A stretch of DNA of 47,698 nt, taken from positions 1-47,698 of the forward strand of contig CATLAR010000005.1 of NCBI GenBank assembly GCA_949878495.1, written 5' to 3'. The number at the start of each line of letters is the position of its first letter. Positions within the stretch are counted from its first letter, which is position 1. A program made the translations under genes and the position numbers. The stretch is from an uncultured Christensenella sp. (lineage in GTDB: Bacteria; Bacillota; Clostridia; Christensenellales; Borkfalkiaceae). The notes under the pieces are model-generated. The model was not told where the DNA came from, ran no database searches, and worked only from the letters and a program-made list of their open reading frames with translations. This document shows positions 1-47,698 of this stretch, piece by piece.

Positions 1-317
1 ACGCGCTCCGCGGCGGCGTAATGCTCCGCCATATGGACGCGACGGTCATCTGTACGCCGCGGTTCAACGCGTTTGCAAAAAGTACCGCCGAGAAAAAGGG
101 CGTAAAGGTGCAAATGGCGGTGCGCTCGGGCGGCGGCAACAACGGCGCGTATATCGGTTCGGCTAACGGCGCAACCCCCGTTATAGTCGCGGGCATTCCC
201 GTGCGTTACATTCACACGTTTAACGGCATTGCGGCGGTGGAGGACTTTAACTCCGTCGTCGGCTTCACTAAAGCCGTGCTTTCGGCTATAGACGGCGATA
301 TAATAAAAGGATTTTAA
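1..317 (+). CDS. M42-family metallopeptidase/aminopeptidase, C-terminal fragment (5' end outside window)
   Basis: Tail 'GAYIGSANGATPVIVAGIPVRYIHTFNGIAAVEDFN' resembles the M42 C-terminus (PVRYIH...EDF); frame is open to the window start. Confidence 0.75.
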   Translation, partial: ALRGGVMLRHMDATVICTPRFNAFAKSTAEKKGVKVQMAVRSGGGNNGAYIGSANGATPVIVAGIPVRYIHTFNGIAAVEDFNSVVGFTKAVLSAIDGDIIKGF

Positions 318-322
318 GCGGT

Positions 323-1123
323 ATGGTCAGTTTCGTCGCAACGCCAATCGGCAACTTAAAGGATATAACGCTCCGCGCTCTGGAAACGCTCAAAGCCGCC
401 GACGTTATTTTCTGCGAGGATACGCGGCACACTTTAAAACTTCTCAACGCCTACGAAATAAAAAAGCCGCTGTGCGCGTGTCATAAATTCAATGAACGCG
501 CGGCGGCGGAAAAGATAATTTCCGCCGCGCGGGAAGGCAAAGCCGTAGCCGTCGTTTCGGACGCGGGAATGCCCGTCATATCCGACCCCGGCAACATCGT
601 CTGCCGCGCGCTGCGCGAAGAAGGCGTCGATTACACCGTTATCCCCGGCGCGAACGCCGCGCTAAGCGCGCTTATTTTATCGGCGTTGCCCGCGGACGGT
701 TTTGCGTTTATCGGCTTTCTTCCCGACAAGGCGGGGGAGAAAAGGCGGTTGCTCGAAAAGTATAAAAACCTCGATTTAACTCTCGTGCTTCACGTCGCCC
801 CGCAGGACGTAGACCGCGATATATGCGCCGTTTACGAGGTTTTCGGCAACAGAAAGGCGTGCGCCGTGCGCGAGATAACCAAGCTCCACGAGGAGGCGGT
901 GCATTTCGAGCTGAAAGACGGGCTTGCGGGCGAGAAACGCGGGGAATACGTGCTCGTAATCGAGGGCGCGGAAAACGAAAATCCGCTTTGCAAACTCAGC
1001 GTAAAAGACCATTTACTCCACTATATATCGGGGGGAATGGCTAAAAAGGACGCTGTTAAACAGGTGGCGAAGGACAGAAACGCCGCGAAATCGGAAATAT
1101 ACAAAATTGCTCTGGAACTTTGA
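323..1123 (+). CDS. rsmI: 16S rRNA (cytidine(1402)-2'-O)-methyltransferase
   Basis: 'VATPIGNLKDITLRALETLKAADVIFCEDTRHTLKLL' and 'VSDAGMPVISDPG' are RsmI hallmarks. Confidence 0.95.
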   Translation: MVSFVATPIGNLKDITLRALETLKAADVIFCEDTRHTLKLLNAYEIKKPLCACHKFNERAAAEKIISAAREGKAVAVVSDAGMPVISDPGNIVCRALREEGVDYTVIPGANAALSALILSALPADGFAFIGFLPDKAGEKRRLLEKYKNLDLTLVLHVAPQDVDRDICAVYEVFGNRKACAVREITKLHEEAVHFELKDGLAGEKRGEYVLVIEGAENENPLCKLSVKDHLLHYISGGMAKKDAVKQVAKDRNAAKSEIYKIALEL

Positions 1124-1126
1124 TTT

Positions 1127-2938
1127 ATGGTAAAAGCATCGGACGGAAATATCAAAAATTCGCAGATTTTAGGCGGCTTTTTAAAGGGTAGCTGGCTATT
1201 TTTCGGCGTATCCGTATTTTCCAATCTCATATGCACGTTGTGCACAACGGTTTTGCCGCTTATTATCAGTTTTACGGTTGACAGCGTAATCGGCAACGAA
1301 ACGGCGGAGGGTTTTTACGCGTCTGCCGCGCAGCTGTTCGGCGGCGTTGAAAACCTCAAAGCCAATCTGTGGATTCCCGCGCTGATAATTGCGGGCATCG
1401 CGCTCGTCAACGGGCTGTTCTCGTATACGAACAACTACTTCAACGGTTGCGGCAACCAGACGCTCGTCAAGAATATGCGCGACGGGCTGTTTTCGCACGT
1501 CCAGCGGCTGCCCCTTTCCCGTCAGATAATGACGAGCACGGGCGACGTAATCCAGCGCTGTACTTCCGACGTGTGGAATCTGTCCAATTTCATTTCAAAC
1601 CAGATGGTGGCGCTACTGCGCATTATCATAACGATGGTCGTTTCCGTGATGTTTATGTTCACTATGAACTTAACGCTCGCGGGCGTGTCGCTCGGGCTTA
1701 TCGCCGCGATAACGGGCGTGTCGTTCGGGTTCAGGGTGATAATGCACAAGCGGTTCAGGGAATGCGACGAGCAGGAGGGCGTGCTCTCGGCGCTGGCGCA
1801 GGAAAACCTCACGGGCGTGCGCGTGGTGCGCGCGTTCGGCAGAGAGAAATACGAGCGCGACAAATTCGACAGACAAAACGAGTACTACACGGGGCTCTGG
1901 GTCAAAACGGGCAAAGTCACCGCGGGCTATTGGTCGAGCACGGAATTTTTCAACACTCTTCAAATGCTCGTTATCATAGTCGTCGGCACGCTGTTGTGTC
2001 TTGACGGCAGGCTCACCGCAGGCGAACTCATCGCGTTCATATCCTACAACGCGCTGCTCGTCGCGCCTTTGCGCGAGCTCGGCAGAATCATATCCCAGCT
2101 CTCTCGCGCAAGCGTTGCGCTCGGGCGTATCTGCGAGGTTATCAAAGCCCCGTCCGAGGATCTCGGCGGGTACGAAGGCAGGCTTTCGGGCGATATAGTT
2201 TTCAAAAACGTGACTTTCGGGTACGGCGAAAAGCCCGTCCTCGACGATATCAGCGTTACCGTGCCGGAGGGCAGTACCCTCGGCGTAATCGGCGGCACGG
2301 GCAGCGGTAAATCTACGTTTGCGGCAATGCTCTCGCGTCTTTACGAGCCTGACGGCGGCGCGGTCTATATCGGCGGCAGGAATATCGCGGAAATTCCGCT
2401 TGCGACTCTCCGTGCGAATATCGGGCTTGTAATGCAGGAGGGCTATGTTTATTCGCGCACCGTAGGCGAAAATATCGGTATCGCGGCAAACGAGCCTACT
2501 CCCGAAGAGATAGAAAACGCCGCGAAATCTGCGTGCGTGCACGACAATATTCTGGGCTTTGCGGGCGGGTACGACACCGCCGTAGGCGAACGCGGCGTTA
2601 CGCTTTCGGGCGGACAAAGACAGCGCGTGGCGATTGCCCGCGCGTTAATGCGCGACGTGCCCGTGCTGGTTTTCGACGACTCGCTGTCTGCGGTAGACAG
2701 CCGCACGGACGCGGCTGTTCGCGCAAACCTCAAAAGTAAATTCGCGGGCGCGACGGTCATAATCATTTCGCACAGAATAAATACCGTAATAGACGCGGAC
2801 AACATAATCGTTCTCGACGGCGGGAAAATAGTAGAGAGCGGAACGGGCGCTCAGCTCGTCGAAAAGGGCGGTATTTTCGCCGAAATTTATAAAAAGCAAA
2901 CGGCGTTACCCGAAGAGCTTGAAGGGGGTGCGCTGTGA
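1127..2938 (+). CDS. ABC exporter half-transporter (TMD-NBD), subunit 1
   Basis: N-terminal TM domain, Walker A GGTGSGKST, signature LSGGQRQR, Walker B VLVFDDSLSAVD (Asp where the catalytic Glu is expected). Confidence 0.93.
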   Translation: MVKASDGNIKNSQILGGFLKGSWLFFGVSVFSNLICTLCTTVLPLIISFTVDSVIGNETAEGFYASAAQLFGGVENLKANLWIPALIIAGIALVNGLFSYTNNYFNGCGNQTLVKNMRDGLFSHVQRLPLSRQIMTSTGDVIQRCTSDVWNLSNFISNQMVALLRIIITMVVSVMFMFTMNLTLAGVSLGLIAAITGVSFGFRVIMHKRFRECDEQEGVLSALAQENLTGVRVVRAFGREKYERDKFDRQNEYYTGLWVKTGKVTAGYWSSTEFFNTLQMLVIIVVGTLLCLDGRLTAGELIAFISYNALLVAPLRELGRIISQLSRASVALGRICEVIKAPSEDLGGYEGRLSGDIVFKNVTFGYGEKPVLDDISVTVPEGSTLGVIGGTGSGKSTFAAMLSRLYEPDGGAVYIGGRNIAEIPLATLRANIGLVMQEGYVYSRTVGENIGIAANEPTPEEIENAAKSACVHDNILGFAGGYDTAVGERGVTLSGGQRQRVAIARALMRDVPVLVFDDSLSAVDSRTDAAVRANLKSKFAGATVIIISHRINTVIDADNIIVLDGGKIVESGTGAQLVEKGGIFAEIYKKQTALPEELEGGAL

Positions 2939-4728
2939 AAACGGTAAAGGGAAAAGCCTCGCTTTCCACCCTCTGGAGGTTCGTAAAAGTACATAAATGG
3001 CTGTACGCGCTGATGTTGGTGTGCGAGCTGTTAATCAGCGCGACGAGTATTATTTCTCCGCTTTTTACAAGCTACGCAATAGATAATTTCATAGGCGGCA
3101 ACACGCTCGACGGGCTTACGGGTTTTATAATCGCATACGTCGTGTTTATAATCGTTTCTTCGGCGTTGCAGTATATCGAAACGCGCAGCGGAATAACGCT
3201 GGAAATGGCTTTGCTGCGTGATATGCGCAGGGCAACGTTCAATCATTTGCAAACTTTGTCGGTGGCGTATTTCAACGTCAACAGCGTCGGCGTGCTACAT
3301 GCGCGGGTTATGAGCGATACCGAAAAGATAGGTTCTATCGTCGTCTGGGACGGTAACCACGGTATGCGGCATATTGTATACGTTTTCGGCGCGGTGGGAG
3401 TAATGTTAAAGCTCAATCCCGTGCTCGCGGCGTGCGTGCTCGTCATAGTTCCGCTCATTGCCGCGGCTACGGCGTTCTTCGGGAAACGCGTTGAACGGCT
3501 TCACCGCAAGGAGCGCGAAATCAACGCTAAAATTACCGCGGGTTTCAACGAGGGTATAACGGGCGCGCCTACGACCAAGTCGCTCGCGGTCGAGGAAAAG
3601 CTCGAAAGGGACTTCTTCGGGCACACTTCGGACATACGCAAACAGAGCGTAAAACTAACGCATTACGTTTCGCTTTTCTATACGATAATAACTTTCGCTT
3701 CGTCGCTCGCGCTTGCCGCGGTGCTGTGGTACGGCGGGTATATCACGTCCGAACAGCTTATCGGCATAGGCACGCTAAGCGTGTTTATGACATACGCGCA
3801 GGGGCTGGTGTCTCCCGTGCAGTGGGCGATTGTCGCAATAACCAATATTATAAGCGTAAAAGTCAACCTCGAACGCGTGACCGCGCTTTTGCAGACGGAA
3901 AGCGGAGTAAAGGACAGCCCGGAGGTCGTTGAAAAGTATGGCGACAGCTTTAACCACAAGCGCGAAAATTGGGAGAAAATAGAAGGCGCGGTTGAGTTTG
4001 AAAACGTATCTTTCACCTATCCCGACGGCGAGGAACAAGTGCTTGAAAATTTCAACCTCAAAGTTCCCTGCGGCACGCGCACGGCAATCGTCGGCGAAAC
4101 GGGCGCGGGCAAATCAACGCTCGTCAATCTTTTATGTCGCTTTTACGAGCCGACTTCGGGCAGAATATTAATCGACGGCAGGGACGTGCGCGAACGCTCC
4201 GTCGGCTGGCTTCACGCCAATATCGGCTACGTTTTACAAACGCCGCATTTGTTTTCGGGCACAGTCCGCGAAAATCTGCTTTACGGCAAAGAGGACGCGA
4301 CGGAGGCTGAGCTGGACGCGGCGGTGAGAAGCGTCAACGCGGATAAGGTAATCGCCAAGCTCGGCAACGGCTACGACAGTTATATAGGCGAGGGCGGCGG
4401 TACGCTCTCCACGGGCGAAAAACAGCTTCTGTCTTTTGCGAGGGCGATACTTGCCGACCCCGCGCTGTTCATTCTCGACGAGGCGACTTCGTCGATTGAC
4501 ACGCTTACGGAAGAGCTCGTGCAAAACGCCGTCGAAAAGCTGATGGAAGGGCGGACGAGTTTCATAATCGCGCACCGACTTTCAACCGTTAAAACAGCCG
4601 ATCTCATACTCGTCGTAAAGGACGGCAAGATCATAGAGCGCGGCAACCACGCCGAGCTTTTGAAAGCCAAGGGCTATTATTACGATATGTATTTGAAGCA
4701 ATTCAGGGAAGAGAATTTACGGATATAA
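2935..4728 (+). CDS. ABC exporter half-transporter (TMD-NBD), subunit 2
   Basis: Walker A GETGAGKST, degenerate signature LSTGEKQ, Walker B LFILDEATSSID; overlaps upstream gene by 4 nt. Confidence 0.93.
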   Translation: MKTVKGKASLSTLWRFVKVHKWLYALMLVCELLISATSIISPLFTSYAIDNFIGGNTLDGLTGFIIAYVVFIIVSSALQYIETRSGITLEMALLRDMRRATFNHLQTLSVAYFNVNSVGVLHARVMSDTEKIGSIVVWDGNHGMRHIVYVFGAVGVMLKLNPVLAACVLVIVPLIAAATAFFGKRVERLHRKEREINAKITAGFNEGITGAPTTKSLAVEEKLERDFFGHTSDIRKQSVKLTHYVSLFYTIITFASSLALAAVLWYGGYITSEQLIGIGTLSVFMTYAQGLVSPVQWAIVAITNIISVKVNLERVTALLQTESGVKDSPEVVEKYGDSFNHKRENWEKIEGAVEFENVSFTYPDGEEQVLENFNLKVPCGTRTAIVGETGAGKSTLVNLLCRFYEPTSGRILIDGRDVRERSVGWLHANIGYVLQTPHLFSGTVRENLLYGKEDATEAELDAAVRSVNADKVIAKLGNGYDSYIGEGGGTLSTGEKQLLSFARAILADPALFILDEATSSIDTLTEELVQNAVEKLMEGRTSFIIAHRLSTVKTADLILVVKDGKIIERGNHAELLKAKGYYYDMYLKQFREENLRI

Positions 4729-4762
4729 AAAAGGCGGCGCGGGCAAAAGCCCGCGCCGCTTT
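4729..4762. terminator. Bidirectional terminator between convergent ABC exporter and mnmA
   Basis: Stem gcggcgcgggc-aaaa-gcccgcgccgc flanked by A and T tracts. Confidence 0.8.
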
Positions 4763-4772
4763 AACCGTTCGG

Positions 4773-5846
4773 TTATTTGAAAACTTTCTCTATTACGCCG
4801 CCGCCTACGCAGTAGTCGCCGTCGTAAAACACCGCGTACTGCCCCTCGGTAACGGCGCGTTGCGGCTCGTCGAATTCCACCGTCGCGCAGTCGCCGTCAA
4901 GTGTAAAGGTTACGCCCTGTTCGGGCTGCCTGTATCTGAACTTTGCCGTGCATTTTTGCATTCGTTGCGGCATATATCCTATCCAATTAAGTTCCGTGAC
5001 CGTACACGCGCGGGAATATAAGGGGCTTTCGTCCCCGTGCGAAACGTATAAAACGTTTTCTTTCAGGTCCTTCGAGACCACAAACCAACGCCCGTCCTCG
5101 CCCTTTTTTCCGCCGAGGTCAAGTCCCCGCCGCTGACCCGTTGTATAATGCATTAAGCCCACGTGTTCGCCCACGGTTTCGCCGTCCAGCGTCTTGATTT
5201 TTCCCGACTGAGCGGGCAGATAATTTTGCAAAAATTTTCTGAAATTGCGTTCCCCGATAAAACAAATGCCCGTCGAATCTTTCTTTTCGGCGGTCGCAAG
5301 CCCCAGCTTTATCGCAAGTTCGCGCACCTGCGGTTTGGGCAGTTCGGAAAGGGGAAAAAGTACGTTATTCAGCTGATATTCCCGCACCTGATTCAAAAAA
5401 TAGGTCTGGTCTTTGTTTCCGTCCGCTGCTTTTTTAAGTCGGTGCCTGCCGTCCTCGTGCTCTATCCCGCAGTAATGCCCCGTGGCTATATATTCCGCGC
5501 CGAGGCTGAGCGCGTAGTCGCGGAAAGGACCGAATTTAATCTCGCGGTTGCACAGCACGTCGGGGTTCGGCGTTCTGCCCGCTTCGTACTCGCCGAGAAA
5601 ATGCGAAAAAACGCGCTCGCGGTATTGCGCCGCGAAGTTAACGCTGTAATAGGGGATTCCAAGCGTGCCGCAAACCCTGCGCACGTCGGCAAAGTCTGCG
5701 TCCGCCGTACACGCGCCCGACTCGTCGGTTTCTTCCCAATTCATCATATAAAGCCCGACCACGTCAAAGCCCTGTTCTTTTAATAGATACGCCGCGACGG
5801 ACGAGTCAACGCCGCCGCTCATACCCACGACTACGGTCTTACCCAT
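4773..5846 (-). CDS. mnmA: tRNA-specific 2-thiouridylase MnmA
   Basis: 'VVVGMSGGVDSSVAAYLLKEQGFDVVGLYMMNWEE' PP-loop and 'STGICFIGERNFRKFLQNYLPAQ'. Confidence 0.97.
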   Translation of the reverse strand: MGKTVVVGMSGGVDSSVAAYLLKEQGFDVVGLYMMNWEETDESGACTADADFADVRRVCGTLGIPYYSVNFAAQYRERVFSHFLGEYEAGRTPNPDVLCNREIKFGPFRDYALSLGAEYIATGHYCGIEHEDGRHRLKKAADGNKDQTYFLNQVREYQLNNVLFPLSELPKPQVRELAIKLGLATAEKKDSTGICFIGERNFRKFLQNYLPAQSGKIKTLDGETVGEHVGLMHYTTGQRRGLDLGGKKGEDGRWFVVSKDLKENVLYVSHGDESPLYSRACTVTELNWIGYMPQRMQKCTAKFRYRQPEQGVTFTLDGDCATVEFDEPQRAVTEGQYAVFYDGDYCVGGGVIEKVFK

Positions 5847-5870
5847 AAAAACCTCTTTTTTTATAAAATA

Positions 5871-5921
5871 ATTATAACACGGGCTTTTAATATTTGCAAT
5901 TATTTTGTTTTATGGTATAAT
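5871..5921. promoter_or_regulatory. Divergent promoter pair for mnmA (-) and DUF4250 gene (+) sharing one -35 hexamer
   Basis: TTGCAA (5894-5899) is self-complementary. + strand: TTGCAA-N16-TATAAT (5916-5921). - strand: TTGCAA-N17-TATAAT (5876-5871). Confidence 0.75.
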
Positions 5922-5930
5922 AACGTAGTG

Positions 5931-6113
5931 ATGAATTTACCCGCCGACGCAAATATCGCGCTTTCCATCGTCAACACCAAGCTGAGGGACGAGTACCCGT
6001 CTTTGCCCGACTTCTGCGAAGAAGAGGGGCTTGAAATTGCCGAAGTTGCCGCTCGGTTTGCGGCTTTGGGGTATTATTACGACGAAAGTTTGAACAAGTT
6101 CATAGCTAAGTAA
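5931..6113 (+). CDS. DUF4250 domain-containing small protein
   Basis: 'MNLPADANIALSIVNTKLRDEYPSLPDFCEEEGLEIAEVAARFAALGYYYDESLNKF' matches the remembered DUF4250 pattern. Confidence 0.8.
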   Translation: MNLPADANIALSIVNTKLRDEYPSLPDFCEEEGLEIAEVAARFAALGYYYDESLNKFIAK

Positions 6114-6128
6114 TTGAATACTGAATAC

Positions 6129-6204
6129 GCACCCGTAGTCTAACCGGATAAAACGATGGCCTCCGACGCCATAGTTGTGAGTTCGAGCCTCGCCGGGTGC
6201 ACCA
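6129..6204 (+). tRNA. tRNA-Arg (anticodon CCG), CCA encoded
   Basis: Acceptor stem GCACCCG/CGGGTGC, anticodon stem ATGGC/GCCAT with loop CTCCGAC (anticodon CCG), GTTCGAGCC T-arm, 3' ACCA. Confidence 0.93.
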
Positions 6205-6240
6205 ACAGCGCAGCCCCCGTTTCGGGGGCTGCGCTGTTGG
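6202..6240 (+). terminator. Hairpin directly abutting/overlapping tRNA 3' CCA
   Basis: ccaacagcgcagccccc-gtttc-gggggctgcgctgttgg; long perfect stem, poor U-tract. Confidence 0.6.
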
Positions 6241-6303
6241 TTAAACTCGGCAAATGTGAGAACTCAGGTTCGCCCGAGCGCGTAGCGCGACGGTTTGCGC
6301 CCC

Positions 6304-6346
6304 AAGCTCCCACCCCCGAACGGTATCCGTTCGGGGGTGGGAGCTT
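6304..6346. repeat. Long palindrome/hairpin
   Basis: aagctcccacccccgaacg...cgttcgggggtgggagctt. Confidence 0.7.
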
Positions 6347-6603
6347 TATTATATCCTAAATTAAATAAATAATTTTTTATACCAATCCCAACATTCTTTA
6401 AGATAATTCCACACGTTATCGCCTTGCCACGAATAAATGCAACAGAACTCAATCGCCGCTATCGCAACATAAACCGCAACGCCGATTAATAAAATCATTA
6501 ATTCCTTCTTTTTCATCTATCTACCCGTAATTTCTCAGCTTTTTAATTATAGCGCTAATGTTTTAAAAAAATCAAGCTATTTTATAATTATAAATTAGTT
6601 ATT

Positions 6604-7092
6604 ATGCCAAAAATAAATCGTAGCATAATGATTATGGAACATTCGGAAAAATTCAAAAAGAGATTTTTAGAACTTATTGACGATTTGGATTGTAAAAAAT
6701 CGGAAATACCAAAACTATTAAACGTTGACTATAACGTTTTTATCAAGATTACGGAATTCGGCGTTATTCCGAAACCGGTGATTTTAATCAGAATTGCCGA
6801 TTACTTTAATACTTCGGTTGAATATCTTTTAGGCAGAACGGATAATGCGTACTTTTTTAAAGCCGAAAATAAAACTTCGTTTTTAAACAGATACCAATTA
6901 TTAAAGTCCGAAAATAAAATGACTGATTATGCCGTAGCGCAAAAGTTGCACGTTACGACGAGTTATACTACAAATTGGAAGAATAAAAATTATACGCCGT
7001 CAATCGTTAATTTAATTGAGCTGTCGGAAATATTCAAAGTTTCAATAGATTATCTGCTTGGCAGAACGGACGATAAAACGCCTTACAATTAA
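6604..7092 (+). CDS. XRE-family regulator with two tandem HTH units
   Basis: Two HTH_3-like units, each ending in 'YLLGRTD'. Confidence 0.8.
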   Translation: MPKINRSIMIMEHSEKFKKRFLELIDDLDCKKSEIPKLLNVDYNVFIKITEFGVIPKPVILIRIADYFNTSVEYLLGRTDNAYFFKAENKTSFLNRYQLLKSENKMTDYAVAQKLHVTTSYTTNWKNKNYTPSIVNLIELSEIFKVSIDYLLGRTDDKTPYN

Positions 7093-7148
7093 TAAAAAAG
7101 TCGCCGCTCTTGGGACGAAGAACGGCGATGCGGATTGTTATTCGGATT

Positions 7149-7187
7149 AAGCGGCGGTCGCAAAAAGCGACCGCCGCTTGTTTTTTA
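7149..7187 (+). terminator. Rho-independent terminator
   Basis: aagcggcggtcg-caaaaag-cgaccgccgctt followed by gtttttt. Confidence 0.85.
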
Positions 7188-7316
7188 TCGTAAAAATTTT
7201 TGTCACTTTCAAGCGTTTACGGGCAAATATTTGGGCGTAGTTCACTCATTTTGAAATACTCAAACACCATTTGCCGAATTGTGCCGAAAAAAGTTGAAAG
7301 AATTTATAGTTTGCTA

Positions 7317-7370
7317 TTGACTTTACCGATATAGTATGCTATACTCTATTTAACTTTACCGATATAGTAA
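7317..7370 (+). promoter_or_regulatory. PUL operon sigma-A promoter with two copies of a 17-bp operator
   Basis: TTGACT (7317-7322)-N17-TATACT (7340-7345); ACTTTACCGATATAGTA repeated at 7320-7336 and 7353-7369. Confidence 0.75.
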
Positions 7371-7409
7371 AAGTTTTTGGACATAAAAATGCAAAAAAAC
7401 GGGGGTTTT

Positions 7410-8648
7410 ATGGGCAAGTTAAGTAAAATGTTAAAAATTCACACTGTATTTGCCGCCGTTTTAAGCCTGTGTTTCTGCACGGTTTTCACTGCGTGCACGG
7501 GCGGAGACGGCGACAATAACGGCGATGGCGGAGGCGGCGAGGATATCCCGCCCGTAATTCTGCCCGAGGAAAAAATTGCCGAAAACAACGACTACGCCAA
7601 CCCGATTTATCCCCTGCACGACGGCGAAAAAAAGCCTCTGTACACCGCCGATCCCTACGTCATAAAGGGCGACGACGGTTTTTATTATCTGTATTGCACG
7701 CAGACCGAAGTTTATTTAAGCGACGACGTTCTGGGTAAAACGTTCAAGCGCGGTCCCGTATTCAAATCTCCCGATTGCGTAAACTGGGTTTATACCGCCG
7801 ACGTTTTCGAGAGCTATACCCCCGATTGGGTTTCGCCCGTGAACGGCAACGCCCCCGGCGTGTGGGCGCCCACCGTCGTCAAGGTCGGCGAGTATTATAA
7901 CTTCTATTATTCGTTTTCCGCAGGCAACTACGACAACCCCGAAATAGGCGTGGGGGTAGCCCGTTCGCGCACTCCTTACGGACCTTGGGAACATTACGGC
8001 AAGCTGTTCAATTCGGGCGAAATCGGCGTAATCAACTCAATCGACCCGCACGTGCTCTGGGACGGCGGCAGACTGTATATGGTTTTCGGCTCTTACGGCG
8101 GGCTAATCACCCTTGTTGAACTCGAAGCCGACGGCTTGTCCTTAAAGGGCGGGTTGGAATACCAGCGCGAACACAAAACGGCGCTTGCGGGCTACGAACG
8201 CTACGAAATGGAAAACTACGAAGCCTCGATTATCTTGAAGCGCGGCGGTAAATACTATCTTTTCCTCTCTACGGGCGCGACGCTCAGCGGCACGAAATCT
8301 ACTTACCACGTCGTGGTGGCAACTTCCGACAATATCGCGGGTCCCTACCTCGACTCGAAAGGCAGGAATATGTTCGGACCAAACAGAGGCGACTACGTCG
8401 TAACCCCGTCTATGAGCGGCGCGATGGGCGTAGGGCATATGTGCCTCGTCGAGGACGACGCGCAGGCGGTTTGGATGCTCTACCACGGCTACGACACTCA
8501 GGCGGCAAACTATTCCGATTGGCGCGTTCTCTATCTTGACAAACTGCTGTGGACGGACGGCGGGTTGCCTTACGTTAAAGACATCCACGCCTCCAACCAC
8601 GAGACGCTCCCCGGTCCGTATATAAACGCTTTGGAGGAAAAACTATGA
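7410..8648 (+). CDS. GH43-family glycosidase, lipoprotein (arabinan-active type likely)
   Basis: Signal peptide with lipobox FTAC; 'YTADPYVIKGDDGFYYLYCTQ', 'PGVWAPTVVKVGEYYNFYYS', 'PYGPWEHYGKLF', 'SIDPHVLWDGGRLYMVFGSY'. Upstream TTG 7377 and ATG 7389 are alternative starts. Confidence 0.85.
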   Translation: MGKLSKMLKIHTVFAAVLSLCFCTVFTACTGGDGDNNGDGGGGEDIPPVILPEEKIAENNDYANPIYPLHDGEKKPLYTADPYVIKGDDGFYYLYCTQTEVYLSDDVLGKTFKRGPVFKSPDCVNWVYTADVFESYTPDWVSPVNGNAPGVWAPTVVKVGEYYNFYYSFSAGNYDNPEIGVGVARSRTPYGPWEHYGKLFNSGEIGVINSIDPHVLWDGGRLYMVFGSYGGLITLVELEADGLSLKGGLEYQREHKTALAGYERYEMENYEASIILKRGGKYYLFLSTGATLSGTKSTYHVVVATSDNIAGPYLDSKGRNMFGPNRGDYVVTPSMSGAMGVGHMCLVEDDAQAVWMLYHGYDTQAANYSDWRVLYLDKLLWTDGGLPYVKDIHASNHETLPGPYINALEEKL

Positions 8649-9856
8649 AAAAACACATTTTTTTAGCGCTTCTTCTGCCCGTGCTGTTCACGCTTTGCGG
8701 CTGTTTCGGGTTCGGCAGTAACGGCGGTAACGGGAACGGCGGCGGCAACAGTGGCGGTATAATCGGCGGCGGTTCGGACGACGGCAACGAAGAAATTCCG
8801 CCCCCGCCAGTGGAGTATACGCGCACGCGCTTTTCCAATCCCCTGAAAATCGTAAAACAGGACGGCACGCAGTACTTCGTGACTACCGCCGACCCCGACA
8901 TAATCTACGACGACGGCTATTTCTATATGTATCCGACCAACTGCGAATGCGAAATGGGCGACAAGGGAATGACTTTCGACCGCGGTCCCATTTTCAGGAG
9001 CAAGGACTGTCTGGAATGGAGTTGGTGCGGAAGCGTGTTCCTCGGTCACCCCGACGCGGGGCATTGGGGCACGGCGAACGCGGGCGTGTGGGCGCCCTCG
9101 GTCGTCAAAATCGGCAACAAATACAATTACTATTATTCGCTTTCGTCCTGGGGCGACGACAATCCCGGCATAGGCGTGGCGACGAGCGATACGCCCTACG
9201 GACCTTGGGAGCACCACGGAAAGGTGCTCGACCAGAAAGATTCGGGCGTGCGCAACGGTATCGACCCCAAAGTGGTGGTCGAGGACGACGGCGTGTATAT
9301 GATATGGGGTTCGTTCTTCGGTATCGGATGTACTCTCCTCACGGACGACGGGCTCGAACCCTTCTACGCGGGACCCGACCTCAAAGACCACGTTACCTAT
9401 ATAATTGCCGATAACACGGGCGGCGGCGGAATGAATATCGACATAAATTACGAAGGCTCGTACATTATCAAACGCGACGGCTGGTATTATTTCTTCGGCT
9501 CGCAGGGAACGTGCCTCGACGGTATGAATTCCACCTATAACGTAAAGGTCGGCAAGTCGAAAAGCCTTTTCGGACCGTACGTTGACGGCGAGGGCAAGAC
9601 GCTTGCCGTCGACAGCTACGGCGACCTCGTGGTAGGACCGAGTGAAACGGTCGCGGGCACGGGTCACAACTCGGTGTTTCAGGACGCTAAGGGCGAATGG
9701 TGGATACTCTATCACGGCTTTTACGGCTTGGGTGAGAATTCCGAAGAGCGTTCGTTGTTCATTGACAAACTTTTGTGGGACGAAAACGGAATGCCTTACG
9801 TAGAGGGCAAAACGCCAAACCTCGAAGAGCAGGACAGTCCCTGGATAATCAAATAA
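8645..9856 (+). CDS. GH43-family glycosidase, lipoprotein (paralogue of the preceding gene)
   Basis: Lipobox LCGC; 'TTADPDIIYDDGYFYMYPT', 'AGVWAPSVVKIGNKYNYYYS', 'GIDPKVVVEDDGVYMIWGSF'. Confidence 0.85.
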   Translation: MKKHIFLALLLPVLFTLCGCFGFGSNGGNGNGGGNSGGIIGGGSDDGNEEIPPPPVEYTRTRFSNPLKIVKQDGTQYFVTTADPDIIYDDGYFYMYPTNCECEMGDKGMTFDRGPIFRSKDCLEWSWCGSVFLGHPDAGHWGTANAGVWAPSVVKIGNKYNYYYSLSSWGDDNPGIGVATSDTPYGPWEHHGKVLDQKDSGVRNGIDPKVVVEDDGVYMIWGSFFGIGCTLLTDDGLEPFYAGPDLKDHVTYIIADNTGGGGMNIDINYEGSYIIKRDGWYYFFGSQGTCLDGMNSTYNVKVGKSKSLFGPYVDGEGKTLAVDSYGDLVVGPSETVAGTGHNSVFQDAKGEWWILYHGFYGLGENSEERSLFIDKLLWDENGMPYVEGKTPNLEEQDSPWIIK

Positions 9857-9874
9857 AAATCTCATAAAATTTTT

Positions 9875-9921
9875 CAGCCCCGCGGGGCTGTTGCGTTCCG
9901 TTATTACATACGGAACGCAAC
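9875..9921 (+). promoter_or_regulatory. Two adjacent intercistronic hairpins before the solute-binding protein gene
   Basis: cagccccgcggggctg (9875-9890) and gttgcgttccg...cggaacgcaac (9890-9921), no U-tract. Confidence 0.6.
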
Positions 9922-9967
9922 GAAACAACTTAAACGCTTTAAAAAAATTCCGTTAAGGAGGAAATGT

Positions 9968-11491
9968 ATGAAATTAACGAAAGCGCTTTGCTGCGCATTG
10001 ACAGGTCTGCTCGTCCCCGCATTTTTGTCGGGCTGCTTCGGCGGAGGCGGTAACGATAACGGCGGCGGAAACGGCAATATTCCGACGGGACCCCTGGACG
10101 ACGGGGACCTCGTTTACGACGAAAACGACAATATCGTCTACAACGGAGTAGAGCTTAAAATGTGGTCGGTCACGACGGGCGACGACGCGGTCGTTCAGGA
10201 CTCCATAATCGCAAAGTTCAACGAACTTTACGACGGTATGATCCGCGTCACCACGACCCACACTTCGCGTTACGACCTTGAAACGCTTATGAACACCACG
10301 ATGCAGTTCGACCGCGCCAACGCGCCCGACGTCTTTTTTTCTCACGGCAGCAGAGCCGGCGAGTACGTAGATAAAGGCTGGCTGCTTCCCATCGAACCCT
10401 ATATGGAAAAAGCGGGTATCGCCGTGGATAAGGACGACTACGTGGAAGCGCTTTTAGACGCCTCTTCCGTAAACGGACATCTGTACGGTTTGCCGCAGGA
10501 CGTGCATTCGGCAATGGTCGTTTACCGCGCGGATATCCTTGAAAAGAACGGGCTGGAAGTGCCTTCGAACTATAAAGAACTAATTGCAACCTGCGAGGCG
10601 GCAATCGACCTTGCAAAGGCTGGCAACCTCTGGATAAGGGGCGAGAACTCGTCGGGAATACCCGCAACCGAGTGGCGGAAAGCGCCCGTATCCACAGCTT
10701 ACGAGCCTTTCCCTATGGCTTACGGCGATATGTGGGTTCACGAGTTCGTGGGCTTTACCGCGGCGGTTCAGAACGGCGCAACGTTCGTTGCCGAGGACGG
10801 CAAACCCGCCTGGAACAGCGACGAAGCGGCGGAGGGCTTACAGGTTTTAAGAGATTTCGTAATGCCCTCGGATAATTCCGAAAACAAATACGCGCTTACC
10901 AAGGAATACGGCTCCGAGTACGACGTGGGCAACGCGCCCCTCCGTATGGGCAACAGTATTTTCAAGTTCCTCGGACCCTGGGAATACGCCAAAGACCTCA
11001 CCGAATACGGCAGGTTACTTTCCGACGACGGCGGCGCGGACAATATCGGCACTATGACCGTAAGCAACCTGTTCGCAAAGGATACGACCAAGGAATACGC
11101 CAACAAAATCAAGGGCGAAGGTCACGCGTTTATGCTTATGGAAACGGTTACTTCCCGTACCAAACAGTGCGCGGCTATGGTGTTTGCGGACTGGATGGTC
11201 AATAACGCGGGCGTGGAATGGGCTAAGCGCGGACATCTTCCCTCCCTCAAATCGGTGGAAAATTCAAGCGAATACCGCGACGACCCCGCTTACGCTCAGT
11301 ATATCAGCAAATGGGGCAGCTGCGACGACTACGTGGTAATGCCGTCCACGAAATATTATTCGTACGTGGATAAGTATTTCAAAGACAGCGTTCAGCAGGC
11401 TATGTCAAGCCAATTCAAGAACTCTGCCGTAAAGAGCATTTTACAGCAAAAGTACGACGACTGCGTGGGCTATATAGACCTTTATGCATAA
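9968..11491 (+). CDS. ABC sugar transporter, extracellular solute-binding lipoprotein
   Basis: Lipobox LSGC; family 1 SBP-like 'LKMWSVTTGDDAVVQDSIIAKFNELY'; followed by two permeases; SD aaggagg. Confidence 0.9.
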   Translation: MKLTKALCCALTGLLVPAFLSGCFGGGGNDNGGGNGNIPTGPLDDGDLVYDENDNIVYNGVELKMWSVTTGDDAVVQDSIIAKFNELYDGMIRVTTTHTSRYDLETLMNTTMQFDRANAPDVFFSHGSRAGEYVDKGWLLPIEPYMEKAGIAVDKDDYVEALLDASSVNGHLYGLPQDVHSAMVVYRADILEKNGLEVPSNYKELIATCEAAIDLAKAGNLWIRGENSSGIPATEWRKAPVSTAYEPFPMAYGDMWVHEFVGFTAAVQNGATFVAEDGKPAWNSDEAAEGLQVLRDFVMPSDNSENKYALTKEYGSEYDVGNAPLRMGNSIFKFLGPWEYAKDLTEYGRLLSDDGGADNIGTMTVSNLFAKDTTKEYANKIKGEGHAFMLMETVTSRTKQCAAMVFADWMVNNAGVEWAKRGHLPSLKSVENSSEYRDDPAYAQYISKWGSCDDYVVMPSTKYYSYVDKYFKDSVQQAMSSQFKNSAVKSILQQKYDDCVGYIDLYA

Positions 11492-11524
11492 AAACGACGG
11501 CGCGCCGAAAGGCGGGAGGCAAGT

Positions 11525-12505
11525 ATGAAACCGGTAAGGACAACGACCTTGCGCGAATACGCTTTCAAACGCGAAAAACTCAATAACAGAGCGCGGAGCG
11601 CAGGCTCGCTGGCGTTCTTTTTCGGACCTTATTTTATCTGCTTTATTATGTTTTTCGCATTCCCGCTCGTGCTCGGGCTGATTATGTCGATGTCGTCTTT
11701 CACGAGTAATTCGGTCTATCCCGCGGAATTCGTGGGCTTTTCCAACTTCAAAACGGTGTTTACAAACCCCGTTATGATAAAGGACTTCTGGTCGAGCGTT
11801 TGGTACACGATACGCTTCGCGCTGATAATCGTGCCGCTTTGCATTATTATCCCGCTTGCGCTGGCAATGCTGATAAATCTCAAACCCCCGGGCTACAAAA
11901 TTTTCAGGGCGTGCATTTACCTTCCGGGTATATTCCCGCTCACCGCTACGGGTCTGATACTTTTAAGAATGTTTTCCTACCACAACGGCTTTATAAACGC
12001 CCTTTTCGATATCTCGGTAGACTGGTTCGGGCAGACGGGCACGGCGTGGTTTATGGTAGGGCTGTTCTGTATCTGGGGCGGTATAGGCGGCAACTTCATA
12101 ATTTTCTGCGCGGGTCTGGAAAACGTAGACAAGAGCCTTTACGAGGCTTCGGGCATAGACGGCGCGTCGCCCTGGAAAAGGTTTTTGTACGTGACTCTGC
12201 CGGGTATCAAACCCCAGCTCGTAATGTGTATCTTCACTTCGCTCTGCGGGTATATGAACCTTTACGGTCAGAATTACATTCTGCTGTCCAACACACCCGA
12301 TCAGGACTCGGTTATGACGGCGGTTTTCCGCATTCAGAATATGCTCCTCGGCAGCAGCCGTTCGTACGGCTACGTCGCGGCGATGGGCATTATTTTAGGG
12401 CTTATAATCGCGGCTATTTCGGCGGTGCAGATGATAGCGACTAAAGAAAGACAGGGAGGGAACAAGCGTGTTTCGGCGTTCGTGGATTGGAAAAAATCTC
12501 AGTAA
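11525..12505 (+). CDS. ABC sugar transporter permease (MalF/UgpA type)
   Basis: Multi-TM; EAA-like loop 'YEASGIDGASPWKRFLYVTLPGIKP'. Confidence 0.92.
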   Translation: MKPVRTTTLREYAFKREKLNNRARSAGSLAFFFGPYFICFIMFFAFPLVLGLIMSMSSFTSNSVYPAEFVGFSNFKTVFTNPVMIKDFWSSVWYTIRFALIIVPLCIIIPLALAMLINLKPPGYKIFRACIYLPGIFPLTATGLILLRMFSYHNGFINALFDISVDWFGQTGTAWFMVGLFCIWGGIGGNFIIFCAGLENVDKSLYEASGIDGASPWKRFLYVTLPGIKPQLVMCIFTSLCGYMNLYGQNYILLSNTPDQDSVMTAVFRIQNMLLGSSRSYGYVAAMGIILGLIIAAISAVQMIATKERQGGNKRVSAFVDWKKSQ

Positions 12506-13361
12506 AATCATTGCTTTCGTAATCCTTCTTTGCGTGTCGCTTATCTTCCTGCTGCCCCTCGTGTACGGCGTTTTAGGCTCGGTCAGAACGTATACCGACC
12601 TCTCGGGTCGCCCCGAATCGCTGTTCCCCACCTCGCCCGCGGCGTTCACCTGGGACGGATATAAGGAACTGTTCAGCAAAACCAAATTCGTCGAGTCGCA
12701 CGCCAACGAGTACTTCCCCATCTGGAACTGGCTTTTAAACTCCCTCGTGGTCTCCCTCGGCGGCACGCTCGTCTATCTTTTAATCGCTTCGTTCGCGGCT
12801 TACGCGTTCGTGTTCCTCGACTTTAAGTACAGCGATAAAATCTTCGGGCTTTTAATTGCCACTATGGTAATCCCCGGCATAGTTTCCACCACCCCGCAGC
12901 TTATCAATATGAATATGCTCGGGCTGTATAAATCGCTTTTAGGGCTTATCGTTCCGTCGTTCGGCGGAGTGTACGGCGTGTATCTTATCAGACAGTTTTT
13001 TATAAGCATTCCCAAGGACCTTGTGGAAAACGCGCGAATGGACGGCGCAAGCAATATAGGCATTTTCTTCAAAGTCGTGCTTCCGCTCGGCAAATCCGCG
13101 CTGTTCGTGCAGGGACTGTTCGGGTTTATGGCGGCGTGGAACGACGTGCAGTGGGCGCAACTTATCATAGGCGCCGCGCCGAGAACTACCTGGACGCTCG
13201 CTTACGGGCTGAAAGTCATATCCGACAACTCGGAAGCGACGGAGTCAATGACCCTTGCTTTCGCAAGCGCGGTCATTGCGATGATACCCATATTTATAGT
13301 TTACCTCGTCGCGCAGTCCAAGATAATCGAGGGCGTTGCGAACACGGGCATTAAGAGATAG
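12468..13361 (+). CDS. ABC sugar transporter permease (MalG/UgpE type)
   Basis: EAA-like loop 'VENARMDGASNIGIFFKVVLPLGKSAL'; multi-TM. Confidence 0.92.
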   Translation: MFRRSWIGKNLSKIIAFVILLCVSLIFLLPLVYGVLGSVRTYTDLSGRPESLFPTSPAAFTWDGYKELFSKTKFVESHANEYFPIWNWLLNSLVVSLGGTLVYLLIASFAAYAFVFLDFKYSDKIFGLLIATMVIPGIVSTTPQLINMNMLGLYKSLLGLIVPSFGGVYGVYLIRQFFISIPKDLVENARMDGASNIGIFFKVVLPLGKSALFVQGLFGFMAAWNDVQWAQLIIGAAPRTTWTLAYGLKVISDNSEATESMTLAFASAVIAMIPIFIVYLVAQSKIIEGVANTGIKR

Positions 13362-13370
13362 GAGCGGCAA

Positions 13371-14807
13371 ATGAACGACGAAAAAATCAGCGTTGCCACG
13401 GCGCGGAAAATTTATAAGGAAAGCAACAAAAAAATAGTGGACGAAAGCGTTCCCGGCTTTATTTCGCTTAAAAATATCGACAAGATTTACCCCAACGGCG
13501 TTCAGGCGGTCTACGACTTTAATCTCGAAGTCGACAAACACGACTTCGTCGCCCTCGTAGGTCCGTCGGGCTGCGGCAAATCGACTACGCTGAGAATGAT
13601 AGCGGGACTCGAAGAGATTTCCGCGGGCGAGCTGTATATAGACGGCGTGCTCTCAAACTATCTGCCCAGCAAGGACAGGGATATAGCTATGGTTTTCCAG
13701 AACTACGCGCTCTATCCCCAGCTCAACGTTTACGACAATATCGCGTTCGGGCTGAAAATACGCAAGACGGATAAGAAAGAGATTGAAAACCGCGTGTTCA
13801 AAGCCGCGGATATTCTCGACCTCGGTCAGTACCTCGACAGAAAGCCCAAACAGCTTTCGGGCGGGCAAATGCAGAGGGTTGCGCTCGGCAGGGCGATAGT
13901 CAGAAACGCCAAACTCTTTTTAATGGACGAACCGCTGTCCAACCTCGACGCAAAGCTCCGAGTGCAAATGCGCAGCGAGATAGTCCGCATTCACGGCGAA
14001 GTCGGTGCGACGACGATCTACGTCACCCACGACCAGACGGAAGCTATGACTATGGCTACGAAAATCGTCGTTATGAACAAGGGCTTCGTTCAGCAGACGG
14101 GCGCGCCGCTGGAAATTTATCACAACCCCGCGACGCTGTTTGTCGCAACCTTTATCGGCACTCCGCCTATGAACGTGCTCGAATGCGAGTACGAAAACGG
14201 CGCGCTGTATCTCGGCGGCGGGCTGAAAATTACGCTCGACGCGCAGACCGTACGCGCCCACGACGAGTTTATGAGCGGAAAACTCAGGGAAGTACGCGAA
14301 ATTCTGTCTACGGCGGAAACGGCGGACGCGGCGGCTTTGAGGAACTACCTTTTGCCACTCGGCGCGTATAAGAGCGAGCTTAACAAAAAGAACGCGGCGC
14401 CCGAAAAACCCAAGAAACAAAATATAATCGACAAATTCAAGAAGAAATTCGGGTTTTTGAAGAAGAAAGAACCCGAAAGTGCGGAGGGATATATCGCGCA
14501 GCTCAAAGAAATGGAAGAGCAGTATCAGGCGGCGCTGACGGGCAGGCACCCTATGAAAGTTGGCGTGCGCCCCGAAAACCTGACCGTAACCCAAACGGAC
14601 GGCGAAAACGTAGCCTCGGTAAATACGGAAATAGTGGAAATACTCGGCTCCGAGTTTATAGCGTATGCAAACGGCGAAGCTGGGCGGCTGGTTATCAAGT
14701 CGCAGACTCCCGTCGAGGCGCATAAAACTCTGAAAGTCAGAATCGACGCGTCGAAAATACACCTGTTCGACGCGGTAAGCGAACAAAACGTCGCGTTTAA
14801 AAAATAA
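13371..14807 (+). CDS. Sugar ABC transporter ATPase (MsmX/UgpC family) with lysine-rich C-domain insertion
   Basis: 'GPSGCGKSTTLRMIAGLEEISAGELYIDG', 'LSGGQMQRVALGRAIVR', 'FLMDEPLSNLDAKLR', C-terminal 'MKVGVRPENL'. Confidence 0.95.
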   Translation: MNDEKISVATARKIYKESNKKIVDESVPGFISLKNIDKIYPNGVQAVYDFNLEVDKHDFVALVGPSGCGKSTTLRMIAGLEEISAGELYIDGVLSNYLPSKDRDIAMVFQNYALYPQLNVYDNIAFGLKIRKTDKKEIENRVFKAADILDLGQYLDRKPKQLSGGQMQRVALGRAIVRNAKLFLMDEPLSNLDAKLRVQMRSEIVRIHGEVGATTIYVTHDQTEAMTMATKIVVMNKGFVQQTGAPLEIYHNPATLFVATFIGTPPMNVLECEYENGALYLGGGLKITLDAQTVRAHDEFMSGKLREVREILSTAETADAAALRNYLLPLGAYKSELNKKNAAPEKPKKQNIIDKFKKKFGFLKKKEPESAEGYIAQLKEMEEQYQAALTGRHPMKVGVRPENLTVTQTDGENVASVNTEIVEILGSEFIAYANGEAGRLVIKSQTPVEAHKTLKVRIDASKIHLFDAVSEQNVAFKK

Positions 14808-14849
14808 ATCTGACCGAAAATAATTCGGCTTGATATCAGGAGGAAATGT

Positions 14850-17800
14850 ATGAAAAAACTCAAAGCATGGCTGCTTGCGCTCACAGTTTCGTCGGTAGCG
14901 TTCGCCGCAGGCGGTCTGGCCGCGTGCAAAACGGACGATAGCGGCAACAACGGCGACAATAACGGCGGAGGAACGGACAACGAACAAAGCCAGTACGTGA
15001 TGAAAATTACGGCGATCGGCTCAACCACCATACAGGTGGATAAAACGCTGACTCTCCGCACTCAGGTCACGGGCACCAACCGGAAAGACGTCACCTGGTC
15101 GTCGCTTAACCCCGAAATCGCCACCGTATCCGAAAAAGGCGTGGTTACGGGCGTTTCCGCGGGCGAAGCTACCATAAAAGCCACGCTCGATATAGACGAC
15201 AAATGCACGGCGACCATCAAAGTCACGGTAGAACCCGCCGTCGCTCCCGACAGCGTAACGGTCAAGGGCGCGCCCGCCGACAACACGGGCTGGGTGGGCG
15301 AAACCACGCAGCTTTCCGTCGGCGTAACCCCCGAAAACGCCAGCCTTGCGGTTAATTGGACGACTTCCGACGAAAGCGTGGCAACCGTCTCCGCGGACGG
15401 ACTCGTCAGCTATAAGAAAAAAGGCGACGTTACCGTAACGGCGACTTCCAAGGCGGACGATACGAAAAAGGACAGCGTAACGCTCGTCGTCAGAGAGGGC
15501 GTTTTCAACACCCAGATGGGCAGTAACTGGGATTTCTCTTATCAGGACGACGCGACCGAGCCGCGCATAGTGGCTCAGACCGAAAATATGGTAAAAGAAA
15601 GAATAAACACCGCGTATTTCGCAAACTACCGCGGCACCAAGTTCTATGCGGAAGTCACTTTCACGGGCTGGGCGGAAACCGCCAACGGCTGGGATTGGCA
15701 GGGCTTCGGACTCGGCGCGGGACTTGCCGACAACGACTCGAGATACTTCACGTTCTCCCCGCATTATACGGGACAAACGGGCAACAACTTCCACAAAATT
15801 ATAGTCAGGGATAACCCCAACTCGTGGGGCGCGATAACCACGCGTTCGCAGCTCTGGGGTGCGCGCGGTCTCAATTCGTTCAACCCCGAAGACGGAATTA
15901 AAATAGGTATGCTGAGGGACGGCAACGAGTACTATTACTATCTCAACGACGAACTTTATTACTTCGACAACTTCACCAAATACAACAACGAAGCGACTAT
16001 TCCCTTTGTCGTAAACGTAGATATGGCGGTCACGGCAACGGACTACAAACTCGTAACCGACGGCGCGCAAATCGACGCGAAAATAGCCGAAACCAACGCT
16101 GCGGGCAAATCGTTCTATGCAAATAACCCCGACAAGGTCGATTACGTGAACGACTCCGACTTCACTTTCAAAACCCAGACTTTCTCAAAGGACAACGAAG
16201 TCCGCACGATAGGCGATAAAGCCGTGCTTATGAACGGTTTCTCCGTCGAGTTCGACGTGGACAGTATGGCGCTCGGAGGTGGCGGACAGAGATACAAGGG
16301 GCTTTCCGTCAACCTCTCGCGTTACGACAGCGCGGACACGGTTGAAACGCTCGGCGTGGGCGTTGCGAGCGGTGTTGACAGCAAGAGCGACGGCTCGGCG
16401 GTAATCGGCAGGTATTTCCAGTGGGAGTATCCCAAGAGCGCGGACGGCAGTCCTATTGCGAATTGGTACGAAACCAGCCAGCCCGTGCTTACGGATTCGG
16501 CGGCTAAGCACCACGTAAGAATTACCCGCACGGTAGACGCGGAAGCGCAGATTTCTTATTTCCGTATGTTTATCGACGGCGAGGAATACGTTCTCGATAC
16601 GGGCAAGAAAGGCGGCGGCGGTCAGAGCAACTATATCGGCTCGTATATACTCTGGATTTCTGGCGAGTACGCTTCGGCGCACGTATCCAACTTCAAGTAC
16701 GAATCCGACGTTCCCGCGTCCGAACTGCCCGCGCCCCTCACGGTCACCGCGGAAAGGACGCAACTCGAAGTCAAAGACACGCTGCAGCTTACGGCAAGCG
16801 CTTCGGACGTAACTTACCTTTCGCTTAATCCCCAAGTCGCAACCGTTACCGCAGGCGGACTCGTAACCGCGCTTACAAGCGGCGACGCGCTTATCGTAGT
16901 AACGGCTACCGTAGACGGCATAACCGTCAAAGCAACCGTTAAAATCACCGTTGAAGAGCCCGCTATACTGACGATACTAAACGAAGAAACGGAACTTTGG
17001 CCTAACGAAACCATCACGCTCCGCTACGAGTTCTCAAAAGAAACGTTTCATTCCGTAGTGTTCGAAAGCTCTGACGAGGGCGTTGCCACCGTCGACGAAA
17101 ACGGTGTAATCTCGCCCGTAGCCGACGGCAAAGTCGTAATAACCGTGCGCGACGCAGTAAACGGCGACATATTCGATACCCTCGAACTCGACGTTATCAC
17201 GGCGCTCAAACTCAAAATCACCAACGAAATGCTGTATATCGAAACGGGCGCAACGGCTCAGCTTAAATATAAGTTCACTTACGACGCGGGACACGAAGTG
17301 TCGTTCACTACTTCCGATTCCGCAATAGCCGCCGTTTCCGATACGGGTCTTATCACCGCGATCGCTACGGGCGACGTAGTTATTACCGTCACCAGCAAGA
17401 CCGACGCGAATATAACCGCAAGCGCGACTTTCCATATCGTAGACCCGCTTTCGCTGGAAATTACCACCGAGCGGACGGATATTTATCTCACGGGCGATTT
17501 GCAGGTAACTTATGCGTTCTCGTACCCCGCGGGGCATTCGGTTGCGTTTGAAAGTTCGGACGACGATATCGCCACCGTTTCGTCTACGGGACTCGTCACT
17601 GCGCACTCTCTCGGTTCGGTAACCATAACCGTCAGGGACGAAAACGGCGGGCTGTCCGATACGATAACGCTCACCGTCAAAGATTTGATACTCGATCACG
17701 CTTATCAGGCGGATATGTGGGACTATACGGGTGTTGCAAGCGATACCCCCGTACTCGAAACCAAGGGCGAAGATCCCGACGGCGTCGATTACGTAGCGGT

Positions 17801-18821
17801 ATTCAAGAACGTTTCGGGTCAGCGCTATTATGCCGAAGCTACCGTGCAAATTACCAATGCCAAAAGTTTTGTTTGGGCCGGCGTAGGTCTCGGAAGTAAG
17901 GCGGCGGGCTCGGACAGAGTAAGAAGTATTATCGTTTCGGCGCAGACGGATAAGGCCAACAGACCCATAATCATAAAGGAAGGCAAGGATAATTGGGATG
18001 AGCCTACGGGCAGTTCGCAGGTTCATCATTGGAAAGGGCTTGCCGCGGGCGTTGATAACGCCGCGATTAAACTCGGTATTTTAAGGGACGGCAGCGACTA
18101 TTATTACTTCGTGAACGGCGTGCTCGTATGGCTTGACGGCAAATCGGACGCGTTCGTCGGCGTGGATACTTCGCCCGTAATTAGAATGCTCGAAGCCCAA
18201 GGCAGGGTAACGGGAATGTATGCGACTACCGACAGCTCGGTTATCGACGAAAAGCTCGATAGCAATAAATTCGTCGCTATCGACGGCAACGTCGAAGTAA
18301 AAGACGACGGAAGCATTGCGTTTAAGAACGACGCTCTTTTCAGTATCGACAATAACTCGCACGTTGCAAAGGACTACGGTGCGGTAAGCACGTTAAGGCT
18401 TGCGGGCGGCAAGGATACCAAGGTTGAATTCGATATTAAAATCGACAGCTTCGGCGAGGGCGACAAGGGCTTACTCGGTATGACTTTGCGCGACACGGGC
18501 GCTCTTGCTTACAAATCCGCGCGTTCTTTCCTAATCGGCAAAACGCAGTTCGGATTCAGCGGTTGGGAGTTTGGCGGCGGTATCGGCAACGCGACGCTCG
18601 GCGCGCCCTCAGCTATCCCCGAAGGTATCGATATGGCGGACGGCGGAACCCACCGCGTGACCGTTGAAAGAGTAAACGGCGTGGGCTACAGAATTACCCT
18701 CGACGGCAACGCGAACGCGGCTGTCTGGAACTACGACGTTTACGCAAACGATATGCTTATATCCTTCAACGGCACTACCGTTTCGGGAACGATAAGCAAT
18801 ATCCGAATAACCGATCTTTAA
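14850..18821 (+). CDS. Large surface lipoprotein with multiple bacterial Ig-like (Big2) domains and two glucanase/lectin-like jelly-roll regions
   Basis: Signal peptide with lipobox LAAC; repeated 'WSSLNPEIATVSEKGVVTGVSAGEATIKATL' type Big2 units; two related 'LGAGL/LGSKA...GILRDGSDYYYFVNG' regions. Confidence 0.8.
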   Translation: MKKLKAWLLALTVSSVAFAAGGLAACKTDDSGNNGDNNGGGTDNEQSQYVMKITAIGSTTIQVDKTLTLRTQVTGTNRKDVTWSSLNPEIATVSEKGVVTGVSAGEATIKATLDIDDKCTATIKVTVEPAVAPDSVTVKGAPADNTGWVGETTQLSVGVTPENASLAVNWTTSDESVATVSADGLVSYKKKGDVTVTATSKADDTKKDSVTLVVREGVFNTQMGSNWDFSYQDDATEPRIVAQTENMVKERINTAYFANYRGTKFYAEVTFTGWAETANGWDWQGFGLGAGLADNDSRYFTFSPHYTGQTGNNFHKIIVRDNPNSWGAITTRSQLWGARGLNSFNPEDGIKIGMLRDGNEYYYYLNDELYYFDNFTKYNNEATIPFVVNVDMAVTATDYKLVTDGAQIDAKIAETNAAGKSFYANNPDKVDYVNDSDFTFKTQTFSKDNEVRTIGDKAVLMNGFSVEFDVDSMALGGGGQRYKGLSVNLSRYDSADTVETLGVGVASGVDSKSDGSAVIGRYFQWEYPKSADGSPIANWYETSQPVLTDSAAKHHVRITRTVDAEAQISYFRMFIDGEEYVLDTGKKGGGGQSNYIGSYILWISGEYASAHVSNFKYESDVPASELPAPLTVTAERTQLEVKDTLQLTASASDVTYLSLNPQVATVTAGGLVTALTSGDALIVVTATVDGITVKATVKITVEEPAILTILNEETELWPNETITLRYEFSKETFHSVVFESSDEGVATVDENGVISPVADGKVVITVRDAVNGDIFDTLELDVITALKLKITNEMLYIETGATAQLKYKFTYDAGHEVSFTTSDSAIAAVSDTGLITAIATGDVVITVTSKTDANITASATFHIVDPLSLEITTERTDIYLTGDLQVTYAFSYPAGHSVAFESSDDDIATVSSTGLVTAHSLGSVTITVRDENGGLSDTITLTVKDLILDHAYQADMWDYTGVASDTPVLETKGEDPDGVDYVAVFKNVSGQRYYAEATVQITNAKSFVWAGVGLGSKAAGSDRVRSIIVSAQTDKANRPIIIKEGKDNWDEPTGSSQVHHWKGLAAGVDNAAIKLGILRDGSDYYYFVNGVLVWLDGKSDAFVGVDTSPVIRMLEAQGRVTGMYATTDSSVIDEKLDSNKFVAIDGNVEVKDDGSIAFKNDALFSIDNNSHVAKDYGAVSTLRLAGGKDTKVEFDIKIDSFGEGDKGLLGMTLRDTGALAYKSARSFLIGKTQFGFSGWEFGGGIGNATLGAPSAIPEGIDMADGGTHRVTVERVNGVGYRITLDGNANAAVWNYDVYANDMLISFNGTTVSGTISNIRITDL

Positions 18822-18830
18822 GCATAATGC

Positions 18831-18865
18831 GTACTGCCGCGCGCGGGAAGCGCGCGGCGGTATAC
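18831..18865 (+). terminator. GC-rich hairpin downstream of surface lipoprotein gene (possible attenuator/processing site)
   Basis: gtactgccgcgcgc-ggga-agcgcgcggcggtatac; no U-tract. Confidence 0.5.
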
Positions 18866-18884
18866 GCAAACTACGGTTTATTAT

Positions 18885-21053
18885 ATGGCAATTACTTATA
18901 ACGCGGAAAACGCGCTTTTCCGCATTGAAAACGCCCGTTTTTCATATGTGTTTTTCGTCAATTCCAAGGGCGTTTTGCAGCATTTGTATTTCGGCAAGCC
19001 GATAGGCGAAACCGATTTAAGCTCTGCCGACCTCGGTTGGGATTGGTCTAAAACCTATCTTAGCGCGGACGGCGCGGAAAAAATTTACGAAGATAACTAC
19101 TATAACGACCGCTCTATGGCGGAAGTTCCGTCTCACGGGCTTATGGATAAGTCGGGCGCGCAGTTTGTAATAGAAAAAAGCGGCGGCGTAACGGCTACTT
19201 CGTTCGTCTATAAAAAACACAGAATTTACGACGGTAAGCCAAAGTTAAGCGCCCTTCCGTCCACCCACGGCGACAACGCGCAGACGCTTGAAATCACGCT
19301 AGACGACGTTTACGGCAACGAAAGGCTTTTGCTCTCGTACACGGTGTACGGCGACCTCGGCGCGCTTATCCGCAACGCTTCGATAATCAACTGCGGAAAG
19401 ACGGAAATTCGCGTTAAACGCGCGTATTCGCTCGGTTTGGATTTGCCTCGGTCGGACTTCGACTTAATGCATTTTCACGGCGATTGGTGTCTGGAACGCT
19501 TCGCCGAAAGAAAACCCCTTGCAAACGGCAGGTTCACCGTGGAATCGACTATGGGCAGAAGCTCGCACGAGAAAAACCCCTTCGCCGTGCTCTGCGACCG
19601 TCACGCGACCGAGGATACGGGCGAAGCGTACGCGTTTTCCTTCGTGTACAGCGGCAATTTCACGCTCGCCGCCAACGTAGACAAGTGGCGCAGAACGCGT
19701 GTTCTTCTCGGCATTTGCGACGAGGATTTCTCGTTCGCGCTCGGAAGCGGCGAAACTTTCGAAGTGCCCGAAGGCGTTCTCGTCTACTCCGACCGCGGGC
19801 TGGGCGGCGTTTCGCGGACAATGCACGATCTTGTGAGAAATAATCTCATAACCCATAAAAAAGCAAAGGCGGCGCGACCCGTGCTGTTCAACTCGTGGGA
19901 GGGCTGTTATCTCGATTTCGACACCCAATCGATATTGGCGTACGCCGAAAACGCCGCAAAAATCGGCGCGGAGCTGTTCGTTCTCGACGACGGCTGGTTC
20001 GGCAAACGGGATACGGACTGTTCGTCGCTCGGCGATTGGTTCGTCGCGGACGGCAAAATCGACCTTAAAAAAGTTATCGACAAATGTCATTCGCTGGGAA
20101 TGAAGTTCGGTATCTGGTTCGAGCCCGAAATGATTAACCCGGACAGCGACTTGTACCGCACGCACCCCGATTACGCGCTCGGCGACGGCGGTTACGAGCG
20201 CACGCTCTCGCGGCATCAGCTCGTTCTGGACACGTCCCGAAAGGAAGTCGCAGACAGGCTTTTCAAGGATATGTCCGCCATTCTCGACAAGTACGAAATC
20301 GACTACATAAAATGGGATCACAACAGGAATATAGGCGAAATAACGGGCTCGGACACTCCCTACGGCGAAGTGTGCCACAGGCTTATTCTCGGCACGTACT
20401 CGCTTCTGGACAGACTGCAAAAGAAGTACCCCGAAATCTTTTTCGAAGGGTGCGCTTCGGGCGGGGGCAGGTTCGACCTCGGAATGCTCTACTATAACCC
20501 GCAAATCTGGACGAGCGACGAAACCGACCCCGTGCAGAGGCTTTTTATACAGTACGGCACTTCGTACGCGTACCCGCTTTCGGTTATGGGCTCGCATATT
20601 TCAAAAAACCCCATAACTTCGTATACCGCCAAAGGACGGATAGCCCTTTTCGGTACGTACGGAATCGAGATGAACCCCTGTCTGCTTTCCGAAAGCGAGC
20701 GGGAAGAGGTGCGGGAAGTAAACGAAATTTATAAAAAATACCACTGCGAAGTAATACAAAACGGCGATTTGTACAGGCTTGCGTCCCCGTTCGAGGGCAA
20801 CTATACCTCGATGATGAGCGTATCGAAGGACAAAAGCAAGGCGTTGGTGCTGTTTGCCAACGTGTTGAAGGAAAACAACCGTTACCGCTTTATAAAGCTT
20901 AAAGGGCTCGATCCCGACAAACGGTATTCCAACTCGCGGCGTGCGCGGCGCTGTGTCTCGCTACTATGGCGGGCTGCACGGGCGGCGGCGACAATACGGA
21001 AGGCGGCGGCAATTCCGACGGCAATAACGACAACAACGGAGGCGGCGGCGTGA
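18885..21053 (+). CDS. GH36 alpha-galactosidase, apparently truncated at the C-terminus (authentic GH36 sequence ends near 20930)
   Basis: 'VLDDGWFGKRDTDCSSLGDWFVADGKIDL', 'GIWFEPEMINPDSDLYRTHPDYAL', 'YIKWDHNRNI', 'EGCASGGGRFDLGMLYYNPQIWTSDETDP'. After 'GLDPDKRYSN' the frame turns into low-complexity sequence overlapping the next gene. Confidence 0.9.
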   Translation: MAITYNAENALFRIENARFSYVFFVNSKGVLQHLYFGKPIGETDLSSADLGWDWSKTYLSADGAEKIYEDNYYNDRSMAEVPSHGLMDKSGAQFVIEKSGGVTATSFVYKKHRIYDGKPKLSALPSTHGDNAQTLEITLDDVYGNERLLLSYTVYGDLGALIRNASIINCGKTEIRVKRAYSLGLDLPRSDFDLMHFHGDWCLERFAERKPLANGRFTVESTMGRSSHEKNPFAVLCDRHATEDTGEAYAFSFVYSGNFTLAANVDKWRRTRVLLGICDEDFSFALGSGETFEVPEGVLVYSDRGLGGVSRTMHDLVRNNLITHKKAKAARPVLFNSWEGCYLDFDTQSILAYAENAAKIGAELFVLDDGWFGKRDTDCSSLGDWFVADGKIDLKKVIDKCHSLGMKFGIWFEPEMINPDSDLYRTHPDYALGDGGYERTLSRHQLVLDTSRKEVADRLFKDMSAILDKYEIDYIKWDHNRNIGEITGSDTPYGEVCHRLILGTYSLLDRLQKKYPEIFFEGCASGGGRFDLGMLYYNPQIWTSDETDPVQRLFIQYGTSYAYPLSVMGSHISKNPITSYTAKGRIALFGTYGIEMNPCLLSESEREEVREVNEIYKKYHCEVIQNGDLYRLASPFEGNYTSMMSVSKDKSKALVLFANVLKENNRYRFIKLKGLDPDKRYSNSRRARRCVSLLWRAARAAATIRKAAAIPTAITTTTEAAA

Positions 21054-21910
21054 TAATCGAAGAAGGCAAATTGACCATAGGCAACGTGTATCAGTATTAC
21101 GGCTACAACGCAGTAAAAATCGTAACCAAAATGGACGGCAAACCCGTAGACGGGCTCGATTTATACTACGATATAGTGGACGACGGCGTTTGCACTATAA
21201 CGGACGGCTACGTCCGCGGTCTTAAAGTGGGGACGACGCAGGTTTACGCGCAGACGCTCGGCGGTCAGGAAGTGTCGTTTACAGTAACTATCAGGGACTC
21301 GCAGGAGTACCGGTACAACACCGACGTTCTCACCCGCGAACAGGAAAAAACGATTAAATTTTCCAACGTCAAAAATCCCACGTTGTTCGTCGGCGATTCC
21401 TTTTTCGACGAAAAGAACTGCTGGACGAGTTTTTATACCGATTTCGAAGATCTCAACTGCGTCAGCGTAGGCATTTCCGGCTCGCAGACTTCGCATTGGT
21501 ACGACGCGCGCGACAGGCTTATAAAGGCGTGGGCACCTAAAAATATCGTCATTCATATCGGCACGAACGACATAAACGACAACGCCGTAACCCTCACCGT
21601 AGACCAATACTACGCGCGGATTACGGAGTTCCTTGAAACTATTATCAACGAATACCCCGAAACGCCCGTTTACTACTTCGGCATCGAGGACAGAAACGGC
21701 GATCAGGGCGGCAAAAACGCGTACAGTTCGGCGGTTACGGAAAAGATTAAAAACGAGTTTACGAAAGAACACGCTACTTTTCACTACCTCGACACGCCCG
21801 CGATTTACAACGCCGACCCCGACGTTTACGTCAGCGCCGACAACATTCACCCCTCGAAAAAGGGCTATGAAGTTTACACGAAAATGCTTAAAGAATGCGT
21901 TGACTTCTGA
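20966..21910 (+). CDS. SGNH/GDSL hydrolase lipoprotein with N-terminal Ig-like domain; start of the signal peptide missing
   Basis: 'FVGDSFFD', 'IHIGTNDIND', 'DNIHPSKKGYEVY'. In-frame sequence upstream of ATG 20966 reads LAACAALCLATMAGC, a lipoprotein signal core without its own start. Confidence 0.8.
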   Translation: MAGCTGGGDNTEGGGNSDGNNDNNGGGGVIIEEGKLTIGNVYQYYGYNAVKIVTKMDGKPVDGLDLYYDIVDDGVCTITDGYVRGLKVGTTQVYAQTLGGQEVSFTVTIRDSQEYRYNTDVLTREQEKTIKFSNVKNPTLFVGDSFFDEKNCWTSFYTDFEDLNCVSVGISGSQTSHWYDARDRLIKAWAPKNIVIHIGTNDINDNAVTLTVDQYYARITEFLETIINEYPETPVYYFGIEDRNGDQGGKNAYSSAVTEKIKNEFTKEHATFHYLDTPAIYNADPDVYVSADNIHPSKKGYEVYTKMLKECVDF

Positions 21911-21926
21911 TATAAGAGAGACTGCA

Positions 21927-22742
21927 ATGATTTTACTTGAAGATTTAAACGTAAGGGACCCCTTCGTTTACTATGAAAACGGATACTACTATTTATATTC
22001 CTCGCGGGAGGTGGACGGCGCGCCCGCTTTCGTCTGTCATAAAAGCAAAGACTTAAAGGCTTTCGGGCAGCCCGCAATACTCTTTAAGCCCGATAAAAAT
22101 TTCTGGGCTACAAAGGAGTTCTGGGCGCCCGAAATGCACGCCTATAACGGCAAGTACTACCTTTTCGGTACGCTCAAAAGCGACGACCGCGCCCGCGGCA
22201 CGCAGATTTTCGTCTGCGACACGCCCGACGGTACGTTCACTCCTCTTACCGAATACCCCGTCACTCCCGAAGGTTGGGAATGCCTCGACGGCACGCTTGT
22301 GGTTGAGGACGGCGTTCCGTATATGATTTTCTGCCGCGAATGGCTGGAAATCGTAGACGGCGAAATTTACGTAATGCAGCTTTCGCCCGACCTTAAACGC
22401 GCGGCGGCGGAGCCCGTAAAACTTTTTTCTGCAAGCTCTGTCAAGTGGACGCGCCCTCTCGGCGCGAACAACTACGTCACCGACGGACCGTTTATCGTCA
22501 AGGAAAACGGAAAATACAATATGATCTGGTCGAGTTTTTCGGAAAACGGCTACGCTATGGGCGTATGCAGAAGCAAGTCGCTTTTCGGTCCGTGGGAGCA
22601 CGAGCCGGCGCCGTTGAATTTCAACGACGGCGGGCACGGAATGGTTTTCCGCAAGGACGACAAAAGTTATCTGGTCTATCACGCGCCCAACGCCCCCGCG
22701 GGTTCGGAGCGTATGCAGCTTGTGCCTTACGAATTAAGTTAG
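21927..22742 (+). CDS. GH43-family glycosidase (cytoplasmic)
   Basis: 'NVRDPFVYYENGYYYLYSS', 'EFWAPEMHAYNGKYYLFGTL', 'VTDGPFIVKENGKYNMIWSSF'; ATG 21927 after aagagag. The longer ORF start at 21633 is overlap with the SGNH gene. Confidence 0.85.
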   Translation: MILLEDLNVRDPFVYYENGYYYLYSSREVDGAPAFVCHKSKDLKAFGQPAILFKPDKNFWATKEFWAPEMHAYNGKYYLFGTLKSDDRARGTQIFVCDTPDGTFTPLTEYPVTPEGWECLDGTLVVEDGVPYMIFCREWLEIVDGEIYVMQLSPDLKRAAAEPVKLFSASSVKWTRPLGANNYVTDGPFIVKENGKYNMIWSSFSENGYAMGVCRSKSLFGPWEHEPAPLNFNDGGHGMVFRKDDKSYLVYHAPNAPAGSERMQLVPYELS

Positions 22743-22774
22743 CCTGTCAAAAACCGTAAAATTCGCATTTATAG

Positions 22775-22803
22775 TTGATAATCGCCGTATTTTATGGTAA
22801 AAT
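22775..22803 (+). promoter_or_regulatory. Sigma-A promoter for LacI-type regulator
   Basis: TTGATA (22775-22780)-N17-TAAAAT (22798-22803). Confidence 0.6.
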
Positions 22804-22828
22804 TATACAAAAGCGATAAGGTAAAACT

Positions 22829-23827
22829 ATGATGGCAAGTAAAAGCGGAGCAAAATACGTAACCTATCAGGACATTGCCGACGCTCTGGGAATAACGAAA
22901 ATGGCTGTTTCCAAGGCGCTGAGGGACAGTCCCGACATTTCCGAGGAAACGAAAAAAAGCGTGCGGGAAAAGGCGGACGAGCTGGGTTATATCCCCAACA
23001 ATCTCGCCGCCAATTTAAAGCGGAAAAAGACGAATATGATAGTCGTCGTTTTCAACAGCTTCCACAACCCCTATTTCTCGATTGCCTGCTATAAAATTTT
23101 CGACGCGGTGCGCAAAACCGAATACCTCAGTCAGTTGTTTTTCTGTTCCAAAAACGTGCTGGATGTCGACGACGTTAAAGAGCTTATGATAAACAAGTAC
23201 TGCGGCGTGGTTTCGTTCGTGGAGCCTACCGAATCGGCGGCGGCGTTTTTCAGAAAAATGGGCATTCCCTTCGTGCTCGTCGGCATTCACACCAAGGCGA
23301 AAGGCATTGACTGCGTTTACACCGACGACTATCTCGGCGGCGGGCTGGTAGGCGAGTATTTCCTTGAAAACGGCTTCAAAAAAGCCCTTTACGCTTCGGA
23401 CAGTCTTTCGGAAACGAGCGACCGCCGCGCGGGCGGGTTTATCGACGCCGTTAAAAGGGCGGGGCGCGAAAGCGCGGCTCTGCATTGCGGCAGACCCGAC
23501 GAAATGGCGCGGCTCGCGTGCGATAAAATAATCGCCGACAAGTTCGATTTCGTGTTCTGCTTTTCGGACTCTTTCGCCATAACTTTGCTTCTGGAACTCG
23601 AAGGACGGGGCGCGGCGGACGGCGTGACGGTGTTCGGCTACGACAACTTACATAAATATTACCCGATTATACGCGAAGTCAACAGTGTGGACTCCAATCT
23701 CGACTGTATTATCGAGTATTCGTGCGGACTGATAATTTCCAAGATAGAGGGCGAAATTCCCGCCGACGAAAAGGTCGCAAAAGTGTTCGGCGTAACCCTT
23801 GCCGCGGGCAAAAGGAGGGGGGCGTGA
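22829..23827 (+). CDS. LacI-family transcriptional regulator
   Basis: 'VTYQDIADALGITKMAVSKALRDSPDISEETKKSVREKADELGYIPNNLAANLK' HTH plus periplasmic-binding-protein-like domain. Confidence 0.95.
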   Translation: MMASKSGAKYVTYQDIADALGITKMAVSKALRDSPDISEETKKSVREKADELGYIPNNLAANLKRKKTNMIVVVFNSFHNPYFSIACYKIFDAVRKTEYLSQLFFCSKNVLDVDDVKELMINKYCGVVSFVEPTESAAAFFRKMGIPFVLVGIHTKAKGIDCVYTDDYLGGGLVGEYFLENGFKKALYASDSLSETSDRRAGGFIDAVKRAGRESAALHCGRPDEMARLACDKIIADKFDFVFCFSDSFAITLLLELEGRGAADGVTVFGYDNLHKYYPIIREVNSVDSNLDCIIEYSCGLIISKIEGEIPADEKVAKVFGVTLAAGKRRGA

Positions 23828-23976
23828 CCATCCACCATGACAAACTCGCGTACGGCAAGCTCGCCAAAACGAGCGAGGAAATGACCGAGGACGAGCTTTT
23901 GAAAATGCTCGCCGAGCTTAACGGCGACGAAGAAAACCAAGAAAAGCCCGAAAATACAGAAAAAGATAAAAAATAA
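23824..23976 (+). CDS. Small acidic protein (50 aa), GTG start overlapping lacI stop
   Basis: VTIHHDKLAYGKLAKTSEEMTEDELLKMLAELNGDEENQEKPENTEKDKK; start/stop overlap 'gtga' after an agg-agg-gggg run. Confidence 0.6.
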   Translation: MTIHHDKLAYGKLAKTSEEMTEDELLKMLAELNGDEENQEKPENTEKDKK

Positions 23977-23981
23977 AAATT

Positions 23982-24015
23982 ACCCCGCCCGCGCTTTATA
24001 AGGCGCGGGCGGGGT
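23982..24015. terminator. GC-rich terminator hairpin between convergent genes
   Basis: accccgcccgcgc-tttataag-gcgcgggcggggt. Confidence 0.75.
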
Positions 24016-24041
24016 CTTTCGATAGCGCGAGTGCGACGGTT

Positions 24042-24470
24042 TTATATAAATTTTTTGAGATACGACAAATCCAGCTTCCATTCGGGCACGCGGTTTCGGC
24101 GGCGGTGGTCGGCGTTCGCTTCGCCCAGAGCCTTGCGCATTTCCGCGTAAGAACAGCCGTTCACCTTCATATAATGCTCTTCGGCTTGTCTGCCCCGCCC
24201 CATAAGTTCCGTTCTGCCTATATGTATGGCTTCGTGGCAGTTTTTGCAAATTGCCGTCACGGTTTCGAGCTTTTGCACGGCGTTTTCTTCGTCGTAAGCC
24301 CAGCGTTCGTGCGCTTCGAGTCTTTCGGTTTCCGCGCCGCAAATTTCGCATTTACCGTTTGCGCGGGCGTAAGCGTCTTTGCGTACGGCGTCCCACTGCG
24401 CGGGAGAAAGAATACTTCTCAGGTTTGAATACCAGCAACTGTCCGGCACGAGTTCGAAATTTAGCTTCAT
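24042..24470 (-). CDS. HNH endonuclease-like protein
   Basis: 'GKCEICGAE...LEAHERWAYDEE...AICKNCHEAIHIGR' (CxxC...H...CxxCH). Confidence 0.75.
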   Translation of the reverse strand: MKLNFELVPDSCWYSNLRSILSPAQWDAVRKDAYARANGKCEICGAETERLEAHERWAYDEENAVQKLETVTAICKNCHEAIHIGRTELMGRGRQAEEHYMKVNGCSYAEMRKALGEANADHRRRNRVPEWKLDLSYLKKFI

Positions 24471-24476
24471 AAACGC

Positions 24477-24538
24477 ATTATACGCCTTTTTTGCGAAAAA
24501 TTCAACTTCTTGACAAACTTCCGCCCGCGCGGTATACT
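24477..24538. promoter_or_regulatory. Back-to-back consensus promoters placed for leaderless transcripts
   Basis: - strand: TTGAAT (24505-24500)-N17-TATAAT (24482-24477), 6 nt to ATG 24470. + strand: TTGACA (24510-24515)-N17-TATACT (24533-24538), 7 nt to ATG 24546. Confidence 0.75.
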
Positions 24539-24545
24539 GTTTAAT

Positions 24546-24872
24546 ATGGATTTAATATTCGAACTGCTTGGCGAACTTGTCGGCGGGGTCTATTTCGGGC
24601 TTGCGGAATTAATCGTTCCCGATAAAACTATGTCCAAAAAGTGGCGCAACGCGTTGCATATTATATGTACGATTGTAATGCTCGGTTCCGTAGTGTTGAT
24701 CTGGGCGGGAGTAATTTTTATCACCGACGGTTACGGTTTTAACACGGGCGTGATAATGATAGCCGTAGGCGGCGTGCTCGTCGCCGTACATATCGCGCTT
24801 GCCGTGGCGGTGACCGTGCTTACTTCCAAAAAACGCAGGAAAAAGCGCGCCGATGAAAACGACGGGGATTAA
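24546..24872 (+). CDS. Small integral membrane protein, unknown function
   Basis: Two hydrophobic segments and a basic C-terminus 'TSKKRRKKRADENDGD'. Confidence 0.7.
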   Translation: MDLIFELLGELVGGVYFGLAELIVPDKTMSKKWRNALHIICTIVMLGSVVLIWAGVIFITDGYGFNTGVIMIAVGGVLVAVHIALAVAVTVLTSKKRRKKRADENDGD

Positions 24873-25472
24873 TTGAAAATGCTTGATAACCAAAAAATCA
24901 GAAAATTGAAGAGGGGCGAACTCGCGGGTTACGCGTTCGCGGGCGTGTGCGCGGTTTCGCTTGCGTTTTTAATAGCGGGGCTTATTGCTGCTAACGTTCT
25001 CGGTCTTGCCGCGTTCAAACTCGCCGTTCTTATATCCGCGCCCGTCGTTACCGCAATTTCGGCGGCGGCTTCGGCGTACTGCAACCTCAGATACGGCGGC
25101 GCGCTCGAAAAAGAAATTTCGTCTTACGCGCGCGGCGTGCTCGTCGAAAACGCCGCGCTGTTGCACCCCGAGCGCGACAGCCTTACCTTTACGGTTACGA
25201 CAGAGGATAGCTCCGCGCTTATCAAAGTCAACGGCTATAAGGAAAAAATAGTTTTCGACTTTTCCGCTCTGGGCGGATTGAGCGCGTTGCGCCGCGCGTC
25301 GCTTACTTCGGTCATAACCTCGCAGCTTAGCGTGGCGTTCTGCCGTCTTGCCGAAAGGGGCGCGGTTTACAAGTCGGTCGAATGTATTGCTGGCGGCAAA
25401 AAGCCCGTTAAAATTATTGAGAACGGCGCGCCCGACAAAAAAATTTACAGGGAATATCTCAAAACCAAATGA
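24873..25472 (+). CDS. Hypothetical membrane-anchored protein
   Basis: ORF with two N-terminal hydrophobic segments, between the small membrane protein and ATP-grasp genes; its stop overlaps the next start. Confidence 0.65.
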   Translation: MKMLDNQKIRKLKRGELAGYAFAGVCAVSLAFLIAGLIAANVLGLAAFKLAVLISAPVVTAISAAASAYCNLRYGGALEKEISSYARGVLVENAALLHPERDSLTFTVTTEDSSALIKVNGYKEKIVFDFSALGGLSALRRASLTSVITSQLSVAFCRLAERGAVYKSVECIAGGKKPVKIIENGAPDKKIYREYLKTK

Positions 25473-26341
25473 AACGCGCGCTCGTAATTACAAACGCCTA
25501 TTCGTCGCTTGCTTCGGCGGTTTATCAGTCTGCGCGGCTGAAAGAAGAGTTTTCAAAACTCGGCGTTCAAACCGACGTTCTCAAAAACGGCGGTCGCCCG
25601 CTTGCGGTAAACGGCGGTGTGGAATGCGGTTACGGCGGCTACGACTTTTGCGTTTATCTCGACAAGGATAAGTACGCCGCAAGAATGCTCGAAAGCTCGG
25701 GTATGCGGCTTTTCAACCGCGCGGCGGCGATAGAGGTCTGCGACGATAAAATGCTCACGCATATTGCGCTTGCGGGCGCGGTGGCAATGCCCGAAACTCT
25801 GCCTTCCACGCTGTGTTACACGCCCGACTCTGTGCCCGACGCGGCTTATCTTGACGGCGTTGAAAAGCGACTCGGTTACCCGCTCGTCGTCAAAGAGAGT
25901 TACGGTTCGCTGGGGCGCGGGGTATACAGGGCGGATGACAGAGCTTCGCTAGACGCGCTCGCGGGGCGGCTTATCGGAACGCCCCATTTGTATCAGAAAT
26001 TTATTTCGGAAAGCGCGGGGCGCGACGTGCGCGTAATAGTTATCGGCGGCGAATGCGTGGCGGCTATGGAGCGGCGTTCCGAATGCGACTTCCGCTCTAA
26101 TATCGAGCTGGGCGGCAAAGGCTCGCCCCATACCGCAGACGCGGAAATGCGGCATATATGCGGGGCAATTTCGGAAAAACTCAATCTCGACTACTGCGGG
26201 GTAGACCTTTTGGAGGGTAAAGACGGTTATCTCGTGTGCGAGGTCAACTCCAACGCGTTTTTCGGCGGGATAGAGAAGGTTACGGGCGTAAACGTGGCGC
26301 GTGAATACGCGCGGTATGCGTGCGGAAAGATATACGGATAA
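25469..26341 (+). CDS. RimK-like ATP-grasp ligase
   Basis: 'YPLVVKESYGSLGRGVYRADD', 'ISESAGRDVRVIVIGGECVAAMERRS', 'DYCGVDLLEGKDGYLVCEVNSNAFFGGIEKVTGVNVAREYA'. Confidence 0.88.
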   Translation: MKRALVITNAYSSLASAVYQSARLKEEFSKLGVQTDVLKNGGRPLAVNGGVECGYGGYDFCVYLDKDKYAARMLESSGMRLFNRAAAIEVCDDKMLTHIALAGAVAMPETLPSTLCYTPDSVPDAAYLDGVEKRLGYPLVVKESYGSLGRGVYRADDRASLDALAGRLIGTPHLYQKFISESAGRDVRVIVIGGECVAAMERRSECDFRSNIELGGKGSPHTADAEMRHICGAISEKLNLDYCGVDLLEGKDGYLVCEVNSNAFFGGIEKVTGVNVAREYARYACGKIYG

Positions 26342-26378
26342 ACGCGAAAGGGCGGCATATATGCCGCCCTTTCGCGTT
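26341..26378. terminator. Perfect 38-bp palindromic bidirectional terminator
   Basis: aacgcgaaagggcggcatatatgccgccctttcgcgtt between convergent genes. Confidence 0.85.
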
Positions 26379-26819
26379 TTAATTGCCTATTCCCAACAAA
26401 TAATCAAACGAACAGCCGAAATAACTTTTCAGCTTGATCAGACTTTCTACGGTGGGTTCAGCTTTTCCCGCCAACCAACGGTAAGTTACCGAACCCGATA
26501 AATTCTGGTCTATTCTTAAACGGTATTCCGAAATCCCGTTTTCGGTCATACACTTTTTTAAGCGTTCCGCAAACGAGTCCGTTTTACTGAAATCAACGGC
26601 GTTCGGATTATCGGTAAACCCTAAAAGATAATCTGCGGAACACTCGAAAAGTTTTACGAGCGAAAGCAAAACTTCCGTCGAAGGCAAATGCGCGCCGTTC
26701 GTCAACGCGGAAACGGTCGCGCGGCTGGTGTTAATCTTTTTGGCAAGCGAAGAAACGCTTAATCCGCGTTCGTCGATATACTCTTTCAGTCTTTCGACAA
26801 AAACCGACAAAATATCCAC
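26379..26819 (-). CDS. XRE-family regulator with two tandem HTH units
   Basis: 'LSVSSLAKKINTSRATVSALTNGAHLPSTEVLLSLVKLFECSADYLLG' and a second unit ending 'FDYLLGIGN'. Confidence 0.85.
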   Translation of the reverse strand: MDILSVFVERLKEYIDERGLSVSSLAKKINTSRATVSALTNGAHLPSTEVLLSLVKLFECSADYLLGFTDNPNAVDFSKTDSFAERLKKCMTENGISEYRLRIDQNLSGSVTYRWLAGKAEPTVESLIKLKSYFGCSFDYLLGIGN

Positions 26820-26870
26820 AAGAAACTCCTTTTTCTATAAATATTATGCTCTCTACGGTTTACATTTTGT

Positions 26871-26899
26871 TTGACTGTCAAGCCGAAAGAGCATATAAT
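26871..26899 (+). promoter_or_regulatory. Sigma-A promoter
   Basis: TTGACT-N17-TATAAT; -35 lies in the 11-bp palindrome TTGACTGTCAA. Confidence 0.7.
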
Positions 26900-26932
26900 A
26901 GAAGTACAATAAAATTCAGCAAGGAGCTTACT

Positions 26933-27097
26933 ATGGAAAAACAAAAGAAAAAACTGACGAAAGAACAACTTGAAGCGATAAAGGGCGCCGTAAAGGAAAA
27001 GCGGTTGACCGAGTCAACGCTCTACCTAAAAGGGAAAGCCAAGGGGACATTGCAATACCAACTTGCCCTCTCCTCTGAGGGGAGGGTGGACGCGTGA
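26933..27097 (+). CDS. Small basic protein (54 aa), unknown; C-terminus may be repeat-derived
   Basis: SD aaggag, consensus promoter upstream; MEKQKKKLTKEQLEAIKGAVKEKRLTESTLYLKGK... Confidence 0.5.
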   Translation: MEKQKKKLTKEQLEAIKGAVKEKRLTESTLYLKGKAKGTLQYQLALSSEGRVDA

Positions 27098-27101
27098 GGT
27101 G

Positions 27102-27257
27102 TTATTCTTCGGGTTTAATATCGTTGTATTCTTCGTGGAATTTTCTTACTTCCGCGGGGTCGAGTATAATGCGCTGGAAAATTCCCGTGCATTCGTTCGC
27201 GCTCGCGCATTCGTCAAAGACTTCGCTTAAAAGTTTCAAATCTTTTCTGTTACTCAT
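27102..27257 (-). CDS. Small protein (51 aa), unknown
   Basis: [51 protein letters not shown]; the larger ORF to 28451 on this strand is antisense to glpK. Confidence 0.5.
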
Positions 27258-27300
27258 ACGCTTAGTATTCCCGCACGCGCCCTTTTTTATTCCGTTGCCC

Positions 27301-27329
27301 TTGAAATTCCTTTTCCGCCGTGTTATAAT
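27301..27329 (+). promoter_or_regulatory. glpK sigma-A promoter, leaderless configuration
   Basis: TTGAAA-N17-TATAAT, then 6 nt (attttt) to ATG 27336. Confidence 0.75.
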
Positions 27330-27335
27330 ATTTTT

Positions 27336-28808
27336 ATGAAATACGTTTTGGCTCTTGATCAGGGCACGACGAGTACCCGCGCAATGGTGTTTGACAAGGC
27401 GGGAAATACCGTCGCTTCGGCTCAGCAGGAATTTAAGCAAATCTATCCTAAGGCGGGCAGGGTAGAGCATTCGCCGCAGGATATATTGGGGTCTGCGGTG
27501 GGAGTTATCTCCGAAGCGCTCGTACGCGCGGGCGTTTCCGCGCAGGAAATCGCCGCGATAGGCGTTACCAATCAGCGCGAAACTACGGTGGTCTGGGACA
27601 AGAAAACGGGGGCGCCCGTCTATAACGCTATCGTATGGCAATGCCGCCGAACCGCCGATTTTTGCAACAAACTCCGCCGCGACGGGTTTGCGGAAAAAAT
27701 CTACAACAAAACGGGTTTGGTGCCGGACGCGTATTTCTCGGCTACCAAAATAAAATGGATACTCGACAACGTGGACGGCGCGCGCGCACGCGCGGAGCGC
27801 GGCGAACTTGCTTTCGGCACGGTGGATACCTTTCTTTTGTGGCACCTTTCCAAGGGCAAAATTTTCGCCACCGACTACACCAACGCAAGCCGCACGATGC
27901 TGTTCAATATCCACACCCTTAAATGGGATAACGAGCTGCTGCGACTCTTCGATATTCCCTCGGCAATGCTGCCCGCGGTATATCCGTCGTCGCATTATTA
28001 CGGGACTACCGATTCGCGGCTCTTCGGATCGCCCGTGCCCGTCTGCGGCGTGGTCGGCGACCAGCAGGCGGCGCTCTTCGGTCAGCAATGCGTGCGCTCG
28101 GGCGACGTTAAAAATACTTACGGCACGGGCTGTTTCCTTTTGATGAACACGGGCGATAAGGCGGTTAAAAGCGGCAACGGGCTGGTTACAACGCTCGGCG
28201 CGACGGCGGGCAAAAAGCCCTGTTACGTGCTTGAAGGCTCGGTTTTCGTCGGCGGCGCGGTAGTGCAGTGGTTGCGCGACGAAATGCGCATAATCTCCTC
28301 CGCAGACGAAAGCGAAACGCTTGCAAAGCGCGTGCCCGACAGCGGCGGCGTGTACGTAGTGCCCGCGTTCACGGGGCTTGGCGCGCCCTATTGGAACGCC
28401 GAAGCGCGCGGGCTTATTACGGGTATTACGCGGGGGACATCGCGCGAGCATATTGTACGCGCGGCTCTCGAAGGCGTTGCTTACGAGGTGTGCGACCTCG
28501 TAAGCGCGATGGAAAAGGATTCGGGGATTAAAATTACCCGCCTTGCCGTCGACGGCGGGGCGAGCAAAAACGACTTTTTAATGCAGTTTCAGTCGGACGT
28601 GCTCGGCTGTACGTCTTGCCGCCCCAAGGTGTTTGAAACCACGGCGCTCGGCGCGGCGTATCTCGCGGGGCTTTGCGCGGGCTATTGGAGCGCCGCCGAG
28701 CTGAAAAATTCCGCGCCCGACAGGGTTTTCAAGCCGAAAATGTCGGAAGCCGAACGTCTGCGGCTTTTGGACGGCTGGCACGCCGCCGTGTCTCGCGCGC
28801 AAAGCTAA
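27336..28808 (+). CDS. glpK: Glycerol kinase
   Basis: '[20 protein letters not shown]', '[31 protein letters not shown]', '[13 protein letters not shown]'-type motif, '[12 protein letters not shown]'. Confidence 0.95.
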
Positions 28809-28811
28809 AAT

Positions 28812-28865
28812 TTGATACTATTTTAACAATTTACCCTTGACGGTTCGTCCTCGGGGGTGTATAAT
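28812..28865 (+). promoter_or_regulatory. glk-rex promoter with candidate Rex operator
   Basis: TTGATA-CTATTT-TAACAA (28812-28829) just upstream of TTGACG (28837)-N17-TATAAT (28860). Confidence 0.6.
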
Positions 28866-28894
28866 GTTAATTATATAATAATAAGGAGCGTATA

Positions 28895-29830
28895 ATGGCG
28901 TATTTTATGGGGCTTGACGTGGGCGGCACGTCGGTAAAGGGACTGATAATCGACGAAACGGGCAAAATCATTTGCGAGGATTCCACGCCTACGCTTATCG
29001 GCGAAGAGCTTGCCGACTGCATTATATCGCTTGCGGACACCCTCGTCAGGGCGAGCGGAAAAGTTTATTCGCAGATAGCGGGCGCGGGCGTTTGCTGTCC
29101 CGGCGTTATCAACCCCGACGACGGCTCGGTGGTGTTTGCGGGCAATCTCGAACTGCGCGATTATCCGCTAAGAGATATTCTCGTAAAAAAACTTAAAATT
29201 CCCGTAAAGGTCTGCAACGACGCCAACGGCGCGGCGCTCGGCGAAGCCAAGTTCGGTGCGGGCAAGGGCTATAACGACAGCGTTCTCGTCACGCTCGGCA
29301 CGGGCGTGGGCGGCGGTATTATCCTCGGCGGAAAGATTTTCGAGGGCAATAAGGGCGCGGGCGCGGAAGTCGGGCATATGGTAATCGAGCAGGGCGGCGC
29401 AAAATGCAGTTGCGGCAGGCGCGGCTGTTTCGAGGCGTATTGTTCGGCGCGCGCGCTTACCAACCGCACGAAGTGGGCGATGGAAGAGGACACGGGTTCG
29501 GATATGTGGAAAACGTACACGAACGATACCGCCGACGGGCGCACGCCGTTCGAATATATGGACAGCGACCGCACCGCGCGGCAGGTCGTGGATTGGTATT
29601 TGAAGTATCTTGCGTGCGGGCTGACTAATCTTGCGAATATATTCCGTCCCGAAATTATAATGATCGGCGGCGGAGTTGCGGCGCAGGGCACGCGGCTTAC
29701 CGCGCCTTTGCAGAAACTTTTCGACAAAGAGCTGTTCGGCGGCAGCGGTTACGCGCCCGTTAAAATCGAATGCGCTACGCTCGGCAACCGCGCGGGCGCG
29801 TACGGCGGGGCGGCGCTTTTAATGGAATAA
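28895..29830 (+). CDS. ROK-family glucokinase
   Basis: 'LDVGGTSVKGLIIDETG', 'GTGVGGGIILGGKIFEG', 'CSCGRRGCFEAYCSARAL' zinc motif. Confidence 0.92.
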   Translation: MAYFMGLDVGGTSVKGLIIDETGKIICEDSTPTLIGEELADCIISLADTLVRASGKVYSQIAGAGVCCPGVINPDDGSVVFAGNLELRDYPLRDILVKKLKIPVKVCNDANGAALGEAKFGAGKGYNDSVLVTLGTGVGGGIILGGKIFEGNKGAGAEVGHMVIEQGGAKCSCGRRGCFEAYCSARALTNRTKWAMEEDTGSDMWKTYTNDTADGRTPFEYMDSDRTARQVVDWYLKYLACGLTNLANIFRPEIIMIGGGVAAQGTRLTAPLQKLFDKELFGGSGYAPVKIECATLGNRAGAYGGAALLME

Positions 29831-29841
29831 GAGGTGAAAAT

Positions 29842-30447
29842 ATGAAAAGCGACATTCCCGTAATGAGTTTACAACGGTTGCCCGTGTATCTCAATTACCT
29901 TAAATCTTCGGGCGGCGACGGCGCTATATCTTCGGGCGCGATCGCGCGCGCCCTCGGTATGGGCGAAGTGCTGGTAAGAAAGGACCTTGCGTATACCTCC
30001 GCGCAGGGTAAAACCCGCGTGGGCTATCAGCGTGCGGAGCTTATCGCCGCGCTGGAAGAGTACCTCGGTTGCAACGACAGGAAAAACGCGGTGATTATCG
30101 GCGCGGGCGAACTCGGCAACGCGCTTTTAGCGTACGGCGGGTTCTCTAACTACGGTATAGAAATCGCGGCGGCGTTCGATATTTCGCCCGAAAAAATCGG
30201 CTCGGAAATTTGCGGCAAACCCGTTTACGATATACGCGAACTGCGCAAAGGCGTTGAAGAGCTTGACGCAAAGCTCGCCGTGCTCTGCGTGCCTTCGGAC
30301 GTGGCGCAGGCGGTCGCCGACGGGCTTATAAATTGCGGCGTGAAAAAAATTCTCAATTTCGCTCCCGTGTTGTTGCGCGCGCCCGACGGCGTGACTATAA
30401 GGAACATAGACGTTGCGGCCAACCTTGCAATTCTGATGAGTATGTAA
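29842..30447 (+). CDS. rex: Redox-sensing transcriptional repressor Rex
   Basis: 'VMSLQRLPVYLNYLKS', 'QVRKDLAY'-like 'LVRKDLAYTSAQGKTRVGY', 'VIIGAGELGNALLAY'; SD gaggtg. Confidence 0.93.
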   Translation: MKSDIPVMSLQRLPVYLNYLKSSGGDGAISSGAIARALGMGEVLVRKDLAYTSAQGKTRVGYQRAELIAALEEYLGCNDRKNAVIIGAGELGNALLAYGGFSNYGIEIAAAFDISPEKIGSEICGKPVYDIRELRKGVEELDAKLAVLCVPSDVAQAVADGLINCGVKKILNFAPVLLRAPDGVTIRNIDVAANLAILMSM

Positions 30448-30461
30448 TTTATTCAAGCTAA

Positions 30462-30494
30462 ACGGCGGACCTTTGCGGTCCGCCGTTTTTTTAA
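30462..30494 (+). terminator. Rho-independent terminator
   Basis: acggcggacc-tttgc-ggtccgccgttttttt. Confidence 0.85.
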
Positions 30495-30548
30495 TGCCGC
30501 GGCGGCGGGGCGGTTATTAACATAACTTTGCGTTGGTGCGAATATATA

Positions 30549-32135
30549 ATGAATATGTCGGAGCGTTTTAAAAGCAAAAGCGGTTTCATTTTCGCATCTA
30601 TAGGCGCGGCGGTCGGGCTTGGCAACGCGTTAAGGTTTCCCGGGCTGTGCGCAAAGTACGGCGGCGGCAGTTTTCTTTTGGTGTATTTCGTCGCGCTCGT
30701 CGTGCTCGGTCTGCCCCTTTTGAACGCCGAAATCGCCCTCGGCAGAGCTTTCAAAGGCGGCGCACCCGTCTGCCTTGCGGGGCTTTCGCGGCGCAAACGC
30801 GCGGGTGCGTGCGCGGGCTGGGCTTCGGCGGTAAATTCCGTGCTCACCGCCGTAATCTACGCGGGGCTTGCGGGCTGGATAATCTGTACCGCCGTCACGG
30901 TCGTGCCCCTTTGCGAGCGCGCGCCCGAGCTTTCCCGCAACGAAATTTCCGACTACTTTTTCGACGGCGTACTTTCCGCCCGCCCCGACGGGGTAATAGA
31001 CGGGCTGTCCCTGCCCGTGCTCGGCTGTATTGCGGCGGCGTGGGCGGCGATGTTTTTCTGTCTGCGCGGCGGGGCGGGAACGCTCGCCAAAGCCGCAAGG
31101 TTCACGGTTATAATCCCCGTCGTTTTGCTCGCGCTTATGGCGGGTCGCGGGCTTATTTACGAAAACTCGGGGCAGGCGCTTTCCGCGCTGTTTATACCCG
31201 ATTTGTCCGCGCTCAAAGCCCCCGATTTGTGGATAACCGCGCTCGGTCAGGTGTTCTTTTCGCTGTCGGTGGCGGTGGGCGTAATGCCCGTATACGGCTC
31301 GTATCTGCCCGCGCGGACGAATATTTTTACCTGCTCGCTGGTAATCGTCGCGGCGGATTTTCTCGTGTCCGTGCTCGCTTCGGCGGCGCTGTTTACAACG
31401 CTCTACGGCTGCGGAATAGAGGATAAAATAGGCGAATCGGGCATTATAACGGCGTTTGCCGTATATCCCGTGGCGATAACCCGACTTTTCGGCGACAACG
31501 CCGCGCTTAACGCCGTCGCGGGCGCGCTCTTCTATTCGTCGTTGGCGATGATGTCCGTGCAGTCCGCGGTGTCTATGCTCGAAGCGTTTTTGTCCCCTTA
31601 TGCCGAAGAAACGGGCAAAAACAAAAAAACGCTCGCTTTGAAAGCGTGCGTTATAGGCGGCGTATGCTCGGTAATTTTCGCAACTACCGCCGCGCCGCTC
31701 GCCGTGGAAATTTCCGATAAATTCGTCAATTTCTACAACGTGCTCGCGCTGTGCCTTATCGAAAGTCTGCTCATAGCGCGGTCGGGCAAAACCGCAGATA
31801 TTTGCGACGAAGTAAATAAGTTTGCCCCGCTGTTGCGGGGCAAACGCGTGGCGGTTTCTTTAAAACCTTTCGTTTTCTCGGTAAAATTCCTCGCGCCGTC
31901 AACTCTCGTTGCGTTCTGCGCGGCTCAGGCGGTGACGCTCGTCGCTTCTCCGCCGACCTACCCGCAAATGCACGCGCTCGTTTTCGGCGCGGCGCTTTCG
32001 CTCGCGGTCGCGGTCTGCGCGGTTGCGCTCGGTTTGCGCGGCAACAATCGTTACTCTCATTCGTCCGCTTGCGCGTCCGCCTGTCTCGGCAACGGTGAGG
32101 AACGCCGTTGCCTCGGTCACCGTTCGCGCGAATAA
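30549..32135 (+). CDS. Neurotransmitter:sodium symporter (NSS/SNF) family transporter
   Basis: 'FIFASIGAAVGLGNALRFPGLCAKYGGGSFLLVYFVALVVLGLPLLNAEIALGR'; C-terminal tail 'SHSSACASACLGNGEERRC' looks non-native. Confidence 0.88.
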   Translation: MNMSERFKSKSGFIFASIGAAVGLGNALRFPGLCAKYGGGSFLLVYFVALVVLGLPLLNAEIALGRAFKGGAPVCLAGLSRRKRAGACAGWASAVNSVLTAVIYAGLAGWIICTAVTVVPLCERAPELSRNEISDYFFDGVLSARPDGVIDGLSLPVLGCIAAAWAAMFFCLRGGAGTLAKAARFTVIIPVVLLALMAGRGLIYENSGQALSALFIPDLSALKAPDLWITALGQVFFSLSVAVGVMPVYGSYLPARTNIFTCSLVIVAADFLVSVLASAALFTTLYGCGIEDKIGESGIITAFAVYPVAITRLFGDNAALNAVAGALFYSSLAMMSVQSAVSMLEAFLSPYAEETGKNKKTLALKACVIGGVCSVIFATTAAPLAVEISDKFVNFYNVLALCLIESLLIARSGKTADICDEVNKFAPLLRGKRVAVSLKPFVFSVKFLAPSTLVAFCAAQAVTLVASPPTYPQMHALVFGAALSLAVAVCAVALGLRGNNRYSHSSACASACLGNGEERRCLGHRSRE

Positions 32136-32152
32136 TGCGCTCACTCATCTCG

Positions 32153-32196
32153 CTTTGATGCGACAGCGCACTGTGCTGTCGCAAAGAAATCAAAGC
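32153..32196. repeat. Nested inverted repeat/hairpin
   Basis: ctttgat-gcgacagc...gctgtcgc...atcaaag. Confidence 0.55.
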
Positions 32197-32255
32197 TCGT
32201 CCCCAAGGGTGAAGGCAAGGGGGTATGATATTTGCGCGGCAAATCGTTGAGATTT

Positions 32256-33431
32256 TTACTCGGCTTTTTTTTGTGGAGAAGTTGTCCCGACAAGGACTGA
32301 TGCGGTGCGGGTCGCGGACCCGAAGTCGTTTATTTCGTCTTTGAACATTCTCTCCGCGCTCAAAATGGAGTTCTCAAGGCTGTACTGTTTTGCCGATTCT
32401 GCGTAAATCGCGCCCATTTTCAGACGTTCTTCGTCGTTTTCGTACCAATAATCGATTTTTTCGGCGAGCGACTGCGCGTTGTCGTTCTCGAAAAGCGAGC
32501 GTTCGTCCAAAGCGAACTGCGGCGTTGCCGACAGGCGGCTGTCGGCTATTACGGGTACAAGCCCGCAAGCAACGGCTTCAAGGCAGGCAATCGCCTCGGT
32601 TTCGCATTTCGCGGCGTGTACGTAGAGGTCGCTGTGCTGTAATCTCTCTATAAGTTTATCCTTAGGCAGGAACGCAAACTCGACGGCAACGCCGAGTTTT
32701 TTCGCGCTTTTTTCAAGGTTTTTCTTTTCGGGGCCGTTGCCCAGCAGTGTAAGGCGGATATCGTCTTTGTGTCGGCTCATCGCTACGGCTTTGATAAGCA
32801 CTTTCTGGTTCTTTTCGGGCGCGAGCCTTCCTACCATAACTACGTTGAATTTATCGTTCTTTACGCGCGTTACGGGCGGCACGAACGCCTTGTCGTAACC
32901 GTTTGAAATTACGTAAATTTCCGCCTTGTATCCATGGCGTTTGAGCTGGTTCGCAATGCATTTCGAGGGGCAGTGAATGCGGTTGAATCTCTTGTAAAAC
33001 TCGTTTCTGAACTTGGTGTAAATGATATTCGAAATGAATCTGCTGCTGCCCAGGTGCATATTGTACGAAAAGTTTTCGGGCTGGACGTGGAACGCGGCGG
33101 TGGTGGGAATGCCCATTTCGTCGGCGAGCTTTTTGCACTTGATCTCGAACTTGAACGGGAAAATGAAATGCACTATATCCGCGCCTTCGTAAGCCTTTGC
33201 AATCTTTTTCCTGTCGAATTTGGCGAATTTAATCTGGTTCTTCGCCGAAACTTCGCTTAAAACGGGAACGTATCTCTCGTTTACGCAACAGTCGTTTTCG
33301 CCGTCCGCCCCTATTGCGACTATGCGCACTTCGTGTCCGCGCACTTTGAGTCCGTCGGCAAATCTTATCGCCGTCATCACCGACCCGTTCGTTTTTAAAT
33401 CTATCAAATCGATAACTATAACTATTTTCAT
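32256..33431 (-). CDS. GT4-family glycosyltransferase
   Basis: 'NVVMVGRLAPEKNQKVLIKAVA', 'LTLLGNGPEKKNLEKSAKKLG', 'HAAKCETEAIACLEAVACGLVPVIAD'. Alternative start at 33467. Confidence 0.9.
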   Translation of the reverse strand: MKIVIVIDLIDLKTNGSVMTAIRFADGLKVRGHEVRIVAIGADGENDCCVNERYVPVLSEVSAKNQIKFAKFDRKKIAKAYEGADIVHFIFPFKFEIKCKKLADEMGIPTTAAFHVQPENFSYNMHLGSSRFISNIIYTKFRNEFYKRFNRIHCPSKCIANQLKRHGYKAEIYVISNGYDKAFVPPVTRVKNDKFNVVMVGRLAPEKNQKVLIKAVAMSRHKDDIRLTLLGNGPEKKNLEKSAKKLGVAVEFAFLPKDKLIERLQHSDLYVHAAKCETEAIACLEAVACGLVPVIADSRLSATPQFALDERSLFENDNAQSLAEKIDYWYENDEERLKMGAIYAESAKQYSLENSILSAERMFKDEINDFGSATRTASVLVGTTSPQKKAE

Positions 33432-33502
33432 AATATAATAATATTTAAATTGGTAATTTTTTATCATTTTAACAAGCTAATGTAAATTGAATATAAACTA
33501 TA

Positions 33503-33531
33503 TTGATTTTTTCGGCGATTTAGGCTATAAT
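33503..33531 (+). promoter_or_regulatory. Two-component system sigma-A promoter
   Basis: TTGATT-N17-TATAAT. Confidence 0.65.
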
Positions 33532-33572
33532 TTATCCATAAAGCCCTTACGGGCGTCTTAAAGGTGCGAATT

Positions 33573-34244
33573 ATGGCAAATATTATGATAGTTGAGGACG
33601 ACGCCAACATTCGTCTGTTGCTCGAAGCCCGCCTTAAATCGCGGCATTCGGTAACGGCGGCTTGCGGCGGGGAGCAGGCGCTGGATTTGTTTGAAAAGAT
33701 CGACGTGGACCTGCTTATCACCGATATAATGATGCCCGAGATGGACGGCTACGAACTCGTTCAGAAACTCCGCGCGCGCGGAATAACCGTGCCCGTGATA
33801 ATGCTGACGGCGAAAGACGCTATTTCGGACAAGGGCAGGGGCTTTGCCGTCGGCTGCGACGACTATATGACCAAGCCCGTCAATTTCGAGGAGCTGGGCT
33901 GGCGCATAGACGCGCTTTTGCGGCGCAGTAAAATCGCCAACGAAGGCAAAATTGTAATCGGCGACGTCGTTATCGACAGCGACTCGTTCACCGTTAACCG
34001 CGGCGGGCGTTCGGAAGAACTTACCACAAAAGAATTCAAACTGTTGTATCTGCTTTTGTCGTACCCCGAAAAAATCTTCACTAAAGAACAACTGCTCGAC
34101 AAAGTTTGGGGCTATTCCTCGGAGAGCGAGGAAACGACGGTGCGCACGCATATCAACAGACTGAGAAACAGGTTCGAGGACTGCGGCGAGTTCGAAATAG
34201 TCACCGTGCGCGGAATGGGTTATAAGGCGGTAATAAAAAAATGA
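33573..34244 (+). CDS. OmpR-family response regulator
   Basis: 'IMIVEDDANIRLLLEARL', 'DLLITDIMMPEMDGYEL', C-terminal winged helix 'TTVRTHINRLRNRFE'. Confidence 0.95.
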   Translation: MANIMIVEDDANIRLLLEARLKSRHSVTAACGGEQALDLFEKIDVDLLITDIMMPEMDGYELVQKLRARGITVPVIMLTAKDAISDKGRGFAVGCDDYMTKPVNFEELGWRIDALLRRSKIANEGKIVIGDVVIDSDSFTVNRGGRSEELTTKEFKLLYLLLSYPEKIFTKEQLLDKVWGYSSESEETTVRTHINRLRNRFEDCGEFEIVTVRGMGYKAVIKK

Positions 34245-35260
34245 AAAACAAAAAAAAGTCGAGCGCCGCGCTTTTCGGGTTCGCGCTCGTCGTGTTCACT
34301 TTGCTTCTGCTTGTATCCGAAATCGCGGTCGCAGTCATAAACAGCGTGCTTGCGGACTCCGACCTCGGCGCGTATTCGACTACGCTCGTAATTCTGCCCG
34401 TATTTTCGCTTGCGGTGACGGGCTTCGTGGTGTATCTGTATTATCTCGTCAACGTTAAATCTCGCACGCTCGTTGAAAGCCTTGAAAGGGTTGCGCACGG
34501 CGACTATACCACGCGCATAGAGATAAAAAAGGGCGACTCTTTCGCCAACGTTTACGAAAATTTCAATAAAATGACGCGCGAACTGACCTCGGTCAAGACG
34601 TTGAGGGAAGGGTTTATTCACGATTTATCGCACGAGATAAAAACGCCGCTTTGCTCGATACAGGGCTTTGCGAGTCTGCTTCTCGAGGGCGGCGCGACCG
34701 AGGAAGAGAGCCGCAGATATCTGACCATAATAGCCAATGAGGCCGAAAGGCTGAGAAACTATGCGGAGGGCGTGCTCGCGCTGTCAAAGCTCGAGCATCA
34801 GGAAGTCGCGGGCGAAAGCAAGGACGTGCGGCTGGATATGCAACTGCGCGAATGCGTGGTTACGATGCAACGCAGTTGGGAGGGCAAGGGCATAGAAGTC
34901 GCGCTCGACCTCGAACCCGTGACGGCCAAAACGGACGGGGAAATGCTGCGGCACGTGTGGACGAACTTACTTGAAAACGCAATCAAATTCACGCCTGAAA
35001 ATGGCAAAATCGCCGTAGGCTTAAAGCGTGCTAACGGGTTTGCCGAAGTAACCGTGCGCGACAGCGGCGCAGGCGTGCCCGAGGGCGAAACGGATAAGAT
35101 TTTCGAAAAGTACTACCGCGCGGGCAACGCGGCAAAAACTCGCGGAAGCGGGTTGGGGCTTGCGGTGTGTAAACGCATTTGCGTGCTTTTAAACGGCGAA
35201 ATCACCTGCACAAGCAAACTTGGCGAAGGCTCGGAATTTAAAGTAAAACTGAACGTTTAA
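34241..35260 (+). CDS. Sensor histidine kinase (HAMP, HisKA, HATPase)
   Basis: 'FIHDLSHEIKTPLCSIQGFASLL', 'LLENAIKFTPENGKIAV', 'GSGLGLAVCKRI'. Confidence 0.95.
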   Translation: MKNKKKSSAALFGFALVVFTLLLLVSEIAVAVINSVLADSDLGAYSTTLVILPVFSLAVTGFVVYLYYLVNVKSRTLVESLERVAHGDYTTRIEIKKGDSFANVYENFNKMTRELTSVKTLREGFIHDLSHEIKTPLCSIQGFASLLLEGGATEEESRRYLTIIANEAERLRNYAEGVLALSKLEHQEVAGESKDVRLDMQLRECVVTMQRSWEGKGIEVALDLEPVTAKTDGEMLRHVWTNLLENAIKFTPENGKIAVGLKRANGFAEVTVRDSGAGVPEGETDKIFEKYYRAGNAAKTRGSGLGLAVCKRICVLLNGEITCTSKLGEGSEFKVKLNV

Positions 35261-35261
35261 A

Positions 35262-35305
35262 TAAAATATAAAGCGCGGGGCATTACGGTAATTCCCATAG
35301 GGAAT
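35262..35305 (+). repeat. Left imperfect inverted repeat of the rSAM/PRP cassette
   Basis: TAAAATATAAAGCGCGGGGCATTACGGTAATTCCCATAGGGAAT; related in inverted orientation to 41669-41711. Confidence 0.6.
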
Positions 35306-35334
35306 ATTAGGTAAGCCGCAGGCGAAAGAGAATT

Positions 35335-35357
35335 AGGCGTGGCGTGAAGCCACGCCT
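35335..35357 (+). terminator. Hairpin downstream of the histidine kinase (weak terminator)
   Basis: aggcgtggc-gtgaa-gccacgcct. Confidence 0.5.
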
Positions 35358-35459
35358 TTACTCTTGATAGGTTTCGTCGCGCTCGTTTTCCTTTTCTACG
35401 GGCGGAATATTATCTCTCTCATAGGAATCTCGGATAACTCCGGTAGCACTCATTGTCAT
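35358..35459 (-). CDS. Tentative 33-aa ORF (MTMSATGVIRDSYERDNIPPVEKENERDETYQE), possible remnant
   Basis: Complete ORF read on the minus strand; no good SD. Confidence 0.25.
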   Translation of the reverse strand: MTMSATGVIRDSYERDNIPPVEKENERDETYQE

Positions 35460-35526
35460 ACAAAACTGAACGACAATAAAAGCCTATCGCGTTGTTTGTT
35501 TTTGAGATCAAATAGGCGGTTTAAGG

Positions 35527-35555
35527 TTGACTTTTGAGGCGCCAGCTGATAAAAT
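35527..35555 (+). promoter_or_regulatory. Cassette promoter
   Basis: TTGACT (35527-35532)-N17-TAAAAT (35550-35555). Confidence 0.6.
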
Positions 35556-35586
35556 AATAAAGTATACTATTTAAAGGCGTAATTAA

Positions 35587-38037
35587 ATGCAACAAAAAAT
35601 TTATTGGGTAGGTCCTAGAAAGTCAGATATAAACTTCGTAAAAGATGTTGATTTTTACGGTTCTGTTACTATTTTTGGAGATGGTAAAAATAATAACATA
35701 ACTTATTGCAACGCAGGCAAAAATCGCGTAAACCACAATGTTTCGGATGCTGATGAGGATCTCTTTTTCTTAAATACCATAAAAGAGATAATCGCGAAGG
35801 ATAATACTGCGCGCTTTTACTTTTACAATCCAAATATGATTTATTATGTTGACGGGTTGGAAGAATATAAGGATTATTTTCTTTGTATAAACGACAAAAA
35901 GCTTATGTCGCAAGCAAACAATAAGAAGTTTTTCCAAGAGGTGCTTGACGGAGTAGTTCCGCTTTTAGAAAGGAGGTTTGGCGAATTTCATCGAAACAAC
36001 AGCGATTATCTCAATCTTGTTGCGAGCTTTGACCGCAAGATAGACGAAAAGTGCAGGTTCATTTTCCAGGCGCCAGTATCCAGCGGGGGTAACGGTACAT
36101 ATCTCATCGACAGCGACAACGTGCGTGACGCCGTATCTCATTTAGAACCCAATAACTATATAATCTCAATTTATAAGGAAAAAAATATTCCCATAAACAT
36201 TCACGCGGTTATTTTCGACGACAAGGTGTTGTTAAGTCCCGGGTCTGTTCAGCTTATGAAAGAGGACGATAATAGACTGTTGTATCGCGGTGCGGATTTC
36301 ATCACTTACCGCCAGATCAAACAAGAAACCCGCGAGAAGTTTGAAAGATATGTAATCGACGCATGTACGGTATTCCAGTCGATGGGTTATCGCGGTGTAT
36401 GCGGTATAGACGGAATGGTTTATAATACTGAAAATGGCGAAGAGGAAGTTGTTTTATTGGAAATAAACAACCGCTTTCAGGCATCTACAGGACTATTTGA
36501 TATTGCGGCAAACCAAGCGGGGTTGCCGTCATTACAGAAAATCAATCTTGCCGCTTTTAACGGAAAATGGGACGAAAGCTTTTTGGCTATAAGCAAATTA
36601 GAAGTCAACTATAGCAGTTATTTTTACATTGACAACGGCACAAAATTCCACAGCGTGCATATTCGCGAAATTTGTAGAAAATTCGCAAAGAACAACGCGT
36701 TGGCGGACATAAACGTATTCGACATAGAAGATGACGGTTATGACGAGACTTTACTTACCGATTCGCTCGCATATTTATACCGAGTGATTTTTTCTACGAA
36801 TATAGCCGCACTCAATGCTGAAAACCGTATTCGCATTAACGAGAATGTAGGCGAACCTTACAAAGCGTTGTGGTATGACAAGATTATAACGGGTTACGAC
36901 GGGGCTTTAAAAGATAAAGCGTTCATTAAAGATTATTTTATTCGTCTTAAAATCGCTTTGCTTACGCAAGGGGTTGTGAAAGACGAAAAGTTTTGCGAAT
37001 ATCTTGATCTGAACAATAAAAGCGTTCGCCCTGCAACGAATAACGCTATAGATATTAAAATTGATTTACCGAATGGTATCGCTGGAGAAAGCGTAAAAAG
37101 GTATCTTGTTATCAACACGCCTGTCGATATCAGGTTCGGAGAGTTTTCGCCGTTCACGCTTACGAGAGAAGATGATAAAAACTATATTTACTATTACGGA
37201 AAGAAACTCACGCAAATAGACGAAACATACGATAAGGATTTTTTAAGCACAAACAAGGTTGACGGCATTGACTATGACCAGGTAGCTTTCCTGTCTACCG
37301 ATAGACTGCGCGTACATATTACAAACTCCTGTGTCTATAAAAAAGATAAGAGCATGGAGTGCAAGTTCTGTAATATCAAGGCGCAGAAAGACGATTTGCC
37401 GTTGAGCGTGATAGATGAAGTTGTAAAGAACTACTGCGCTCATGCGAAGGAATTGGGCTTAAAACATTTTCTTATCGGCGGACAAACCGCAGCGGCATTG
37501 GACCACGACAAGATAGTTAGCGTTGTAAAAATAATACGCAAATACGCCGCTTATGCCGACATATATGCAATGATTGTGCCCTATCCTGAAAAAACAATTA
37601 TGGCAATGTACAATGCGGGAATGAATCAGATTTCCTGCAATTTGGAAGTTTACGATGATGACATTGCAAAGCGTTATTGCCCAGGCAAGCGTAAGATCAC
37701 AAAAGACGAATATATTAAGCGGCTAAGATTTGCCACAACTTTGATGGGGCGCCGCGGTGCTGTGCGCAGTATGCTGATTGTTGGTTTGGAGCCGTCTGAT
37801 TCATTGAAAAAAGGCATAGAGGAATTGACGGCAAACGGTATACAACCTATTCTTTCGATTTTCAGACCCTTGCCCGATACCGAACTCAGCCATCTGTGCG
37901 CTCCGTCCATGCTTGAGCTTTACGATATCTATAATCAATCTCAGCAAATTTGCAAAGAACACGGTCTGCTCTTAGGACCGCAATGCGTTAATTGTCAGAA
38001 TAATACTCTGGCTTTACCGTATTGGATGGAAGATTAA
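35587..38037 (+). CDS. ATP-grasp / radical SAM fusion protein (816 aa)
   Basis: N-terminal half: 'SSGGNGTYLID' Gly-rich loop and 'GVCGIDGMVYNTENGEEEVVLLEINNRFQAST' ATP-grasp catalytic region. C-terminal half: 'CVYKKDKSMECKFCNI' cluster motif, 'FLIGGQTAAALDH', 'ILSIFRPLPDTELSHL', 'GPQCVNCQNNTLALP'. Confidence 0.75.
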   Translation: MQQKIYWVGPRKSDINFVKDVDFYGSVTIFGDGKNNNITYCNAGKNRVNHNVSDADEDLFFLNTIKEIIAKDNTARFYFYNPNMIYYVDGLEEYKDYFLCINDKKLMSQANNKKFFQEVLDGVVPLLERRFGEFHRNNSDYLNLVASFDRKIDEKCRFIFQAPVSSGGNGTYLIDSDNVRDAVSHLEPNNYIISIYKEKNIPINIHAVIFDDKVLLSPGSVQLMKEDDNRLLYRGADFITYRQIKQETREKFERYVIDACTVFQSMGYRGVCGIDGMVYNTENGEEEVVLLEINNRFQASTGLFDIAANQAGLPSLQKINLAAFNGKWDESFLAISKLEVNYSSYFYIDNGTKFHSVHIREICRKFAKNNALADINVFDIEDDGYDETLLTDSLAYLYRVIFSTNIAALNAENRIRINENVGEPYKALWYDKIITGYDGALKDKAFIKDYFIRLKIALLTQGVVKDEKFCEYLDLNNKSVRPATNNAIDIKIDLPNGIAGESVKRYLVINTPVDIRFGEFSPFTLTREDDKNYIYYYGKKLTQIDETYDKDFLSTNKVDGIDYDQVAFLSTDRLRVHITNSCVYKKDKSMECKFCNIKAQKDDLPLSVIDEVVKNYCAHAKELGLKHFLIGGQTAAALDHDKIVSVVKIIRKYAAYADIYAMIVPYPEKTIMAMYNAGMNQISCNLEVYDDDIAKRYCPGKRKITKDEYIKRLRFATTLMGRRGAVRSMLIVGLEPSDSLKKGIEELTANGIQPILSIFRPLPDTELSHLCAPSMLELYDIYNQSQQICKEHGLLLGPQCVNCQNNTLALPYWMED

Positions 38038-38066
38038 TCGGCTTAATTGCGAAAGAGGAATAGGAT

Positions 38067-41000
38067 ATGGGAAACGACGAAAAGAAAAATACCAGAGGTA
38101 AGGAATATCGTTTTATAGGGCTTTTAAGACGTTTTAAAAGAAGCGGATATCTTGGAATATCGTTAGTGGCGGTTGTTATTATTGCCATAATTGTAATAGT
38201 CATAGGAGTAACTCGAACTTTTAACGGGCAGATATTTGTGAGCGTACTGAACAATATCACTATAATGTTGATTTCGACGATAGCGACGCTTATTGGTCTG
38301 TACGTAACCGCATTTATCTTTCTCAACGATTCGCTTAAAGAGCGCGCAAAAGAAGACCCCACAATCGGCGATGCAGTCCGTTCCATATTAAAACTCTATC
38401 GCAAAAATATGATATATATCGCTATAGGGTCTATTTTAACGATTGTATGGGGCATAGTCATGAACTTGCTACACGAATCGGGAACGAGCCTGGAACAAGT
38501 AAAGGTTGTTTTAACCGATTTAAGGTGGGCTTTTTTTGTTGTGTATGCAGGGGCGTCGATATTTGTTATTATCTGGATTATACTTTGCAGCCGCGACATA
38601 ACAGACAGCGACTCACTTATTTACAAATATTCTGTAAAAAACCGTGATTTGTTTAAGAGTTTCATTGTTGAACAATATGATAAAGTTTCGAGCGGCGCTT
38701 CGATTTCTGATAAATCCGAATTCGATAACGACGATTGGATTACGCAAAGCAGCGGCGACGAGATATTGGATAAATTTTCCAAAAAGGAATATACTCTTAA
38801 CGATGCATACATAAAAGCGAATAAAGACGGCGATATTATTGAATTCAACAGTGACAACAACGGCACTTTGTCAGATGAACTGTTCGGCAGATACGAAATC
38901 GAATTGGGTAAGATTGTCCGTCTTTTGGAAAATATGATCGGGCGCATAAGCGACAATAATATTGATAAGTCGATTATGAACAACGAGTACCGCAACGAAA
39001 GTTTGAAAAATGGATTTATGTGGCTTTTTGCGCAATATGCGGATGCTCCACGTGCTACCAGTGATGGAAAACAACGTTACAATAAGGCAAACTTAATTGA
39101 CGTGCGCGATGCAAAGCGTTTTCTAGATCATATAAAATATCAGATTATAACCGATGCTACGTTTGAGCGGCGACCTTTTAATAATAGTGAAGTCGAAGGG
39201 GTGTTTGACCGTGTTGTAATGGCATTTGAAAACAGAGGGTTCAGTAGCTCCAAAGAAAACGGCACAGCAGGTAAGCGTGATTTAATTTCTAAATATAAAC
39301 GGGACACGGGGAAAATCATAAACGAATTTTTTGACGGGTATAAGGCTGTAGTAGGTTATCGGGATGCAATGATTCATCTTACCCGCTTTGATAACAAAAA
39401 GGATAAGCCAGGCGATAACAAGCAAAGAACAAGGGGTTCGCGTAAAGATAACGATATCGTTGCCGTGCTCAACTACGCAATTGTTTTGAAGCGTGTATTG
39501 TTGGATAGGTTTATGTCGTTTGTAAGAACTGATGATTTAAGCCTTGGTAACAGTATAATGGATAAGGGATGGTTTAACTATTCCGAGTTGTCCGATAGCA
39601 ACTTCACGCATTCATCTTTTAAGTACATTTGCATGGAAAATGCCATTGTGCGCAAATGCGATTTGTCTACGTGCAGCTTTGTTTTAGCCGATGCAAGCAA
39701 CACTGATTTTTCAGGATCTAATTTTAGTTATTCTGATCTTACGGGTATGGATTTGACCGACGCAAAACTCAACGGAGCGCAAATGAATTCGGTTATCTTA
39801 CGCGATCAACGTGTTGATTCATATGATAAAGGTTTGACTGATCTTATCAAAGCCATAACGGATACGGATATCAAGGATATAAAGAAAGGAAGCGCTATTG
39901 ACGTTCTTCGCCGTGGCAAGCATAAAGATATTTCCGCCAATAATACAAACCGTATAGAATGGAAACGTAATATCTTCAACGCAACGTCTGAAAAAAACGA
40001 CGAAAAGTATAATGATTTAAACGAACTGAACCGAGACAAGTTCGAAAAGTTAAGGACTGCCGAAGAATTAAGGAGTTTAGCCGTAAATGTCTTGAGGCAC
40101 TTTGAAGGCGAACTTATCAATCTGGATAGCCAGGGTAAGGTTGACGTTAATATTCTTTTATACGACGAATCTAAAAAATTCACAGGCTCTTCGGTATTAA
40201 ACGAATCCTATGATTATTTAATGGGAGCCCTTCGGGTAGGTAGTGCAAATTCAAAAGAGGACGATGACGCTAGGGCCATGCTTGAAGAGTATATCAATTA
40301 CCGCAAATATAGCAAAATTGATAAAGATTTATTCGATAATTTTGATACGTATCGAATAGCCGAAGAGAAGCTGGCAACACCGGAAGATGGAGTAGCCTAT
40401 AAGGTAAGTCGTGAAAGTGGTTACGGAAAGATTTATTTCCGCGTAGCTGTTATGGAATCCGCTTCAGTAAACGATGTTTCTATGCCTAATACGGACTTCA
40501 GCTTTGTAAATATGCGCTCGGCATCGTTCAGAGACTCGGATTTGAGCGGTTCAGATATGTACAATACCGATGCTAGGAATGCAATGTTCGCTAGAACGAA
40601 CCTGGCTTCTCTTGATGCGTACAAGGCGAATTTCGACGAAACCAACTTTATCGCGGCAAACCTTATCGGGGCAAATTTTGTTGATTGTTCGCTTAACAGC
40701 GTCAATTTCAAAAAAGCTTTAATGCTGAACAGTATATTTGTCAAATCCCGCGAGGCATGCAAGGCGGAAGAGGAAGGAGGCCAGGGCGAAAATATACCCA
40801 TATACCTTTTAAGAATTCTACGTGCTAAAAATCTGACCCGTGGTGGGCAGGAAGGTGCTCAACGCCTGATGGCGGATATAGAAAATGCAAAAATGGTTTC
40901 GGAGATTACCAACTTCGACAAGGAGAGTATGGTGTCCTGTTTCGACAGCGATTTCTCCGAAGCGATTGCAAATCGCATTATCATACTCAATCTCAATATG

Positions 41001-41570
41001 CTACGCAGCAAGTATATTATGGCAGATATGACTTCGGCGTTTATATACAACTCGGTTATGATTTATAGCGATATGACGAAAGCGAATTTATCTAACGCCA
41101 TAATCATGGGGTGTGCGTTCCATCAGGCTGATTGCTATAAAATAGACTTGCAAAAGGCAATCATATACGCGTGCGAATTTACCAATGCGAATTTGAGTGA
41201 GTCCACAATAAACGCGGCGATAGTATCTAGGTGTAATTTCGACCAAACCAACTTGAATAAAGTTAATTTCACTAGGTCTAAGGTTAACAACTGCTCCTTT
41301 GTCAATTGCAGCTTTAAAGGTATCAATTTGGCGGGGACCAAGTTCTCGAACTGCATTTTCTGCGATATAGATTTTTCAGAGGCAATAGGACTCTCGGATG
41401 TGGAGTTTGACAACTGCGCGTTCCAGATCGGCAATTCCGTAAAGATGGACACTCAGTTTCGTTTAACAGAGCCGGTTACAAACAATGATGTAGTGTTAAA
41501 TGCAAAAGAAAGCGATGGCGAAGGATTGGATATAGCTAGATACGAAACGAAAAAGAAAATAGACGAATAA
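38067..41570 (+). CDS. Large multi-TM pentapeptide-repeat protein (1167 aa)
   Basis: About four N-terminal TM segments (e.g. 'ISLVAVVIIAIIVIVIGV', 'WAFFVVYAGASIFVIIWIIL'); three pentapeptide blocks such as 'ASNTDFSGSNFSYSDLTGMDLTDAKLNGAQM' and 'CNFDQTNLNKVNFTRSKVNNCSFVNCSFKGINLAG'. Confidence 0.85.
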   Translation: MGNDEKKNTRGKEYRFIGLLRRFKRSGYLGISLVAVVIIAIIVIVIGVTRTFNGQIFVSVLNNITIMLISTIATLIGLYVTAFIFLNDSLKERAKEDPTIGDAVRSILKLYRKNMIYIAIGSILTIVWGIVMNLLHESGTSLEQVKVVLTDLRWAFFVVYAGASIFVIIWIILCSRDITDSDSLIYKYSVKNRDLFKSFIVEQYDKVSSGASISDKSEFDNDDWITQSSGDEILDKFSKKEYTLNDAYIKANKDGDIIEFNSDNNGTLSDELFGRYEIELGKIVRLLENMIGRISDNNIDKSIMNNEYRNESLKNGFMWLFAQYADAPRATSDGKQRYNKANLIDVRDAKRFLDHIKYQIITDATFERRPFNNSEVEGVFDRVVMAFENRGFSSSKENGTAGKRDLISKYKRDTGKIINEFFDGYKAVVGYRDAMIHLTRFDNKKDKPGDNKQRTRGSRKDNDIVAVLNYAIVLKRVLLDRFMSFVRTDDLSLGNSIMDKGWFNYSELSDSNFTHSSFKYICMENAIVRKCDLSTCSFVLADASNTDFSGSNFSYSDLTGMDLTDAKLNGAQMNSVILRDQRVDSYDKGLTDLIKAITDTDIKDIKKGSAIDVLRRGKHKDISANNTNRIEWKRNIFNATSEKNDEKYNDLNELNRDKFEKLRTAEELRSLAVNVLRHFEGELINLDSQGKVDVNILLYDESKKFTGSSVLNESYDYLMGALRVGSANSKEDDDARAMLEEYINYRKYSKIDKDLFDNFDTYRIAEEKLATPEDGVAYKVSRESGYGKIYFRVAVMESASVNDVSMPNTDFSFVNMRSASFRDSDLSGSDMYNTDARNAMFARTNLASLDAYKANFDETNFIAANLIGANFVDCSLNSVNFKKALMLNSIFVKSREACKAEEEGGQGENIPIYLLRILRAKNLTRGGQEGAQRLMADIENAKMVSEITNFDKESMVSCFDSDFSEAIANRIIILNLNMLRSKYIMADMTSAFIYNSVMIYSDMTKANLSNAIIMGCAFHQADCYKIDLQKAIIYACEFTNANLSESTINAAIVSRCNFDQTNLNKVNFTRSKVNNCSFVNCSFKGINLAGTKFSNCIFCDIDFSEAIGLSDVEFDNCAFQIGNSVKMDTQFRLTEPVTNNDVVLNAKESDGEGLDIARYETKKKIDE

Positions 41571-41592
41571 ATTATATTAGTTATGATTTTAT

Positions 41593-41625
41593 AAAAAGCT
41601 CTTGGCGTTAATCCAAGAGCTTTTT
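41593..41625 (+). terminator. Rho-independent terminator of the cassette
   Basis: aaaaagctcttgg-cgttaat-ccaagagcttttt. Confidence 0.88.
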
Positions 41626-41668
41626 AGCATCGATAGAAATTGCAACTCTAAAAAATTTGTTTTTTAAT

Positions 41669-41711
41669 TCCCTATGGGCAGTGCGCATTCGCTCCGCGCT
41701 TTATTTTGTAC
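41669..41711 (-). repeat. Right imperfect inverted repeat of the rSAM/PRP cassette
   Basis: Reverse complement reads ACAAAATAAAGCGCGGAGCGAATGCGCACTGCCCATAGGGAAT. Confidence 0.6.
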
Positions 41712-42046
41712 GCAGGATATCAGTCTTCGCGCGAGCGAAGCGACGCTTTGCAAACTTTAATGTAAAAAGTTTCAGATTAATTGTGCAAAGGAGAGGGGCA
41801 GGGGTGAGGTGGTTTCCTGTTTATTTTCGATCTCATCAGTAAGGATAACGCCTTCGGTACGACTGCTGCGCAGTCGGCTTCAACCGGGATGGGAATCCGA
41901 GGGCTGGGAAGAACCCGCGGAGCCGGTAAAATTTGCGTAAAAAAAATTTGTAACTTTTTGTCTAAATCGTTTTATTTTTTCGGGGCGTGATGTTATAATA
42001 GATAATGGTTTATCTAATAACCGATAAAGATACAAGGAGAAACAAG

Positions 42047-42535
42047 ATGTCACATATTGCATTTGAGGGCACTAAGGAGCAGATGAAAGCTCTTCTTAGC
42101 TGCATTTCGGCGCATAAGGGCGAAGCGGGCGCGTTAATGCCCGTAATGCACGAAGCTCAGAACATCTACGGGTACCTGCCCGCGGAAGTTCAGACTGTGA
42201 TTGCCGAAAAACTCAACATACCGTTGGCGGAAGTCTACGGCGTAGCTACTTTTTATTCGCAGTTCTCACTTACGCCCAAGGGCAAACACAAGGTCAGTAT
42301 CTGTCTCGGCACGGCGTGCTACGTAAAAGGATCGGACAAGATTCTGGAAGCGGTCGAGCACGAGCTGAGAATCAAGTGCGGGGAATGTACCCCCGACAAG
42401 AAGTTTTCGATTGAAAGCTGCCGTTGCGTCGGCGCGTGCGGGCTTGCGCCCGTTATGATTATCGACGGCGAAGTTTACGGCAGGCTTAAACCCGACGACG
42501 TCAAGGGTATCCTTGACAAGTATTTGCAGGATTAG
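42047..42535 (+). CDS. hydC: Hydrogenase/NADH dehydrogenase 24-kDa subunit (NuoE/HydC type)
   Basis: 'LMPVMHEAQNIYGYLPAEVQTVIAEKLNIPLAEVYGVATFYSQF', 'CLGTACYVKGS', 'CRCVGACGLAPVMIID'; SD aaggaga. Confidence 0.9.
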   Translation: MSHIAFEGTKEQMKALLSCISAHKGEAGALMPVMHEAQNIYGYLPAEVQTVIAEKLNIPLAEVYGVATFYSQFSLTPKGKHKVSICLGTACYVKGSDKILEAVEHELRIKCGECTPDKKFSIESCRCVGACGLAPVMIIDGEVYGRLKPDDVKGILDKYLQD

Positions 42536-42545
42536 GGGGGCGGAA

Positions 42546-44438
42546 ATGACGGTTGAACAACTTAAAAAAATCGCCGCGGAAAAGGCGAATATAATCAACG
42601 TAAGGCGTATTGTCCGCGAACAGGCGGAAAAACTCTCCCGGACCACGGGTTACAGAAAACAAGTGCTCGTCTGCGGCGGCACGGGCTGTACTTCCTCGCA
42701 TTCGCACGAAGTAATCGAACAGCTCGAAGCCTCGTTCGAAGAGCTGGGCATAGACGACGTTTTAATAGTAAAAACGGGCTGTTTCGGGCTTTGCGCGCTC
42801 GGTCCCATTATGATAGTCTATCCCGAAGGCGCGTTCTACTCGCAAATGACGCCCGAGCACGCCAGGACGGTTGCCGAAAAGCACCTCGTCAAGGGCGGAC
42901 AGATAGTCAAAGAACTGCTTTACGTCGAAACCGTGCACGACGACGGAAGCGTAATCCCGTTTTCGGAAATACCTTTCTATAAGCACCAGATGCGCGTCGC
43001 GCTCCGCAACTGCGGCGTTATCGCCGCCGAGGATATCGACGAGGCGATAGGCGCGGGCGATTACGCGGCTTTGGCGCGCGTACTCACCGAAATGACTCCC
43101 GACGGGGTTATCGAAGAAATACAGAAATCGGGTTTGCGCGGCAGAGGCGGCGCGGGTTTCCCCACGGGTATGAAATGGAAGTTCACGCGCATTGCCGAGG
43201 GTGACGTCAAATACGTCTGCTGTAACGCCGACGAGGGCGACCCCGGCGCGTTTATGGACAGGTCTGTTCTCGAAGGCGACCCCCATTGCGTGCTCGAAGC
43301 AATGACTATAGCGGGCTACGCGGTCGGCGCGCACGAGGGTTATATCTACGTTCGCGCGGAGTACCCCATTGCGGTAGACAGGCTTAAAATCGCCATAAAA
43401 CAATCGCGCAAGTACGGGCTTCTGGGCAAGAATATTCTCGGCAGCGGCTTCGATTTCGATATACATATCCGCCTCGGTGCGGGCGCGTTCGTCTGCGGCG
43501 AGGAAACGGCGCTTATGGCTAGTATCGAGGGCAAGCGCGGCGAGCCCCGTCCCCGTCCGCCGTTCTCGGCGCAGTGCGGACTGTTCAGAAAGCCAACCGT
43601 TTTAAACAACGTTGAAACATGGGCGAATATTGCCCCCATAATATTAAACGGTTTCCACTGGTTTTCAAGCATAGGCACCGAGCGCAGCAAGGGCACCAAG
43701 GTCTTTGCCGTAGGCGGAAAAATACACAACGTCGGGCTGGTCGAAGTGCCTATGGGGACGAGCTTAAAGACGATTATCTACGACATAGGCGGGGGGATAC
43801 CTAACGGCAAGCAGTTCAAAGCCGCGCAGACGGGCGGACCTTCCGGCGGCTGTATTCCCGCAAAGCATATCGACATAGGAATGGACTTCGACAACCTCGT
43901 GTCCATCGGCTCTATGATGGGCTCGGGCGGGCTTATCGTTATGGACGAGGACACCTGTATGGTGGACATCGCCAAGTTCTATCTTGAATTTACCGCCGAC
44001 GAGAGCTGCGGTAAATGCACGCCCTGCCGTATCGGTACGAAGCGGCTTTTGGAAACGCTCGACAAAATCTGTTCGGGCAACGGCGAGCCTGCCGACCTTG
44101 AAAAAATAAAGGAAATTTCGGAGCATATGAAAAGCTCGTCGCTGTGCGCGCTCGGTCAGTCCGCGCCCAACCCCGTACTGTCGGCGTTGGAGCATTTCGG
44201 CGAAGAATATAACGCGCATATCTACGAAAAGAGCTGTCCCGCGGGCGTGTGCAAATCGCTCCTTAACTACTACATAGAACCCGACAAATGTCGCGGCTGT
44301 ACGCTTTGCGCGCGCAACTGCCCCGCAAACGCCATTTCGGGCACGGTCAAAGCCGCGCACGAAATCGACGCAAAGAAATGCATTAAATGCGGTCAGTGTA
44401 TCGCGCATTGCAAGTTTAACGCAATCGTTAAAAAGTGA
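42546..44438 (+). CDS. hydB: NuoF-like hydrogenase subunit (HydB type) with N-terminal thioredoxin-like and C-terminal 2[4Fe-4S] domains
   Basis: 'LRGRGGAGFPTGMKWKF', 'CNADEGDPGAFMDRSVLEGDPH', 'SCGKCTPCRIGTKRLLE', ferredoxin 'CRGCTLCARNCPANAI'. Confidence 0.95.
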   Translation: MTVEQLKKIAAEKANIINVRRIVREQAEKLSRTTGYRKQVLVCGGTGCTSSHSHEVIEQLEASFEELGIDDVLIVKTGCFGLCALGPIMIVYPEGAFYSQMTPEHARTVAEKHLVKGGQIVKELLYVETVHDDGSVIPFSEIPFYKHQMRVALRNCGVIAAEDIDEAIGAGDYAALARVLTEMTPDGVIEEIQKSGLRGRGGAGFPTGMKWKFTRIAEGDVKYVCCNADEGDPGAFMDRSVLEGDPHCVLEAMTIAGYAVGAHEGYIYVRAEYPIAVDRLKIAIKQSRKYGLLGKNILGSGFDFDIHIRLGAGAFVCGEETALMASIEGKRGEPRPRPPFSAQCGLFRKPTVLNNVETWANIAPIILNGFHWFSSIGTERSKGTKVFAVGGKIHNVGLVEVPMGTSLKTIIYDIGGGIPNGKQFKAAQTGGPSGGCIPAKHIDIGMDFDNLVSIGSMMGSGGLIVMDEDTCMVDIAKFYLEFTADESCGKCTPCRIGTKRLLETLDKICSGNGEPADLEKIKEISEHMKSSSLCALGQSAPNPVLSALEHFGEEYNAHIYEKSCPAGVCKSLLNYYIEPDKCRGCTLCARNCPANAISGTVKAAHEIDAKKCIKCGQCIAHCKFNAIVKK

Positions 44439-44449
44439 GGGAGGGTTTT

Positions 44450-46165
44450 ATGGTTAATTTGAAAATAAACGGCATTGCGGTCAGCGTGCCGGAAGGCTCT
44501 ACTATTTTGCAGGCGGCAAAACTCGCCAACGTCAGGATCCCCACCCTTTGTTACCTCAAAGACGTGCAATGCGTCGGCTCGTGCCGTCTTTGTCTCGTCG
44601 AAGCAACGGGCGCAAGGGGCTTGGTGGCGGCTTGCGTTTACCCCGTTTCCGAGGGTATGGAAGTGCGCACAAACACGCCTAGGGTAAGGCGTTCGCGCAA
44701 AACCACTATCGAACTCATACTTTCCACGCACAAAAAGAAATGTTTAAGCTGCGTGCGTTCTATGAACTGCGAGCTTCAGAAACTCGCCCTCGAATACAAC
44801 GCCGAAGAGGACAGGTTCGGCACCGACCACGACTTAAAGCCCATTGACGATTTGTCGGCTTCGGTCGTGCGAGACAATTCCAAATGCATTATGTGCACGC
44901 GCTGCGTTGCGGCGTGCGAGCATCAGACTATCGGCGCGATAGGTCCCAAAAACCGCGGCTACTCCAAAGTCATCGGCTCGCCGTACGACGTTTCGCTCGC
45001 GTTCACGCCCTGCGTAAACTGCGGTCAATGCGTAGTCGCCTGCCCCGTCGGCGCGCTTTACGAGAAGAGTGCGGTCGCCGAGGTCTGGGGAGCAATCGTT
45101 GACCCGAGCAAGAAAGTCGTGTTCTATACCGCGCCGTCGGTAAGGGCAACGCTCGGCGAGGCGTTCGGGCTGCCCGTCGGCACTAACGTGGAAGGCAGAA
45201 TGGTCACGGCTATAAAACAGCTTGGCGACGTAGAGTGTTTCAATATGGATATTACCGCCGACCTCACCATTATGGAGGAGGCGACGGAGCTTTTGTCCAG
45301 GCTGGAAAACGGTAACCCCACGCCTATGTTCACAAGCTGCTGTCCCGGCTGGGTAAAGTTCCTCGAACACTATTACCCCCAATATATCCCCAACTTATCG
45401 ACGTGTAAGTCCCCGCAGGAAATGTTTTCGGCGGTGCTTAAAACGTACTATTGCCGGAAGAACGGAATCAACCCCGACGATCTTTTCGTCGTTTCGGTTA
45501 TCCCCTGTACGGCTAAGAAGTTCGAGGTTTCCCGCGAGGAGCTCGGCGGGTATACGGACGCGGCGCTCACCACCCGCGAGCTTGCCAAAATGATAAAGGA
45601 AGCGGGCATAGACTTTGCCAACCTTTCCGAGAGTGAGTACGACTTGCCTTTCGGCGACGCTTCGGGCGCGGGCGCGATTTTCGGCGCGACGGGCGGCGTT
45701 ATGGAGGCGGCTCTGCGCACCGCGGCGGTCAAGCTCGGCGGCGACGGCGCGCCCCTCGAATTTAAAGAGGTGCGCGGCACCGAGGGAGTAAAGGAAGCCG
45801 AATATACGCTCGGCGGCACTACGGTAAAGATAGCGGTGGCAAGCGGGCTTGGCAACGCGAGAAAGGTTCTCGACGCGATTAAGAGCGGCGAAAAGGACTA
45901 CGCTTTCGTTGAGATTATGGCTTGCCCCGGCGGGTGCGTAAACGGCGGCGGTCAGCCCTACGTTCACGACGAGGTGAGAAACAACGTTGACCTTAAAACT
46001 CTGCGCGCGCAGGCGCTCTACGATTACGACGGCGAGAGGAATATCCGCCGCTCGCACGAAACCCCCGCCGTGGAAATGCTCTACAACGAGTTTTTCGGTT
46101 CGCCCAACTCTGCTAAGGCGCATAAACTTCTGCACACCAAATACTCAAAACGCGAAAAATATTAA
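44450..46165 (+). CDS. hydA: [FeFe]-hydrogenase catalytic subunit (HydA type)
   Basis: N-terminal [2Fe-2S] ferredoxin, His-Cys3 'HKKKCLSCVRSMNC', 2[4Fe-4S], L1 TSCCPGW, L2 IPCTAKKFE, L3 EIMACPGGCVNGGGQP. Confidence 0.95.
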   Translation: MVNLKINGIAVSVPEGSTILQAAKLANVRIPTLCYLKDVQCVGSCRLCLVEATGARGLVAACVYPVSEGMEVRTNTPRVRRSRKTTIELILSTHKKKCLSCVRSMNCELQKLALEYNAEEDRFGTDHDLKPIDDLSASVVRDNSKCIMCTRCVAACEHQTIGAIGPKNRGYSKVIGSPYDVSLAFTPCVNCGQCVVACPVGALYEKSAVAEVWGAIVDPSKKVVFYTAPSVRATLGEAFGLPVGTNVEGRMVTAIKQLGDVECFNMDITADLTIMEEATELLSRLENGNPTPMFTSCCPGWVKFLEHYYPQYIPNLSTCKSPQEMFSAVLKTYYCRKNGINPDDLFVVSVIPCTAKKFEVSREELGGYTDAALTTRELAKMIKEAGIDFANLSESEYDLPFGDASGAGAIFGATGGVMEAALRTAAVKLGGDGAPLEFKEVRGTEGVKEAEYTLGGTTVKIAVASGLGNARKVLDAIKSGEKDYAFVEIMACPGGCVNGGGQPYVHDEVRNNVDLKTLRAQALYDYDGERNIRRSHETPAVEMLYNEFFGSPNSAKAHKLLHTKYSKREKY

Positions 46166-46180
46166 GCTGTAAAATTCAAC

Positions 46181-46217
46181 GCCCCCGCCGCTTTTTAAGC
46201 GGCGGGGGCTGTTTTTC
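46181..46217 (+). terminator. Rho-independent terminator of hyd operon
   Basis: gcccccgccgctt-ttt-aagcggcgggggc then tgttttt. Confidence 0.88.
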
Positions 46218-46307
46218 TTTCCTATATATAATATGCAAAATGAAATTATAAATATAAATTCTGTTATGAAAAATTTGTAAATTCATTCAAATTTATGAAT
46301 ATTTCGT

Positions 46308-46336
46308 TTGACATAATGAATATAAAGTGATATTAT
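46308..46336 (+). promoter_or_regulatory. Promoter of InlB-repeat lipoprotein
   Basis: TTGACA-N17-TATTAT, preceded by dyad ATTCAT-N8-ATGAAT (46281-46300). Confidence 0.7.
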
Positions 46337-46359
46337 AAATTTACGATATAATTTTAGTC

Positions 46360-46402
46360 AAAAGGGCGCGCCCTTTTGCGTGTTACAGGGTAACACGCAA
46401 AA
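46360..46402 (+). promoter_or_regulatory. Structured 5' leader with two overlapping palindromes
   Basis: AAAAGGGCGCGCCCTTTT (46360-46377) and TTTTGCGTGTTAC-AGG-GTAACACGCAAAA (46374-46402). Confidence 0.65.
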
Positions 46403-46439
46403 ATTATATTTAAATGCTTTATAGAAAAAGGAGAGAATT

Positions 46440-47698
46440 ATGAAACCGATTAAAGCGTTCGTTGCGTTGCTGTTCGCTATCGTGTGCGTGTGCACCTGCG
46501 CGCTTGCCGTTGCGTGCGCCGAAGAGGAGAAAACTTATTCGGTAACGTTCGACGTTAAGGGGCACGGTGAGGCTCCCGAAACTATTACGGGGCTTGCGGC
46601 AGGCTCGCTCGTGGAAAAGCCCGAGGACCCCGAATGCGAGGGATATGTATTTAACGGCTGGTTCAAGGACCGTAAATGTACCGACGATTGGAATTTCGAA
46701 ACGGATACCGTAACCGAGGATATTATACTTTTCGCGCTTTGGGACACTCAGAAATACACCGTAACGTTCGACGTTAAGGGGCACGGTGAAGCTCCTGCGG
46801 CGATAACGGGGCTGGAAAAAGGTGCGGGTATACAAAAACCCGAGGACCCCGAATGCGAGGGGTACGTTTTCAACGGCTGGTATAAGGACGGGGAATGCAC
46901 CGAACAGTGGAATTTTTCTACGGATAAAATCGATGGCGACGCAACTCTTTATGCGGCTTGGCAGGAGATTTATCCCGTAGATAATAAAGCTACGTTCGAC
47001 CGCAACGTCGACGGCGCGGAATATTTCTCGGTAGCCGCGGCGGGCAACTATGCGTTTACGCTTACTTTCGACGGCGGAGAAGCGGGCGCGGTCAAAGAAT
47101 ACCGTCTTGACGGCGAAGCGCAGTTTACGGTTTTGGGCGACGGCGGTACGGGGAATCAGACGCTGTACCTTGCTAAGGGCGTGCATAAGATAGAAAAGGC
47201 GGACGAAGGCTACGCGGCGAAAATCGCGCTCGACGCGTTGGATATGCCTTTTAACGAGGTTGTTGAGTTCTTCGGCGAAACTTGCGCGCTTAAAGTGGCA
47301 ACCGCGGGCGGCGAGGATACCGTTCCTACCGTTCGCTTCGGTTATGGGAGCGCGTCTGATCAGGCGCACGCAATAAGTTTTGACGGCGAATTTTATACGC
47401 TTACCGTGAAGGAAATGAACGGCGGCGTTTACGAGTATTATCAGATAAAAATCAAAATCAATGTCTATAACGATAGCGCGCACACCGTAGAGGTCTATAC
47501 TAAGACGGGCGACGAGTGGAATACTAGGCCCGACGACGTTCTGGAACTTGCCAAAACCGCGGCGGAAGTTTCCGGGTATTTGAATATCAACGGTCTGAAC
47601 GAATGCAAGGTTGAGAATTCCTTCCAATACGTTTATTTTACATTGCTTGACAATAAGTATAAGTGGCTGGAATTCAGCGGCGTTGCGGACGGTACCAA
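46440..47698 (+). CDS. Lipoprotein with InlB B-repeat domains (3' end outside window)
   Basis: 'MKPIKAFVALLFAIVCVCTCALAVACAEEEK' signal; two 'VTFDVKGHGEAP...PEDPECEGYVFNGWYKDGECTEQWNF' repeats 219 nt apart; open to the window end, so absent from the ORF track. Confidence 0.85.
   Translation, partial: MKPIKAFVALLFAIVCVCTCALAVACAEEEKTYSVTFDVKGHGEAPETITGLAAGSLVEKPEDPECEGYVFNGWFKDRKCTDDWNFETDTVTEDIILFALWDTQKYTVTFDVKGHGEAPAAITGLEKGAGIQKPEDPECEGYVFNGWYKDGECTEQWNFSTDKIDGDATLYAAWQEIYPVDNKATFDRNVDGAEYFSVAAAGNYAFTLTFDGGEAGAVKEYRLDGEAQFTVLGDGGTGNQTLYLAKGVHKIEKADEGYAAKIALDALDMPFNEVVEFFGETCALKVATAGGEDTVPTVRFGYGSASDQAHAISFDGEFYTLTVKEMNGGVYEYYQIKIKINVYNDSAHTVEVYTKTGDEWNTRPDDVLELAKTAAEVSGYLNINGLNECKVENSFQYVYFTLLDNKYKWLEFSGVADGT

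Follow-up and report, generated by a model that had tools for sequence, protein, structure and literature searches.

A two-gene cassette of an uncultured Christensenella sp. links an ATP-grasp/radical-SAM enzyme to a pentapeptide-repeat membrane protein and is a candidate bacterial conflict module

The analyzed window, a stretch of 47,698 nucleotides from an uncultured Christensenella sp., contains two open reading frames on the same strand, which are separated by 29 bp and encode proteins of 816 aa (ORF1) and 1167 aa (ORF2). Upstream they are flanked by the genes of a response regulator and a sensor kinase (33564-35260), downstream by an operon of the NuoE/NuoF/[FeFe]-hydrogenase type (42005-46165). 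Two co-directional ORFs placed between two-component genes and a hydrogenase operon had been claimed by an earlier sequence-only reading, and both points were borne out. The following features were assigned to the locus.

35268-35281, no strand: left arm ATAAAGCGCGGGGC of a split palindrome, pairing with 41691-41704
35290-35305, minus strand: the cassette's left end motif, reading ATTCCCTATGGGAATT on this strand (motif scan)
35335-35357, no strand: hairpin AGGCGTGGCGTGAAGCCACGCCT close to the left end, terminator-like on both strands (scan for terminator-like sites)
35527-35555, plus strand: TTGACT-17-TAAAAT, a promoter-like site whose second hexamer is preceded by TG (10/12 matches)
35587-38037, plus strand: ORF1, fusion of an ATP-grasp and a variant radical-SAM enzyme (Pfam, NCBIfam, conserved motifs)
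35587-36516, plus strand: residues 1-310 of ORF1, ATP-grasp half; D275, E292, N294 and R296 are conserved
36940-37956, plus strand: variant radical-SAM half of ORF1, residues 452-790 (NF045502 stretch), with the cluster motif C582-X9-C592-X2-C595
38067-41570, plus strand: ORF2, membrane segments and pentapeptide repeats (PF00805, E 1.7e-34)
38133-38591, plus strand: four hydrophobic segments of ORF2, windows from residues 23, 55, 113 and 151 (hydropathy scan)
39564-39827, plus strand: pentapeptide block 1 of ORF2, approximately residues 500-587 (Pfam and sequence)
40434-40760, plus strand: pentapeptide block 2, approximately residues 790-898 (Pfam and sequence)
40944-41441, plus strand: pentapeptide block 3, approximately residues 960-1125 (Pfam and NCBIfam profile matches)
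41592-41605/41613-41626, plus strand: intrinsic terminator closing the two-gene unit, with a perfect stem of 14 bp (hairpin search)
41630-41690, plus strand: right-end element of the cassette; its final letters are ATTCCCTATGGGCAGTGCGC, and similar copies occur elsewhere in the genus
41691-41704, no strand: right arm GCTCCGCGCTTTAT of the split palindrome, followed by T-rich sequence, pairing with 35268-35281

Both genes are AT-rich and deviate in codon use, as had been noticed before. Their GC content is 0.40 and their codon distance 0.48 (0.48-0.59 and 0.17-0.37, respectively, for the remaining window genes that were checked), while GC3 is 0.44 for both ORFs and 0.61-0.70 for the neighbours. 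The recommended comparison with the flanks thus revealed a composition that is not ordinary for the window. The claim of an own promoter was confirmed in part: the sequence TTGACT-17-TAAAAT is present, but such sites are no commoner in the region than in shuffled sequences (19 versus 17.6, sd 4.4), so that the site is suggestive only. A strong terminator had also been proposed, and the perfect hairpin at 41592-41626 agrees with it. This hairpin was missing from the list of a separate terminator scan. The terminator-like hairpin at 35335-35357 has little weight, as the frequency of such sites in the region was not above chance.

PF04055 matched ORF1 above its cut-off, and the NCBIfam variant radical-SAM domain NF045502 was found with 153.9 bits (cut-off 125). 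PF02655 reached 20.8 bits in ORF1, just under the cut-off of 23.2, and passes it in the homologues G050, G205 and G881; a profile match of the ATP-grasp half pointed to an ATP-grasp peptide ligase (E 0.003). The domain match and the invariant residues D275, E292 and N294 place ORF1 in the ATP-grasp superfamily. In six homologues the motif residues of both halves, including the radical-SAM cysteines, are invariant. NF045502 is also common to the radical-SAM proteins of the MSMEG_0568 family (Nit1C cluster), whose model TIGR04043 shows a distant likeness to the radical-SAM half (90.7 bits, cut-off 303.7 not reached). ORF1 differs from this family by the fusion to an ATP-grasp half, and neither a nitrilase nor other Nit1C genes were found among the ORFs neighbouring it. 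ATP-grasp and radical-SAM enzymes are known modifiers of ribosomally made peptides. Synthesis or modification of a peptide or small molecule is the probable function of ORF1, a suggestion of the earlier reading which is supported in part, namely by the domains of the enzyme. AlphaFold models of ORF1 and ORF2, calculated from two-row alignments, failed (pLDDT 36.4 and 34.6).

ORF2 belongs to the pentapeptide-repeat proteins (PF00805, 117.4 bits, cut-off 20.2). The notion of a multi-TM protein agrees with four hydrophobic segments within the first approximately 175 residues, as determined by a hydropathy scan rather than by a dedicated TM predictor; by the same scan this pattern was also detected in the partners of G050 and G248. 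The equivalog models of Qnr (best 57 bits, cut-off 240) and MfpA (43.9 bits, cut-off 360) match ORF2 as generic pentapeptide repeats far under their cut-offs, and for this reason a kinship with Qnr or MfpA is unsupported.

All eight full-length homologues of the enzyme, which were found in one bacterial order, adjoin a pentapeptide-repeat gene, and so does one version consisting of the ATP-grasp part only, so that the pair is kept at 9/9 loci. The adjacency persists across several families of the order, with enzymes 30-55% and partners 23-42% identical, and in co-directional as well as convergent arrangements. The linkage of the pair is real. The partners range from 488 to 1190 aa, and their repeat content is likewise highly variable. 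The distribution is very patchy: of 397 genomes of the order, 5 encode a full-length enzyme. In the enzyme tree, the source genome clusters with a member of another family and not with its congener. Neither rare adjacency nor vertical conservation with ordinary composition, either of which would have spoken against the earlier claim of a horizontally acquired, self-contained two-gene module, was encountered; the adjacency at low identity, the tree and the shared cassette ends argue for it. Pattern scans of genome contigs returned only the G050 record itself (L015), those of viral contigs nothing. The plasmid matches listed comprised the radical-SAM half only (MSMEG_0568-type), as did a single match in a phage. 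Behind the G050 pair lies the gene of a PPDK_N enzyme; in G037, a related radical-SAM gene occurs together with AdoMet decarboxylase and PPDK_N genes.

Three relatives of the enzyme (G405, G340 and G1025) bear an N-terminal TIR-like domain, and their partners are devoid of membrane segments. Pfam TIR_2 (cut-off 28) gave 19.7 and 17.5 bits in two of these enzymes; the third has no Pfam TIR match and was aligned to the other two by eye. Searches of PDB sequences with the TIR-like N-terminus yielded nothing credible. On the enzyme tree the TIR-like group is nested inside the membrane type, and the change corresponds to a single event. This nesting suggests that one effector-like module replaced the other, i.e., that the membrane segments of the partner were exchanged for a TIR-like domain of the enzyme. 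The proposal that ORF2 is an immunity factor like McbG or Qnr is not supported: the Qnr and MfpA models fail, and the swap points to a conflict module carrying an effector.

At the edges of the cassette, inverted repeats had been described. They exist (35262-35305 and 41667-41710, 44 nt, 73% complementary; their score was attained in 2 of 200 flank shuffles) but turned out to be composite, consisting of a palindrome split by the insertion and of the cassette's own end. Apparently, the split palindrome is an intrinsic terminator of the host that follows the sensor kinase gene. Copies similar to the right-end element were found in 17 of 41 genomes of the genus and at two further sites of the source genome, and the neighbourhood of the left end resembles one end of the G008 cassette in L145, which is degenerate and shows no clear split stem. 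Five other complete cassettes contain other AT-rich genes and no transposase, and each of them splits a palindrome; three further motif pairs (L047, L049 and L063), located in unrelated genomes, probably match by chance. The passengers of related cassettes are mostly single unrelated genes, e.g., for GNATs or a nudix-like protein. Terminal repeats of a plain transposon were rejected as the source of the edge repeats, since the outer halves match within each cassette and differ between cassettes. In G019 the kinase gene directly precedes the hydrogenase and the cassette is absent; this is not a clean empty site because the intergenic sequence does not align to the cassette flanks. No element that has these ends and also carries a transposase was observed, and many copies stop at contig ends.

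MIC231-type cassettes and MITEs likewise have passengers between related ends and no transposase inside, and are presumed to be moved in trans (PMC6542083; PMC5444012). Unlike these, each complete cassette here splits a palindrome, apparently a terminator hairpin. Integron gene cassettes share the mostly single-gene passengers; here, however, the cassettes are single and dispersed, both sides have ends that are inverted to each other, a leader of its own precedes the gene, and no integron integrase was seen beside the cassettes. An integron origin was rejected in view of the inverted ends and the dispersal.

The pair is probably a bacterial conflict or defence system that has not been described before. 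No description of the ORF1/ORF2 pair came up when the literature was searched for the domain combination, and PADLOC-DB 2023 holds no family for either protein at E values up to 1. As judged from the sequences, we tentatively interpret the pair as a mobile conflict module of two genes, which most likely serves as an anti-phage system of the abortive-infection type. The enzyme would make or attach a small molecule or a modified peptide by which the pentapeptide-repeat partner is controlled, and the two proteins probably associate in a complex. The β-helix of the partner may act as the sensing or docking part, and the output would be an effector module on either subunit. In the present pair, the membrane segments of ORF2 might damage the membrane or cause ion leakage; in the sister lineage, the TIR-like domain of the enzyme might break down NAD+.

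The anti-phage system Hailong (HalA/HalB) also comprises two genes, one for an enzyme and one for a membrane effector that shows pentapeptide-type similarity, and the enzyme product controls the effector, the HalA channel being blocked by HalB DNA adducts (PMC13275509). ORF2 has hydrophobic segments and pentapeptide repeats, and its similarity to the HalA model is generic (E 5e-11; 42.4 bits, cut-off of 250 not reached). HalB is a nucleotidyltransferase, whereas the partner here is an ATP-grasp/radical-SAM enzyme. Conflict systems combining a constant part with variable effectors, whose reported components include pentapeptide repeats and a radical-SAM domain, resemble the ORF1/ORF2 pair in this organization; ATP-grasp is not mentioned for them, and their vWA-MoxR core was not seen in the two-gene unit (PMC7159879).

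A strict linkage would equally be expected from a role in protein maturation or biosynthesis. In the former case, the enzyme would covalently modify the repeat protein, by radical-SAM action on its side chains or by ATP-grasp ligation of amino acids or cross-links, and the modified β-helix would be a scaffold or envelope product without immune role. The one-to-one association, the peptide-ligase likeness and the general ability of such enzymes to modify ribosomally made peptides agree with this explanation, which we nevertheless regard as unlikely, as it does not account for TIR-like fusion and loss of membrane segments in the same loci, and the partners differ so strongly in length and repeats. 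Slightly less probable still is the biosynthesis of an antibiotic-like or signalling compound, which the membrane repeat protein would export, sense or protect the producer from, in line with the immunity idea of the earlier reading. The ORF1 domains are typical of biosynthetic enzymes, and the PPDK_N and AdoMet decarboxylase genes of G050 and G037 would fit, but at most pair loci the unit contains neither a transporter nor additional biosynthetic genes, the Qnr and MfpA models fail, and a TIR-like domain on the enzyme would be unexpected. That ORF1 and ORF2 are passengers without joint function is very improbable: the cassette has defined mobile ends here and related cassettes contain unrelated single genes, yet the two genes stay together at low partner identity, in either orientation, at eight other loci without these ends, and the membrane segments of the partner co-vary with the N-terminal domain of the enzyme.

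With less confidence than the conflict module itself, we consider it possible that the pair represents a new class of immune systems, composed of a radical-SAM/ATP-grasp enzyme, a β-helix partner and an exchangeable membrane or TIR effector, and spread in the genus by undescribed transposase-less cassettes inserting into intrinsic-terminator hairpins. If so, radical-SAM/ATP-grasp chemistry would be added to the enzymes by which bacteria arm or disarm suicide effectors, and what the enzyme makes would be a signal or a protein modification of a new kind; the swap between membrane segments and TIR-like domain offers a direct handle for experiments. Cassettes opening terminator hairpins would land inside no gene and in front of none, and accessory genes could thereby spread leaving host genes unbroken. 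Their passengers in the genus form an integron-like set, with no integron in sight.

Against a conflict module it can be said that most pair loci are located among housekeeping genes and not in defence islands, that PADLOC has no match, that the TIR scores lie under the cut-off and that the module exchange is one event on the tree. In its favour are, besides linkage, invariant motifs, TIR-like domains, patchy distribution, foreign composition, cassette ends and the generic HalA similarity, the surroundings of relatives: those of the radical-SAM half occur in runs with TIR-LRR or STAND-like/WD40 proteins, and near the G857 pair a tyrosine recombinase is encoded as well as a nuclease that is a candidate for defence (PADLOC PDC-S26).

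The two co-directional genes of the cassette are separated by a gap of 29 bp; a response regulator/sensor kinase pair lies upstream of them and a NuoE/NuoF/HydA-type operon downstream:

35587-38037, plus strand: ORF1, 816 aa
38067-41570, plus strand: ORF2, 1167 aa
35527-35555: promoter-like site
41592-41626: terminator, a perfect 14-bp hairpin

Both genes together showed a GC of 0.40 and a GC3 of 0.44 (other checked window genes: GC3 0.61-0.70) and a codon-usage distance of 0.48, compared to 0.17-0.37. Thus, the AT-rich composition and deviant codon choice ascribed to the cassette by the sequence-only reading were borne out, as was its strong terminator. The proposed own promoter exists as a site, but promoter-like sites are not over-represented. 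Elsewhere, the AT-rich region 6129-7092 (GC 0.39), a possible small integration site, contains tRNA-Arg(ccg) and encodes a 162-aa protein resembling by eye a double HTH regulator.

The ATP-grasp half of ORF1 scored slightly below the cut-off of PF02655, which was exceeded by the homologues of the congener G050 and of the genomes G205 and G881. The radical-SAM half matched the NCBIfam variant_rSAM domain NF045502 (153.9 bits, cut-off 125) and is distantly related to the MSMEG_0568 family. Six homologues all retain D275/E292/N294, C582/C592/C595 and a C-terminal CxxCxNN motif. PDB neighbours by profile were ThiH (E 1.6e-4) and an ATP-grasp peptide ligase (E 0.003). ORF2 begins with four hydrophobic segments within the first ~175 residues, followed by a helical-looking middle part, and contains three blocks with about 30 pentapeptide-like units in total; here and in all other partners and enzymes, membrane segments were called from hydropathy alone. 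Neither protein matched a PADLOC model, nor was a confident predicted structure obtained for either.

Among 101 relatives, the full-length enzyme occurred in one other genome, G050 (38% identity), where its gene is directly followed by those of an ORF2 homologue (27%) and a PPDK_N enzyme. Profile searches over 397 genomes of the order recovered a full-length enzyme from 5, including the source genome G000, and none from any further genome among 399 spread over the phylum; family-level searches added two genomes. Conserved adjacency, which the sequence-only reading had suggested examining, was evident in these relatives, draft assemblies from one order: a pentapeptide-repeat gene adjoins all eight full-length enzymes (G000, G050, G248, G405, G340, G1025, G205 and G881), in co-directional or convergent arrangement, and likewise an ATP-grasp-only version in G857. 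No pentapeptide partner resides beside the following genes of G198, possibly unfused relatives of ORF1, whose radical-SAM member has the standard CX3CX2C cluster motif:

L055 (G198:C4) 8597-10607, minus strand: separate, adjacent ATP-grasp and radical-SAM genes

The enzymes of G405, G340 and G1025 are extended at the N-terminus by about 200 residues, which include FICYRG and VRKE motifs. For two of them TIR_2 was the top Pfam match (E 0.0013 and 0.006, under the curated cut-off); the third N-terminus gave no Pfam match. Their partners lack membrane segments; in the same clade, the partners of the enzymes without TIR (G000, G248, G050) have four each. The TIR group is nested within the enzyme tree, (G050,((G000,G248),(TIR group))). 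As the exchange is a single event, a swap of membrane segments against a TIR-like domain is suggested, not proven. In G205 a hydrophobic segment is found on the enzyme itself. Furthermore, the G000 enzyme groups with an enzyme of another family and not with that of its congener, which fits the expectation for horizontal transfer and agrees with the acquisition suggested from sequence.

We favour the pair being a conflict module, probably of the abortive-infection type. The enzyme and its beta-helix partner would act together, with the effector, membrane segments or TIR, attached to either subunit. Since the effector-like part occurs on one protein or the other, a messenger diffusing freely seems less likely than a physical complex or a tight mutual control. 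The domains, the gene linkage, the module exchange and the cassette ends are observed, and a ligand, a complex, toxicity and a defence role of the pair are presumed in this model. The closest functional parallel is Hailong, an anti-phage system in which, according to PMC13275509, the HalA channel is blocked by HalB DNA adducts; however, the pair is not a Hailong member, as its enzyme type differs and the HalA score fails. The main rivals to a conflict module are that ORF1 modifies ORF2 without any immune role, or that the locus is a small biosynthetic one with self-protection. Related genes were found in two further runs:

L068 (G037:C81) 4864-16002, minus strand: seven contiguous genes
L060 (G321:C1) 3511-12733, plus strand: genes all in one direction

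The first encodes a TIR-LRR protein, an 851-aa protein, a ParA-like protein (by eye), a 795-aa protein, an AdoMet decarboxylase, a stand-alone variant radical-SAM protein and a PPDK_N/PEP-utiliser, and resembles a further, uncharacterised operon for conflict or biosynthesis. In the second, the gene of a protein that starts like an NTPase and has WD40 repeats in its C-terminal half is followed by those of an NAD-dependent epimerase, a stand-alone variant radical-SAM enzyme and an M20 peptidase, plus additional ones. Genes for a candidate nuclease of PADLOC (PDC-S26, PDDEXK_4) and for a tyrosine recombinase lie near the G857 pair. Few as they are, these contexts are consistent with chemistry on small molecules or peptides that is linked to conflict modules.

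Copies resembling the right end of the cassette (41630-41690) occur in 17 of 41 genus genomes and at two more sites of the source genome; the left end was matched in 39 of 94 genus genomes. Right-end copies sit after differing genes, each with its own terminator, and diverge past the common core ATTCCCTATGGGAAGTGCGC, where they usually resemble the second half of another terminator. Besides that of the window, five complete cassettes (G007, G004, G008, G051, G046; six in total) harbour other AT-rich genes, encoding two GNATs, a zinc-ribbon protein, a nucleotidyltransferase-like protein and one unknown; no transposase was seen inside these five. In many further copies (L150-L179), the common leader GATAAACAGTAATTTAGCGAGG directly precedes the start codon of unrelated passengers, including GNATs, nudix-like, zinc-ribbon and membrane proteins, so the cassettes seem to bring their own expression signals.

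Each cassette is bordered, just beyond its two ends, by an inverted repeat specific to it, with scores of 8, 12, 23, 10, 18 and 11 (cross-paired null: mean 5.9, 95th percentile 8, maximum 10). The simplest reading is an insertion into a resident intrinsic terminator hairpin, in the window ATAAAGCGCGGGGC ... GCTCCGCGCTTTAT. The 44-nt edge repeat seen by the first reading is real (score reached in 2 of 200 flank shuffles), but because the outer repeats are cassette-specific, it is a composite of the split palindrome and the cassette's own palindromic end. The cassette looks mobile; a clean empty site was looked for and not found. Its ends were not found at pair-bearing loci of other genomes, and thus the pair is not tied to this vehicle. 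The members of this transposase-less family share their ends (ATTCCCTATGGGAA.T); on inserting, they split a palindrome that is apparently the hairpin of an intrinsic terminator, at the sites:

Window 35268-35305 and 41630-41704
L141 3921-4669
L143 12513-12963
L153, L154 and L158
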